A stretch of DNA of 64,000 nucleotides. Source: Chondrosia reniformis. Its lineage: Eukaryota > Porifera > Demospongiae > Chondrillida > Chondrillidae. A program made the translations under genes and the position numbers. Below are positions 1-64,000 of this stretch, piece after piece (within the stretch, counting starts at the first letter, position 1; each line of letters opens with the position of its first letter). The notes beneath the pieces were generated by a model, which was not told the origin of the DNA, did no database searches, and saw nothing but the letters and a program-made list of their open reading frames with translations. Location: the NCBI GenBank assembly GCA_947172415.1, contig OX359196.1:6201901-6265900 (forward strand). The letters run 5' to 3'.

Positions 1-284
1 CAAAACAGTAAGCAGTAAAGGCATGCATTTTAGAAGCAATGGAAGAGTTGATTACAAAACATCTTTTACAGCTGAAAGGCCACTGATTATAGAGAATTGC
101 TAAAAATCTAATGTTACCTACAAATGCCTTTGAAGGGCAGCTAAGGAGGAGGAATGGGATTCATTATTTACCTCAAATCACTGACTGTACTCTCAAACTT
201 TTGAAGTAGCATTTTGGCCTCTGTTCTGTACCTAATCATTCAGCACATTGTTGGATAGTCAAAATGGTAAGAATTTCAAAGTAG

Positions 285-3200
285 CTAGTTAACAAACTTG
301 GCATTTATTTTGTCCTGCTTTGAGAGTTCTTGCCTCAGTTTGTGAAGTCTTTCTCTCTGACTATGTTCCTTGTTTTCAATCTTTTGCCTAGTTTCTGACT
401 CCTTCAATTCATGAGTCTTCATTAAACTAGTTACCTATCAACCCACATAAAATTGCACTCATAAAGATAACTAAACCACAACTTTTTTTACAACTCACCT
501 CCCTCTGGTGCTTGTCCTGTATAGCTGTCTTTGCCTGATCAGATAACCTCAGCTGATGTCGAATGTCCTCAATTTGCTTAAGCAAGACAAGCTTTTCATT
601 TCTCAAAGTATCAGCCTCTTCTTCTAGTTGGATTTTTAACTTTCTGAAACCCTCCTCTTCCTGGACCCTTTTCTTTCTTTCCTCTGTCAGCCTTCAAAAG
701 GTTAAATGTACAGAGATTCCCAAATAAACACCATATTGTGATTGTGGTGTGTATGACTGGAATGCTATTGATTATACATGTATAGGACTAAACTGAGTTA
801 TTTATCTGATTTGATGGCAAACAACAAACACTTACTGTTCATCTGTCTGCTTTGCAAGACTTTCTACTCTTTGTTGCCTGAGAAGAGCATTGTTCTTTTG
901 CCTTTCCGACGACAGCAACTTAGATTTCAAGTCTTGAATGACTGCTATAGATTGCTCTGCTTGACTGGGTGTCATATGTTGGATCTTAAGACAAATAAAA
1001 CTCTCACATCACCCACATGGTGTCATATGAAATACTTTATGGATTGAAATATTGACGGAATATTAGTTAGGTGGTTTGTGTGCATAGTGAGCTAAACAGG
1101 CAATTAACAGACTATCAAACTGTTTAGGAGTACATCTAACCTCATCCATTTTTATGACCATAAAAACAAATTGAAGATTTTGTAAAATATGATTCCTGTC
1201 TGTACTTCTAGCTACTGTGACCATCTACTACTGAACATACAATAGTCCGAGCATGTTTACGTACCTTGTCAAGCTCCCTTTCAGCTGACTTCATTCCTCT
1301 CAGAGCTTTGTCCATTTCAGCTTGCTTCTTGCTGCAATCCTAAAGACATTTTAGGCCAGTTTTATTAGTTCAAGAGCCTCTAAATGAACTATCGGAAATT
1401 CTATATTTACTTAACTACTTAACATACGTACATAGTCTGGCTACGTGAGACTAACACAGCCTTACCAGTTCAAGGAGTCTTATTTCTTCAGCCATTTTAG
1501 TAATATTCATATTGTACTCTTCTTTAACCCGTTCCACCTGGTATAGAAGTACAAAACAGCATAACATGAATCCAGCCATCTGGCCACATCAAGATAGGTT
1601 GGTTGTTAGGGGTAAACAACATAGCGGACTTCCCAAAGGAATGCTGATGCATGCAGTGTCACACCTCCTCTCTCGCCCTCTCCCCAGCCTCCTTGACCAC
1701 CTGGGAGAGAACAGACTTCAGGCGAGCTATCTCTTGCAACTTCTGCTGTTCCCTTATCTGAGCCTGTATCAGTGGATAACACAATGATTTACTTTCAATT
1801 ACTTTAAGTACACCATTGGTAGGTAATGTGGTAAGGAGAATAGTGTCATCACAACTACATGCAGCACCTGCTCTTTCTCAACTATAGCATTCTCTGCCAG
1901 TTGAACACTCTCCTTAATGTGAGCTACAGTCTCAGACTCCTTCTCCTTCAGTGTAGCTCTATGCACAATATACAACACAGTCAGTACTACTACACCTGAT
2001 ACTATCAGTTGTGGATGGAACACAAGATGATATGCTGACATGGAGAGACATGTCTTGGGGAGAACCAGAACCTACACTTGAGCACTAAGGAGGTTTGAGG
2101 TGTCTTCAATCTCTGCTCTTTCTTCCCGCAATAGGACTAGTTCTCTCTCTGTTGCCATTAACCTGTGAGGTAGCTGTACATGTAAATCTGCAGCATAGTG
2201 GTACTCTCGTGCATGCCACTACCATATATAGCTGTACAGTTTGAACATACGTACATTATAATGTGACCTGCTACACAATAGCTACATGTACATGTATATG
2301 TATATGTATATGCATAGCTGCCAACTGTCCCGGAAAATAAGCTATGTCCTGTGTCCTGAATGAAAGCTACTTTGTCCAGGGTATTTAATCCCCAACAGAA
2401 AAATGATTTTTTATATGATGACGTCATGTATTATGTAATCGATTTCATGCCTACTGTAACTTTTGGGAAGTTAGCAACTATGTATATAAATGTGCATATG
2501 TACAAACAGTATCCTGTAGAGCTACATACGTATATAACCTGGTGCTAACTTTGATTCTAGCTCAGTATTTGCTAGTTCCAAATGATGTATCCTTTCATCT
2601 ACTGCTTTCTCCTGGTCCATCCAAACAGCCCTATCCGCTTCCTGTACAGAGGTCAGAGGTCATTTGAGGTTAGCCCAGAAAACCACAAAACATCTCACCT
2701 TCTTCTGTAACCTTATTGCAATCTCATCTAGTGTCTTCTTCAGTTCAACATTCTTTGTCAGTTCTTTTTGAAGGTCACTTTTACAAGCACTAAACAGTCA
2801 AATAGAGGACCTTGTCATGATGCATGTACTGGTGCAGTCTCACTTGCAGCCCCTATCCTCCATGGGTGTCACTATTGTGGCAAATATGGGCTGGAAGAGA
2901 GACTGGCATGTGAAGGATTTGAACCAATCACACCCTACCTAAATGACTCATGCAGAGAAGTCAATTCCTTTTCCTGTGCCTGCGCTGTCAACAACAGCTT
3001 CTGTTTCTCCTTCCCATGGTATCAGAGACATAAGTAGTCATCCACACAACATTCCTAAACTACATACCTGATCCAGTACTTGGCACATGTTCCTCAACTC
3101 AACTGCAGTCACTGTAGTCTTCTTTTCTTTGGACTAGGTAAAGAAAAATCATTATATAAAGATTTCAGCTTTTCATTCAGGACAGTCTAGCAAGCCAGTC

Positions 3201-4302
3201 CCTATCTAACCAACTGTGTTACATCATTATCAATATGGAGGCAAGATAGTGTTATGGCTACGTAAGACTATACATGGCACATATAATTATGAAGTTGTAC
3301 ATATCACATGAGCTGTACTCTTTCATTTGGAAATAGTTGCCTTCTCATGATAAAGCATTGCAGTAATTGATTCACAGCCCAACTGAGTACCTTTGTCTTA
3401 GCTAGCTCCTCCTTCAGTCCTCTTGCGAGCTGATTCACCTCCTGATAGTTTTTCTTAAATTGCTTGAGTTCTTGTTCTGTCTTCTTTGAGAGTTCCTCAT
3501 AACTGTTCTTCTCGCCGGTGAGGGATTCAACTTTCTGTTGAAGGTGTTCTACCAGGTCTAGGTCCAGCCCTAATCCTTTACCAGACAACCTCAGTGAATT
3601 AGCAGGAGACACTGACTGAATCTCCAACAATCTAGTCTTCTCCTTGTTCAACCTGGTAGATAGATGTATCACTACTGTATTACTGCAGCATGCATGCAGG
3701 ATACTTTACTATACCCTACCTCGTATTCTCTTCAGTGGTGTGAGCAATGACTCCATTTAATCTCCTCACCTCTTCCTAGAGGTTACAATATAGCTCTGTA
3801 CATATGCACACAACATGAAACTGTTTTCGTTTTCGTACCTTTAATTCTAATACCTGCTGTTCTTGCTGGCTTATTACGCGATCGTACTCAGTCAGGAGCG
3901 GAACTAGATAGCTACACGGGACAGTAATATGGTTCAGCATCTCTGCACGAACATAACACGCGCCATTTCAATACCTTTTCTCAAATAGCCATTCTGGCCT
4001 TGGCTTGTCTTTGGCAAATACCAAGTCCTGAGGAGGAGATGGAACATTACGTTTGGCGTAGTTATGTCATTGCTATCGTGCATGTTACTTCATCATTAGG
4101 CTGCGGAAGGAGGTGATATTTCTTTTGGTAAACTGCAAGTATTGAGCTTAACCGTTGGACTGTAGACAAGGCAGCAAAGAGAAGGAGGATGCAATCATAA
4201 ATGTATTCAACAAGTTGTGTTAACATCATTATCACCTTGATCTTTTAGGAATTCAACATCAGATTCTGCAAAATTCAACCTTCCCCCGACTCCAGCTGCC
4301 AT
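285..4302 (-). CDS. SCLT1: SCLT1 homologue, distal-appendage coiled-coil protein
   Basis: A multi-exon gene of about 14 short exons. The ATG at 4302-4300 opens MAAGVGGRLNF. A block near 3.9-4.0 kb reads WLFEKRYLVPLLTEYDRV, which lines up with the conserved early block of vertebrate SCLT1 (FLAPLVTEYDKH). The rest is almost pure coiled coil. Exons at 1.25-1.97 kb (KESVQLAENA, KSVLSQVVKEAG, EEYNMNITKMAEEI) follow the order of the central SCLT1 segment. Last exons are at 505-692 and about 305-420; the frame then reaches a stop at 285-287, although one more exon beyond the window edge is possible because vertebrate SCLT1 is longer at its C-terminus. SCLT1 is a distal-appendage protein of the mother centriole needed for ciliogenesis. 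CEP89 was the alternative considered; the central block fits SCLT1 better. Exon borders were set by eye. The gene shares a 130-bp promoter with HMMR. Confidence 0.75.
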
Positions 4303-4338
4303 TTGTGAGCAATTAGATCTAATTGTATTCATGACAAC

Positions 4339-4352
4339 ATCTCCATAGAAAC
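4339..4352. promoter_or_regulatory. Candidate RFX X-box upstream of SCLT1
   Basis: The sequence ATCTCC-AT-AGAAAC fits the X-box consensus RYYNYY-N(1-3)-RRNRAC. It lies 37 bp upstream of the SCLT1 start codon, inside the 130-bp interval (4303-4432) that also serves HMMR. RFX factors control ciliary genes in animals. A nearly identical core, CCATAGAAACGA/C, recurs upstream of IFT172. Confidence 0.5.
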
Positions 4353-4432
4353 GAGCGCGGAGATAAATTGTTTTGAACAGCCTCAAGCTGCATAGAATTG
4401 ATCTACCAATCTGCCTAGCTTAGTCAAAGGAA

Positions 4433-6632
4433 ATGTTTTCAAAAGGAAAGCGTTTTGTAACATCGAGTAAGTATTAGAAATGTCTTGACAGCTGCAAATG
4501 TTTAAAGACCATTTTATTATCTGAATCTAGCCTCGAATGGTCCCCCAGTTGGGCTGTACAACCCAGTTTTGGACGGACTTAAGGGTAGAAGACCCGCTAC
4601 GTTTTACAAATCTGAGAGATGGAATGGCAAGGAATCAAGTATGAGACACACATGTGCCATCTGTAAAGGTAGTTAGATCACTCATTTTTATTCTTTCATC
4701 ATAGATGAAACTGACAGTTCCTTTAGTTTCAAGACGCCGGTATGTTTATGTTAGTATCTATTAAAAGTACTTGCTTATACACCGAATGATCGATTATTTG
4801 TGTAGCAAAAGGAATACTTTGCGACGTGTGGAAGTGTACCTGCTTCAAAGCGAGCTAGTGGAAGAGGTAGCGGTAAGTCACGCAACCCAGCCTGTGATGC
4901 GGCAGAGTTGACCGGAGCATTCAACAGACAGCTTGTACTAGAGTACGAGGAGACTATCACACGTCTCCAGCTTCAGCTGGAACAGTGCGAAGCAAGAGAG
5001 AGTGACGTCACCAGAGAATTAAGTATGAGTCTTAGAGATTTTACCATTAGCTCACGTTTACACTTTGTGTTACCTTCACACTTAGATGTAACTGTGGTTG
5101 AGTTGAGAGAACGCCTACAACAGACTAGAGATGTAAGCACGGCCCTTTGACTGTCTTCAATGTACTTGTAACAATGCATTCCTTTACAGGAGTTTCGTGA
5201 GGTATCCAAGTATTGTGAGGAGTCTATTAAGGAAAAGTTGGAAGCTCTAATAGAAAATCTTAAAACTCTTACTAACGAGAGGTTTGTTAATATGGGCCCT
5301 AATAACATGGTATGTTATGTGAACATGATGTATGGATATTCATAGGGATGTGTTGGCAGAGAAGTATAGCCATGCTGAGCTGCTGTTAAAGACACAGAGT
5401 GATAAAGTGGACAGTTTACAAGATAAGATCTGGTATGTTAGATCCCAGCAATTTGAAGGTCAAGCAAACTTGGTGTAATCTCTTACACATGCAGTGATTT
5501 GGAAAGTCACCTCAGAGAGGTAGAGACACTTTGTTGCAAGCAGGCAGCAGATCTCAAATCAAGAGAAGTTGTCTTGCTTGACCAACTGGCAGATGCCAAC
5601 AAGTAAGATTCTACATATTATTAGTCTAGAGGAAGTGACTCCTTACACTGTCACTTTTAATATCCATGTAGCATGAGTGATCAACACTACTCTGCACTCA
5701 AATCCATGACTACAAAGTGTATGGAATTTGAAGAGGAGTTAGGTGCTTTAAATATAAAGTAAACTAAAATTGAATGTTTTTCAAAATGTGTTGTATAATT
5801 ACTCTTCAGAAACTGAAACAAAAATGTTTAAACAAAGCCAGAATGTATTAAAAGCAGAACTGAATTCTCTGAAAAATGGATTTAATCAAAAGTTAGTGCT
5901 TATTAAACCTTAAAAGATATGGATATGTACTCAGTAACTGGTGGTGATATCTGAATGTATAAACGTACTTAGGCTAGAAGAAATAGACATGTTGAAACAA
6001 TCAAATAGAGACTTGAGGACAGAGCTTGCTGCTACTAAAAGTACCTCTGAAATGCAGTTGGAGCAGCTTCGCAAGAGGCTGCATGACAGTGAAGGTAATA
6101 AGCAGCTTGCAAGCCAGGTGAAGCAACTTGAACAGGAAAATAAAGAGTTACAAGAAAGCTCCAAAAAGTAACTTGATCATTCCTTGGTAGTTCTACGGCA
6201 TTCGATCAGTGTACTCTGCTACTTATAGATGGGAGAATTCGTACATTTTGCTGAAGGAGAAATACCAACCCTTTGAACAACAGATTGAGCATCTGTCAGC
6301 CAGTAATCGAGGTCTAATGACTGAATCCCAATTTGCTAGTTCAGAGGTAATTTCTGTGACTCGATTTAACCAACATTGTGGTATCAGATAGTTGTGTCTA
6401 TCTATGTCAGGTTGCACGGATAAGCAGTCAGTATGCTAGGCTGGTGGGCCATCAAAATCATAAGCAGAAGATTCATCATGTCCAGCGTCTGGTAGAAGAA
6501 AACCAGTCTCTTAAGAAGGAATTGATGAAGCTGAGAGAAGAAGTCTCAAGGTACCACAAATCTGGAAAATCAACAGCTGTCAGTAAAATGGGAGTAGATA
6601 AAAACAAGCCTCTTTCAGTCATCAATATTTAA
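4433..6632 (+). CDS. HMMR: HMMR/RHAMM homologue, spindle coiled-coil protein
   Basis: About a dozen exons starting with ATG at 4433 (MFSKGKRFVTSS). The second exon reads NGPPVGLYNPVLDGLKG, followed by a FYKSERW block, matching the HMMR N-terminus (PGAYDVK, then FQKSQRF). The middle is coiled coil. The last exons read YQPFEQQIEHLSASNRGL and then YARLVGHQNHKQKIHHVQRL, matching the C-terminal signature of vertebrate HMMR (KLLGHQNLKQKIKHV), which is the basic leucine-zipper segment needed for centrosome targeting and linked to hyaluronan binding. The protein looks shorter than the roughly 720 residues of human HMMR because the central coiled-coil array is reduced. HMMR bundles microtubules at spindle poles and acts with TPX2 and NuMA in vertebrates. 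The gene is divergent from SCLT1 and convergent with UFM1. Internal exon borders are approximate. Confidence 0.9.
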
Positions 6633-6786
6633 AACAATTCCAACTTGTTAAACAGTATTTTTCTACAGTTTATCTGTTAGTATTATGTAACATTTTAGTA
6701 AACTCATTTTCCCAAATAGGATATATTATAGGTAAGATGATAAAATGTGACTAAATAAATATATTATTAAGGTCCAATACACTTAG

Positions 6787-7780
<994 letters not shown>

Positions 7781-7954
7781 CTTCGTTCAACCAATGTTGT
7801 TAGAACTATAGGCCGGATTTCCCCTTCAAGGGAATGCCACATCCGGAGTCATCATATGGGAGGCATTTCCTGAGGGCGTAGGTATGCAGGAAAATTTCTT
7901 ACCAAAATACAACTAGTAGGTGAAGCTTAGAATTGTAAACGGCTATTCCTCAGT
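7781..7954. promoter_or_regulatory. Shared promoter interval, UFM1 and PPxY membrane protein
   Basis: A 174-bp gap lies between divergent start codons and must hold both 5' UTRs and promoters. It contains a near-palindromic TTCCCCTTCAAGGGAA stretch around 7819-7834. No TATA box was recognised. Confidence 0.5.
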
Positions 7955-9239
7955 ATGCGAGTCTTGTGCCAGTTAACACTTTTAACTTTGGCCGTCCACT
8001 TGGGAATTACAGAAGGTGAGTTTATGGGTTATAGGCGAAATCATTCGGAGGTAACGGTTTCATATCACACCTGGTTTTGTACTTAAAGGTATCCACGCGA
8101 GAGTTAGTTTCATTTAATGGAAATGCTCTACCTAGTAAGATGTGTACGGTTTGAGTGTTGTGTGTAGAAGGATCGCTTTGCCCTATTCGCCATCACTTAC
8201 CTAGTTACTGCCTTACTGGTAATTATTCTTATCAGCTGTCGCGAAATGCCATACATTTTACATATAGTCGATATTAAAAGTATGATTCATTTCTATATGG
8301 GTTTCCTCAATGACACATATGATGAGCACGTATCCTGTCATGTGTCCAGCTCTACTATATAGACTGTCTATACTACAATAGCTATATGAATGAGTTTTAT
8401 GATTCTAGTAACTAATCTGGTGTGTTACTTAAATATTTGGACATAAGTCTATATACTGAGTATGTTTTCTGGTGAAGTAGTTGACTTGTATGTAGAGTAC
8501 ATTACTGTGTGTACAACATTTCTGTGCCTGTGTGTCTTTGTATCTATTGGTAGGCCAGCAATATGATGAGTCAGGAGAGCTCTGTAGGAAGCATGGTCTA
8601 ACCTGTCCAAGTTCATCCTCCAAGTCGTGGGAAAAGTATTGTTGTGTTGAGTATTATGCCAATACTGGCTATCCCGTCTGCTGCTCCCCATACTTTGGGT
8701 ACGTTCATCTGTAACTATACAGCTAATATATTATACATTTTCAATCTCTTTATTTATAATTTCATTAACTTGATGTCATCTCTAGCGTTCATACTTATAT
8801 ATATACAGGTAAAATTGCCATACATTTTCGCTTCATTTCCTCTAGTTCATAAATGACAATATAATTTCTTTGTTACAATAGAATTGAAATAGGAGCTGGA
8901 GTGGGGATTCCCCTTGTGATAATATTAATCATTGCTATTGTTGGTGGATACTGTTGCTGTATTAAGCTGCAACACAGAAGATTAGCAAGACTGCGCAGTT
9001 TTGATGACAGTGATGATGAAACTGGTGGTGCTCAACTCTCAGAATATTCCCGAGCAGATGAGGAAAATAAACCTCCACCTTATACTGCTACTGACCCGTT
9101 TCCAAGTCAACCACCTCCTGAATATAATGAAGGTGGGAATGAAGACACTAATTCAAGGACTGTTGCCATGGAAAATGATCTGGAAGGATCTCCAGACACT
9201 GATGACAATGTACCATTAGTACATAATGAGCAACATTAA
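7955..9239 (+). CDS. Small cysteine-rich type I membrane protein with PPxY tail
   Basis: Three exons: 7955-8015, 8554-8698 and 8882-9239, about 188 residues. Exon 1 is a signal peptide (MRVLCQLTLLTLAVHLGITE). Exon 2 is a short ectodomain of about 48 residues with cysteines spaced C-x7-C ... YCCVEYY ... PVCC. Exon 3 starts with a membrane span (GVGIPLVIILIIAIVGG) followed by juxtamembrane cysteines and a basic stop-transfer segment. The acidic, proline-rich tail carries two WW-domain ligand motifs (PPPY and PPEY). This layout recalls the VOPP1/WBP1 and Shisa-like families, whose tails recruit WW-domain proteins such as NEDD4 ligases, but no clear orthologue was recognised. It is divergent from UFM1 and convergent with the TRM9-type gene. 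Confidence 0.8.
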
Positions 9240-9457
9240 TTTACATTATATATAAAATGGCGCTGTTAACATTTTATGGAGGAATATAATGTAATAATGT
9301 ACATAATTTGTTATATTATTTCATTCATTGATCAATCTAAAGTGTTATTACATACCCTATATATGGTCACATGTCTTCCTCATATGCATGCCAATGTACC
9401 ACTTGATCACGTCACCTTTACAAAGAAGAGTATACCTATTGGTTTGGTACTCTTTTA

Positions 9458-10491
9458 TTACTTGGTTGGCTGGTTCAGTTGTGCAATCTCCTCTTTTGAT
9501 TGTGAAATCTCTTCTTCCAATTGTGCAGCCTTCTCCAAGATAACACACCAGTTCTCGTGGTCAAAATAGTCTTCAATGATGGTGACATTGGATAAGTTTT
9601 GTCTGACCATTGCAGATAGCTCTCCTTCCTTGAACACATGGTAATACCTTTGAAAGGTAGTGTAACCTTGCTCAACCAAATCTGTTCGATCTTCCAGCTG
9701 AATCTGAGGTGGCTTGTTACTGTGCATTGGGTCAGCAGCGCTTTGAACATCTTTATACTTTGCCTGGAGGTGCCACGGAACCATCACATCCTGGCCCTCA
9801 AACTACAGCAATGTCAAGGAGGAAACCCCTATACGCATATGGTACTTTCACCCTACTAGTAAATAGGTACTGTAGGTGAACACTAACATCACACAGTCAC
9901 GCAACCCTTCACATCCAGCAAGCCCCTTGACCTTGTATAGGTCAGCATTACCTTTCTCTTCTTCTGTTCAAAGGCCCATACATAGATTAATACCTTTCCA
10001 CCAGGTTCAACAATTCTGACGAGTTCCTTCAAGGCTTTGATCCTTCTGTCCTCTGTGGCCAAATGGTGTATGACCGCAATACAGATGGCTGCATTAAATA
10101 CATTGGATCTGAAGGGCAGCCGAAGACAATCTCCGACACATGCATCAAAGCCTTGCTGAACTGCTATTTGTACAAGCTTGGAACACGAGTCCAGTCCAAT
10201 CTTAATTACCTTTGGATTTACCGCTATGTACTTTCCATTGCCACAACCTAGAGAATATAACAGGCATGTTGTAGAATAAGAATTACTAACTAAAAGGATT
10301 ATGTTCACAGTTACACAAAGTATTCACTAACCTATATCAGCCAAAATGGAGCCATGCGGAAGGGAATTTATAAAATGGGCAACTAGAGGCCATGGCTTGT
10401 GTCTAGTATCGCTAAAGTGGCTCGCAATTTCATCATATACTTGTCGCACATGCTTCTTCTCCAAATCACCAGGACTTCTGGCTTCGGCCAT
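9458..10491 (-). CDS. TRMT9B: TRM9-family tRNA wobble-uridine methyltransferase
   Basis: Three exons. The start at 10491 reads [20 protein letters not shown] and continues into [10 protein letters not shown]. The SAM-binding motif I is DIGCGNGKY, split near 10255. A later block reads [20 protein letters not shown], then [17 protein letters not shown]. The last exon holds DVMVPWHL and [12 protein letters not shown] ... NWCVILEK. These are hallmarks of the Trm9/TRMT9B/ALKBH8 methyltransferase family, which methylates carboxymethyluridine at tRNA position 34 with TRMT112 as partner. There is no AlkB or RRM domain, so it is a stand-alone Trm9 form. At about 290 residues it resembles yeast Trm9 in length and lacks the long insert of human TRMT9B. 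The last 20 residues form a charged coiled-coil extension ([15 protein letters not shown]). It shares a 56-bp promoter gap with KLHL8. Confidence 0.85.
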
Positions 10492-10547
10492 TTTATTACC
10501 TGGAGTCTAGATTTGTTTTCTTTTGGTCACACCTAGAGTAACTTAAA
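10492..10547. promoter_or_regulatory. 56-bp bidirectional promoter gap, TRM9-type gene and KLHL8
   Basis: Only 56 bp separate the two divergent start codons, so both transcripts must have very short 5' UTRs or overlap. No TATA box is visible. Confidence 0.5.
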
Positions 10548-13185
10548 ATGGATATTGATTCGACGCGATCAACGGCGCCTCCTGAACCTCAGAAACCCGA
10601 AGCAGAAGGAAAAGGTGGACCAGATGAACAAAAAATGATCTTCGAAGATGAAAAATACTCCTCGAAATGTTTTGTTCTGATGTCCGAACTGAGAAACAAC
10701 GGACACTTTTGTGACGTGACCCTCTGCGTCAAGGATATCGAGATACCAGCCCACCGCGTAATACTAGCATCGGCTAGTGTCTACTTTAAAAATATGCTTC
10801 TAAGTGGGATGAAGGAGAGTAGGATGTCTCGTATCGAGCTGAAGGATGTTGATCCGAAGGCGCTTGAACAGCTCATCAATTTCGCTTACAGCCATAAGCT
10901 TGACATTACCTCAGAAAACGTTCAATCCCTAATGACTGTAGCTTCGATGTTGTCCTTTACACCAGCATTTGAGGCTTGCGCCCAGTTCCTGGCGAGCAAC
11001 CTGCACCCTAGTAATTGCCTTGGGATAAGAGACTTTGCAGAGCTGATGAATTGCCCCCAACTAATCAAAAAAGCTACTAAATACTTTATGCACAACTTTA
11101 TGGATGTTATCCTAAAGGAAGAATATTTCAGTTTGTCTATCAATGTTCTTGAAGGGCTACTAAAAATGGACACCATTAATGTACCTTCAGAGGAGCATAT
11201 TCTTACAGCCGTCCTGAGTTGGGTCAACCATGACAAAGCCGAGCGCCAGTCCTTCCTGCCAAGGTTGATAAAGTGTGTTCGCTTACCTCTTCTGTCTCCT
11301 GGGTACATTGTAGAGTACTTGGAAAAGAATCCATGCATCCTGTCATCAGTTGAGTGTAGAGATTGCATCAACTTTGCAAAGAATTATCATCTTGGTAAGA
11401 ATATTATACTGAATACGTACATATGACTTTTGTAAAGCTATACTATATGTACTACAAACATATTATTGTTATTATGTTTGTCACATAATCAAATGTATGC
11501 ATATACATATAATGTTATTATAATAAATGTACATGTATGTATGTAGTATATAGTGAGATGGAGGAGAGCTAAGGATAATGTTCCCCTTTATGGTACTGTG
11601 TTGCATTTTAACTGCCACTATATATTATTTCTGTAAGTAACCCTAAAATTAGTGAGAGCTAGAGATCAAAGGATTCCAAGAATGACTTTCAGAGTCACTG
11701 ATGAAGGGTGGTTTTCCTGAAAACAGTTGTCTGGCCCAGTGGAGCAGAAGAATAAAGAGAAGACTCTTGTATCCTCATCCCAAGCTCTCTAAGCCTTCAT
11801 TCTCAGTTATTGGTCAAGGTCATAGGTGCAGTGTTTTGATTGCTTATATAAACTTATGTACATGTGACTATATATATATACAGCTAATTTGGAATCTTTA
11901 ATATGGTTATATTTAGGAGTCATCAAGTTTGAAAAACTTAATCTAACTACAGAATGCCAGTTACTTCGTCCACGCAAATCAGCATCTGGGCTCTTGTTTG
12001 CTGTGGGTGGGCGGGGCATGTCACACTCAGAGCAACCCTTTGATAATGTAGAAGTTTACAACTTCTATGCCAATGAATGGCAGGAGGTTGCCCCTCTCAC
12101 GTCTCCTCGCCGACATGTGGGCGTGACTTCATTAAATGGTAAAGTATATGCAGTGGGTGGTGAAAACATGGGGAGACATTTGAAGACAGTTGAGTGCTAC
12201 TGCATGGAGGAAAAGAAATGGAAAATGGTAGCCCATCTGAATGAAGGTAGGAGAGGAATAGCAGTGGGAGTGCTGGAAGGAGTTTTATATGCTGCTGGTT
12301 AGTATATAATGCTAGCTGAGTTGTGTACTGCATCAGAGTTACATTATAATGGATTGCAATATTTAGGAGGACTTGATGAAGAACGAAGCTACAACTTGGT
12401 AGAGCGCTATGATCCTGAGGCAAACAGCTGGTCTACAGTGGCGTCTATGATTGGCATGCGTTGTGGTGCTGGGGCTGCCTCAGTGGGCAGGTACCTTTAT
12501 GTAGTAGGGGGCAACGATGGAGAGACGTCAACTAATACAGTGGAAAGGTATTTTAATACAACTGTGAAATTTTATACACACAGCTGAATCCCTTACTGCT
12601 TATAGCATACATGTGCATATGTGTGTAAGTTGAGATCTGTATGCCAAGTTGCTATACTATATAGTTAATCCCTTCAACAGGTACGATCCTCACTTGAACA
12701 AGTGGACTGAAGTGGCTCCCATGCAAAAGAAGAGAGCCGGGGGTGGAGTGGCCTCGCTAAATGGCTATATTTATGCTGTGGGAGGATTTGAAGATGTCTC
12801 ACCTTTAAGTAGTGGTGAAAGGTGAGTTGCTTGAAAAGCAGCGACAATAGACTGTTCTTACTCAATATGATTGTAATGTAATAATGAGTGTTCACACTAC
12901 ACTAGGTACAACCCTGAGAGCAACTCCTGGGCTCCAATAGCAGACATGAGCTGTAAAAGAGGTGGATTGGGGCTTGCTGTCCTAGGAGGATACTTGTATG
13001 CTTTGGGTGGTCATAACGGAAGGGAGTACCTCACCTTAGCCGAGATATATGATTCATACACTGACAAGTGGACATCCCTGTCCAGTATGAAGATTGCCAG
13101 AGCTGGGGTGGGTATTGCAGTGAGCCAGATGCATCCTCAGGAAGAATCCTACCGCAGCTTAATAAACCTGTCTCCACCAATGTGA
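10548..13185 (+). CDS. KLHL8: KLHL8 homologue, BTB-BACK-Kelch ubiquitin ligase adaptor
   Basis: Five exons. The large first exon (10548 to about 11394) encodes an acidic N-terminus, then a BTB domain from about residue 50 (HFCDVTLCVKDIEIPAHRV), then a BACK domain from about residue 150 (HPSNCLGIRDFAELMNCP). Exons 2-5 (about 11917-12299, 12366-12547, 12681-12822, 12906-13185) encode six Kelch blades with GG doublets: LFAVGGRG, YAVGGENMGRHL, YAAGGLDEERSYN, YVVGGNDGETSTN, YAVGGFEDVSPLSSGERY and YALGGHNGREYL. The FEDVSPLSS and GGHNGREYL segments match KLHL8 more closely than other KLHL proteins recalled. The family links substrates to cullin-3. A 520-bp intron separates BACK from Kelch; nothing else was recognised in it. 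Confidence 0.85.
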
Positions 13186-13409
13186 CTGTTTGGGCTGTGT
13201 TGTGTGACTCAACTACTTATTAGGGGCTGCCGAAATACTTATTTTGATTTTAATTTATCTACTGCTCTGTGTTGCTAAGCATTTAATGTTGAACTTAGTA
13301 CTGTAGATGGATGGATAAATTGTGAGCTTTTTATTATACAATTACGTGATACATGACGCAGTTTCTGGAGCTAGGCTGTACTTGTGGTTGCGACTGTTAT
13401 CAGGAGAAA

Positions 13410-13632
13410 ATGGTAGCTTGGCCAAGAGTAGCGGATTTCTCTCAGAAGGGTATAACTGCGGTGCTGTTCAGTTTGACCGTTTACGGTCTATATCTATTGT
13501 CCACTGGGGGGTACAGAGTGGTGAAGAGACACAAGGAGAGAAAGGCACTAGAGGTAATCCTCAGGTAGCGATGTAAAGTGTAAATCTTGCAAAAGTGTTT
13601 TTCTACTAATACAGGAATCACCCAGCAAATGA
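13410..13632 (+). CDS. COX14: COX14 homologue, cytochrome c oxidase assembly micropeptide
   Basis: Two exons, 13410-13553 and 13615-13632, encode about 53 residues: MVAWPRVADFSQKGITAVLF, then SLTVYGLYLLSTGGYRV, a basic VKRHKERKALE, and ESPSK from exon 2. Size, a single membrane span containing LTVYG-YL, and the following basic helix match animal COX14 (57 residues in human, with DIGYK and LTVYGGYL). COX14 is an inner mitochondrial membrane factor that binds newly made COX1. An upstream in-frame ATG at 13353 exists but would add a cysteine-rich leader with no counterpart, so the internal ATG is preferred. It lies 224 bp after KLHL8 and converges on RPL21. Confidence 0.8.
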
Positions 13633-13848
13633 AGTATTTTTAACAACGTAACGACCTAATCTTTCACTTACATTTACCCTGTATATCTCTCACCATGCAT
13701 TACGTTTGTATAATAGTATTTAATATGCATCCGTTATTCTTTTGGTTGAATGGTTACCCAATCTATCTATCCATATAATTCCATAGAGCCAATAATTCTC
13801 TGTTTGCAAACTTATTTATCAGTAACATTATTTGAAACTTGTACATAA

Positions 13849-14993
13849 TTATGCAACAAATTCATATCTTATTGGTTCAACAAGTTCTGGCTTCATTCCT
13901 CTAGTCTTGACAAAATGGGCTTCTCTTGGTCGAGCAGGCTGCACATAAAAACATAAGAATGTTCTTTACTATCATCTTTAGCAAATATCAGCAGAGACAG
14001 CTAGCTAATGGGTACTTCTAGCTTCGTGCGTAAGGGTTACATGTGCCAACCTCAAAATCAGGAGGCCACCTTAGTGAGTGTCCTGCACTATTTTCCTTTT
14101 ATCACAAGCACTGATAAGATAATTTACTTTAAATTATTTTAAAATTTGGCTTTACTGTCCAGATGATTTACATTTATAAGTCTATGGATATAAAACAGCA
14201 TTACCAAAGAGAATTCGCGTATGTATATTTATTTCAAATGTCGGTCATCTCTTGGGTTAAAAGAAACCCAGTTTTGTAAGTAGCCAAATAGCTGTAAATA
14301 AATTGCAATCTGGGACAAATCAGTTGAAAGTTGGGAGGCAGTGGGGGAGGGGTAACGATAGGGAAATTGGCATTCCTGTGTGTGTGCATGTAATAAAAAC
14401 CTGTCTCTTTAGGTCGACTTGCTGTCCCGTTTCCTTTGCCCTTTTCTTTAATTCTTCATTTTTCTTGACACGCTGAAGAAACTCATCTCGGCATTTGGAG
14501 TGTTTTATGTGTTCAATTCGAATGTTAATTCTCTTCCTTACTATTCGATTTCTACATAAACATAGCAAAAGCTAGTAATTCAAAATCTACGATCCATCTT
14601 GTGGCTCTACCGTACCTGACTTGTTTGTTGACAATGACACCTACAGCACGTTTCGTTACATTAAACACCTTTCCTGTCTTTCCATGGTAAAACTTGTGAG
14701 GCATACCCTTCTGAAAGGCACCGTTACCCTATACGTAGGAGAGTAGACCATCACCACATGCACGATAATTACGAAACATCGTAACAAGACAGACACGCTA
14801 CAAAGACGGCCGTCGACTGGAGAGCGTAGTCCCGGTATCTTTGGTGCACAAACCAGTCCCTTACCTTGACATCCACTATATCCCCTCTCTTGTAGACCTT
14901 CATGTAAGTGGAGAGGTGTTCCACACCATGCTTCCTGAAGGGCCTCGAAAACAGGTATCTTGTACCTCTTCTATACCCTTTCGTCTTACCCAT
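13849..14993 (-). CDS. RPL21: 60S ribosomal protein L21 (eL21)
   Basis: Four exons on the minus strand. The start at 14993 reads [20 protein letters not shown] followed by [20 protein letters not shown]. Exon 2 (about 14730-14620) reads [20 protein letters not shown]. Exon 3 (about 14550-14400) reads [20 protein letters not shown] and ends LKRQ. Exon 4 (about 13940-13849) reads [20 protein letters not shown] and ends IRYEFVA. All match eukaryotic eL21 (about 160 residues) from end to end. The product is a structural protein of the large ribosomal subunit. The 450-bp third intron was scanned for an intronic snoRNA, common in ribosomal protein genes, but no convincing C/D or H/ACA signature was seen. 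Confidence 0.96.
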
Positions 14994-15377
14994 ATTCTAT
15001 GCTATAAGTTTTTCAGAACAAAGATTCTCGGATATGACAACAACTACGAATGAACACGTGCGTGATTGCATAAACGAGGAACTGAGCATGCGCATTGTTT
15101 GATTATGTTCAATCAAACCGGAAATCAAATTCATCACCATAGAAACGACCAAAATGGTCGCCCTTTAAAATGCACATTACCGACCATATATTATAGCACG
15201 TTTCGATTAATCAATATTGCTCTGCTCTGCACATGGAACTTTTAATGATAAGCAGTTATCTGAACCTTTCTAATACACACATGTAGGTGTAGTCTACCAA
15301 TATATCAGTCACGTGGGATGGATCCATGGAAACAAATACTAAAATAAAATGGCCGCTGTTAGATAGAACTTCAGGAA
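14994..15377. promoter_or_regulatory. Divergent promoter region, RPL21 and IFT172
   Basis: A 384-bp interval between divergent starts, the longest of the six shared promoters here. It holds the X-box candidate at 15133-15146. A CACGTG core lies around 15310. Confidence 0.5.
15133..15146. promoter_or_regulatory. Candidate RFX X-box upstream of IFT172
   Basis: ATCACC-AT-AGAAAC fits RYYNYY-N(1-3)-RRNRAC exactly. It lies about 230 bp before the IFT172 start and 140 bp before the RPL21 start. The core CCATAGAAACGA/C is shared with the site before SCLT1. IFT genes are standard RFX targets in animals. Confidence 0.5.
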
Positions 15378-18300
15378 ATGCAGTTGAGGCATATAAAATC
15401 TGTTCTTCCATCTCAGGTCTGAGATACAGCGCATGATCTAGTATCCCATTTCATCATTTCTTTACTCTCATTTCAGGATGGCCCGCAAAAAGTAACTTCA
15501 CTTGCGTGGTCTTCCAATAATAGTAAGCTTGCTGTAGCAACAATTGAAAGAAGTATTCTTCTCTTTGATGATCAGGGAGAGAGAAAGGATAAATTTTCTA
15601 CTAAACCGGCTGATCCTAACGTGAGTACAAGCTTATTAACATCTCCCAATTACTCGAGAAGACGATAATCCCACAGTACAGATTAGGTTGTCTCCGGACG
15701 TAATAAATAAACGATATGGTTTACCCTCTCACACTGTAGCTTGGGAAGAAATGTTACATTGTGACAGCTCTAGCGTTTTCTCCGGATTCTACAAAAATAG
15801 CAGTTGGACAATCCGACAATATTGTGTTTGTGTATCGAATTGGAGAAACATGGTAAGTCTGCATGATCTCATAATAGCTCTGGTTGCCCGCCTCACAACT
15901 GGAGTGGTGCTGTGTGCAGGGGAGAGAAGAAGGCAATTGTTGCCAAGGTGTCTCTTACAAGTGCAGTCACTTGTCTAATGTGGCCGCCTTCCCAACAGTC
16001 GTTTGTGTTTGGACAGGCAGATGGCAAAGTAGGTTGTATTTGTTGGTGCAAAGTCATTTTAGTTTACCTTACTCCTATGCTTGTTTCAAGGTGCGTTTGG
16101 CTGGTTCAAAAGGCAGCAAATCTCAGATCCTCTACACCACAGACTCCTATGTCGTCTCTCTGGCATCAAAGTATGTTCTGTTGTAGTACTAGTGTACGTG
16201 TGCTCCAGAATCATTCATGATTTCTACTCTTTAACTTTCAGTCCATCTGGACAAGGTCTGATATCAGGACATGGAGATGGGGTAATTGTTAGGTACTTCT
16301 TTGATGATGAAGGAACAGGACTGTCTCAAGTATGTTAGTTATCTCCACATGAGTAGTCAAGGTGAAGGTCAAACAACAAGTGTATATGCACCCCATAGAT
16401 CATTAAGGAAATGTTAATCATATTCTTATCTACCTTCACCCTCTCATACCTTAAGTTAATATACGTACACAGATCCATACATCTGTACACTGTATGCTCT
16501 CACTTCCACTTTATATTTGTATTATTTGTGTGGTTCAGGGACCCGTGTGTAAGCACTCGAGTGCTCCTTATGCCCTGGCTTGGGGCTCCACCATTGTGGC
16601 AGGGGGGTGTGACCAGAGAATCACAGCCTATGGGAATGATGGTAAGTACGTAGGTCTGTGTAGTGTAGACATGTACTAGTGCGGGCTTTCTTATGTCTGT
16701 CAACTATAGGGAAGGTAGTGCAGCACTTTGATTATTCCCAGGATGGGGAGGAGAAGGAGTTTACATGTGCCATTAGCAGTCCAAGTGGGCATACTGTAGT
16801 AGTTGGGAGCTTTGACAAGTTGAGGGTGTTCAACTGGCTGCCCAGGAGAGACATCTGGGAGGAGTCCCAACCAAAGGTCATACAGAATCTCTACACAGTG
16901 ACCGCTATGAGTTGGAGAAAGGATGGATCAAGAATAGCTATCGTGAGTGCAGGATTGTCTTGAAGAAGCTAGCTTATTAGCTGTTGAACTTGTTATTGTG
17001 ACATTGTGTTAGGGTACACTCTGTGGTGGAGTGGAGATGTTTGAGTATTGTCTGAAGAGGGTTGTATACAAGAACAAATTTGAGATGACATATGTAGGCC
17101 TAAGTCAGGTACGTATGTATAGAGTCAATATGGCTTAAATTGGGTTTGAATGTGTGATGCACCTGATATTGTAGGTTATATTGAAGGATTTGAGTACTTC
17201 CAAACGTGTGATCCTCCGTTCGCACTATGGCTATGAGATTGAGAAGGTCCAGATCATGGGACATGACAGGTTTGTGGTAGCTCGGACATCCAACACTTTG
17301 TTGCTAGGAGATCTGGCCACCTTCAAATTGAGTGAGATAGCGTGGCATGGATCAGGCAATGAGAAGTTTCATTTTGAAAATGAAAATGTGAGTCAAACTG
17401 TGTGTGTATGAACATAATGTTTCTTAGTTGTATATATACGTATACATGTACATACATATATGTATATGTATTAGGTGTGCATGATCTTCAATGCGGGAGA
17501 ACTGTGTTTGCTAGAATATGGACAAAATGAGCTACTGGGATCAGTAAGAACTGAGTTTGTAAACCCTCACCTCATCAGGTACTTACCTACCTATATAGAC
17601 CACAGTAGAAACACATACGTATGATACGTATGATACGTATGTACAGTGACCTCTTTTACATTGTATGTGTTGTGCATGTAGTGTGCGTATTAATGAAAGG
17701 AAACAGAAGAGTACCACAGAAAACAAGAAGATGGCATATCTGGTTGACCTTCACACAATCTCTGTCATTGATTTAATGTCAGGGATGGTTTTGTCAAATG
17801 TGACACATGACAGCAAGATAAATTGGTTGGAGGTACGTACGTAAGAAGCCATATACTATTTAGGGGTTCCTGTGTATTGCTCTTATCAACTTATGTACAT
17901 TCCTCTGCAGCTTAACGAAACTGGTAAAAAGTTGCTCTTTAGAGACAAAAAACTGCGAGTTAGTACCTGACTGACTGTCTATTTCACCAAACTGTTTATT
18001 TATATCATTTTCTTTCATTAAGCTGTTTCTAGTTGACATTGACACTGGTGGAAAGGTATCCCTCCTCAGCTATTGTTCCTATGTGCAGGTATGTATATGC
18101 AAGTGAACTAATCATTTTGAGCACACATAATGTGTTTAATGGTGTCCCTATGCTGCCTGTCTGTAGTGGGTGCCACAGAGTGATGTGGTGGTGGCACAGA
18201 ACCAGGGCACACTGTACATATGGTACACTATAGAGACGCCTGATAAGGTCACTACATTTTCAATAAAGGTACGTATAAGTGAATTTCATATGTGTGCCTT

Positions 18301-21300
18301 CTACATACATACATACATTAATTATGCTCCTTTTCATTTAGGGAGATATAGTGAGTTTGGAGAGGCAAGATGGTAAGACTGAGGTTATTGTACAGAGTGG
18401 CGTGGACACAATCTCCTATACCCTGGATGAGGGACTGGTAGAGTTTGGAACTGCTATTGGAGATGAGGACTACATCAGAGCACTTCTGTTTCTGGAAACA
18501 CTACAAATTACCCCAGAATCAGAAGCCATGTGGAAGACACTGGCAAATCTTACTCTGCAAGCAAGACAGCTTAAAGTGGCACAGAGGTACTAGTCAGAAG
18601 CTACTACTTCACATAGTACCATGAGATAGTTTATGCTCATGCATATATGCATACGTACATACATATGTACACACACCTGGCTCCACTTGTCTACTAGGTG
18701 TTTTGCTGCATTGGGAGATGTATCAAAGGTTCGCTATCTTCAGGAGATAAATGATTTAGCTGACAGAGTGGAAATGGAGACTGTGAGTTCGTAATGCCTG
18801 CCTAGATAACCTCCCCTTACCACCACACACTTCCTGGATAACCTCCCCTTACCACCACACACTTTCTGGATAACCTCCCCTTACCACCACACACTGCCTG
18901 TTTTGTTGCAGGGTGTCCCAGGAATAGACCATTACATGGTACAGTGCAAGTTAGCTCTACTTGAGAAGGAGTTTAAGAATGCAGAGAGTCTTCTGCTGGA
19001 GCAGGGCAAGGTAGATGAAGTGATACAGATGTATCAAAAGTTTCACAAGTGGGACCAAGCCATTAGTGTTGCCAAGAATAAGGTATGTACCACCATAGTA
19101 CATACTGTATCTCTAATTGGTCATCCATTGGCCATGTACTATTCCATGCTAACCTTGTGCACGTATGTACATGTATCCACATTCATTTATACTCATACGT
19201 ACATACGTACATTTGAGTACATATTCAAGTGTATAGTTAAGTGCATATGTATTGTATATGCTTAGTTAGGACGTACGTATATGTACTTGTATTCTAATGT
19301 GTATCCTGTAGATGCACCCCAATGTGGCTGCTCTGGAGGAATCCTACCTCCAGTGGCTGATGGAGAGCGGACAGGAGGAGAGGGCTGGCGAACTGAAGGA
19401 ACAGAATAGAGACTACTCTTCCGCTATCAACTTGTACATGAAGGCTGGTCTACCTGCCAAAGCAGCTCAAATATTAATGAATCACGAGGTGAACACACAT
19501 CCATTGTACAGTTAATGTGCACTTGCGTGCATGTATACTTGGACGTGCCAGGAATGTTACTTGATTCCATCCTTGCTTAAGGTGTCATCTCAGCAGTCAA
19601 TAGTCGAATCTGTTTCTTCAACACTGACCAAAACTGGACTTTTTGAAATGGTATCTTTTGAACTTACTGCTAATGTATAATATACTCACTTTGTGCATCC
19701 TTTTCCCATTCTAAAGGCAGGTGAGCTCTATGAGAAGACACGCCTCTTTCCTCAAGCTCTGGAGGCTTATAAGAAAGGAAAGGATTTTAGACGAGGTTGG
19801 TCCAACTAATATATGTACATACAAGATAGCTGGTAAATGTAACGTGCATACGTACATGGCCTATATACATGCTGTAAGGTCCATGTCATTATCACTGATT
19901 GTTGATGATTGAGAAACACTGTAAACGTTTTCACTCACTCCTCCTGTTGTAGCTGTTGAGCTGGCCAAGCAGGCTTTCCCAGGCAATGTTGTAGACCTTG
20001 AGGAGGATTGGGGTGACTACTTGATGCAGCAGAAACAGTATGACGCAGCCATTAAGCACTTCATTGAAGCAGGCAGCATTTCGAAGGCAATAGATGCTGC
20101 TATTCAAGCTCGACAGTGGACCAAGGCAATTCAAATAGTGGACATGCAGGACATGGATATTGAAGAAAAGTTCTGTAGACAGCTGGCAGAACACTATGCC
20201 ACTACTAAGAACTATGAGGTTAGTGCCTTCACTCACTGCCGGAAGTATTTTAATAAAACCGACCACCACAGAGGAAATAGATTGCATGTCATCCACACTA
20301 CTACATACGTACGTACCTCAGTCCCTACTTAGTGTATGTACTACATGACTACGTATGTACGTATGTATGTATATATATATATATAGCCATATAGATCATA
20401 TCTATCAGATTTGAATACATGTGTATGTAGCTTGCTGAAAAGTACTTCATGAAGGCTGGTCTAGCTAAGGAGGCAGAGGAAATGTATTTTGAAGGTGGAC
20501 AGTGGGAGACAGCTTATAGAGTAAGTCACTCAATACCCGTTCAAGCATTTCTGTACAAGTCAGCCTCATGTGGATACCATCTGTGTGCTGCTGTAGATAG
20601 CTGTGTCTTGTATGGTGGAGGAGGATGTGCAGCAAAAATACTGTGCTAAGGCAAGCCAGCTTGAAAAGAATGGACATCTTAGAGATGCCGAACGGTCAGT
20701 GTCTTATAATTACAGACATTTGTGTATATACGTACATACATACGTATATACACAATGCTGTATACTCCAAGGTGTACATACATTTGTGTTCAAACACATG
20801 TGCAGTTTATATGTTGTCAGTGGAGATCCTGACCAAGCCATTAATATGTACAAGAATACCCAACAATATGATCACATGATTCGCCTGGTCAAGCAGTACC
20901 ATGAGGAGCTGCTACAAGAGACACACCTACATCTTGCTCAGGTGGGAGGCGGCCACACTATACTACAGTATTATCATGCATGCATATCATATTTTGTGTA
21001 CATACGTATGTACATACATATACGTACGTATACATATAGTGTGGCTATACCCTTTATTTGATGCAGTGTGCTTGTGTGTTTGTAGGACCTGGAGTGGAAG
21101 GGTCAGTGGCACCCAGCGGAGCAGCACTACCTTGATGGTGGTGACTGGAAGGGAGCTGTGAACATGTACCGGGCCCAGGGTCTCTGGGACGATGCCTACC
21201 GTGTGGCTAAATCCAAAGGAGGGCAGGGAGCAGCCAATCAAGTGGCCTACCTCTGGGCCAAGAGCCTGGGAGGGGAGTCAGCTGTCAAGTTGCTCTCAAA

Positions 21301-24300
21301 GTTTGGGCTCCTGGAGGCAGCTGTAGATTATGCCACAGACAACTTGTAAGCTTCTATATTAGATCACCTCAGTATCACCTCAGTATATCTAATCTTATGA
21401 TTACATTTTTAGCTCATTTGATTTTGCCTTTGAGATTGCGCGAGCCGCTTTAAAGTCTAAACTTCCTGATCTTCACTTGAAGTATGCTCTCTATTTGGAA
21501 GATGAGGTTAGAAAGCAGCCTCTACAAGATAAACAGCTTTAATGCTTAATGTTATGGATTGTTCATTAGGGCAAGTTTAAAGAAGCTGAGGGTGAGTTTG
21601 TAAAGAGTGGAAAATCCAAAGAGGCAGTCTTGATGTGGGTGCACCAACAAGATTGGGATGCTGCACAAGCCCTCGCTGAGAAGTACTGCCCAGACAGTGT
21701 GGCAGATGTGTTTGTTGGGCAAGCCAGATCAGCCTTTGACAAGAAGGAGTACCACAAGGCTGAAGGCTATCTCTTGAGGGCAGACCGTCCTGATCTTGTT
21801 GTCAAGTACTACAAGGAGGTCAACATGTGGGATGATGCATTGAGAATTGTCAAAGAATACATGCCTAATAAGGTATGCAATTTGTTATAATGTATACCTG
21901 GATTCTGTATATATATAGCTACGTATGTACATACATACATAGATCTTGTATGGTGCGCCTAAGTATGTAGCATGATGCATCTTCTCCTTTACACCATCTA
22001 CAGTTGGATGAGTTTCAACATGAAATGTCCACTGCCTTTGGCACCAACACCGATGACATTGTATCCCAGGCCCACAGCTGGGAGCAGAGTGCAGAGTACA
22101 CCAGAGCAGTGGAGACCTATCTCAAGCTGACTGTACAGGTCTGTGAAGATCATGACCTTCTTGTCAAAGTTTGGATGAAGGTGAGAAAGAGGAAGTTGAG
22201 AGCTACATGGTATTGTGTTTATCTGACAGTTATTGTCCATGCACATTCACATACATGTATGTACCTAAATTTCCTTTATTATTTTCTTTGAACTGTATAG
22301 GCTGTTGATTTGGCTTGCAAGTTTATTCAGGACAGAGCTATTGATGTAGTTACACTTGTTTGTGACCGACTAGCTAATATTGGCTATCATGAACAAGTAA
22401 AGCACAGAAATATCATATACGTACACATATATATGGACGTACATACGTATATCCTAAACATCTTACGATATACATATTGTAGGCTGGTGATCTGTACATG
22501 CGTGTGGACATGATGAAGGAAGCTCTCGACATGTTTATGGTTGGAGAGGCCTGGGACAAGGCTAGACACATATCAAAGAACACAGCTACCCAGTAAGCCA
22601 TGTGTGCTTGAGTGTGTTGTGTGCCGTATTAATGTAGTAGATGCATAGATATATATCTACAATGTACGTGTGTCTAGATATGAAGATTACGTTGAAGAAG
22701 CCTATGTAGACTTTTTGAAAGCTAACAAGAAAACAGAAGAAGTAGGACCTCGTACAACACAATTAGTTTTGTTTTATGATATTATGGCTGAATGCGTATT
22801 TGACATAAACATGTGTACACACCACATCACACCAACTCAGTACTAGTATCTCTTCCATCAAATATGGACGTACATACATGTAATCTGTGTATTGCTAAGC
22901 CCTCACAGAGCAATATATCTATGATGAAAAATCTAATACACCATTTTCCTACATGCTGTGCTTATTCTGTAAAAAAGCCTGTAGGGGAGAGAGAGCTTTG
23001 GGTGAAGATACATGATGTAATGTATATTAAGTATCTGTGTATCTGCATTTGTGACTTAATGAGTGTCAATTAGATCTAATGTAACGATAAGCTAATGGTT
23101 AGTACCAAAGGTTACTTGTACATTATTGAACATTATAGATGAAGAGCATTGACCCAGATAGTGCCTTAAGGATGTATGCAGACAGTGGAGAATGGAAGAA
23201 ATGTCTGGAACTTGCAGAAAAACAGGTGTGCACACACAGACACCTTTGCTGTGTAGGAGTGTGTAAGTTTTAACCCATCCACCTCCCTCATCCAGGGACC
23301 TAAAGTTATGGACAAATATGTTGCCAAGTATGCAGCCAGTTTGATCACATCTGGAGCTACTATGTCTGCTGTCCAGCTCTTCTTGAAATTTGGTGTACCC
23401 CCAAATTCACAAGTTCGTGCCTTCATTTCAGTAATATTATGATTCTGTTACTATTAGAATTTTGTTTCTTATTTTAGAACTTTAATATCTATAAGAAGCT
23501 ATGTCGCGATGTCTTCTCCATGCATCTAGAAGGGCAGGCTGCTTACAAGACCTTTTCCCAGTTGCGTAATTTGTTACTTCAACTAGTTACAGGTCTCTCA
23601 AGATCTGCTCAGGAGAGGAGTGGTGCATTGGAGGAGTTTGAACACTACCTCCTGGCTGCCCACTACCTCGCTTTATTTTCAGTTTGTACTAAAGTCAAAT
23701 CTTTAGGTCCACTGTCAGCCAAGCTCTCAATTGCTCTCCTGCGCTACACAGATGTGGTTCCTGCAGACAGAGCTTTCTATATAGCAGGGAGTAGGGCCAA
23801 GGTACCTGCATACGTACCTGCTAAAGTGTGCATGTGTATTGGTACATACGTACGTACATATGTGTCCTCATCCGTAGTTCTAGGTGTAGGCCTTCCTTAT
23901 TGAATATGTCTGTAGGAAAATAGTCTTTTCTTTTGCCTGTTTCCTTGGCCTATTAACCATTTCTACAAGAAAATGCTTAGAATCTTAAATTGCTTGCATA
24001 ATAGTGTTATATTACACCAACAAACAACTAGCTGTTGTACACAGTATAATGTGTTCGTACATATACGTAGGTAAATTGTATTGTAATTATGTTTTGTTAT
24101 GTACATACATAGGAGCAAGGCTGGGAAAGCATGAGCTTTGTGTTTTTCAATAGATTCTTGGATCTGAGTGAGGTATAATATGGAAAATGTAAGACAGATT
24201 GTATAGAAGCAGACACTGTGATATTCTTCTTGCTTTTAGGCCATTGAAGAAGGCAACTTTGATATGTTGGACAACACTGACTTTGCTAACACAGATATAC

Positions 24301-24871
24301 CAATGGAAGTGCCATTACCAGAAAAAGCATTTATGAATGTATGTACTATTCATGTCGTACTCTAGTTGACTTTAAAATGAAAGTAGTTTTATTTTCAGTA
24401 CAGTGTATTGAACTCTGTGGTCTTGCTTGTTTGATTTATCATTAGGAAGATGAAAGAGAGGATATAAAGGAATGGATTCTGGCACTGTCCATGGACCAGC
24501 GGGTAGATCAGATACTTCCCCTTGACAAGAGGGGACTTTACCCTGCTGCCCTCACCACACCTCAGAGCAAAGCACGGGCTCTGCCTTGTGTTGTCTCAGG
24601 CTATCCTGTCCTTAAGAATAAGGTTGACTTCAAGAGGAGTGGATTTGTTGCCAACAAGGAAGACTGGAACAACTTTGTCATTGCTACAAAGGTGCAATAT
24701 AGTAGTTGTTCTAATTTGATTTGCTGATATAACTGGAATAGTATGTGTGTATTACAATATGTGTTTCCTGTTCTGTTCATGTAGTCCTCATCAAACAATG
24801 AATTGCAAGATGTGCTCCAGTTTCTAAACAAGTGGTGCGGGGCTCCATCTAATCCATCATTAAAGTTTTAA
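15378..24871 (+). CDS. IFT172: Intraflagellar transport protein 172
   Basis: A gene of about 40 small exons encoding roughly 1,700 residues. It starts [13 protein letters not shown], splices to [20 protein letters not shown] and continues [20 protein letters not shown]. The N-terminal WD40 repeats include [35 protein letters not shown] and [15 protein letters not shown]. The remainder is a long TPR-like superhelix (for example [20 protein letters not shown] and [20 protein letters not shown]). The C-terminal exons read [20 protein letters not shown] and end [12 protein letters not shown]. This follows vertebrate IFT172 throughout, with no missing block noticed. IFT172 is the largest IFT-B peripheral subunit, required for cilia and flagella. 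The first exon is short, so ATG 15378 was chosen because MQLR-x5-L matches the family start. Introns carry many GTAC/TACGTA repeats. Confidence 0.97.
18801..18900. repeat. 32-bp minisatellite in an IFT172 intron
   Basis: Three copies of a 32-bp unit (core GATAACCTCCCCTTACCACC) with starts of the core at 18805, 18837 and 18869. The array fills the intron between the exons ending near 18783 and starting near 18912. Confidence 0.9.
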
Positions 24872-24885
24872 CAAGCAGATAGGCT

Positions 24886-24922
24886 TGGGTGACATTGGGT
24901 GACATTGGGTGACATTGGGTGT
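24886..24922. repeat. Short tandem repeat between IFT172 and INPP4
   Basis: Nearly four copies of the decamer-like unit TGGGTGACAT lie 15 bp after the IFT172 stop, in the 154-bp gap before the INPP4 start. Confidence 0.9.
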
Positions 24923-25025
24923 ATGTTATGTAAACATAATATCCCGAAATTAATTATTGGCGCCATATTGATTTGACCGAAGGTCGTTATGAAGTCACAT
25001 GATCCTCATGTGCTTCTGAGAGGAT

Positions 25026-28000
25026 ATGAAGCTAAACGAGAAGGAGCTCTTGTATATTGGTAACAAGGTAAATGGTGAGGCGCACAAAGAAGGAGCACTT
25101 TGGATTAAGGAAACTGAGAAGAAATTGAAGAAAAAAGAAGGTACCGCTATTGCGCATCGTCTCACAAGTAAGAAAACGTATAAGTCAGAATTCTCCCTGT
25201 GTAGTGTATACCAGACGGTACTTTAGACTGGTTGGGAATTTGCTCTTTTATTTGAGCGGTGATAACAAGGTAGGTCTTCTATAATACGTCGGAAGAGTCA
25301 CCTCTTACCCACCCAATCACGACCGAGTTTGTGCTGGTAATGCGCGCACACCCCTTTAGAGCAGGCTATCGTCTCACTTTATTTTCCCATTTTCTCCAAT
25401 CAGTCCGATTCCGTATATGGACTTATAATTCTGATAAAGACAGAGGTTGAACCAGAATGTCAGCGTTCGGAGACCCAGCACGCCTTCAAAATCACATTCC
25501 AGTACGACAGCAGTGTCTATAATTTGGCAGCCGAATCACCAGAAGAAATGGTATCGTGGATCATGGCAATCCGATCTGTCAAGTATGTACTACATGATGA
25601 TGGCATGCACGTACATAAACAGATTGCTACGGTATATACCACTTACTACTCGTAGCTATGATTTCATGTTGACGGCACTGTCAGAACTGAGGACAAAGAT
25701 ATTCCAACTGGCTGGCAGAGATCCAATTCCTGCTGGAAATCCATACTACAAGCTCCCCTATAGGTCCATGGATGAGTTACCACTCAGTATGTCATTAGAT
25801 AGAGGCTGCTAAGATATTTGTATAGGTCCTGTAAATGGAAGGTTTACTGGCTTGTATGGGAATCTCCATTCATGATTGTGCAATTGGATGTTGACAAACT
25901 GCATGCACCATCCTTTCTGTAAAAAATGTGGTGATTATTTAAATTATTTTCAATTTTACTATTTTCAAGAAGATATGTATGTTGCCACATTATGCTATTT
26001 TGTCTTTATTCTATTACAGCTACTGGGACGACCAATCAGTATGAACCAATATTGAATCTTTCATTAGGTACATATAAGTAGTCCGTTTTTAAGGAAATTA
26101 CACTTCCATTTTTAGTAGTGAGGAATAAATGTGTACTGCAGTTATAAATCAAATTGTGTTTTGCTCATTTCCTTTGTTCAATAATACCCCTTTGAAAGGA
26201 ACTGAAATTTGCTATTTCTGTTCAACTATACAATGCTAGTTAGCTTAGTTGCTAACTGCAATGGATTCTCTGAATTGAAATAACCTGAAACTGAAATATT
26301 TTTAAAGTGGTTTCTTTACCGTTTCCTCAGCCTGTAGTTCCCTTGTGTCCCTGTGTTCAAATTCTCAGCCATCTGCCTTTGTCATCACCAACATCAAGAC
26401 ACCACCTCAATTTTACTGGCTCAGACACTCACAGACAGAGGTCTTACCTGTAAGTATATCACATGACTTCCACATGACATCCACAGTAGCCTTCCTCCAC
26501 AAATTGGTTCACATAGCATACCTCACCACATAGCAGCAACCTCTCAAAGCAACTCAGTAGATGGGCTGAATCTTAAAAATATTGACTTTCATATTTTACA
26601 TTTAGAAACCCATTAGCTCAATAGCCAGATACTGGTAAGGCACAGATGTGCATAATTGAATTGTCATTTATTCAGAAAAGGATTACTTTGAAGTTTGGTG
26701 GTAATTAGCAGGGCTGCATAGAGGGGGGCAGGGGGTAGGGGCATTAATTTTTGCCCCCCTCCTAGACTTTTGGAAACCCCCTAAACTGCTTTGACACCCT
26801 CATACCAATGCTCCCCCCCCTAAATTTTGAAAATTTTCATTTCGCCCTTTTGGCCCCAAGTTCTGCATGCAGCCCTGATTTGGATTAAGATGTGAGCTCA
26901 TTGATTAAATAGGTTGGAAATGCCTCTTTTCTCCAGGATACATGTGATCCTCACTATTTCACAACTGTTATACTAACAGCCAAGTATACCCTGCTATCAA
27001 CGGAAATCAAGTTTGAAGTGTTTGATGTTTACGACAGAAAGCATCAGAAGGTCAGTCCTCCATTAGAAGAGCTCCCCTCACTCCACATGTCCTCCCCTCA
27101 CTCCACATGTCCTTCCCTCACTCCACATGTCCTTCCCTCACTCCACGTGTCCTCCCCTCACTCCACGTGTCCTTCCCTCACTCCACGTGTCCTTCCCTCA
27201 CTCCACGTGTCCTTCCCTCACTCCACGTGTCCTTCCCTCACTCCACATGTCCTCCCCTCACTCCACGTCTGTCCTCTACTCACTCCACCTGCGTCCTCCC
27301 CTTAGATGCTACCAATAGGAACTGCTGAATGCACTGTGAAGGACATCTTGGGTGCCCCTAACTACCAACTGAGAAAGGAAATAAAGTAACCACACCAAAA
27401 TAGCTATCTCAACATGTAATCCTGTTTAATGTTGTATTTCAATGGCTTAGGCAAGGGGGTGATATCAGAGGGTACATCAATATCCTAGGCTGGAAGGTGA
27501 GGTCATATTTTCTAGGGTCAAATCATTTTGTCAATGAAATTTGTTCAAAGAGACTATAACAGTACTAAAAAGTACTGCTATAGGACTTTAATCTGTGCTA
27601 ATAAAATCTTCATTTGTTTTGCAATTAATGCAAATTGGAATCTTCCGATTGTAAATGTGCCTCATCTCACCAATTAGGGTGTGACTTCCATAGGGCGTAT
27701 CTCCCATTAGGGCGTGGCATGTCTCCCATTAGGGCGTGTCTCCCATTAGGGTGTCTCCCATTAGGGTGTGTCTCCCATTAGGGCATGTCTCCCATTAGGG
27801 CATGTCTCCCATTAGGGTGTCTCCCATTAGGGTGTGTCTCCCATTAGGGTGTCTCCCATTAGGGCATGTCTCCCATTAGGGCGTGTCTCCCATTAGGGTG
27901 TCTCCCATTAGGGTGTCTCCCATTAGGGTGTCTCCCATTAGGGCATGTCTCCCATTAGGGCATGTCTCCCATTAGGGCGTGTCTCCCATTAGGGCGTGTC

Positions 28001-31000
28001 TCCCATTAGGGCGTGTCTCCCATTAGGGCGTGTCTCCCATTAGGGCGTGTCTCCCATTAGGGCGTGTCTCCCATTAGGGCGTGTCTCCCGTTAGGGTGTC
28101 TCCCATTAGGGTGTCTCCCATTAGGGTGTGTCTCCCATTATTGGTTTGTTTCCTGTTTTAGGAAGCTCTTGAACCTCCGATGCAAACACCAGAGAATTCA
28201 TCTCCAAAGTTGCCTCTATCTCCATTACAAGTTGGCTTTGATGTATGTGGGCTGTGACTACGTACATTAAGTAAACCACGTGTCCATTATGGATTGTTCA
28301 ATGGCATATATGGTGTCTGTTGTAGGGCTGGAGACTGGAGAATGTCGAACGGTCAAAGTCTAAGCCATTAAAGTGGGTATTGTATGCACATTTCATTGTA
28401 CTAAATTGTAATCATATCCATTTGTTTATGGGCAGGCTTGTTTGTGTATGAGGTGTATATAGGTTGCGTTGGAATGTTTAGCAGCAGTTCAAATTGTATG
28501 TGTATCATTCCATTCAGATTGCCATTCAACAAACTGTTGATGACCACCTTTCAATTTCCTATTGCCAAGTATGTGCATACATACATACATATACGTATGT
28601 AGCTCACGGACTGACAATGTACAAATGGTGCTAGATTATAAAGTTTATTATAGGTATTCCATTATTGTAAATTTTATATGTACGTAGGTCTTCAAAGGAA
28701 GACGTTCCCAAAGTGATGAAGGTATCAGAGGTGATGGGAGAAGGGCTATATAGCTGGTCCATCCCAACTCAGCTTATGTGAGTGTCTTGTAGCACCTCTT
28801 GGCGGTATATGATATCCGATCATGTTTGTTATCAACTGTATTCCAGGAAACTCTTTATCAAGGAGGACAATATTTGGCTGCAATACTACCATTCTCTTGG
28901 AGAGGTGTGCTTGTATATCTTTACAAGTGTTGTGTTATGCTTACTGTATTGTTCTCTTTATACTACACCACCCTCTATGCTACCTGTACAAATGTACTAT
29001 GTATGTATTCAAGCTGCACTATATCATACGTATGTCTACATAATTATATGTACTTAATATCAGAATTACATTTATACCTATAAAGAGAGGAAGAAACTTG
29101 AATGTGAGACTTGTGGTTGTTAATCTCAGTGTTGGAGCACTGGTGAATGAAATTTGAAACTGCCACTTATCATTTCATTTCAGTATCCTTCTCACAGTGA
29201 TTGCTTAAGTGACTAGGTGGAGATAGTTGTAGATGAAGTGCTATGTAGCACTATTTGTCATGTCCTATCTATATTTTGTACAAACGATTCACTTTGAAGC
29301 AAATGTACGTACATAGTTGGTTGAAGAATGGGAAATGATCAGACAGGAAGTGGTACTAGACCACTTCACCTCGATAACACACTATCGTGAAGTCCTGGTG
29401 GAGATGGAGAAACTCCAAGGCGAAGGAATCACCTTTAAAAAGAGCACAGACAAGAGCCAGACGCCATACGAGTTCATCCCCACCAATTTACACGTTCAGT
29501 ATATGAGAGTTGAATTAGAGAAACAGAGCAGTCCAACCATCACATATGAAGTGATCTCTGTTGGAGCCCCAACTGCTTATAACCTGAAATTTAAAACTGG
29601 AGGCTTGATGAAATGGCACAATACAGCACCCTTCTCTATGGCAAAGTGAGTCATGTGATAATCATGTGATAGTCATGTTCCACACTGATTTGTCAATTGA
29701 CCTCATATTGTGCAGCCATTATCTGGATAACGCAGCAAGTGACAACAAAACTCTTAGAGGAAAGATAATCTTAGGTAACTCAATCACACCATAAATGGAT
29801 GTTTCTGAATAATTTGTTATGTTTGGGAGATCATTGAAAGTTACAATCTACATTTGCAGAAAAAATTGAGGAAGTAACTGAGAATATAAAGTTGTGTTTT
29901 GAAGCTTTTACTATGTAAGAATATCTGTGGATATATCTTATACATTAAGTGTATTGCTTCACTTACCTTCATTGTATGCTACATTCAACTAATATAATAT
30001 GTAGGAGTAGCAGTAGCAGTGATCTTGGGAATATAAATGAGAAGTTTTACAATCTCCAAACTGAGGTGGGTTCAGATGTCCTCAGATCCAGCTTGTTCGC
30101 AAGCCATGTGTGATGGGTAAGTGTGTCACTATTCCCTGCAACTCATCACTCAGGTGTACAGATTGCAGAGTCACTGCAACATTAATCTGATGAATGAGGC
30201 TTTGGAAGGACTTCAAAAGGCAATGTCTCCCAAAGCCAGAGGACCTCTCTTCGGGCAGCATTGCACCACTGTAGTAAGGACATGCTTCACCATTTTCCCT
30301 TGCCACACCTCCTGCCACACCTCCTGCCACACCCTCATACTACAGCACTAGCCACACACTCCAATTGGCTGTCTTGCCACATCTCCTTTTGGTCCACTTA
30401 TAGAGTCTACTGTTTGATCACATTGAATCAGCACTCTCCACTTTGGGTGGACATGTAACTGGGTTAGATCAGATTGACTTTGATGGTACTACCTCACTAA
30501 CGAGGTCAAAGGTGAATTGGAAACAAATCCTTAAAGATCCCTCTCACACCTTTTTCAAGTACCTGGAAGATGTTGTTAGCATATTGAAGAAAGCAGTTTA
30601 TTACATCTTTCTAAAAGTTAGTTGACAACTCTGTGTCTCAAGTCTCCTTTATAATGCCATTTCACTTACGTAACTCTTATGATTTCTCCAGGATGCATTT
30701 GACCTGGCCTATGAAAGGGTTCCTCTTGGGATACAAGGATACAGACACAGAAGGGACATCTGTTTTAGCCATGCAGTGAGTCGAGAACCACCTTTCTACT
30801 CAGCAAACCATGACTGCTTTCACTGCCTTGCAGGTCACCACGTTGGCAACTAGCTTTGCTACTAAACTGAGGCAGTGTGCTGTCGATCCTTCTTATAGTC
30901 TTCAGTTGGCTCAATTAGGGTTTCTTGTCTACTGGGAGAGCTTGTTGAGTACTCATGGTAAGTTGACAACTAGTTATCCTGAATTAGTTATCCTGGGTTT

Positions 31001-32468
31001 GATTCCCAGCAGATGCTGCTCTATTTATGTTCTCTCTAAAATGATGTAGAACAATTAGATACAGTTATAGTCTGATTATCACATTAATTAGCCATGTATC
31101 CTGTTCCATGTACCGACCTATGTACCTCACCCTCTTCTATCTACATCAACTTAAGGTGACGAATCTGGAATGCTTGAAGACTTCTTTGTAGCTGTGCAAG
31201 ATCTAAATAATGTCAAACTAAAGATTACGTGTGGAGATGGCCAACATGGACCCATTATCACAGGCGCCCGGTGAGTTCAGCTAATCTACCTACATCCTTG
31301 CTATAATGTACAATTACTTTTATCAATAAGCACTTTTAATTATTTTGTCTATTGTAAATTTCTTTATCAATTTGCATACTTTTACAGCTATAAGGTCACT
31401 GTTGAAATGCCACTGGAGGATACATTGTTCCGCCTGCTTCCAATTGAACTACAAAAGGGTCAAGAAATTAGCGTGTGTGCTGTGATGTTTTCTCAAGGTA
31501 TCAATGAGCAGCAGTCAATAGCTGATAGAATTGGAGACAATTCTCTTCAAGATGCCATCAATATTGAAAACTTTCGAACTTTAAAACAATATTTGTCACA
31601 ACTTAGCAGCCACTTTGCACTGGCTGGTAAGCCTTTACTTGACAATAAAATGACGAGTGTTACCATATGTATATCTAAAAACCCGACTTCTTTCCATTAA
31701 GGTGAGGAATCAAAGAAGAAGGTAGCTCTGGCACTTACTTTAGCTGAAGAACTTCAAAATCATGTTCACAACACGAGAAAAAGAAAAAATATAGAAATTT
31801 TTGCAACCATGCAAGCTGTAAGCCTTTAATACATTCAATGTAGTCACATGCAGTGTCATTTGACCTACTCGCTATTCAGGTGTGCTGGACACACACTGCT
31901 TAGATTGATCATACAGTCCCAAGTTTTACCTAAATAATGTCTTATGGATGAGTGGATTGTAAATAGGAGGATTTACGATATTTATACTTCTTCACAGCTG
32001 TCAAGACTTTTGAATGCTGCTCGTGTTACAAGTTGTAAAAGCGCCAAAGATAGGACAGCAATGGCTGTAACCCTGGAACAGGTCCAGATCTTAATAAAGG
32101 ACTTCAACATGGCACCCTCAGCCTTCCAACAAGCACTGGACAGCATGAGGAGGTATGTATACTAATTGGTTATTTGGTGGAACCTTTATGAATAGTTACA
32201 CCTCTCTAGGACAGTTAGTTGCTACTTCAAGGGACCACATCAATGATTTGAGTCCTAAATATTCACACTATGTATACATGTTTTGATTTTACTGTATATG
32301 CAAGATGTCTCATTTTTTGTTTCTTCTTTATTCAGTCAAGGTACCCGTATTCACAACTCTCTGAAAAATGTGGGTCATCCACAGTATGCCTTCAATGTCA
32401 TTCAGATCCCAGCTCTACCACGACACTATCGACCACCAGAAGGAACTTACAGAAAGCTGCCCACTTAA
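25026..32468 (+). CDS. INPP4: INPP4-type PtdIns(3,4)P2 4-phosphatase with N-terminal PH domain
   Basis: About 25 exons. Exons at 25.0-25.8 kb form a PH domain at about residues 20-130: EGALWIKETEKKL, then TRRYFRLVGNLLFYLSGDNK, then FKITFQYDSSVYNLAAESPE ending in MVSWIMAIRSV. A linker (YDFMLTALSELRTKIFQLAG) follows. From about 26.0 kb the order matches human INPP4A/B: a C2 domain (NIKTPPQFYWLRHSQTEVLP, FEVFDVYDRKHQK, IGTAECTVKDILGAPNY), then FIPTNLHVQYMRVE and VISVGAPTAYNLKFKTGG, then GINEQQSIADRIGDNSLQDA, and the catalytic Cx5R loop CKSAKDRTAM. It ends HYRPPEGTYRKLPT. INPP4 enzymes remove the 4-phosphate from PtdIns(3,4)P2 and restrain PI3K signalling. The PH domain joins in phase through an exon starting at about 25210. 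Human INPP4A/B have no such domain. Introns hold two minisatellites and one inverted-repeat element. Confidence 0.92.
26709..26877. mobile_element. MITE-like element in an INPP4 intron
   Basis: A 169-bp segment is bounded by inverted ends: CAGGGCTGCAT at 26709 and its complement ATGCAGCCCTG ending at 26877. The interior is unusual for the window, with runs of G near the left end and C runs in the middle. There is no coding capacity, as expected for a non-autonomous DNA element. Target duplication is not certain. Confidence 0.6.
27072..27302. repeat. 20-bp minisatellite in an INPP4 intron
   Basis: About eleven copies of the 20-bp unit CTCCACATGTCCTTCCCTCA with A/G and C/T variants at fixed positions. 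The array ends at the 3' splice site of the next exon (MLPIGTAEC at about 27306). Confidence 0.95.
27677..28140. repeat. 14/17-bp minisatellite in an INPP4 intron
   Basis: Roughly 28 head-to-tail copies of GTCTCCCATTAGGG followed by T, CAT or CGT, giving interleaved 14- and 17-bp units. The array fills most of an intron and stops about 20 bp before the exon reading EALEPPMQTPENSSPK. Confidence 0.95.
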
Positions 32469-32872
32469 TCATAATAATATTATTGCATGTCTTACTTAAT
32501 CCACGGATCTGTAAATAAATACTGTATTTAAATTTTATGCTTGTACGTATCTGTTTGATGTTTTGTTTCCCTCAATCCCCAATGACCCTACATTATACTT
32601 TTTTGATTTTTTAATCTGGAAATGTATATTTTGCTATATATTATATATTATATTCATGCATATCAGCAATATTTGTTTCAATGCTTCAATCTGATATTAT
32701 ACTTCTTTCTTAATAAGTTATTTTGAATCAGTATAAATTTTATAATTACTATCCAAAAATGAAGAGTGTACATGCATATGTAGTACTCTTACGTGCATGT
32801 GTATGTACATATAATATGTGTTTAAAAGTCTGGTTGCATTATAGATATGTTAATACATGTACGTATATGGTT
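32469..32872. other. AT-rich convergent intergenic region
   Basis: 404 bp between the INPP4 and NUMA1 stops, very rich in A and T. An AATAAA at about 32515 is a likely poly(A) signal for INPP4. No gene was seen. Confidence 0.7.
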
Positions 32873-35800
32873 TTATAAAGTTGTCTTTTTGTTAGTAGCA
32901 GCTGAAAGTGGTTTTTTCTTTGTCTTAGTTGTTTTTCCAACTTGGCTACACTTCTGAGATAGTTCTCTTGCTGCCTTCTTTCTAGCCTCCTTTTGCTCCT
33001 GGGCTAATTCCATCCGTTTACGTAATCTCTCCGGTATCTGCTTGTCATTAGTGAGTGTGGAACTGCTGCTGTTAATGTCGAAAGCAAGACTGAAACACTT
33101 GTCTGTATTTTCAGTGTTTGGTAGAATGTAAGGCCGCAGTTGAGTTATAATATGACTATTCTCATCCTTTGTGGACATGCCAGTTCTTATAGCTTGATCA
33201 GAGACACTTGGACTATCTGGCTGCACTTGTGTCTCAACAGGGTAGGAAGAACGAAGATGAGGAAGAACTGTAGAATTTCGTTTCTGCAGCTCAGATATCC
33301 TTCTAGGGTCTTTCAGATCACATGTGACTATCTGTGTGCCAAATATATCATTAGATGTATGATGTAATGATCTACCTCTTGAAATAACAGATGTTGGACG
33401 GCTAGTCCCTACATGAAGGACCCGAGAATCCTTTCCCTCCTGCCACTCCCTCTCCAATTCTTCGTACATCTGATTAGCCTGAATGACTTCACTCTCCGTG
33501 GACTTGAATGACTCGGTTGCAATCTTGTCCGTGGACTTGAACGACTCGGTTGCAATCTTGTCCGTGGACTTGAACGACTCGGTTGCAATCTTGTCCGTGG
33601 ACTTGAACGACTCGGTTGCAATCTTGGGTGTGCTAACCACATAAGTACATGTGCTATCATTGTGATCATCAGCATTAAGCTCATCCAAGATGTTGTCCAG
33701 ATCTGTGTTCCGTTTGGAGGGCAATGGGACCTCAGGATTTGCAGACTTTAGATCTAGCTCCTTTTTCAGCTGCTTTAGCCGGGCATCTTTCTGAAGTGAT
33801 TCCAGTTTCATTTCAGCAATAATATTTGTTTGATTCCGGCCAATTTCAGCCTTTTCAGCAAGCCTTGCTTTTAAATGGCTGTTATCCACTTCAAGTTGTC
33901 TCATTTTTGCAATAAGTGATATTATTTTCTCATTTTGTCTTGCTCCTTCAGTAGCTTGGGATTCTTTGCTTAAAGATTTGATTTGATTCCGCAAAGAATC
34001 TCTTTCATTAACCATCTCCTTCAGTGTAGCTTCAATTGTGACTAACTGAGAATTCAGTTCAGCAGTTTTGTCCTCAAGGGTCTCCTTAGCTATCTCAATT
34101 TCCGCTTTATCAGCCATTATGATTTCGACTTGTTTTTCAAGAATTGATCTCTCTTTTCTTTGTTCTTCATTCTCTTCCTCACTTTGTTTTAATAACAGAG
34201 AAAGATGATTGTTCAGTTCCTGCACACGAAGTGTTTCTGCTAGCTGGTTGGCATGAATTGCTTCCTGCTTTTCTAGTTCCTCATGCAATAGTTTTACCTT
34301 GGCCAAAAGACCACCAATTGTACTTTCTGAAGTCTGTCTCTCCGATACCAAGCTGTCAATCTTCCTTTTCAGTTCACAAATCTCTTCTTCTGCAGTTTGT
34401 TTCATTAGAGATATCATTTCTTCTTTTAATTTCAAGTTCTCCTTTAACTGTTTATAGAAGAAAATTTCAAAGTGAATTATAGTCTGGCTTGCTAGACCTT
34501 CCCCAAAGTGTAGGGACTGTCTAGCAAGCAAGACTAAATGGATGACAGAATATGTCGTACAGTACGTACATACATAATTATGTAGATGGACTGTACATAC
34601 ATATATAGATTCCTTACTTTTTGGTTTTCATTTAACTGTCTCTCTAATTCTGCCTTTGCATTTTTGGCAGCAAATGTTAACAATCTCTTTTCTCTCTCAT
34701 TCTTCACAATGTCATTTGTCAGTCCAGTTAGCTGATCACTCTTCTTAGCATTGTCCTACAGCCAATGGTGACAGTATATGAGGAAATGCCTTACAGAACC
34801 TAAACTATAGCAACACCTTAGTACATACTTACTAATTGCAGTACTACTTGCAAGTATGTTACGTATGTATATAAACATACCAGCAAGAAGGCATGCACAC
34901 ATGCATCAATGTAACAGTACGTATATCAAAAAACTGAACTCCAACTACATACATACATACATACATTACTTGTTAATTTAAGTGTATACATACGTACATA
35001 TACAACATATGTACCTTTTTTAGGTCTTCAAATTCACCTTCCAGTTGATTGTATCCCCTTAGCTTTAGCTGGCTGGCTTCTAGTTCATCACTCAGAGTGG
35101 TTGACTTTTGGAGATTTCTCTCCAATCTATAAAAGTACATACAACGTATGTAAACTATATAACCATACAATACATACATGCATGTACATACATACGTATA
35201 TGCATTTCTTAGCAATTAACGTAAATTGGCACTTCAGAAACCTTGGCCTACCTCAACTTATCTCTCTCCAGTCTGGCTACTTGGTCACGAAGGCATTCTG
35301 CTTCATCTGCCTCGTCTTTGTAATGTTGGAGCTGAAGCAACTGATTTTGTATCACTTTGTTCTCTTGTTCTGAAGTACACAAAGCTGTAAAATAATAGTC
35401 GGCAAGAGGAATTTTACTCTCCTGGACTAACGTTGCATCTCTACTTGCTTGTCCTTCAAGTCAATCTCTATGTCAGCAGATTCCAATAGGGCAGCCTGGC
35501 GTTTCACTGCTTCTTCTAATGTTTTAATGTGTCTTTCCAGTTGTCTTGTCTTTGTAGTCTATATACGTATATGTACATATATACCCCTACCTCCGGCAAT
35601 GAGCTGACAATGGGGGGGGGGATTATTTACCATAGACAGTGTGAATGGCAGATTAATAGGATGTGTGGTCTAAACAAGTTTATACAGAAAGTTTATACAG
35701 AAAGTGAAGTACGTAAATTCATTCATGTATTCATTTGCTCTTTGTTGTCGATAGCAATGGGATACAATTAAACATCAAATATACTACTCATCCTTGGTTC

Positions 35801-37185
35801 TCATAATGTGACATTAGTTATAACACCTCCAGGAGGGATAAGACCCATATCTCAACTGGAGGTGTTATAATCAATTTACTTCTGGTTGCTAGGTTTAGCT
35901 GTGGAAAGCTTTGACTGAATCAACATATTTGGTGATTCTTATATGCAGAAACACCCTGTATCTTGACCTTAGGCAATTATTAACTTGGATATAACCTTCA
36001 GTTCCACCTGTAGAGGTGATTTAGCACATTTATGAGTACACAATAAACAGCAACCATCTAGCAACAGGAAATTGGTTTCGGCTAAAGTCCTTGGTTTTGG
36101 GCTATAACTATTACATTTACATATATAGAATCAACAGTCAAGTAACCTTGTTGCTATATACGTTGCATTACATATTATGAACTCACTTCTGTGTTGGCTG
36201 GTGGGTGGCTGGTACCTGACTCGGCAGCTAACATTGCTGGAGAGCACAGCCAGCCGATGGCAGCTGGTGAGCATAATCCATTGTAGAACCTCTTCATCTT
36301 CCTCATTGGTGTGGCCATGCCACGTAACCCTGAAATGCTACTTTTTGGCGTCTCAGCTGCTATTGGTTTAGACGGAGGAGGAGTACCAATAGCAGCCTCC
36401 AGAGTGTGAGTAGACTCTACATCTGAACAAGAGCATATCCACCCTTCACTAATATGAACTATCTTTACATAAACATTTATTTGCAACATTAACTTATCTC
36501 TTTACATATGTACATATATACACTTTTACATCCACGGATAGGTACTTATAATAGCTTATATATAGATGTGCAATTACGTACTGCCAAGAAACGATGGATC
36601 ATCTAAAGCATTTTCATGATCAATTTTTTGTGTTGCTAGTTCAATGAAGTACTTGATATCCTGTTGGACGCTACAGTCTAGCTCTTTGATCTTGTCCACA
36701 AAGAAGTTGTTCATTTCACATTGTACAGCCCAGTACAAAAGAAGAATGCACAATTTGGCAACTTCATGGTCCGTTTCCTTGATCAGTTCTGGAATGCAAA
36801 TGCACTCACATGTGGACTCGTAAAAACCTATATAACGTGAAGAATTGTATCCTTTGAAGGCTCTATGAATTAGGAATCGTTTCTGTGTACGTACCTCTAA
36901 TTCTAGAAAGGATAAATTGATATACGTCGGAATTTGATGTAAATGATGGCGACGGCGGCTCCTGGGATTCGCTATAGAGAGGAAATGGACGTGAAGCAGT
37001 AGCCAAGAATCATTATAGGACTTACATTTGATTCAGGATTTTCAGAAAACTCTTAGCAACGTCTTCACATTGTGACGTGTAGGTTGCCTGTGATATGAAA
37101 TACAATAATTACATATACAGCAACATACTAGGGATGCAGATGAGAAATTTCTTACCCAAACAGTAAGAGATTCGAGTTTTACCAT
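32873..37185 (-). CDS. NUMA1: NuMA homologue, spindle-pole dynein anchor (short form)
   Basis: About ten exons. The start at 37185 reads MVKLESLTVW. A compact N-terminal hook-like domain follows (HEVAKLCILLLYWAVQCEMN, then FVDKIKELDCSVQQDIKYFI), matching the NuMA N-terminus (LELAKMTMLLLYHST). Next is a MATPMRKMKRF motif like that ahead of the NuMA coiled coil. About 450 residues of coiled coil follow, then a C-terminal block RRISELQKRNSTVLPHLRSS continuing YPVE, which matches human NuMA RLMELQKRNRMCPPHLKTCY. The tail is basic (KKAARELSQK, TKTKKKPLS), as in the NuMA microtubule-binding and NLS region. NuMA links cortical LGN/Gai to dynein and focuses spindle poles. At about 900 residues it is less than half the vertebrate length (about 2,100), mainly from a shorter coiled coil. 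Four copies of KIATESFKSTD lie before the C-terminal block. It shares a 79-bp promoter with NARS2. Confidence 0.85.
33498..33629. repeat. 33-bp coding minisatellite in NUMA1
   Basis: Four near-identical 33-bp units on the minus strand, each encoding KIATESFKSTD. The copies differ at only a few bases, so the array is young and in frame. Unit length divisible by three preserves the reading frame when copy number changes. Confidence 0.95.
35818..35870. repeat. Perfect inverted repeat (hairpin) in a NUMA1 intron
   Basis: Arms of 14 bp (TTATAACACCTCCA and its exact complement TGGAGGTGTTATAA) are separated by 25 bp. It lies inside a roughly 0.7-kb intron. It could be a small MITE remnant or an RNA hairpin; no flanking target duplication was found. 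Confidence 0.7.
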
Positions 37186-37264
37186 TCTGTGTACGCTTTT
37201 TCGTTTGAAAATCGGGCTGCCTGTATTCCTGCAATCTGATTGGTTAATAATGGACGTAAAGAAA
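37186..37264. promoter_or_regulatory. Bidirectional promoter, NUMA1 and NARS2
   Basis: 79 bp between divergent start codons. It contains ATTGG at 37239-37243, a CCAAT box on the minus strand. No TATA box was seen. Confidence 0.55.
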
Positions 37265-39692
37265 ATGGCGTCGATAGGGTACTTACAAAATTTAATGTTA
37301 CAGTCAACGCGTTCTCTGTTTAGAAGGTATGCAAAGAAATATTACTCAACAGATACAAGAAAACAATTCAAGGTATGTTCCAAATGTTTAGATGGATGTA
37401 TGACCAATATTAAGACATGTTTGTCTTCCAGGGTTGGATAAAATCGGTCAGAAAGCACAAAGATCTAGTTTTTGTGGATATTAGTGATGGCAGCTCCTTA
37501 CATGTTCAGCAAGTTGTTATGAATGCTTTAGACTGTCCAAGGTATGCTATAACATGACTAAGTACAGTGTTCAGTAGATAGGGTCCCAGTACAGCGTTCA
37601 GTAGATAGGGTCCCAAGTGAAACAAGCACTGCATATATCAACCATGTTTCAACATAGCAATGTAACTCTTGGATCATCAATCCATGTTGAAGGTCAGATG
37701 GTAAAAAATCCTAGAGAAGCTGAATCATATGATCTGGAGGTTGAAAGTCTACGGATAGTTGGTCCTTGTCCATCAGAAGACTATCCTTTCAAACCGAGAA
37801 AACCCCACCCACTTGACTATGTGAGGCAGTACCCTCATTTGAGGGCAAGGACCAACGTATTCTCAGCTGTCACAAGAGTCCGCCAAGCTGCTACCATGTG
37901 CATACATCAATACCTTCAGGTAACCATGGTAACCTTTGATGACTGTATCAATTTTCCATATATGGTAGTATAATACAGTCTTCAGGCTATACACTAGTCC
38001 ACACACCAATATTGACATCCAATGACTGCGAGGGAGCGGGAGAACTGTTCCTTGTACAGGTTAGTGCTAGTTACCTGCACACAGTCCCAGTAATAGACAC
38101 ACCTTAGTGACCTGTTGTTGTGGTTCAGACACAGGATGGACCAGAGCGTCTAGACACAGAGAAGAAAAGGGAAGAAAATGGTTTCTTTAACACCCCTGTC
38201 TACTTGACAGTGTCAGGGCAGCTTCATGCAGAAGCACTAGCATGGTAGGTGAGTCATACTATCTGTACGTACATATACTACCTTCATATCACTCATGACA
38301 TACGTACATAGTCAGTAGTCGATGTGGCTAATGTACGTATATGTTGACAGTGTGTGTATATAATGTTGACAGGTATGTGTTTATCTGTTTAGATGGGATG
38401 GTGTATGTTATACCTTCTTCTAACATTTAGTGGTCTCTCCAAAGTGTATACCTTTGGACCAACATTCAGAGCTGATAAGTCTCACACTCGACGTCACTTG
38501 GCTGAATTCTACATGCTTGAAGTAGAAATGTGCTTCTTGGAAAGTCTGAATGATTTGTTGGTACTATTAGAAAATCTCTATAAATGTATCACTAGTGAAT
38601 TGTTAGAAAAGTGTGCAGAAGACATAGGGTTCCTTCATAAGCAAGTAAAGATAGATTTAAAAGTAAGTCTTACTTTACAGATTCTTGGTAGATATGTACC
38701 TTATAGTAGTGCATGTATTCATCTACACCTCAATAGACAGAGTTAATGAAAAATGTGAATTCAGATTTTAGGAGGTACTATAATATATGCTAACTATTTA
38801 CGTATATACTTTCATGGATTTCCCTTTGTCCAAAGACTAACATACACAGAAGCAGTTGACATCTTAAAAAACCACAAAGATATGTTTGAAATGGAGCCGC
38901 CTCAGGCAAGTGTGTGCATATGTTATGAGTTGAAGACCTTGAATGAATGCTTTTACTCGTATGTTGATAAATTACAGTGGGGTGAGGATTTGAAAAGTGA
39001 ACACGAGCAGTTTATAGTCTGTCATCTTGGCAACAAACCTGTGTTTGTAGTAGACTATCCTGTATCACTTAAACCATTTTATGCCAGGCCAGTAGATGGA
39101 GATTCAACAGTTGTAAGGCTATCCATATTCCTCCCACAGCTAGCCCACTTAACCCTCCATATTTACCACTAGGTGTCAGCTGTGGACCTGCTGGTGCCGG
39201 GGCTGGGGGAGCTAGCTGGGGGCAGTGTTAGAGAAGAGAGATATGAGCCCCTCAAGACAAAGCTGTCTCAACTCGGACTAGAAGATAGCTATGAATGGTG
39301 AGCATATTATCAGGCAAACTGAGTAAACAAATTGTGAAATGTACATAGGGCAAATGTAAAGATTCATCAAAATTTCTAGACTCATTGGAAATGTTTCATT
39401 CCAACCAACCATTCCTAATTTTAATTTCATTTTTTAAATGTTTTCATATATACGTACGTACTTGGATTATTTGGATGAACTGTCTTGTCTATATGTATCC
39501 TAATATCGTACTACTGCCCTTGCTACACCCTCTTTATGTATGTGTAGGTATTTGGATCTGAGAAGATTTGGAACAGTGCCACATGGTGGATTTGGTTTAG
39601 GATTTGAAAGATACTTGCAACATATATTAGGTGTTGAACAAATTAGAGATGTTATACCCTTTCCGAGATACCTTGGCTCATGTCAAACTTAA
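37265..39692 (+). CDS. NARS2: Mitochondrial asparaginyl-tRNA synthetase
   Basis: About eleven exons. The leader [20 protein letters not shown] followed by RYAKKYYS looks like a mitochondrial presequence; an in-frame ATG at 37250 would add five residues. An OB-fold anticodon-binding domain follows ([40 protein letters not shown]). The class II core has [20 protein letters not shown], motif 2 [37 protein letters not shown], and motif 3 [16 protein letters not shown]. The end is [12 protein letters not shown], matching NARS2. It charges mitochondrial tRNA-Asn. Its stop is only 68 bp from the stop of the pseudokinase gene on the other strand. Confidence 0.93.
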
Positions 39693-39760
39693 TACATTAT
39701 AATTATAATACGTATTATACATTTTTTCTTTATAAAAGAATATATTATTGTTGATTATAG

Positions 39761-42700
39761 TTAAATAGGTGGAGCTGAAATATTGTCAAAACTGATTGAT
39801 TTTGAGATCTTTCTTAAATCTTTTGGTGCATTGGAGAGAAGGTTTGAATAGCTAAGGCTTGATTTAAGATCTGTCGTCTCACCCCATGGATCATTCAACT
39901 TCTCTCTTTGGAATGTACTGTTTGAAGCTGCAACATTAGCCTGAGATGTGGTACTAGGTGGCTTTGTGAACTTTACTGTTGTAAGCGGGTGCTTCTGAAG
40001 AACTCCAGTACCTAGCTGACTCCCAGATCCACCTTGCTCTGACTGCCCCTCGATGGTTATGATGTATTCATCATAAGGAAGACTCCAAGCTGAAGCAGCA
40101 GTATAGTCACTCTCCTGATTGTCATCAGAGTAAAGAACTGCAGCTGAGAGCAACGGTCTCAAAGGTGTGGCAGGTTCTATTGTGGCCACAGGAGGATCAG
40201 TGAATACTGAGGATGCAGAAGAAGGTTGAAAGCCGCTGGCCACTTGAGGCCCAATAGAGAGAGTGTGAGGTTGGGAGGATTGTGATGGTGGAGTGTATCT
40301 TGCTGTGTTGACATACAATGGATAGGAGTCACTAGAGTTGTTAGATGAATTTGGTTTCAGCTTATCAGGAGATACACGTACAGTTTCTTTGAAAGCTTCT
40401 TGTGTATTTTTGGTTTCTTGTTTCTTTTGTGTTTCTCTCAACTTCAACTCCCATTTGACTGATTGCATCAAAAGGCTGTGAATGCTGCGAGAAATTTCAG
40501 TGAAAGTGGGTCTATTTTCTCTATCTGGGTGCCAGCATTCCCTCCATAATTGGTACCTGCAAGCATAAACATGCAGAATGATTTACACTTACGCTGAATA
40601 GTTTGAAGTAAATGTACTAACATTTCATCAGTACAGTTTGGAGGTTTCCTCAGTCTCTCTCCATCCTCTAACAGAGGTAGCACATCACTGATGAACTGGT
40701 TACGATAAGGTTCCAAAAGTGTGAAAATCTCCCAAGCAGTTATACCAAATGACCACTAAATATATGATGGAAAGGAATTTGTAGGGTAAATATTTAGTGT
40801 ACGTATGTATAGTTATATAGCAGTTAAAGGACAAGTGATAGGCAGTTTATAAGACTATATACTGTATGTGGTGATCACTCATAATTCAGTACCACATCAG
40901 TCTTCTCAGAGAAGTAGTCTTTCTGAAGAGTTTCGATGTATGGAAGCACTTCAAAAGCCATCCATTTCCATTCATTCAACTGGTCAGCGGGAAGGGCATA
41001 GGTGCTGGCATTGTGAGGATTAGCAGCTGCTCCAAAGCCAGATATCTTTAGAGTCATGGAATGGTCCAGTCTGTACCACATGAGTGAGTAATATATAATG
41101 AGCAAGGTATTAGCAATAGTGTGCATGTTATATATATATATATATTGGAAATGCAATCTCAACTCTCAAGAAATTATAACTTTTGATAAAGCCGACAATA
41201 AAAGAATCCATATATGAAGCTTATAGGTACTGTATATATGTGCATGTAGGAATGTATTTGCAGTAACCAGTTAAACTTGGAAGTACATATATATATACAT
41301 GAACTGTACACTACTACAGTATATGAGGAACCAATGGAATTCACTGCATCTCAGGCTTGCTATGTAGAATTATAGTGAGGTGATCTAACACCTATATTGG
41401 AAAGGTCTATGGTATGTCAATTATTGAGGTACTTTACTCACAAACAATGTGAAGCTGAGAGATTGCGATGGACAGTTCCATTTGCTGCCAGGAATTCCAT
41501 ACCAAGGGAAGCCTGAAATATCAAATTTGTTCTAAGCAGGTCCTATATTGAAGCAAGAACAATGACACTTCTGAATAAGATGGAAGTTACATTTGTATGG
41601 TCTAACAGATAATCACAAATATGAGGATCTTGAAATCTGAGCTATAGAGATAAGGATTATATTAAAAAGAGAATTAGAACATGTAAAGCCCCAGACTGTT
41701 CGGGTTGCCATTTTATTCCAGTATTAATACATTACACATTTACACAGACCTTTCCTTTTGAGTTGTACTTAAGGAAATTCTTTACATCTCCATTGGTCAT
41801 GAAACTGTATACTATGTATATTGGCATCTCTCTCTGAATAGCTACTCCCATTGGTAGGAGTAGATGGGGATGGTTAAGATCAGCTACTTCAGCTATAGCC
41901 TTCACCATTCCAGCAGCATCACATTCAGTACTAACATCTATGTATGTATATATATATATATGTAAGTATACAAGATATGAAGTACTGTAGGTATAACATT
42001 GATTAGTATATGGTATACGTATACAATCAATCAATCCATCAAAGGCTTTTCTAGATATCAATCCTTTGCAGGAGGTATAGTCAGTACACATAACACATAC
42101 AGTTATTATAGACAGAATGTATTAGCTTCTATTACACTGTACGTAAAACTTATTAGTTAAAATTGTTGTGCCAAAAAAAACTAGAGAAATGCTAAATTTG
42201 AACTGTATAGAATAGCCAATAGGTTTAGTTCCCTATAGGCCTTTACTCTAAAGTAGATGCATAGCATGTAAGATTGATTATTCATGTGTGGATGTATATA
42301 TAAAAATATTTGAAATTGATGAATATATAAATAAGCTAACCATCTATGACTCGAACTGCAACTTTGATTGGTAGCTGTAGATTTCCACCTGTTAAATCTA
42401 ACAGTGTACCAGCATAGAGCTCACCAACAGTTCCTACGTATATAAAAGTGAATGCATCCATATATATACATATATAGTCCATACATGTATCATATATACT
42501 GCATGTATACACACCCTTTGCTATTATCTCATCCAATGTGATCTTTCTATGTTGGAGTACAAGTTGCTTTTTGTCCTGTAGAATTGTTTTGTAAGGTTCT
42601 GGGAGCTCGCTGTGGTTTACATAGTGACCTGCACAAGTACACAGGAAATAGCTAACAATGAAGTGATCATATTGCATATATACAATTATACTATAGGTAC

Positions 42701-43911
42701 ATATGTATATATGGGAGGAGCTATATTCACGTACAAAGTAGTATTGTGTATTGCTTAAAAATGTGATTGTACCTTGGAAACGTGTCTTCCTGAATTTTTG
42801 TAGAAACTTGGAAGATATGGATGACATGCGTGATCTCCTGTGAATGTAGATCACATATATGTTTATAAAGGTATAGATATGCACTGCATGGTAGGCAACA
42901 TAGAACATATCAATGCTGTAAAGATCCATACTCTGACATATGTAACTGAGATTTTATCACTAAAGGAATATTGAATTCGCTGAAACATTCCATTTCTTCA
43001 TAGATGCAGTAGCAATCTTAATGTGTTTATAGGATTTCCCAGTGGCCACATTATCAGGGCTATATTATGATATACACACATAGCTATTAATGTTGAGTTA
43101 CCTAATTAAATCAAACACCCTCAAAGGTACTATATATATAGATGCTGACTTACATTCGCTCTCTCATTAGTGTCTTGTAGCTGATATCCTTAATGCTGTC
43201 CAGGACCAGTTCTAAATCATCCATGGGGACTTCCCTTGGGACACAACAGTGATAAAAACAGCAACATCCACACACATTTATAATAATCAATCCCATGAGT
43301 AATGCAACGCTAGAATAGATGAGCAGAAATTTGCATTCCTTCAGCTCTACACAAAAAGACATAGACAGCAGCTAAGGCTATATTTATATGTACATAGCAC
43401 TGTACATGTGGTCACATGATCACATACGGTCCAGTTTACTGGATGATGAGTCATCAGAAGGGGTGCATAGGTCATCCATATCTAGGTATACACCACTGCA
43501 ATTATTGAGAAGACTTTTGTAGAGTTTTGCCTCACTGCAAGTACCATTTACATCAAGTGCTTCCAGGTACATCTGAAAGGTGCTGTTTGCACAGCTGCAG
43601 TATACTGTGTTATTAACAAACTGGTTGCTGGAGTCGTCACACAGAGGATATGCAGAGCTACAGAACCAAGCAGTGATCTCACTTGCGCAGTCACCTACCC
43701 TACTGGAGCTCTGAAGGCCAAGGAAGTTGTGGCATTCCAAATTGGTAGCATTATTCCTAGTAGAGACACATAATATTTGAAACTGAATTAGTATCTGTGT
43801 CATTTATTGCAATCAATTGCAAAAAGATAATTACGATGCAACTTACTCTACAGCGAGATTGAAAGTAGGAAGTGTTACTGCAACAATCACCACTGCCAAA
43901 ATTGTTCTCAT
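39761..43911 (-). CDS. Receptor tyrosine pseudokinase with Frizzled-type CRD
   Basis: About a dozen exons. The start at 43911 encodes a signal peptide (MRTILAVVIVAVTLPTFNLA). The ectodomain has C-x8-C-x6-C spacing (CASEITAWFCSSAYPLC), identical to the Frizzled cysteine-rich domain, plus further paired cysteines and N-glycosylation sites. A TM segment (SSVALLMGLIIINVCGCCC) follows. The kinase domain at 40.7-42.6 kb keeps the fold (WKWMAFEVLPY, TDVWSFGITAWEIFTLLEPY) but lacks catalytic residues. The VAIK lysine is Arg (KVAVRVI), the HRD catalytic loop reads HRNLSASHC with both Asp and the later Asn replaced, and DFG reads GFG (KISGFGAA). The C-terminal tail has several tyrosines (YPLYVNTARYTP, DYTAAS, YDEYII). 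Among animal RTKs, ROR and MuSK carry a Frizzled CRD, but neither matches this layout. It is probably a ligand-binding signalling scaffold. Exon borders are approximate. Confidence 0.8.
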
Positions 43912-44027
43912 TGCTAAATTTCACTCTCATCTCTTCACCTATACGGAGCTCTTTTATAAACAACAGAAAATGAAATTCATTAACATAGCACGTGACTTCC
44001 AGTACACGTGACGTATAAAAGGTGGGA

Positions 44028-44041
44028 ATCGTTATGGCAAC
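44028..44041. promoter_or_regulatory. Candidate RFX X-box overlapping the CCDC138 start codon
   Basis: ATCGTT-AT-GGCAAC fits RYYNYY-N(1-3)-RRNRAC, and its GTTATGGCAAC core is near the strict X-box half sites. The spacer AT and first G of the right half form the start ATG at 44034-44036, so transcription would have to begin very close by. The 122-bp gap to the divergent pseudokinase gene is the shared promoter. Confidence 0.45.
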
Positions 44042-45939
44042 TCTGGACGACTATCTTACACCCGATACTGCTAGGAATAAAGATCATTCTAATTATTACG
44101 TGAGCAGTAATTCTACACAATAAATTGTAATGATACTACACTAATAATTGCACCATGCAGGATGGGGAACGATTTTTACACTCAAAATCCTATTCATGTC
44201 CTGACGAAGCCGCTAATGCGGGTCTGACGGAAGAAGCAGTGTCACATATCTATCACGAGCTGGAATCCATTAGAAAGCAGGTTAAGGTAAAGGAAACCGC
44301 ACAACGCCGCTTGCTTCCGACTTAATTGAATGGAATAGAATAATGTGTTTTGTCCAGATATTTCAAGTTGATACAACATTAACCGAATAGGAACTGATAG
44401 TATTGCAATAACCTTTATCACTTTTAGAGACAATGAACTTAAAGTCTAGCAATTTACAGCTGCAGTACACTACTGTACATTAGGCATCCACATAGGCGAA
44501 GGAAAGGCATCTAGTAAGGGGGACAGTATACGTATATGGCTATAGGGATCATAATATATGACAGTATACATATATGAGTGTTGGCAATCATTTTGATCTG
44601 TAAGTAGTGCCCCTTGTGTCCCCATGTCTATAAAAGTGAGGAGGGTAGGCACTTGCCTCCTGCTTCTGTTGCCTATGACCCATGAAGAAACAATTGTAAT
44701 GCCTACTCATATATACGTATGTACATAACACATTCTGAGTTGTATGATTATTAAATATATAGCTAACTGATGATTCTTTAACTGTCAGCACAGTCTGTTG
44801 ATCACCTTACTTGATGAGGTGTTTCACGTGTTGTTTGAACTAATAAACATAGGAGGAGAATGCAAAGTTAAGTATACGTGAGACTCACATAATGAAACGG
44901 GAGAAACAAGTAAGAAACTTGACCCTTTCTAAGTATCTCTAAACCTCACCAAATGGGTGCAAAGTTAGGTCGTTGAGGTTGAACGTCTTCTGAGAGATGC
45001 ATATGAAACTCTGGTACAATATACAGAAGAGGAAATGTTCTTGAAGTGGCAGAAGTTTCAAGAGGTTGGCTAAATAGTCATTCTCATTTACAATAAATAT
45101 TGATTGATACCTCTATATATAGTCACTGTCTCTCTATTCATACCATATCTTGTTGTCATAGGAGGCATCGGAAGCCTCTCAGAGACTTGATAAGACCATG
45201 AAAGAGAGGGAGAGAGAGAACAAGAGATTAAAAGACTCTTTTGAAACCATTAGACAGCAAAACGAATCCTTAAAGAAACATGTATGAATGGGAAGATGTT
45301 GTTTTCTTTTTAAAGCTGATTTTGTTTTGACTTCCTAATTTACATATTTAAGAGTTCATTGAATGTTTTGTGGGAGGGTATAGGAGATATTTGGAGATAT
45401 ATATAAGAGATATAGACATAAGCAGACATCTCTATCTTGACAAAGTATACCTGGCTATTTATCTTTGACATTCAGGTAACATATTTGCAGCAGAAGAATG
45501 TACATTTAGAAGGACAGATAAGCCAGATACAAGGGAGACTTACAAATCTTCAGGTAATTTTTGATTATTCAATGTATTATGTATACATGTGAAAGATTTG
45601 TACATTTTACCAGCAGTTCCATTCAGTGTAAATTTTAATGATTTAAATGGTTGTGGTTTAATAATACTGATATATTGTGTTAGGTAATGTGATATAGTAT
45701 AGAAAATGTATATACCTCAAGGATTTATGTACACATATACATACTTACTGTATAATATGGCTACCACATATGTTGTCATGCGTACATAATTGTCACATAA
45801 CCATGAAGTCTCTTATCTGCTAATTTAGAGACTACAGAAAAAGGTAGATAAAGAATCCCAGTCTTGTCAGCCACCCTCCGTATTACAGCACCCTTCCTTA
45901 CATAGTGAACAGAAGCAAGCTGTAAGTCCATATAGCTAA
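44034..45939 (+). CDS. CCDC138: CCDC138 homologue, apparently C-terminally truncated
   Basis: Exons encode MATLDDYLTPDTARNKDHSN, then SYSCPDEAANAGLTEEAVSH continuing IYHELESIRKQ. After a long intron come VEVERLLRDAYETLVQYTEE (about 44973-45062), DKTMKERERENKRLKDSFET continuing IRQQNESLKKH (about 45163-45281), YLQQKNVHLEGQISQIQGRL (about 45477-45554) and RLQKKVDKESQSCQP (about 45829-45921). This matches the order in CCDC138 (IYDEL, then EKNKETKRLRSSFDALKELN). CCDC138 is a centriolar-satellite and ciliary protein. In vertebrates a long helical C-terminal half follows. Here no such exons occur before the receptor cluster, and reading on gives a stop at 45937-45939. It is either a truncated gene at a rearrangement border or a genuinely short form. 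The 3' end is uncertain. Confidence 0.65.
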
Positions 45940-46124
45940 TGATAAGTATAACAAGTATCAGAAAATCAGAAAGTAGTTTTAATATATTATAGTGATTTAC
46001 ATGTATATATGCATATTAGTTAGACTTAGTGATAGATTTGCTGTGTGTACACAATTTAAGGGAAAATTTTCAATGAAAGTGTTCTACTTCTATGCATTGT
46101 CTATAATTGTGTCTTCAGTTTTCA

Positions 46125-47115
46125 TTAGTTTTCATTGACAATTGAATGATTTTCATTCAACCAGGTACCTTCACTTTCTCCCAGTGGTGAAGCCTTTAAG
46201 GAGCCAGCTGTATTAACATGCTGAGCACGTGAAATGGTATCTTCTTTGGAAATACTCTGTTGAATCACCTCCAGTTCATTAAAGTTCATGTAAACAGGTA
46301 GAGGTCCCTCTACTGTCTTGGTCACATGTTGGTCTTGTTGTTGGGTCATATCCACTTCTCTTTCTTCTTCAGGCTGTTCCTTAATTGACTCGAGTACAGT
46401 TGTTTCCTTGTTCTTACATTTCTCAGTACCTGAGCCACTTTCATTTAGAATTTCATCATATTCTTCAGTTTTACTTGATTCGGTTACACTCATGTCCTCC
46501 TGGGCTTCTGTTATGTTGATGTAGCGCTTGCCATCTAGGGTCTCTTCCTTCTCTCTTTCCCCTACGGCTGAATATAAGACTGCATAGGTGCTGGTACAGG
46601 TCCTGTTTGTATCCTGATCGACTGCACTATCCATACTCAGGCCCTCGACCCTTGATTGTCGTACTGATGCATACTGGTGATCCATCAGCTCACTGGGGTT
46701 ACAGTAGGGATGAGTATTAGGGTTGTTTCCTCTCCTCCGTCTCCTCCTTTTACAAACTATCCATGTCAGCAGTATTATGTGTACCCCAACACATGTCAGC
46801 AGCCCAAAGAAGGCAGCAGTACCAGTTGGGAGGGCTATTATCAGTATGTCTATTGGGAATGTATATGTTGGTGAGGGGGTAGATGTAGGGGATGATGTTG
46901 GGTTAGAACTTGAAATAGATGATCCAAAGCCTTCAAACAAATAGTAACCAATTACATATCACTTACAGTACAATTATATAACATACACGTAACCTACTCA
47001 TTACAGAAGACATACTCTCATTCATGGGAATTGTAGTGCTATTGCTTCTGCAACAATTACTAAGGGTTAAAAGAATTGCCCCCAATCGCACCACTCCCAT
47101 AAACACTTCTGTCAT
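46125..47115 (-). CDS. R1: short-stalk transmembrane protein with tyrosine-motif tail
   Basis: Two exons. Exon 1 (47115 to about 46996) encodes a signal peptide (MTEVFMGVVRLGAILLTLSN) and a short Ser/Thr-rich start. It ends in phase 1 at A|GTAGGT. Exon 2 (about 46931-46125) continues the Ser/Thr/Pro stalk (SSISSSNPTSSPTSTPSP), a TM segment (ALPTGTAAFFGLLTCVGVHI), a basic stop-transfer KRRRRRR and a tail of about 200 residues. The tail carries YASV, TYAVL, YSAV, YINI, YDEI and YMNF. YAVL resembles an ITIM core; YINI and YMNF fit YxN-type SH2 sites. No folded ectodomain is present. The family was not recognised. A 5' copy truncated in the tail (R2) lies at 54415-54777. The stop lies 185 bp past the CCDC138 stop on the other strand. 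Both exons are open and free of breaks. Confidence 0.75.
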
Positions 47116-47721
47116 TCTTCTCTTCTAAAGGAGATATTGGGATCCTATCAGTCCCTATATATTTAAAGGTATATATTAAGTCTTATGTCTATATTGACTT
47201 TCTATAACTATTGTTGCTTTGTTACCATCTAAATAAGAATATCCAGTTATAGTTTCATAATTCTACTTTGCAGACATCAAGTGGTAGAAAGGCAGGTCAT
47301 CAACTAAAAGCACACACCCACCATGTGAGTTATGGCAATATGGCAGACTTCAACTGAAATCATATGCACATGCATTACGTACATATATTAGCAAGTAAAT
47401 TACATACCTAATTCCACTGTAGATGGCGACATCTGAGATGTATTTATACATGAATGTATATCCTTGTATCATTCATATATTGGAGGATTAATGCTTTACC
47501 TAAGTGCTTTAATAACTAAATAATGTACAATTAGTTATCTTAGTGTCTGTTCCACAAATTAACAACTTACAAGTGATGAAATGAGGTTCACTGTAATCAG
47601 CTAGTAACTCTCAGATACCTCTTTGGTGTTAACTATAATAAAGCACAAAGACCTCTTTCCATGAGATCTCCTCAAATGATACTACTTCTAGAAATGTGTG
47701 AATATACTGTACATGAATACG

Positions 47722-47930
47722 TACATACTATAGCTTTGATCGGCTAGCAATAAGACCTTGATGTATACACGTACATACTTAAGCTTTGATCGGCTAGTTT
47801 TACGACCTTGATGTATACACGTACATACTTAAGCTTTGATCGGCTAGTTTTACGACCTTGATGTATACACGTACATACTTAAGCTTTGATCGGCTAGTTT
47901 TACGACCTTGATGTATAAGCTACTTTTGTA
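47722..47930. repeat. 50-bp tandem repeat downstream of A1, four copies
   Basis: The unit contains AGCTTTGATCGGCTAG followed by ACGACCTTGATGTATACACG. Unit starts are at 47731, 47781, 47831 and 47881; the first is slightly diverged. The rest of the 1.18-kb gap between R1 and A1 (47116-48291) holds no gene that I could see. Confidence 0.95.
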
Positions 47931-48291
47931 CTTTGACAAATCTAAAATGACTGATTTATCAAACATGCAGACCTATTTTTTACCAAAAAAGTGATACACA
48001 TGTATGTACGTATATAGAAATCATAAGTTCATATACGTATGTATGTATATGAGACTAGGCACTAAATATAACTCTGTCAGTTGTACCCTATACAGTATGA
48101 ATTTAAAGGTGTAGGTATATAATAATATTTGCTCATAATATATATGTACCAGGTATACAAAACTAACTTGTTCAGGAAAACATCTAAAGAGCTTAGTGTT
48201 ACAATTTATACACTGTGTAATATTATATACATTCTGTTCTACAAAAGTGTCTAATACGTCTGTTCAAATACAAAGTAAGGAATGATTTAGT

Positions 48292-51200
48292 TTAGAAGTC
48301 AACTGCGTCATATCCAAAATCAAAGTTTGGTTCACTCTTAGGAGCAGTCTCTTTCCCCTTCACTTCAGGCTCAGTATATATCTCATCATTGTTAGAAATG
48401 GGTTGTACATCATCTTCAATAGTCTCGTAGGGATGTTCCTTGCGAGCGAAGGCTCTTGGCTCCTGTGGTTTTCCACTAGTCTTAGCGTCAGAGACTGGTA
48501 CAACAGAAATCTTATTTGCACTGTCTGAGCCATCTATTGTTTCATAAAGTGAGTCCATCTTGCTATGCAATGTCTCCTCCTTGTGGAGCATCTCAGGATC
48601 AAAGGGAGGTACCTGTGGGGCTGTGCATTCATAGGTTGGGTCTGTTGGTGCTCCAGTACTACCGAAAAGAGAATCTTCAGCGTCCTGTTTTAGAGTCTTG
48701 CTTGTCTTTGCTGTCATGTCTGGTGCTGTATAAAGTATCTCTGGGTCAAAGGAGGGTACTTGAGGAGTCACGCCCTCATAATCCGGATCATTTTCATGTT
48801 GATCAATGCTTTCTTCCTTTGTTACAGTAGTAGGATTTTGGCTTTTCTGTGTCTTTGCTGACATGTCTGGTGCTGTATAAAGTATCTCTGGGTCAAAGGA
48901 GGGTACTTGAGGAGTCACGCCCTCATAATCCGGATCATTTTCATGTTGATCAATGCTTTCTTCCTTTGTTACAGTAGTAGGATTTTGGCTTTTTTGTGTC
49001 TTTGCTGTCATGTCTGGTGCAGTATAAAGTATCTCTGTATCAACGGGGGGCTCTTGAGGAGCCAGGTCTGCTGTGTTGTAAGTAGGTTCTGTTGGCTGTT
49101 GAGCCTTCTGTGTCTTGTCTGGTGCTGTGTACAGTGCATCAGGAGTGAGTGGAGGTAGTGAAGGCGGATCATCTGCTGTGTCATATATTGTGTTATCCAC
49201 ACCTTCACACAATCCCTTTCCATTTCTCTGCTTGTCAGGCTTAGTGTACAACACCTCAGAAGTGATTACGGCAGCTCCTCCGACCTTATCACGTGGTGTA
49301 GTCTTGTTTGGCTGACTGTACAGATCCTTTTGATCCTCTTTCAAGCTACTATTAACTACACTGTATTCTCCATCCAGCTGTTCAGGCCCAGGAACCTCAG
49401 TGGTGTTGTGAATTCTACTGTAACCAGATGAGCTAGTGGGTGGTGGAGGGAGTACAGCATCATTGGATATGTATTCATACTCAGCCTGTCCTTTGTCATT
49501 TGAAGGTGGACTTGTCTGGTTGGCATCTTTGATAGTGGAATACTCATTAGATGTGTCTCCCTTCTCGGCTATAGTCTGGTAACCTGCATCATCTTGAGAT
49601 GATAGTGGTTTTGTTGGAGATTTAGATATAGCAGCATATTCAGAGCCAGTGTGGTTTTCAGCATGTTCATTTTCAACTGTAACACCAGGTCCTTCCTCGT
49701 TTGTATGAAAGTCAACTGTTTTCTCAATTTTACTTTCTACATTATTATTTTCAACGAGTTGAGTCTTGTCGTCCTTCTTCCCCTCAGTATAGATATACTG
49801 TCCATCTTCTCCTCTTCCTGAGACATATCCAACAGAAGCAGAGTAATAGGTTTCATCTTTAGTCTTCCTTCTCTTTGTTCTTATCACCATGCAAACCACA
49901 AGTATTAGTATTACTAGTACCAGGAGCACTAACAGTACTGCACCTCCAACTGATGCACCTATGATGATGACTGTGGTATCTGCAAGGGGATAGAAATGGG
50001 CGTATTTACTGTAGGATGAATCATTGTACAATATATACCTAGGTGTATTTAACTGTTAGCAATTTTGTAGTAAAACTCATATATAGTGAGTTTTTACTAC
50101 AAGGATTAATATAGATTGCTTTAAAGATTTACTTAATCTTGTAGATATAATAAGGTATTATTGAGAACATGAACATGTGTATTTCTGTGTTTACACACAT
50201 ACATACCTGTAGTACTTGATTGTGGTATACTGATAGTATTAGATGTTGATAGTTCTGTGATTAAAGAGAATGAAGACTGTGACAATGACATATAGAAAGC
50301 AGTAGTGGATAAATGAAAGTACGTATGTACAGTACATATACGTACGTATAGGTATAAATGGTATGACATACAGTACATAGATGGTGTATAAAACTGATGA
50401 ATTCTCAGTTAATAAACTAAAGGCTTTAATCTTAGATCAAATAGTTGTATGAAAATAGTATTTTAGCTTTTAGCTGTATATTTCTCATATTTATGTGTAA
50501 TATATACATATGTATTATTTGTAACTGATGACTGTGTTGTCTGAAAGAGTATAAGATAGCCAAATAAAAGACAATTTGGATTATATGAACAGAACAAATA
50601 CACATACTGTATATACCTGCAGTGTCCTGAAGTGTACTAACAAAATTTGTAGTAACTGCAGGAGATTGCAATATTTCTATAAAAACATAAGTATTCAAAT
50701 AAAAAGCGGTGTTTATACTGTATACATACATATCTATACGTACATGTGTTATGTACGTAGTAGTGTTGGTTCACATTTATCTTTACTACTTGCTTGTGGT
50801 AAACAACTAGTGGTAGTACCTATTGGTTCTATTAAACATACGTATGTCAATATCATGCTAAGATTGTAACATTTATCACAGCAGCTATTCATTTGGTTAT
50901 TGTGTAGCCAATAGCCTATGAATATACTCATGTATCTGTACCTGTATTACGTGATGGTTGAACACCAGTTGTAACTGTAAGAGATACGTAAAGCTGAGTT
51001 TATAATAATAAATGTAATCATGCAGACCTGTAACATTTATGTACTACTATTGTGGAAATGCTGTACAATATACTTTTGATATTTGTAGCCAGTTTATATA
51101 TATGTATGTATGCATATGAATATATACGTACCTATAATTACTACAGATGTTGGTGTTATCTCTTTGGGACATGAATCTGTAGGAAAAAGTTTAAAATGTA

Positions 51201-53251
51201 CCTTAAAATTATATACATATGCAAATTTGGCTCTACCTACATACATTGTATCTCATCACTCTCATTCCTTTCTCTGCCTGTGATAAATCTTGTACTCACT
51301 ACCACAACTTTAATGTAGTATGTAGTTCCTTCCTCAAGTCCTGTTAAGTTGAAGTATGTTAGTTTAGTTATAGTAGTCAAGTCAAGTCAAGTCAAGTATC
51401 TTATTTAGACTGGGGAGGCCTTTAGCCATTGGCTACTATACTAGGCACCCAGTATTAAGAATGGGGGATGACAAAAATAGGGTAAGATGGGAATAAGAAC
51501 ATGAGGGGGGAAAAGCTGGTCGAAAATAAAAGGCCTAATTGTCATGTACAAGAAATAACTAGGGTGATATAATACAGGAAATAATAAATACCAAATTTAC
51601 AGGAAATGGGAGTGGGTATAATACATAAAAAAAATAAAAATAAAAATGAAAAAAATTTAGTCAAATTAAGAACAATAATAGGTTAATTGTTTATATAGTG
51701 TTAATTAAAGTGTCATTTCCCTCAGTTCTGTATTGAATGAAGTATTGTACATCTCCATTGGGTTCCCTAGGAGGTATCCAGTTGAGTTCAATACCATCTG
51801 TGAGTACTTTAGTGACTGTTAGATTTCTTGGTTTACTGGGACCTTTTGCTAGTTCAAATGATCATATACGTAAGTTTCACATAAAAAGAAGTATGGTATA
51901 TAAGTACTTATCTGTTAAATATAACTAACTTGAACCAGAGTCCAAATTTAGCATATTCACAGTAATTGGATTAGAGCTATAATTGCCTCCATTGACACTC
52001 CACACAGTAACACTATAATCTGCACCAGGTATAGCTATATCTTTCTCTATAGTGCCCACAGTACGTCCATTGTAGACTTGATATTCCACTTCCAAAGGTA
52101 CTCCTAAATCACTTCTACCAAATCTAGCAATGTAATATTGATATTGTTTATTAATTGTACTCTGGTCAACAGTTAATATACTTCTAAAGGATTGACTTGT
52201 GACTGTTATAATCGGTGCTTCTAAATGACCTACAATGAAGATACAATAGTTAACAGATGTACACTCAATATCTAACCATTCTCCTCACCACTGCCTCCTA
52301 AATATAAGAAGATCCTTTTGCTGCCCTCACCTGCAGCATTACTACACCTAAATCTTGTGTTCTGATAGCTATCAGTGCTAACTAGGAGGACCCTGTTTGA
52401 AGTATTTATTGTTCCATTAGGATATTGATATACTGGACTGCTTGAGTTATAGGAAACAATTTCATCAGTTTCAGTCCTCCATAAAGTATTAGCATTACTC
52501 TGTGCCATGGCAGTACATGAAAGATTAACATTTCCATCAGTATCAATTGCAAGGTCCCCAACATCAGTGACAATGACATCATTTGGAAGTAGATTTCCAT
52601 TACTGTGTATAACAGTTCCACCTGTATATAAGTACATTAGTACATCTTAAGTCATTGTGTTACTGTGAAGAAGGTATTTAGTACCTTGAACAGTGAGTGT
52701 AAAGGTAGAAGTTGTCACTTGATCTCCACCTCCCTCCACCTGACAAGTGTAGTCCCCTCCATCCTGTGGAGACAAGATGTTGATCAAGAGTCTGTCATGG
52801 TAGGTCCTTCTGTTGGGATTGTCTCCCTGTCCAATGTTACAGTGTCCGTTGGGACATGTCCAGGTGTAGTTGTAGTGTGTTCCATGAGGTAGTCCAACTG
52901 CTCTGGCAACCAAGACTAGAGTTGATCCCAGAAGCAGAGTAGCAGGAGAGTCTACTACTGATACAAGAGTGTAGCCATCTATCAGAAGTGAGACTGTAGT
53001 AGGAACAGGACAGGTGATTAGTAACACAGTACCAGTCTTGAGTTGATTAAAAGCATTTTTAGTTATAAACTGTTTAGTTACTCACTTGCGTTAGTACCCG
53101 GTCTAAGAGCAGTACCTATTTGTGATGGAAGGATTGGAGTTATGTTATATTTAATTCACATATTCTCTGTGTTCATTGACCTACCAACACAGAATAGTAA
53201 GATGACAACTATAAGACTCAGTTCTCCTCTTCTCCCTGTTGGATCAGCCAT
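48292..53251 (-). pseudogene. A1: Ig-Ig-FN3-FN3 receptor with long tyrosine-motif tail, ectodomain disrupted
   Basis: The signal exon at 53251 reads MADPTGRRGELSLIVVILLF. Ig1 (about 53027-52690) has YTWTCPNGHCN and DGGDYTCQVEGG. Ig2 (about 52625-52283) has GNVNLSCTAMAQ and NTRFRCSNAAGE. FN3a (about 52230-51935) has YYIARFGRSDLGVPLEVEYQ. FN3b (about 51850-51254) is interrupted by 322 bp at 51378-51699 that brings a stop right after DTLINT. Several tiny Ser/Thr-rich stalk exons follow, then the TM/tail exon (49985-48292): TM GASVGGAVLLVLLVLVILIL and a tail with YAAI, YQTI, YSTI, YEYI, YSRI, YSVV, YETI (twice) and repeated YTAPD. A 147-bp (49-residue) unit around LYTAPDM is repeated. The tail frame is intact over 579 codons of open frame. 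If the FN3b exon were skipped (exons appear to be phase 1) a shorter receptor could still be made, so the pseudogene call is tentative. Confidence 0.75.
51378..51699 (-). mobile_element. SINE-like insertion in the FN3b exon of A1
   Basis: The sequence is absent from the otherwise near-identical A2 and B2 exons. It is flanked by a 4-bp duplication TAGT (51374-51377 and 51696-51699). Read on the minus strand it ends in four copies of ACTTG, a short tandem tail as in many SINEs; an A-rich patch (T-rich on this strand) lies inside. The 322-bp net gain is not a multiple of three and adds a TAA immediately. No splice donor was seen at its left border that would make it an intron. The exact class is not recognised. 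Confidence 0.8.
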
Positions 53252-53447
53252 TCTGATGTTGCTCAACCTGTTTACTGTTTACTTAGCAGCCAGTATAACT
53301 ATATTCATTGGTCACATCCCACCTTAGAGTTTTATATGCTGCCTTCTTATATGGTATTTACAATGGGAAATGGAATTTGAATTTGAATTTCATAACTGAC
53401 ATTGAAATCTACAGATGCAAACAATGTCTATTTTACAGTTGTTTAAA

Positions 53448-54777
53448 TTATTTTACAGATTCATTTAATGATGTATAAAGATGACTTTCAGTATTGGCTC
53501 CTTGTAAAGGTGTATACACTGTATCTTGTATGTTCTGATAAGCCCCATCTTTCTCCTCCTTCTGATTAGTTGGAACAGTGTATGTTGCCTTGTTGACACC
53601 ATCTTGCAGTAGCTCTTGATAGTCACAACTTGTACTTTGACCTTTACTACTTTCCTCATCCACTGGTTCATAGACAGCCATGTTATTTTGTTTCATTTCA
53701 ATTTCATCATACTCTGGTCCCCCTACAGTGGCATACTGGTGTGACTGGGCAGCCTTCTCTGCAGCTTTGTACACAGCTCTTCTCTTCTTTGTTATAAATA
53801 TCCCACACAGCACTGTGCTTAGGACTGTTATCACAACCAGTAAGCCACAACTGACTGATATCCCTACTATGAGAGGCGTTGCGTTACCTGCAATGGAAGG
53901 AGAACAGATCACACTTGAGTGTGCTATTATTTCAAAAGCAATATTATATTTGTGAACATACAGTACATACATACCTGTGTTGCCCTGTGGTGTATTGTCA
54001 GTGTTAACAACAGCAGTATACACAGATATGGATATATCTGTGTAATATAAACAAACCAGACAATCATCATTTGTACAGGTACAGTCACACATGATTATCT
54101 TATAATGTACCTGAACTACCTAATGGCTGAATACTGATAGCTGTAACAAAAGTCGATAAAGTTGATCCTGTAAGGATAAAGGTAAAGTATGGACTAACTT
54201 TATATGATTTTTGGAAACGTTTGCATGCAGTTCATATATGAATTATCTAAGATACCATGCTCCAAAAATTATGGTTATCATGCCAATGAAGTTAAGGAAA
54301 CATTATAGACTAAAAACAATTTTCTAGAGTAATAACCTAGGGCAAACCTATAGAGTTTGGATGAGAATACAGTTAGGCTTCTACTTATGTCTTTAAGCGT
54401 ATGCAAATAATAGCTCAGGTACGTGTCAGCAGTATAATGTGTACCCCAACACATGTCAGTAGCCCAAAGAAGGCGGCAGTACCAGTTGGGAGGGCTATTA
54501 TCAGTATGTCTGTTGGGAATGTAGATGTTGGTGAGGGGGTAGATGAAGAGGATGATGTTGGGCTAGAACTTGAAATAGATGATCCTAAGCCTTCAAACAA
54601 ATAGTAACCAATTACATATCACTTACAGTACAATTATATAACATGCACGTAACTTACTCATTACAGAAGTCATATCCACATTCATGGAAAATGTAGTGCT
54701 ATTGCTTCTGCAACAATTACTAAGGGTTAAAAGAATTGCCCCCAATCGCACCACTCCCATAAACACTTCTGTCATTC
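53448..54777 (-). CDS. B1: receptor tail gene fused to the 5' part of R2 (chimera)
   Basis: Exons at about 54170-54115 (STLSTFVTAISIQPLGSS), about 54050-53975 (SISVYTAVVNTDNTPQGNT) and about 53888-53448 encode a stalk, a TM segment (LIVGISVSCGLLVVITVLST) and a tail with YATV, YDEI, YEPV, YQEL, YTVP, YQNI, YTPL and YTSL. They match B2 closely. The Ig and FN3 exons that precede them in B2 are missing. The next sequence upstream is the R2 remnant, whose signal-peptide exon (54777 to about 54658) ends in phase 1, the same phase at which the first B1 stalk exon begins. Splicing over the broken R2 TM exon would give signal peptide, stalk, TM and tail with no Ig domains. Whether this is a working gene or debris of unequal crossing-over cannot be told from sequence. 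Confidence 0.55.
54415..54777 (-). pseudogene. R2: truncated copy of R1
   Basis: Exon 1 reads MTEVFMGVVRLGAILLTLSN as in R1. Exon 2 reads the stalk (SSISSSSPTSSSSSTPSP) and TM (GTAAFFGLLTCVGVHIILLT) but then stops after RT. The homology to R1 breaks off at 54424, in the last part of the TM segment, so the whole cytoplasmic tail is gone. The sequence beyond the break (AATAGCTCAGGTA, 54407-54419) resembles 61866-61878, which joins B2 stalk to B2 FN3 DNA. This marks the recombination point. Confidence 0.8.
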
Positions 54778-55381
54778 TTCTCTTCTAAAGGAGATATTGG
54801 GATCCTATCAGTCCCTATATATTTAAAGGTATATATTAAGTCTTATGTCTATATTGACTTTCTATAACTATTGTTGCTTTGTTACCATCTAAATAAGAAT
54901 ATCCAGTTATAGTTTCATAATTCTACTTTGCAGACATCAAGTGGTAGAAAGGCAGGTCATCAACTAAAAGCACACACCCACCATGTGAGTTATGGCAATA
55001 TGGCAGACTTCAACTGAAATCATATGCACATGCATTACGTACATATATTAGCAAGTAAATTACATACCTAATTCCACTGTAGATGGCGACATCTGAGATG
55101 TATTTATACATGAATGTATATCCTTGTATCATTCATATATTGGAGGATTAATGCTTTACCTAAGTGCTTTAATAACTAAATAATGTACAATTAGTTATCT
55201 TAGTGTCTGTTCCACAAATTAACAACTTACAAGTGATGAAATGAGGTTCACTGTAATCAGCTAGTAACTCTCAGATACCTCTTTGGTGTTAACTATAATA
55301 AAGCACAAAGACCTCTTTCCATGAGATCTCCTCAAATGATACTACTTCTAGAAATGTGTGAATATACTGTACATGAATACG

Positions 55382-55540
55382 TACATACTTTAGCTTTGAT
55401 CGGCTAGCAATAAGACCTTGATGTATACACGTACATACTTAAGCTTTGATCGGCTAGTTTTACGACCTTGATGTATACACGTACATACTTAAGCTTTGAT
55501 CGGCTAGTTTTACGACCTTGATGTATAAGCTACTTTTGTA
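55382..55540. repeat. 50-bp tandem repeat downstream of A2, three copies
   Basis: Same unit as at 47722-47930. Unit starts are at 55391, 55441 and 55491, one copy fewer than behind A1. The rest of 54778-55903 matches the gap behind A1 and shows no gene. Confidence 0.95.
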
Positions 55541-55903
55541 CTTTGACAAATCTAAAATGACTGATTTATCAAACATGCAGACCTATTTTTTACCAAAAAA
55601 GTGATACACATGTATGTACGTATATAGAAATCATAAGTTCATATACGTATGTATGTATATGAGACTAGGCACTAAATATAACTCTGTCAGTTGTACCCTA
55701 TACAGTATGAATTTAAAGGCGTAGGTATATAATAATATTTGCTCATAATATATATATGTACCAGGTTTACAAAACTAACTTGTTCAGGAAAACATCTAAA
55801 GAGCTTAGTGTCACAATTTATACACTGTGTAATATTATATACATTCTGTTCTACAAAAGTGACTAATACGTCTGTTCAAATACAAAGTAAGGAATGATTT
55901 AGT

Positions 55904-58900
55904 TTAGAAGTCAACTGCGTCATATCCAAAATCAAAGTTTGGTTCACTCTTAGGAGCAGTCTCTTTCCCCTTCACTTCAGGCTCAGTATATATCTCATCA
56001 TTGTTAGAAATGGGTTGTACATCATCTTCAATAGTCTCATAGGGATGTTCCTTGCGAGCGAAGGCTCTTGGCTCCTGTGGTTTTCCACTAGTCTTAGCGT
56101 CAGAGACTGGTACAACAGAAATCTTATTTGCACTGTCTGAACCATCTATTGTTTCATAAAGTGAGTCCATCTTGCTATGTGATGTCTCCTCCTTGTGGAG
56201 CATCTCAGGATCAAAGGGAGGTACCTGTGGGGCTGTGCATTCATAGGTTGGGTCTGTTGGCGCTCCAGTACTACCGAAAAGAGAATCTTCAGCGTCCTGT
56301 TTTAGAGTCTTGCTTGTCTTTGCTGTCATGTCTGGTGCAGTATAAAGTATCTCTGGGTCAAAGGAGGGTACTTGAGGAGTCACGCCCCCATAATCCGGAT
56401 CATTTTCATGTTGATCAATGCTTTCTTCCTTTGTTACAGTAGTAGGATTTTGGCTTTTTTGTGTCTTTGCTGTCATGTCAGGAGCTGTATAAAGTATCTC
56501 TGGGTCAAAGGAGGGTACTTGAGGAGTCACGCCCTCGTAATCCGGATCATTTTCATGTTGATCAATGTTTTCTTCCTTTGTTACAGTAGTAGGATTTTGG
56601 CTTTTTTGTGTCTTTGCTGTCATGTTGGGAGCTGTATAAAGGATCTCTGGGTCAACGGGGGGCTCTTGAGGAGCCAGGTCTGCTGTGTTGTAAGTAGGTT
56701 CTGTTGGCTGTTGAGCCTTCTGTGTCTTGTCTGGTGCTGTGTACAGCGGATCAGGAGTGAGTGGAGGTAGTGAAGGCGGATCATCTGCTGTGTCATATAT
56801 TGTATTATCTACACCTTCACACATTCCCTTTCCATTTCTCTGCTTGTCAGGCTTAGTGTACAACACCTCAGAAGTGATTACGGCAGCTCCTCCGACCTTA
56901 TCACATGGTGTAGTCTTGTTTGGCTGACTGTACAGATCCTTTTGATCCTCTTTCAAGCTACTATTAACTACACTGTATTCTCCATCCAGCTGTTCAGGCC
57001 CAGGAACCTCAGTTGTGTTGTGAATTCTACTGTAACCCAATGAGCTAGTGGGTGGTGGAGGGAGTACAGCATCATTGGATATGTATTCATACTCAGCCTG
57101 TCCTTTGTCATTTGAAGGTGGACTTGTCTGGTTGGCATCTTTGATAGTGGAATACTCATTAGATGTGTCTCCCTTCTCGGCTATAGTCTGGTAACCTGGA
57201 TCATCTTGAGACGATAGTGGTTTTGTGTGAGATTTAGATATAGCAGCATATTCAGAGCCAGTGTGGTTTTCAGCATGTTCATTTTCAACTGTAACACCAG
57301 GTCCTTCCTCGTTTGTATGAAAGTCAACTGTTTTCTCAATTTTACTTTCTGCATAATTATTTTCAACGAGTTGAGTCTTGTCGTCCTTCTTCCCCTCAGT
57401 ATAGATATACTGTCCATCTTCTCCTCTTCCTGAGACATATCCAACAGAAGTAGAGTAATAGGTTTCATCTTTAGTCTTTCTTCTCTTTGTTCTTATCACC
57501 ATGCAAACCACAAGTATTAGTATTACTAGTACCAGGAGCACTAACAGTACTGCACCTCCAACTGATGCACCTATGATGATGACTGTGGCGTCTGCAAGGG
57601 GATAGAAATGGGCGTATTTACTGTAGGATGAATCATTGTACAATATATACCTAAGTGTATTTAACTTTGGAAAGGGTCATCTTTCGACTTTGGGAGCGTC
57701 TAGAGACGTAGTTTTTTGGTTCTTTCTGCCAAACATTTCGACTGGGGGTCTTCTTCAGTCACGCTCCCAAAGTCAAAAGATGACCCTTTCCAAAGATAGT
57801 TAGAAGAAATCCTTATTCTATTGTGTATTTAACTGTTAGCAATTTTGTAGTAAAACTCATATATAGTGAGTTTTTACTACAAGGATTAATATAGATTGCT
57901 TTAAAGATTTACTTAATCTTGTAGATATAATAAGGTGTTACTGAGAACATAAACATGTGTATTTCTGTGTTTACATACTTACCTGGACTACTTGATTGTG
58001 GTATACTGATAGTATTAGATGTTGATGGTTCTGTGATTAAAGAGAATAAAGACTGTGACAATGACATATAGAAAGCAGTAGTGGATAAATGAAAGTACAT
58101 GTATACGTATGTACATATATATATGTAGGTATAAATGGTGTGACATACAGTACATAGATGGTATATAAAACTGATGAATTCTCAGTTAATAACTAAAGGC
58201 TTTAGTCTTTGGTCAAATAGTTGTATGAAAATAGTATTTTAGCTTTTAGCTGTAGATTTCTCATACTTGTGTGTAATATGCACATGTATTATTTGTAACT
58301 GATGACTGTGTTGTCTGAAAGAGTATAAGATACGTAAAAAAACAATTTGGATTTTATGAACAGAACAAATACACATACTGTATATTGTACCTGCAGTGTC
58401 CTGAAGTGTACTAACAAAATTTGTAGATTCCAATATTTCTATAAGCATTCAAATAAAAAGCAGTGCTTATACTGTATACATATCTATACGTACATGTGTT
58501 ATGTACATAGTAGTGTTGGTTCACATTTATCTTTACTACTTGCTTGTGGTAAACAACTAGTAGTAGTACCTATTGGTTCTATTAAACATACGTATGTCAA
58601 TATCATGCTAAGATTGTAACATTTATCACAGCAGCTTTGGTTATTGTGTAACAGTAGCCTATAACATTGCAATTTTAACAAAATATCATATCATATGTAT
58701 GCACCTACATGACCCTTTAGTACAAATGTGTGCATATTTAAGTGTATAAATATTCTCATATATCTGTATATACCTGTATTACTTGATAGCTGAACACTGA
58801 CAGTTGTAACTGTAAGAGATAAAGCTGACTTTGTAATAATAAATGTAATCATGCAGACCTGTAACATTTATGTACTATTGTATGATTGGTGGAAATGCTG

Positions 58901-60771
58901 TACAATAAAGTTATAAGCTAATTTTGATATTTGTAGCCAGTTTATATATGTGTGTGTATGCATATGAATACAAACGTACCTATAATTACTACAGATGTTG
59001 GTGTTATCTCTTTGGGACATGAATCTGTAGAAAAAGTTTAAAATGTACCCTAAAATTATGTACCTCTGTAAATTTCGCTCTACCTACATACATTGTATCT
59101 CATCACTCTCATTCCTTTCTGTGCCTGTGATAAATCTTGTAATCACTACCACAACTTTAATGTAGTATGTAGTTCCTTCCTCAAGTCCTGTTAAGTTGAA
59201 GTATGTTAGTTGAGTTATAGTAGTGTTAATTAAAGTGTCATTTCCCTCAGTTCTGTATTGAATAAAGTATTGTACACCTCCATTGGGTTCCTTAGGAGGT
59301 ATCCAGTTTAGTTCAATACCATCTGTTAGTACTTTAGTGACTGTTAGATTTCTTGGTCTACTGGGACCTGGTGCTAGTTCAAATGATCATATACATAAAA
59401 GTCACATAAAAACAAATATGGTATATAAGTACTTATCTGTTAAATATAACTAACTTGAACCAGAGTCCAAATTTAGTGTATTCACAGTATATGGATCAGA
59501 GCTATAATTGTCTCCATTGATACTCCACACAGTAACACTATAATCCACTCCAGGTATAGCTGTATCTTTCTCTATAGTGTCCATAGTACGTCCATTGTAG
59601 ACTTGATATTCCACTTCCAAAGGTACTCCTAAATCACTTCTACCAAATCTAGCAATGTAATATTGATATTGTTTATCGATTGTTCTCTGGTCAACATTTA
59701 ATATACTTCTAAAGGATTGACTTGTGACTGTTAACATTGGTGCTTCTAAATGACCTATAATAAGGATACAATAGTTAACAGATGTACACTCAATATCTAA
59801 CCATTCTCCTCACCACTGCCTCCTAAATATAAGAAGATCCTTTTGCTGTCATCTCCTGCAGCAGTACACCTAAATCTTGTGTTCTGATAGCTAGCCATGT
59901 TAACAATGAGAAACCTGGTTGAAGTGCTTATTCCACCATCAGGATACTGATACACTGGATTGGTTGAGTTATATGAAACACTTTCATCTGTTTCAGTCCT
60001 CCATAAAGCAATAGTACTACTCTGTGTCATGGCAGTACATGAAATATTAACATTTCCATCAGTATCAATTGCAAGGTCCTTAGTATCAGTGACAATGGCA
60101 TCATTTGGAAGTAGATTTCCATTACTGTGTATAACAGTTCCACCTGTACATAAGTACATTAGTACATCTTAAGTCATTGTGTTACTGTGAAGAGGTATAA
60201 GTACCTTGAACAGTGAGTGTAAAGGTAGAAGTTGTCACTTGATCTCCACCTCCCTCCACCTGACAAGTGTAGTTCCCTCCATCCTGGGGAGACAAGATGT
60301 TGATCAGGAGTCTGTCATGGTAGGTCCTTCTGTTGGGATTGTCTCCCTGTCCAATGTTACAGTGTCCGTTGGGACATGTCCAGGTGTAGTTGTAGTGTGT
60401 TCCATGAGGTAGTCCAACTGCTCTGGCAACCAAGACTAGAGTTGATCCCAGAGACAGAGTAGCAGGAGAGTCCACTACTGATACAGGAGTGTAGCCATCT
60501 ATTAGAAGTGAGACTGTAGCAGGGACAGGACAGGTGATTAGTAACACAGTACCAGTCTTGAGTTGATTAAAAGCATATTTAGTTATAAACTGTTTAGTTA
60601 CTCACTTGAGTTAGTGCCCGGTCTAAGAGCAGTACCTATTTGTGATGGAAGGATTGGAGTTATGTTCTATTTAATTCACATATTCTCTCTGTTCATTGAC
60701 CTACCAACACAGAATAGTAATATGACAACTATAAGACTCAGTTCTCCTCTTCTCCCTGTTGGATCAGCCAT
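55904..60771 (-). CDS. A2: Ig-Ig-FN3-FN3 receptor with long tyrosine-motif tail
   Basis: An intact paralogue of A1. The signal exon at 60771 starts MADPTGRRGELS. Ig1 is at about 60540-60200 (YTWTCPNGHCN, DGGNYTCQVEGG). Ig2 is at about 60147-59810 (GNVNISCTAMTQ, NTRFRC). FN3a is at about 59757-59460 and FN3b at about 59375-59113 (LTDGIELNWIPPKEPNGGVQ, FNLTGLEEGTTYYIKVV), uninterrupted here. Small Ser/Thr-rich stalk exons follow at about 59.0-58.0 kb. The TM/tail exon (57597-55904) differs from A1 at about 15 residues in 579. Its tail carries YAAI, YQTI, YSTI, YEYI, YSRI, YETI and several YTAPD/N motifs; one YEGV of A1 is YGGV. Such sites would dock SH2 proteins after phosphorylation by a separate kinase. 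Borders look phase 1, allowing domain shuffling. The receptor family was not recognised; the layout recalls cnidarian Alr proteins and vertebrate ITAM/ITIM receptors. Confidence 0.8.
57667..57834. mobile_element. Inverted-repeat insertion private to A2
   Basis: 168 bp are present upstream of the A2 TM exon and absent at the matching place in A1 (about 50046). Long inverted arms run TTGGAAAGGGTCATCTTT at 57667 and its complement in AAAGATGACCCTTTCCAA near 57794, about 33 bp each with few mismatches. A 12-bp GTGTATTTAACT occurs at both sides (57655-57666 and 57823-57834). It is probably a MITE. Confidence 0.75.
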
Positions 60772-60967
60772 TCTGGTGTTGCTCAACCTGTTTACTGTTT
60801 ACTTAGCAGCCAGTATAACTATATTCATTGGTCACATCCCACCTTAGAGTTTTATATGCTGCCTTCTTATATGGTATATACAATGGGAAATGGAATGTGA
60901 ATTTCAATTTCATAACTGACATTGAAATCTACAAATATAAACAATGTTTATTTTACAGTTGTTTAAA

Positions 60968-63747
60968 TTATTTTACAGGTTCATTTAATGATGTATAAAG
61001 ATGACTTTCAGTATTGGTTCCTTGTAAAGGTATATACACTATATCTTGTATGTTCTGATAAGCCCCATCTTTCCCCTCCTTCTGATTAGTTGGTACAGTG
61101 TATATTGCCTTGTTGACACCATCTTGCAGTAGCTCTTGATAGTCACAATTTGTACTTTGACCTTTACTACTTTCCTCATCCACTGGTTCATAGTCAGCCA
61201 TGTTATTTTGTTTCATTTCAATTTCATCATACTCTGGTCCTCCTACAGTGGCATACTGGTGTGACTGGACAGCCTTCTCTGCAGCTTTGTATACAGCTCT
61301 TCTCTTCTTTGTTATAAATATCCCACACAGCACTATGCTTAGGACTGTTATCACAACCAGTAAACCACAACTGACTGATATCCCTATTATGAGAGGCGTT
61401 GTGTTACCTGCAATGGAAGGAGGACAGATCACACTTGAGTGTGCTGTTGTTTCAAAAGGAATATTATAATTGTGAACATACAGTACAGTACATACCTGTG
61501 TTGCCCTGTGGTGTATTGTCAGTGTTAACAACAACAGCAGTATACACAGATATGGATATATCTGTGTAATGTAAACAAACCAGACAATCATCATTTGTAC
61601 AGGTACAGTCACACATGATTATCTTATAATGTACCTGAACTACCTAATGGCTGAATACTGATAGCTGTAACAAAAGTCGATAAAGTTGATCCTGTAAGGA
61701 TAAAGGTAAAGTATGGACCAGTTTTATAATTTTATGTTCTATATTAGATGACTGAAATATACAGTGACAATGATAGTCTTGTTTAATCTCTATTCATGTC
61801 TTTAAGCATATTCCTTATCACACGTGCACCTTATTACAGTTTGTATGAATGCAAATACCTGATAATAAATAGTTCAGGTAATTGTATGATTGGTGGAAAT
61901 GCTGTACAATAAAGTTATAAGCTACTTTTGTTATTCGTAGCCAGTTTATATATGTGTGTGTATGCATATGAATACAAACGTACCTATAATTACTACAGAT
62001 GTTGGTGTTATCTCTTTGGGACATGAATCTGTAGAAAAAAGTTTAAAATGTACCTTAAAATTATGTGGCTCTGTAAACTTGGCTCTACCTACGTACATAC
62101 ATTGTATTTCATCACTCTCATTCCTTTCTCTGCCTGTGATAAAGGTCTGACTCACAACCACAACTTTAATGTAGTATGTAGTTCCTTCCTCAAGTCCTGT
62201 TAAGTTGAAGTATGTTAGTTGAGTTATAGTAGTGTTGATTAAAGTGTCATTTCCCTCAGTTCTGTATTGAATGAAGTATCTTACATCTCCATTGGGTTCC
62301 CTAGGAGGTATCCAGTTTAGTTCAATACCATCTGTTAGTACTTTAGTGACTGTTAGGTTTCTTGGTTTACTGGGACCTGGTGGAGTTAATAGTATAAGTG
62401 TACCATAAGAACAATTGAGTATATACACCTGTCAAGCAACGAACTTGAGTCTAAGTATAATTTCAATTCATTCACAGTATATGGATCAGAGCTATAATTG
62501 CCTCCATTGACACTCAACACAGTAACACTATAATCCACTCCAGGTATAACTGTATCTTTCTCTATAGTGTCCATAGTATGTCCATTGTAGACTTGATATT
62601 CCACTTCCAAAGGTACTCCTAAATCACTTCTACCAAATCTAGCAATGTAATATTGATATTGTTTATTAATTGTATGCTGGTCAACAGTTAATACACTTCC
62701 CAAGGATTGACTTGTGACTGTTAGAATCGGTGCTTCTAAATGACCTACAATGAAGATACAATAGTTAACAGATGTACACTCAATACTCTACTATTCTTCT
62801 CACCATTGCCTCCTAAATATAAGAAGATCCTTTTGCTGTCCTGCCCTGCAGCAGTACTGCACCTAAATCTTGTGTTCTGATAGCTAGCCATGTTAACAAT
62901 GAGAAACCTGGTTGAAGTGCTTATTGTTCCATCAGGATACTGATACACTGGACTACTTGAGTTAAATGTAACAGTTTCGTCTGTTTCAGTCCTCCATAAA
63001 GCATTACCCTGTGACATGGCAGTGCATGAAATAACATTTCCATCATTATCAATTGCAAGGTCCTCAGTATCAGTGACAATGACATCATTTGGAAGTAGAT
63101 GTCCATTACTGTGTATAACAGTTCCACCTGTATATTAGTACATCTTATGTCATTGTGTGACTGTTATACATGTATTAAGTACCTTGAACAGTGAGTGTAA
63201 AGGTAGAAGTTGTCACTTGATCTCCACCTCCCTCCACCTGACAAGTGTACTCCCCTCCATCCTGTGGAGACAAGATGTTGATCAAGAGTCTGTCATGGTA
63301 GGTCCTTCTGTTGGGATTGTCTCCCTGTCCAATGTTACAGAGTCCGTTGGGACATGTCCAGGTGTAGTTGTAGTGTGTTCCATGAGGTAGTCCAACTGCT
63401 CTGGCAACCAAGACTAGAGTTGATCCCAGAGGCAGAGTAGCAGGAGAGTCCACTACTGATACAGGAGTGTAGCCATCTATCAGAAGTAAGACTGTAGCAG
63501 GGACAGGACAAGTGATTAATAACAGTCTCAGTCTTGAGTTGATTAATAGCATATTTAGTTATAAACTGTTTAGTTACTCACTCGAGTTAGTGCCTAGTCT
63601 AAGAGCAGTACCTATTTGTGATGGAAGGATTGGAGTTATGTTATATTTAATTCACATATTCTCTATGTTCATTGACCTACCAACACAGAATAGTAAGATG
63701 ACAACTATAAGACTCAGTTCTCCTCTTCTCCCTGTTGGATCAGCCAT
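60968..63747 (-). CDS. B2: Ig-Ig-FN3-FN3 receptor with short tyrosine-motif tail
   Basis: The signal exon at 63747 starts MADPTGRRGELS, as in A. Ig1 is at about 63530-63185 (YTWTCPNGLCN, DGGEYTCQVEGG). Ig2 is at about 63127-62800 (LWRTETDETVTFNSSSPVYQ, NTRFRCSTAAGQ). FN3a is at about 62745-62450 and FN3b at about 62380-62115 (LTDGIELNWIPPREPNGDVR). A linker DSCPKEITPTSVVII follows. Two stalk exons, a TM segment (LIIGISVSCGLLVVITVLSI) and a tail of about 115 residues complete it. Tail motifs are YATV, YDEI, YEPV, YQEL, YTVP, YQNI, YIPL and YTSL; YIPL and YTSL are nine residues apart, near ITAM spacing. The ectodomain is nearly that of A2, while the TM and tail are unrelated to those of A, so A and B form a same-ectodomain, different-tail pair. 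It is the only complete B gene in the window. Confidence 0.8.
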
Positions 63748-64000
63748 ATTGCATTCTGGTGTTGCTCAACCTGTTTACTGTTTACTTAGCAGCCAGTATA
63801 ACTATACTATATTCATTGACCATGCCTCGCCTTAGAGTTTGTTGTATAAATGTATTTGGTATTCATAAATGAAAAATGGAATGTAAACTTAAATTTCATA
63901 AAGCTATATTTACACATACATATATATGTACATGTAATTGAACATGAACATATGAAAATACTTTAGCAGCTAGACCATGTAACACATGCAAGTGGATAAA
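63748..64000. other. Region upstream of B2
   Basis: The first part repeats the stretch upstream of A2 and A1 (CCTTAGAGTTT and following), consistent with another receptor gene copy beyond the window. No exon was recognised. Confidence 0.5.

Follow-up and report, generated by a model that had tools for sequence, protein, structure and literature searches.

Sponges distinguish self from non-self in grafts, and part of the literature on this recognition points to the aggregation factor, to Ig adhesion molecules and to an Ig-domain receptor tyrosine kinase, the receptors being unsettled. A stretch of 64,000 nt of the genome of the sponge Chondrosia reniformis (contig OX359196.1, positions 6,201,901 to 6,265,900; here called the window) contains a cluster of receptor-like genes that a first-pass annotation proposed as a candidate allorecognition or immune-type locus. 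What kind of receptors do these genes encode, and is allorecognition the best account of them?

Organization of the locus

The minus strand of the window carries two intact genes for single-pass proteins with an Ig-Ig-FN3-FN3 ectodomain, A1 and R2. The gene models are spliced predictions from the DNA; their splice ends are GT-AG, their internal exons are in phase 1, and signal peptides and transmembrane (TM) segments were assigned by eye and hydropathy. A1 (60968..63747, minus strand) has 10 exons in a phase-1 splice-consistent open frame of 637 aa. The signal peptide is followed by Ig1 (63491-63183), Ig2 (63127-62804), FN3-1 (62744-62445) and FN3-2 (62376-62101), then by short Ser/Thr-rich exons, and finally by the TM segment with a short tail (61407-60968). 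R2 (55904..60771, minus strand; 11 exons, open frame of 1060 aa) has an ectodomain of the A1 type, and its TM segment and long tail are encoded by one exon (57591-55904) with 28 Tyr.

R3 (48292..53251, minus strand) is a tandem copy of R2 and the third Ig-Ig-FN3-FN3 gene. It has the same exon structure and an intact tail exon (49979-48292), but its FN3-2 exon (51848-51245) is 604 bases long, compared with 282. The exon is interrupted by a mobile repeat of 322 bp (51384..51705, no strand assigned, bounds approximate to a few bases) with 42 genomic matches listed, itself included, that are 75-100% identical; the longer ones span about positions 1-312 of the 322. Because the extra bases are a dispersed repeat, R3 is either broken or survives only with in-frame skipping of the FN3-2 exon, and so may be a pseudogene or an exon-skipping gene. 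A0, the fourth full gene of the group, lies just beyond the window. B4 (46125..47115, minus strand) is a small mucin-type gene of two exons (47115-46998 and 46930-46125, the start of the second placed by reading the splice site by eye). Its 307 aa comprise a signal peptide, a short Ser/Thr/Pro ectodomain, a TM segment and a tail with seven Tyr, which a genome search matched at this locus only.

Much of the cluster has arisen by duplication. The minus-strand unit at 46764-54204 recurs at 54424-61728. The pieces aligned by blastn have 94.4% identity, two short ones being internal repeats of the tail. Remnants of duplication are also present on the minus strand. B′ (54405..54775) is a truncated B copy that ends in the TM exon and matches residues 2-64 of the query at 83%, with one internal stop. 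A″ (53448..54204) consists of Ser/Thr exons, TM segment and A-type tail (tail exon 53887-53448), and lacks the Ig/FN3 ectodomain; a B′-A″ fusion product is conceivable. The gene starts (63747, 60771 and 53251 for A1, R2 and R3), the spliced models and the repeated unit thus bear out the earlier description of three gene types (R, A and B) in a repeat. Tandem duplication with broken copies is supported by the same 94.4% repeat, the interruption of R3 and the B′ and A″ fragments.

Ectodomains and tails

The annotation of the genes as Ig/FN3 receptors is also supported. Pfam fn3 (PF00041) scores above cut-off in both A1 and R2, and Ig_3 above cut-off in R2 and just below it in A1, while Ig2 and FN3-1 are below the Pfam cut-offs or unmatched. 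Structure models give Ig1 and Ig2 an Ig fold (mean pLDDT 86 and 84; for Ig2 two of five models were good). The Ig1 model weakly resembles Ig domains of NCAM, contactin and perlecan among many others (E about 1e-4), and the fold search with Ig2 gave weak matches, none at E<=0.001. The sequence of FN3-2 resembles FN3 domains of titin, RPTP-F and DCC, and the family profile of FN3-1 matches a Pfam-positive FN3 of a receptor tyrosine phosphatase (RPTP; hhalign 96%). The likenesses of Ig1, weak as it is, and of FN3-2 are points in favour of receptors that serve ordinary adhesion or signalling at contacts in the mesohyl or epithelium, duplicated but having no role in self/non-self discrimination.

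The tails had been described as devoid of kinase, and indeed no kinase or other Pfam domain scores above cut-off in those of A1, R2, B4, R3 and A0. Receptor tyrosine kinases are thus ruled out for the window genes, as are receptor tyrosine phosphatases by the absence of a PTP domain from the same tails. What the tails do contain is an excess of tyrosine motifs, as the first-pass annotation had noticed. The number of Yxx[ILVPM] motifs exceeds the shuffle expectation in R2 (18 against 6.8), A1 (8 against 2.0), B4 (6 against 1.5) and A0 (8 against 2.3), with p=0.0005 in each case, which is the floor for 2000 composition-preserving shuffles. Among relatives aligned with the R3 tail Tyr is kept at 54%, against 30% for other residues (37 pairs). 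To describe the tails as canonical ITIM/ITAM would be an overstatement. The ITIM consensus occurs once in A1, three times in R2 and twice each in B4 and A0 (shuffle p of 0.31, 0.095, 0.0495 and 0.14 respectively), and one ITAM-like pair is found in each of A1, R2 and A0 (p 0.02-0.05) and none in B4. Canonical ITIMs are therefore few and at most marginally enriched, and most of the sites are general SH2-type Yxx[ILVP] motifs; classification as canonical ITIM receptors was rejected as unproven.

An expanded family and its divergence

The FN3-2 exon of a relative, 66-68% identical to that of the window, is found with 87-100% identity at 28 places, four of them partial, on five chromosomes, so a family limited to this locus is ruled out. 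Behind FN3-2 a TM segment and Tyr-bearing tail, of several sorts, were present in 26 of the 27 loci that were read (L046-L072). Related ectodomains are thus joined to different tails, both in the window (A1 compared with R2) and at the loci elsewhere with FN3-2 at least 87% identical. By its sequence relationships the window holds a minor share of an expanded, genome-wide receptor family, a point that escaped the first-pass annotation, as did the phosphatase relative described below. Five other family tails have stops inside the match (three on C10, together with C13:639530 and C10:868913); with the broken R3 and the B′ and A″ fragments, this indicates that parts of the family are decaying. 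Searches with the tails found 39 related proteins in other sources, while full-length A1 as query gave no homologue at E<=0.01. No open-licence paper, judged by titles and the beginnings of abstracts, was recognised as describing this receptor family.

About 40 further places are ~50% identical to the relative's FN3-2, and the one that was opened encodes a receptor tyrosine phosphatase with collinear FN3 domains. The phosphatase L076, in the C13 cluster of the Chondrosia genome, has a PTP domain with a WPD loop, in which HC and SAGVGRTG are separated by an intron. Its FN3 domains are collinear with FN3-1 and FN3-2 of the family (hhalign 96% and 98%); the match of FN3-1 to its third FN3 is 0.1%, and that of family Ig2 to its Ig domain is weak (25%). 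By blast the single FN3-1 sequence of R2 has no meaningful match to L076 (E 2.0), domains of L032 and L033 match it with E of 3e-6 and 3e-4, and FN3-2 of L033 also matches the third FN3 of L076 (47% over 58 residues). Where L076 carries a PTP domain the window genes carry putative docking tails instead. Many PTP duplications were reportedly described in sponges around 1999; among open-licence papers none was found on RPTP expansion in Porifera.

The domains diverge unequally. Between R2 and R3 dN/dS is 0.24 in the tail, 0.36 in Ig1, 0.87 in Ig2 and 1.05 in FN3-1, and the ratio of nonsynonymous to synonymous differences is 43:14 in Ig2 plus FN3-1 against 17:21 in the tail (Fisher p=0.0044). The dN/dS comparisons leave out the R3 FN3-2 exon (owing to its insert), comparisons across tail types and all tail comparisons with A0. 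Codon models were fitted to paralogues outside the window, 16 copies for Ig1 and 17 for the other domains from 28-30 kept per domain, the copies being picked after the types had been seen and omitting divergent types and genes unmatched for some domains; copies whose matched stretch contained stops or whose coverage was <75% had been left out of the family set. Gap-free M1a against M2a gave 2dlnL of 38.6 for FN3-1, 19.1 for Ig2 and 13.8 for FN3-2, and 0.6 for Ig1 (i.e. no positively selected codons), with a class of codons at omega ~3.6 in FN3-1 and Ig2. Simulations covered the first three of these domains. The maxima from 30 null and 30 recombinant-null simulations were 5.7 and 12.6 for FN3-1, and 9.0 and 10.3 for Ig2; for FN3-2 the maxima from 18 of each were 1.9 and 9.2. 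FN3-2 is the most conserved exon of the ectodomain, yet it exceeds its simulated nulls (13.8 against 9.2), and some pairs have dN/dS >1 (the highest 4.5, on 14 changes), so part of the selection signal may be due to gene conversion or a poor fit of the model.

For the four genes of the window group dN/dS in the ectodomain is about 0.4-1.3, with one value of 1.85 on 6 changes (i.e. elevated, but not clearly >1). Signs of a diversifying ectodomain are thus present among relatives outside the window and are not clear within it. Constraint on the tail is clear for R only; the pair of A1 and A″ tails has dN/dS of 0.91 on 16 changes, and T1-cluster tails lie at 0.55-0.81. The many pairwise values near 1 suit relaxed constraint after duplication, as expected of ordinary adhesion receptors, but the codon classes in FN3-1 and Ig2 beyond their simulated nulls and the constrained R tail argue against that account, which we regard as possible while falling short of an even chance.

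Possible roles in recognition and a proposed mechanism

Vertebrate paired receptors (of the KIR, SIRP and CEACAM types) have related ectodomains with different signalling tails, tandem clusters and fast evolution. The sponge family shares all these features, but has few canonical ITIMs or ITAMs, and its R tails are long with multiple Tyr for putative docking. Hydractinia Alr proteins have tails with Tyr motifs and ectodomains of Ig-type domains only. One account gives the family 41 genes, whose domains are of the V-set and I-set types (PMC11999971). Compared by description, the window genes are like Alr in being single-pass IgSF receptors (TM segments by eye and hydropathy) with Tyr-motif tails in a tandem family, but differ in having FN3 domains (PF00041 in A1 and R2), so that kinship with Alr is not supported, and in belonging to a family spread over several chromosomes. 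Also by description, they resemble the GSAM adhesion molecules and the Ig-domain RTK of Geodia cydonium as sponge Ig surface proteins, for which a recognition role has been proposed (PMC7916673, PMC12018476); the Geodia RTK has a kinase, which the window genes lack.

Could the receptors then decide fusion or rejection through alleles that differ between individuals and ectodomains that match (e.g. homophilically), as in Hydractinia? The diversification of FN3-1 and Ig2 in the family, the tandem duplication and fragments, and the Tyr tails are all consistent with this. So are four T1-type tails that are near, and not identical to, the twelve T1-like tails of Chondrosia, with best identities to these of 89% (P0021), 86% (P0022, 91% against the whole genome), 95% (P0026) and 97% (P0046). 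This fits haplotypes or individuals differing in content, although the source could be a close species. Against allorecognition, the family is scattered over five chromosomes or more instead of forming a single complex, and in the main text of a graft transcriptome of a different sponge, Amphimedon, a word search found immunoglobulin, fibronectin, tyrosine and receptor absent (PMC5450542). Among the open-licence papers that a search on grafts listed, none mentions Chondrosia. We consider allorecognition improbable and do not prefer it to a role in adhesion or towards microbes.

Alternatively, bacterial surface molecules could have driven the diversification of receptors for symbionts or microbes in a microbe-rich sponge. 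Ectodomains of the Ig/FN3 type are no less characteristic of receptors acting between cells, which tells against this, while diversifying selection and the expansion of the family are in its favour. Two sources lend it further support, reporting 53 binned bacterial genomes from the sponge specimen (PMC12181767) and independent expansion of SRCR in a sponge (PMC10855680). We judge this somewhat unlikely.

Both of these readings would be special cases of the explanation that we prefer, and think probable, in which the genes encode SH2-docking receptors triggered by contact, whose ectodomains diversify and whose tails have been exchanged between genes. A role in recognition is likely. The family plan is single-pass (Ig1-Ig2-FN3-FN3-stalk-TM-tail). 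Binding of a ligand to FN3-1 and Ig2, the variable face, would cluster receptors at the contact with a cell or particle, and a Src-type kinase would phosphorylate the Yxx[ILVP] sites. The tail would then recruit SH2 proteins (kinases, adaptors or SHP-like phosphatases), which would set the response. The ligand is probably variable, being surface molecules of other cells, symbionts or microbes. Genes for SH2 proteins and tyrosine kinases are present in the genome, and an SHP-like order of SH2-SH2-PTP, taken from match positions alone, occurs twice at C3:9.107-9.117 Mb. Since all modelled non-first exons share a start phase, an existing ectodomain can acquire a different tail through unequal crossing-over and gene conversion, and such exchange could provide the same recognition part in an activating and an inhibiting form.

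A wider proposal, which we put forward as rather unlikely, is a modular system in which a single family of diversifying Ig-FN3-FN3 ectodomains would be carried both on docking receptors with interchangeable tails and on RPTPs. One class of ligand would then set the balance of phosphorylation at contacts, with FN3-1, not Ig, as the main variable domain, and somatic discrimination of self from non-self, or of symbionts, would depend on the family. As a multigene family whose ectodomains diversify and whose tails are putative docks at phosphotyrosine, these receptors are a concrete candidate for self/non-self recognition in sponges, with high divergence between haplotypes as the key prediction. 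If true, it would mean that the logic of immune receptors (one recognition part, many tails and phosphatase partners) is present in early-branching animals, with FN3 as the variable domain.

Structure and duplication of the receptor genes

The genome assembly odChoReni1.1 of Chondrosia reniformis is described as comprising 117.37 Mb in 14 chromosomes plus the mitochondrial genome (PMC12181767), and the window lies on chromosome 8 at 6.20-6.27 Mb. The gene start is present in three copies on the minus strand, at 63747, 60771 and 53251. Spliced models with GT-AG sites were obtained for two receptor genes, A1 (10 exons, 637 amino acids) and R2 (11 exons, 1060 amino acids). Both have the order signal peptide, Ig1, Ig2, FN3-1, FN3-2 and small Ser/Thr-rich exons, followed by a single last exon encoding the transmembrane segment and the tail. 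All internal exons are of phase 1 and a multiple of three in length, and this common phase makes exchange of tails easy. The ectodomain stretches of A1 and R2 are ~91% identical in DNA. Their tails, by contrast, share neither length nor composition (as cut for motif counts, 113 residues in A1 and 530 in R2). R3 is a copy of R2 with a 322-bp insertion inside the FN3-2 exon; the insert has at least 42 matches listed genome-wide (including itself), and is a dispersed repeat. A fourth gene, A0, lies just beyond the window edge. It is 90, 69 and 83% identical to R2 in Ig1, Ig2 and FN3-1, but its FN3-2 differs (39%) and its tail is of yet another sort. The small gene B4 starts with a signal peptide, and its ectodomain is short and mucin-like. 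Its tail is of its own kind, found by genome search at this locus only, in one full and one truncated copy. These predicted receptor gene structures are well supported.

The units 46764-54204 and 54424-61728 are 94.4% identical over aligned pieces, and one tandem duplication of ~7.5 kb explains the arrangement of these genes. At the junction the truncated B copy adjoins an A-type tail (A''), from which the Ig and FN3 exons have been lost. On reading the sequence, a 50-bp tandem repeat (47740-47915 and 55390-55530) has one extra copy in unit 2 compared to unit 1. The last intron of R2 carries a short element (57662-57798) with 38-nt inverted repeats that are 95% complementary; the corresponding position of R3 showed no such element.

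Tyrosine motifs were compared with 2000 composition-preserving shuffles per tail. Yxx[ILVPM] was observed 18 times in R2 (6.8 expected), 8 in A1 (2.0), 6 in B4 (1.5) and 8 in A0 (2.3), with p=0.0005 for each. Enrichment of the ITIM consensus in these tails was marginal at most. The first-pass annotation had described tandem Ig/FN3 and mucin-like receptor genes with tyrosine-motif tails, and the splice models, the duplication and the shuffles bear this out. The tails were also said to lack a kinase domain; consistent with this, a Pfam search of the A1, R2, B4, R3 and A0 tails gave zero domains over cut-off.

Two other genes were noted in the window. A BTB-BACK gene (10542-12302, plus strand) is probably of Kelch type, the Kelch part being read by eye. 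A receptor-tyrosine-kinase-like gene (39761-43803, minus strand) matches Pfam PK_Tyr_Ser-Thr in three ORFs, one under cut-off. By eye it has GFG in place of DFG, and is thus possibly a pseudokinase; a Pfam search of its Cys-rich exon (43420-43803) gave no match.

A genome-wide family with different tails

The cluster is part of a family larger than the window suggested. The FN3-2 exon of a relative was searched against this genome, and 150 of 445 candidates were scored, so that the counts are lower bounds. Among at least 144 matches, at least 28 places (rows counted by hand; four partial) have FN3-2 87-100% identical, on five chromosome-scale contigs (C8 14, C14 6, C10 5, C13 2 and C1 1); A1 and R2 rank next, at 68 and 66%. 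In 27 of the 28 places the following 1.5 kb were read. An open frame encoding a transmembrane stretch plus a tyrosine-bearing tail is present in 26, and locus L071 showed none. Ten tails are of the T1 sort (LYAxPDK) and two are T1 relatives; seven are short (IYEVV/YEEV/AYATV), four of these preceded by a third Ig domain. The remainder comprise two kinds on C14 (2 and 4) and a single tail that carries VYEPVDEQLQQ repeats. Stops fall inside the tail match at five family places, three on C10 plus C13:639530 and C10:868913. The number of LYSQPDKA/T repeats, and with it that of docking sites, differs between four paralogues at C14:1.31-1.36 Mb (L062, L066, L067 and L068). The Ig1 B-strand Cys is Ala in all four window-group copies (A1, R2, R3 and A0) and Cys in the other 11 aligned; the canonical Ig disulfide has apparently been lost from this group.

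The R tail is related to these family tails: an alignment combining R, T1-like and two outside tails, used as query, retrieved 48 proteins. Nine of them have Chondrosia-like sequences, and 39 come from other sources (38 ENA, 1 JGI). Several of the 39 lie on contigs of equal size, and are therefore probably clustered elsewhere too. Compared with the 37 longer than 300 amino acids, the R3 tail keeps Tyr at 54% (341/637) of aligned positions, against 30% for residues other than Tyr. Conservation of Pro equals that of Tyr (55%, 37 pairwise comparisons). Four T1-type tails sharing one contig size (8.59 Mb, ENA) are 86-97% identical to twelve T1-like genome tails, none being the same; for one of these four, P0022, the best whole-genome match is 91%. 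Such differences would be expected of another haplotype, individual or close species, and are suggestive only as regards allorecognition. An alternate haplotype assembly is given as GCA_947172445.1 (PMC12181767).

At least ~40 further FN3-2 places (48-59% identity, hand count) lie at C13:1.62-2.35 Mb, and at least 14 of the PTP matches listed fall at C13:1.65-1.96 Mb. The one locus read here, L076, encodes Ig, three FN3, a transmembrane segment and a PTP domain. This domain contains a WPD loop and the active-site motif HC-SAGVGRTG, the latter interrupted by an intron. In profile comparison, FN3-1 of the family corresponds to the first FN3 of L076 (96% probability) and not to the third (0.1%), and FN3-2 to the second (98%), indicating an ectodomain part common to docking receptors and a phosphatase; the Ig2 profile matches the Ig of L076 only weakly (25%). 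The best FN3-2 pieces are 41-44% identical to L076, compared to 26-34% for eight generic FN3 loci of the genome. We infer that other C13 genes resemble L076. Dense PTP matches at C6:0.6-1.26 Mb and kinase-domain matches in single open frames at C14:0.6-1.14 Mb are further large expansions.

Selection on ectodomains and tails

Between R2 and R3 the tail has dN 0.013 and dS 0.055 (dN/dS 0.24), while dN/dS is 0.36, 0.87 and 1.05 for Ig1, Ig2 and FN3-1. Nonsynonymous changes outnumber synonymous ones in Ig2 plus FN3-1 (43:14), unlike in the tail (17:21; Fisher p=0.0044). For the A1 and A'' tails constraint is not evident (dN/dS 0.91 on 16 changes). Beyond the window, seven family genes were compared pairwise, and for FN3-1 dN/dS rises to 2.2. 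FN3-2 is little changed in most C8 pairs, but some FN3-2 pairs also have dN/dS above 1, the highest being 4.5 from 14 changes.

Models M1a and M2a were compared with a self-written program using 16-17 genes outside the window, the four window genes being too few. With all columns 2dlnL was 49.9 for FN3-1, 27.6 for Ig2, 5.7 for Ig1 and 13.95 for FN3-2, and with gap-free columns 38.6, 19.1, 0.6 and 13.8. Nulls without selection were simulated for FN3-1 and Ig2 (30 plain and 30 two-tree recombinant each) and FN3-2 (18 and 18); one run gave an overflow warning. The plain and recombinant maxima, which cover one kind of recombination only, were 5.7 and 12.6 for FN3-1, 9.0 and 10.3 for Ig2, and 1.9 and 9.2 for FN3-2. 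Favoured FN3-1 codons cluster at alignment positions 3-22 and 43-49. Since FN3-2 is also positive, not all of the selection signal need be driven by ligand.

Probable role of the receptors

Related ectodomains stand ahead of different tails, which are enriched in tyrosine motifs, and constraint is uneven. By analogy with known signalling, the receptors would cluster on contact with ligand, Src-type kinases would phosphorylate the tails, and SH2 proteins would then dock on them. SH2 and tyrosine-kinase genes are present in the genome. Match positions give the order SH2-SH2-PTP twice at C3 9.107-9.117 Mb, resembling that of SHP phosphatases. The family is likely to have a role in recognition, for which allorecognition is one candidate among several.
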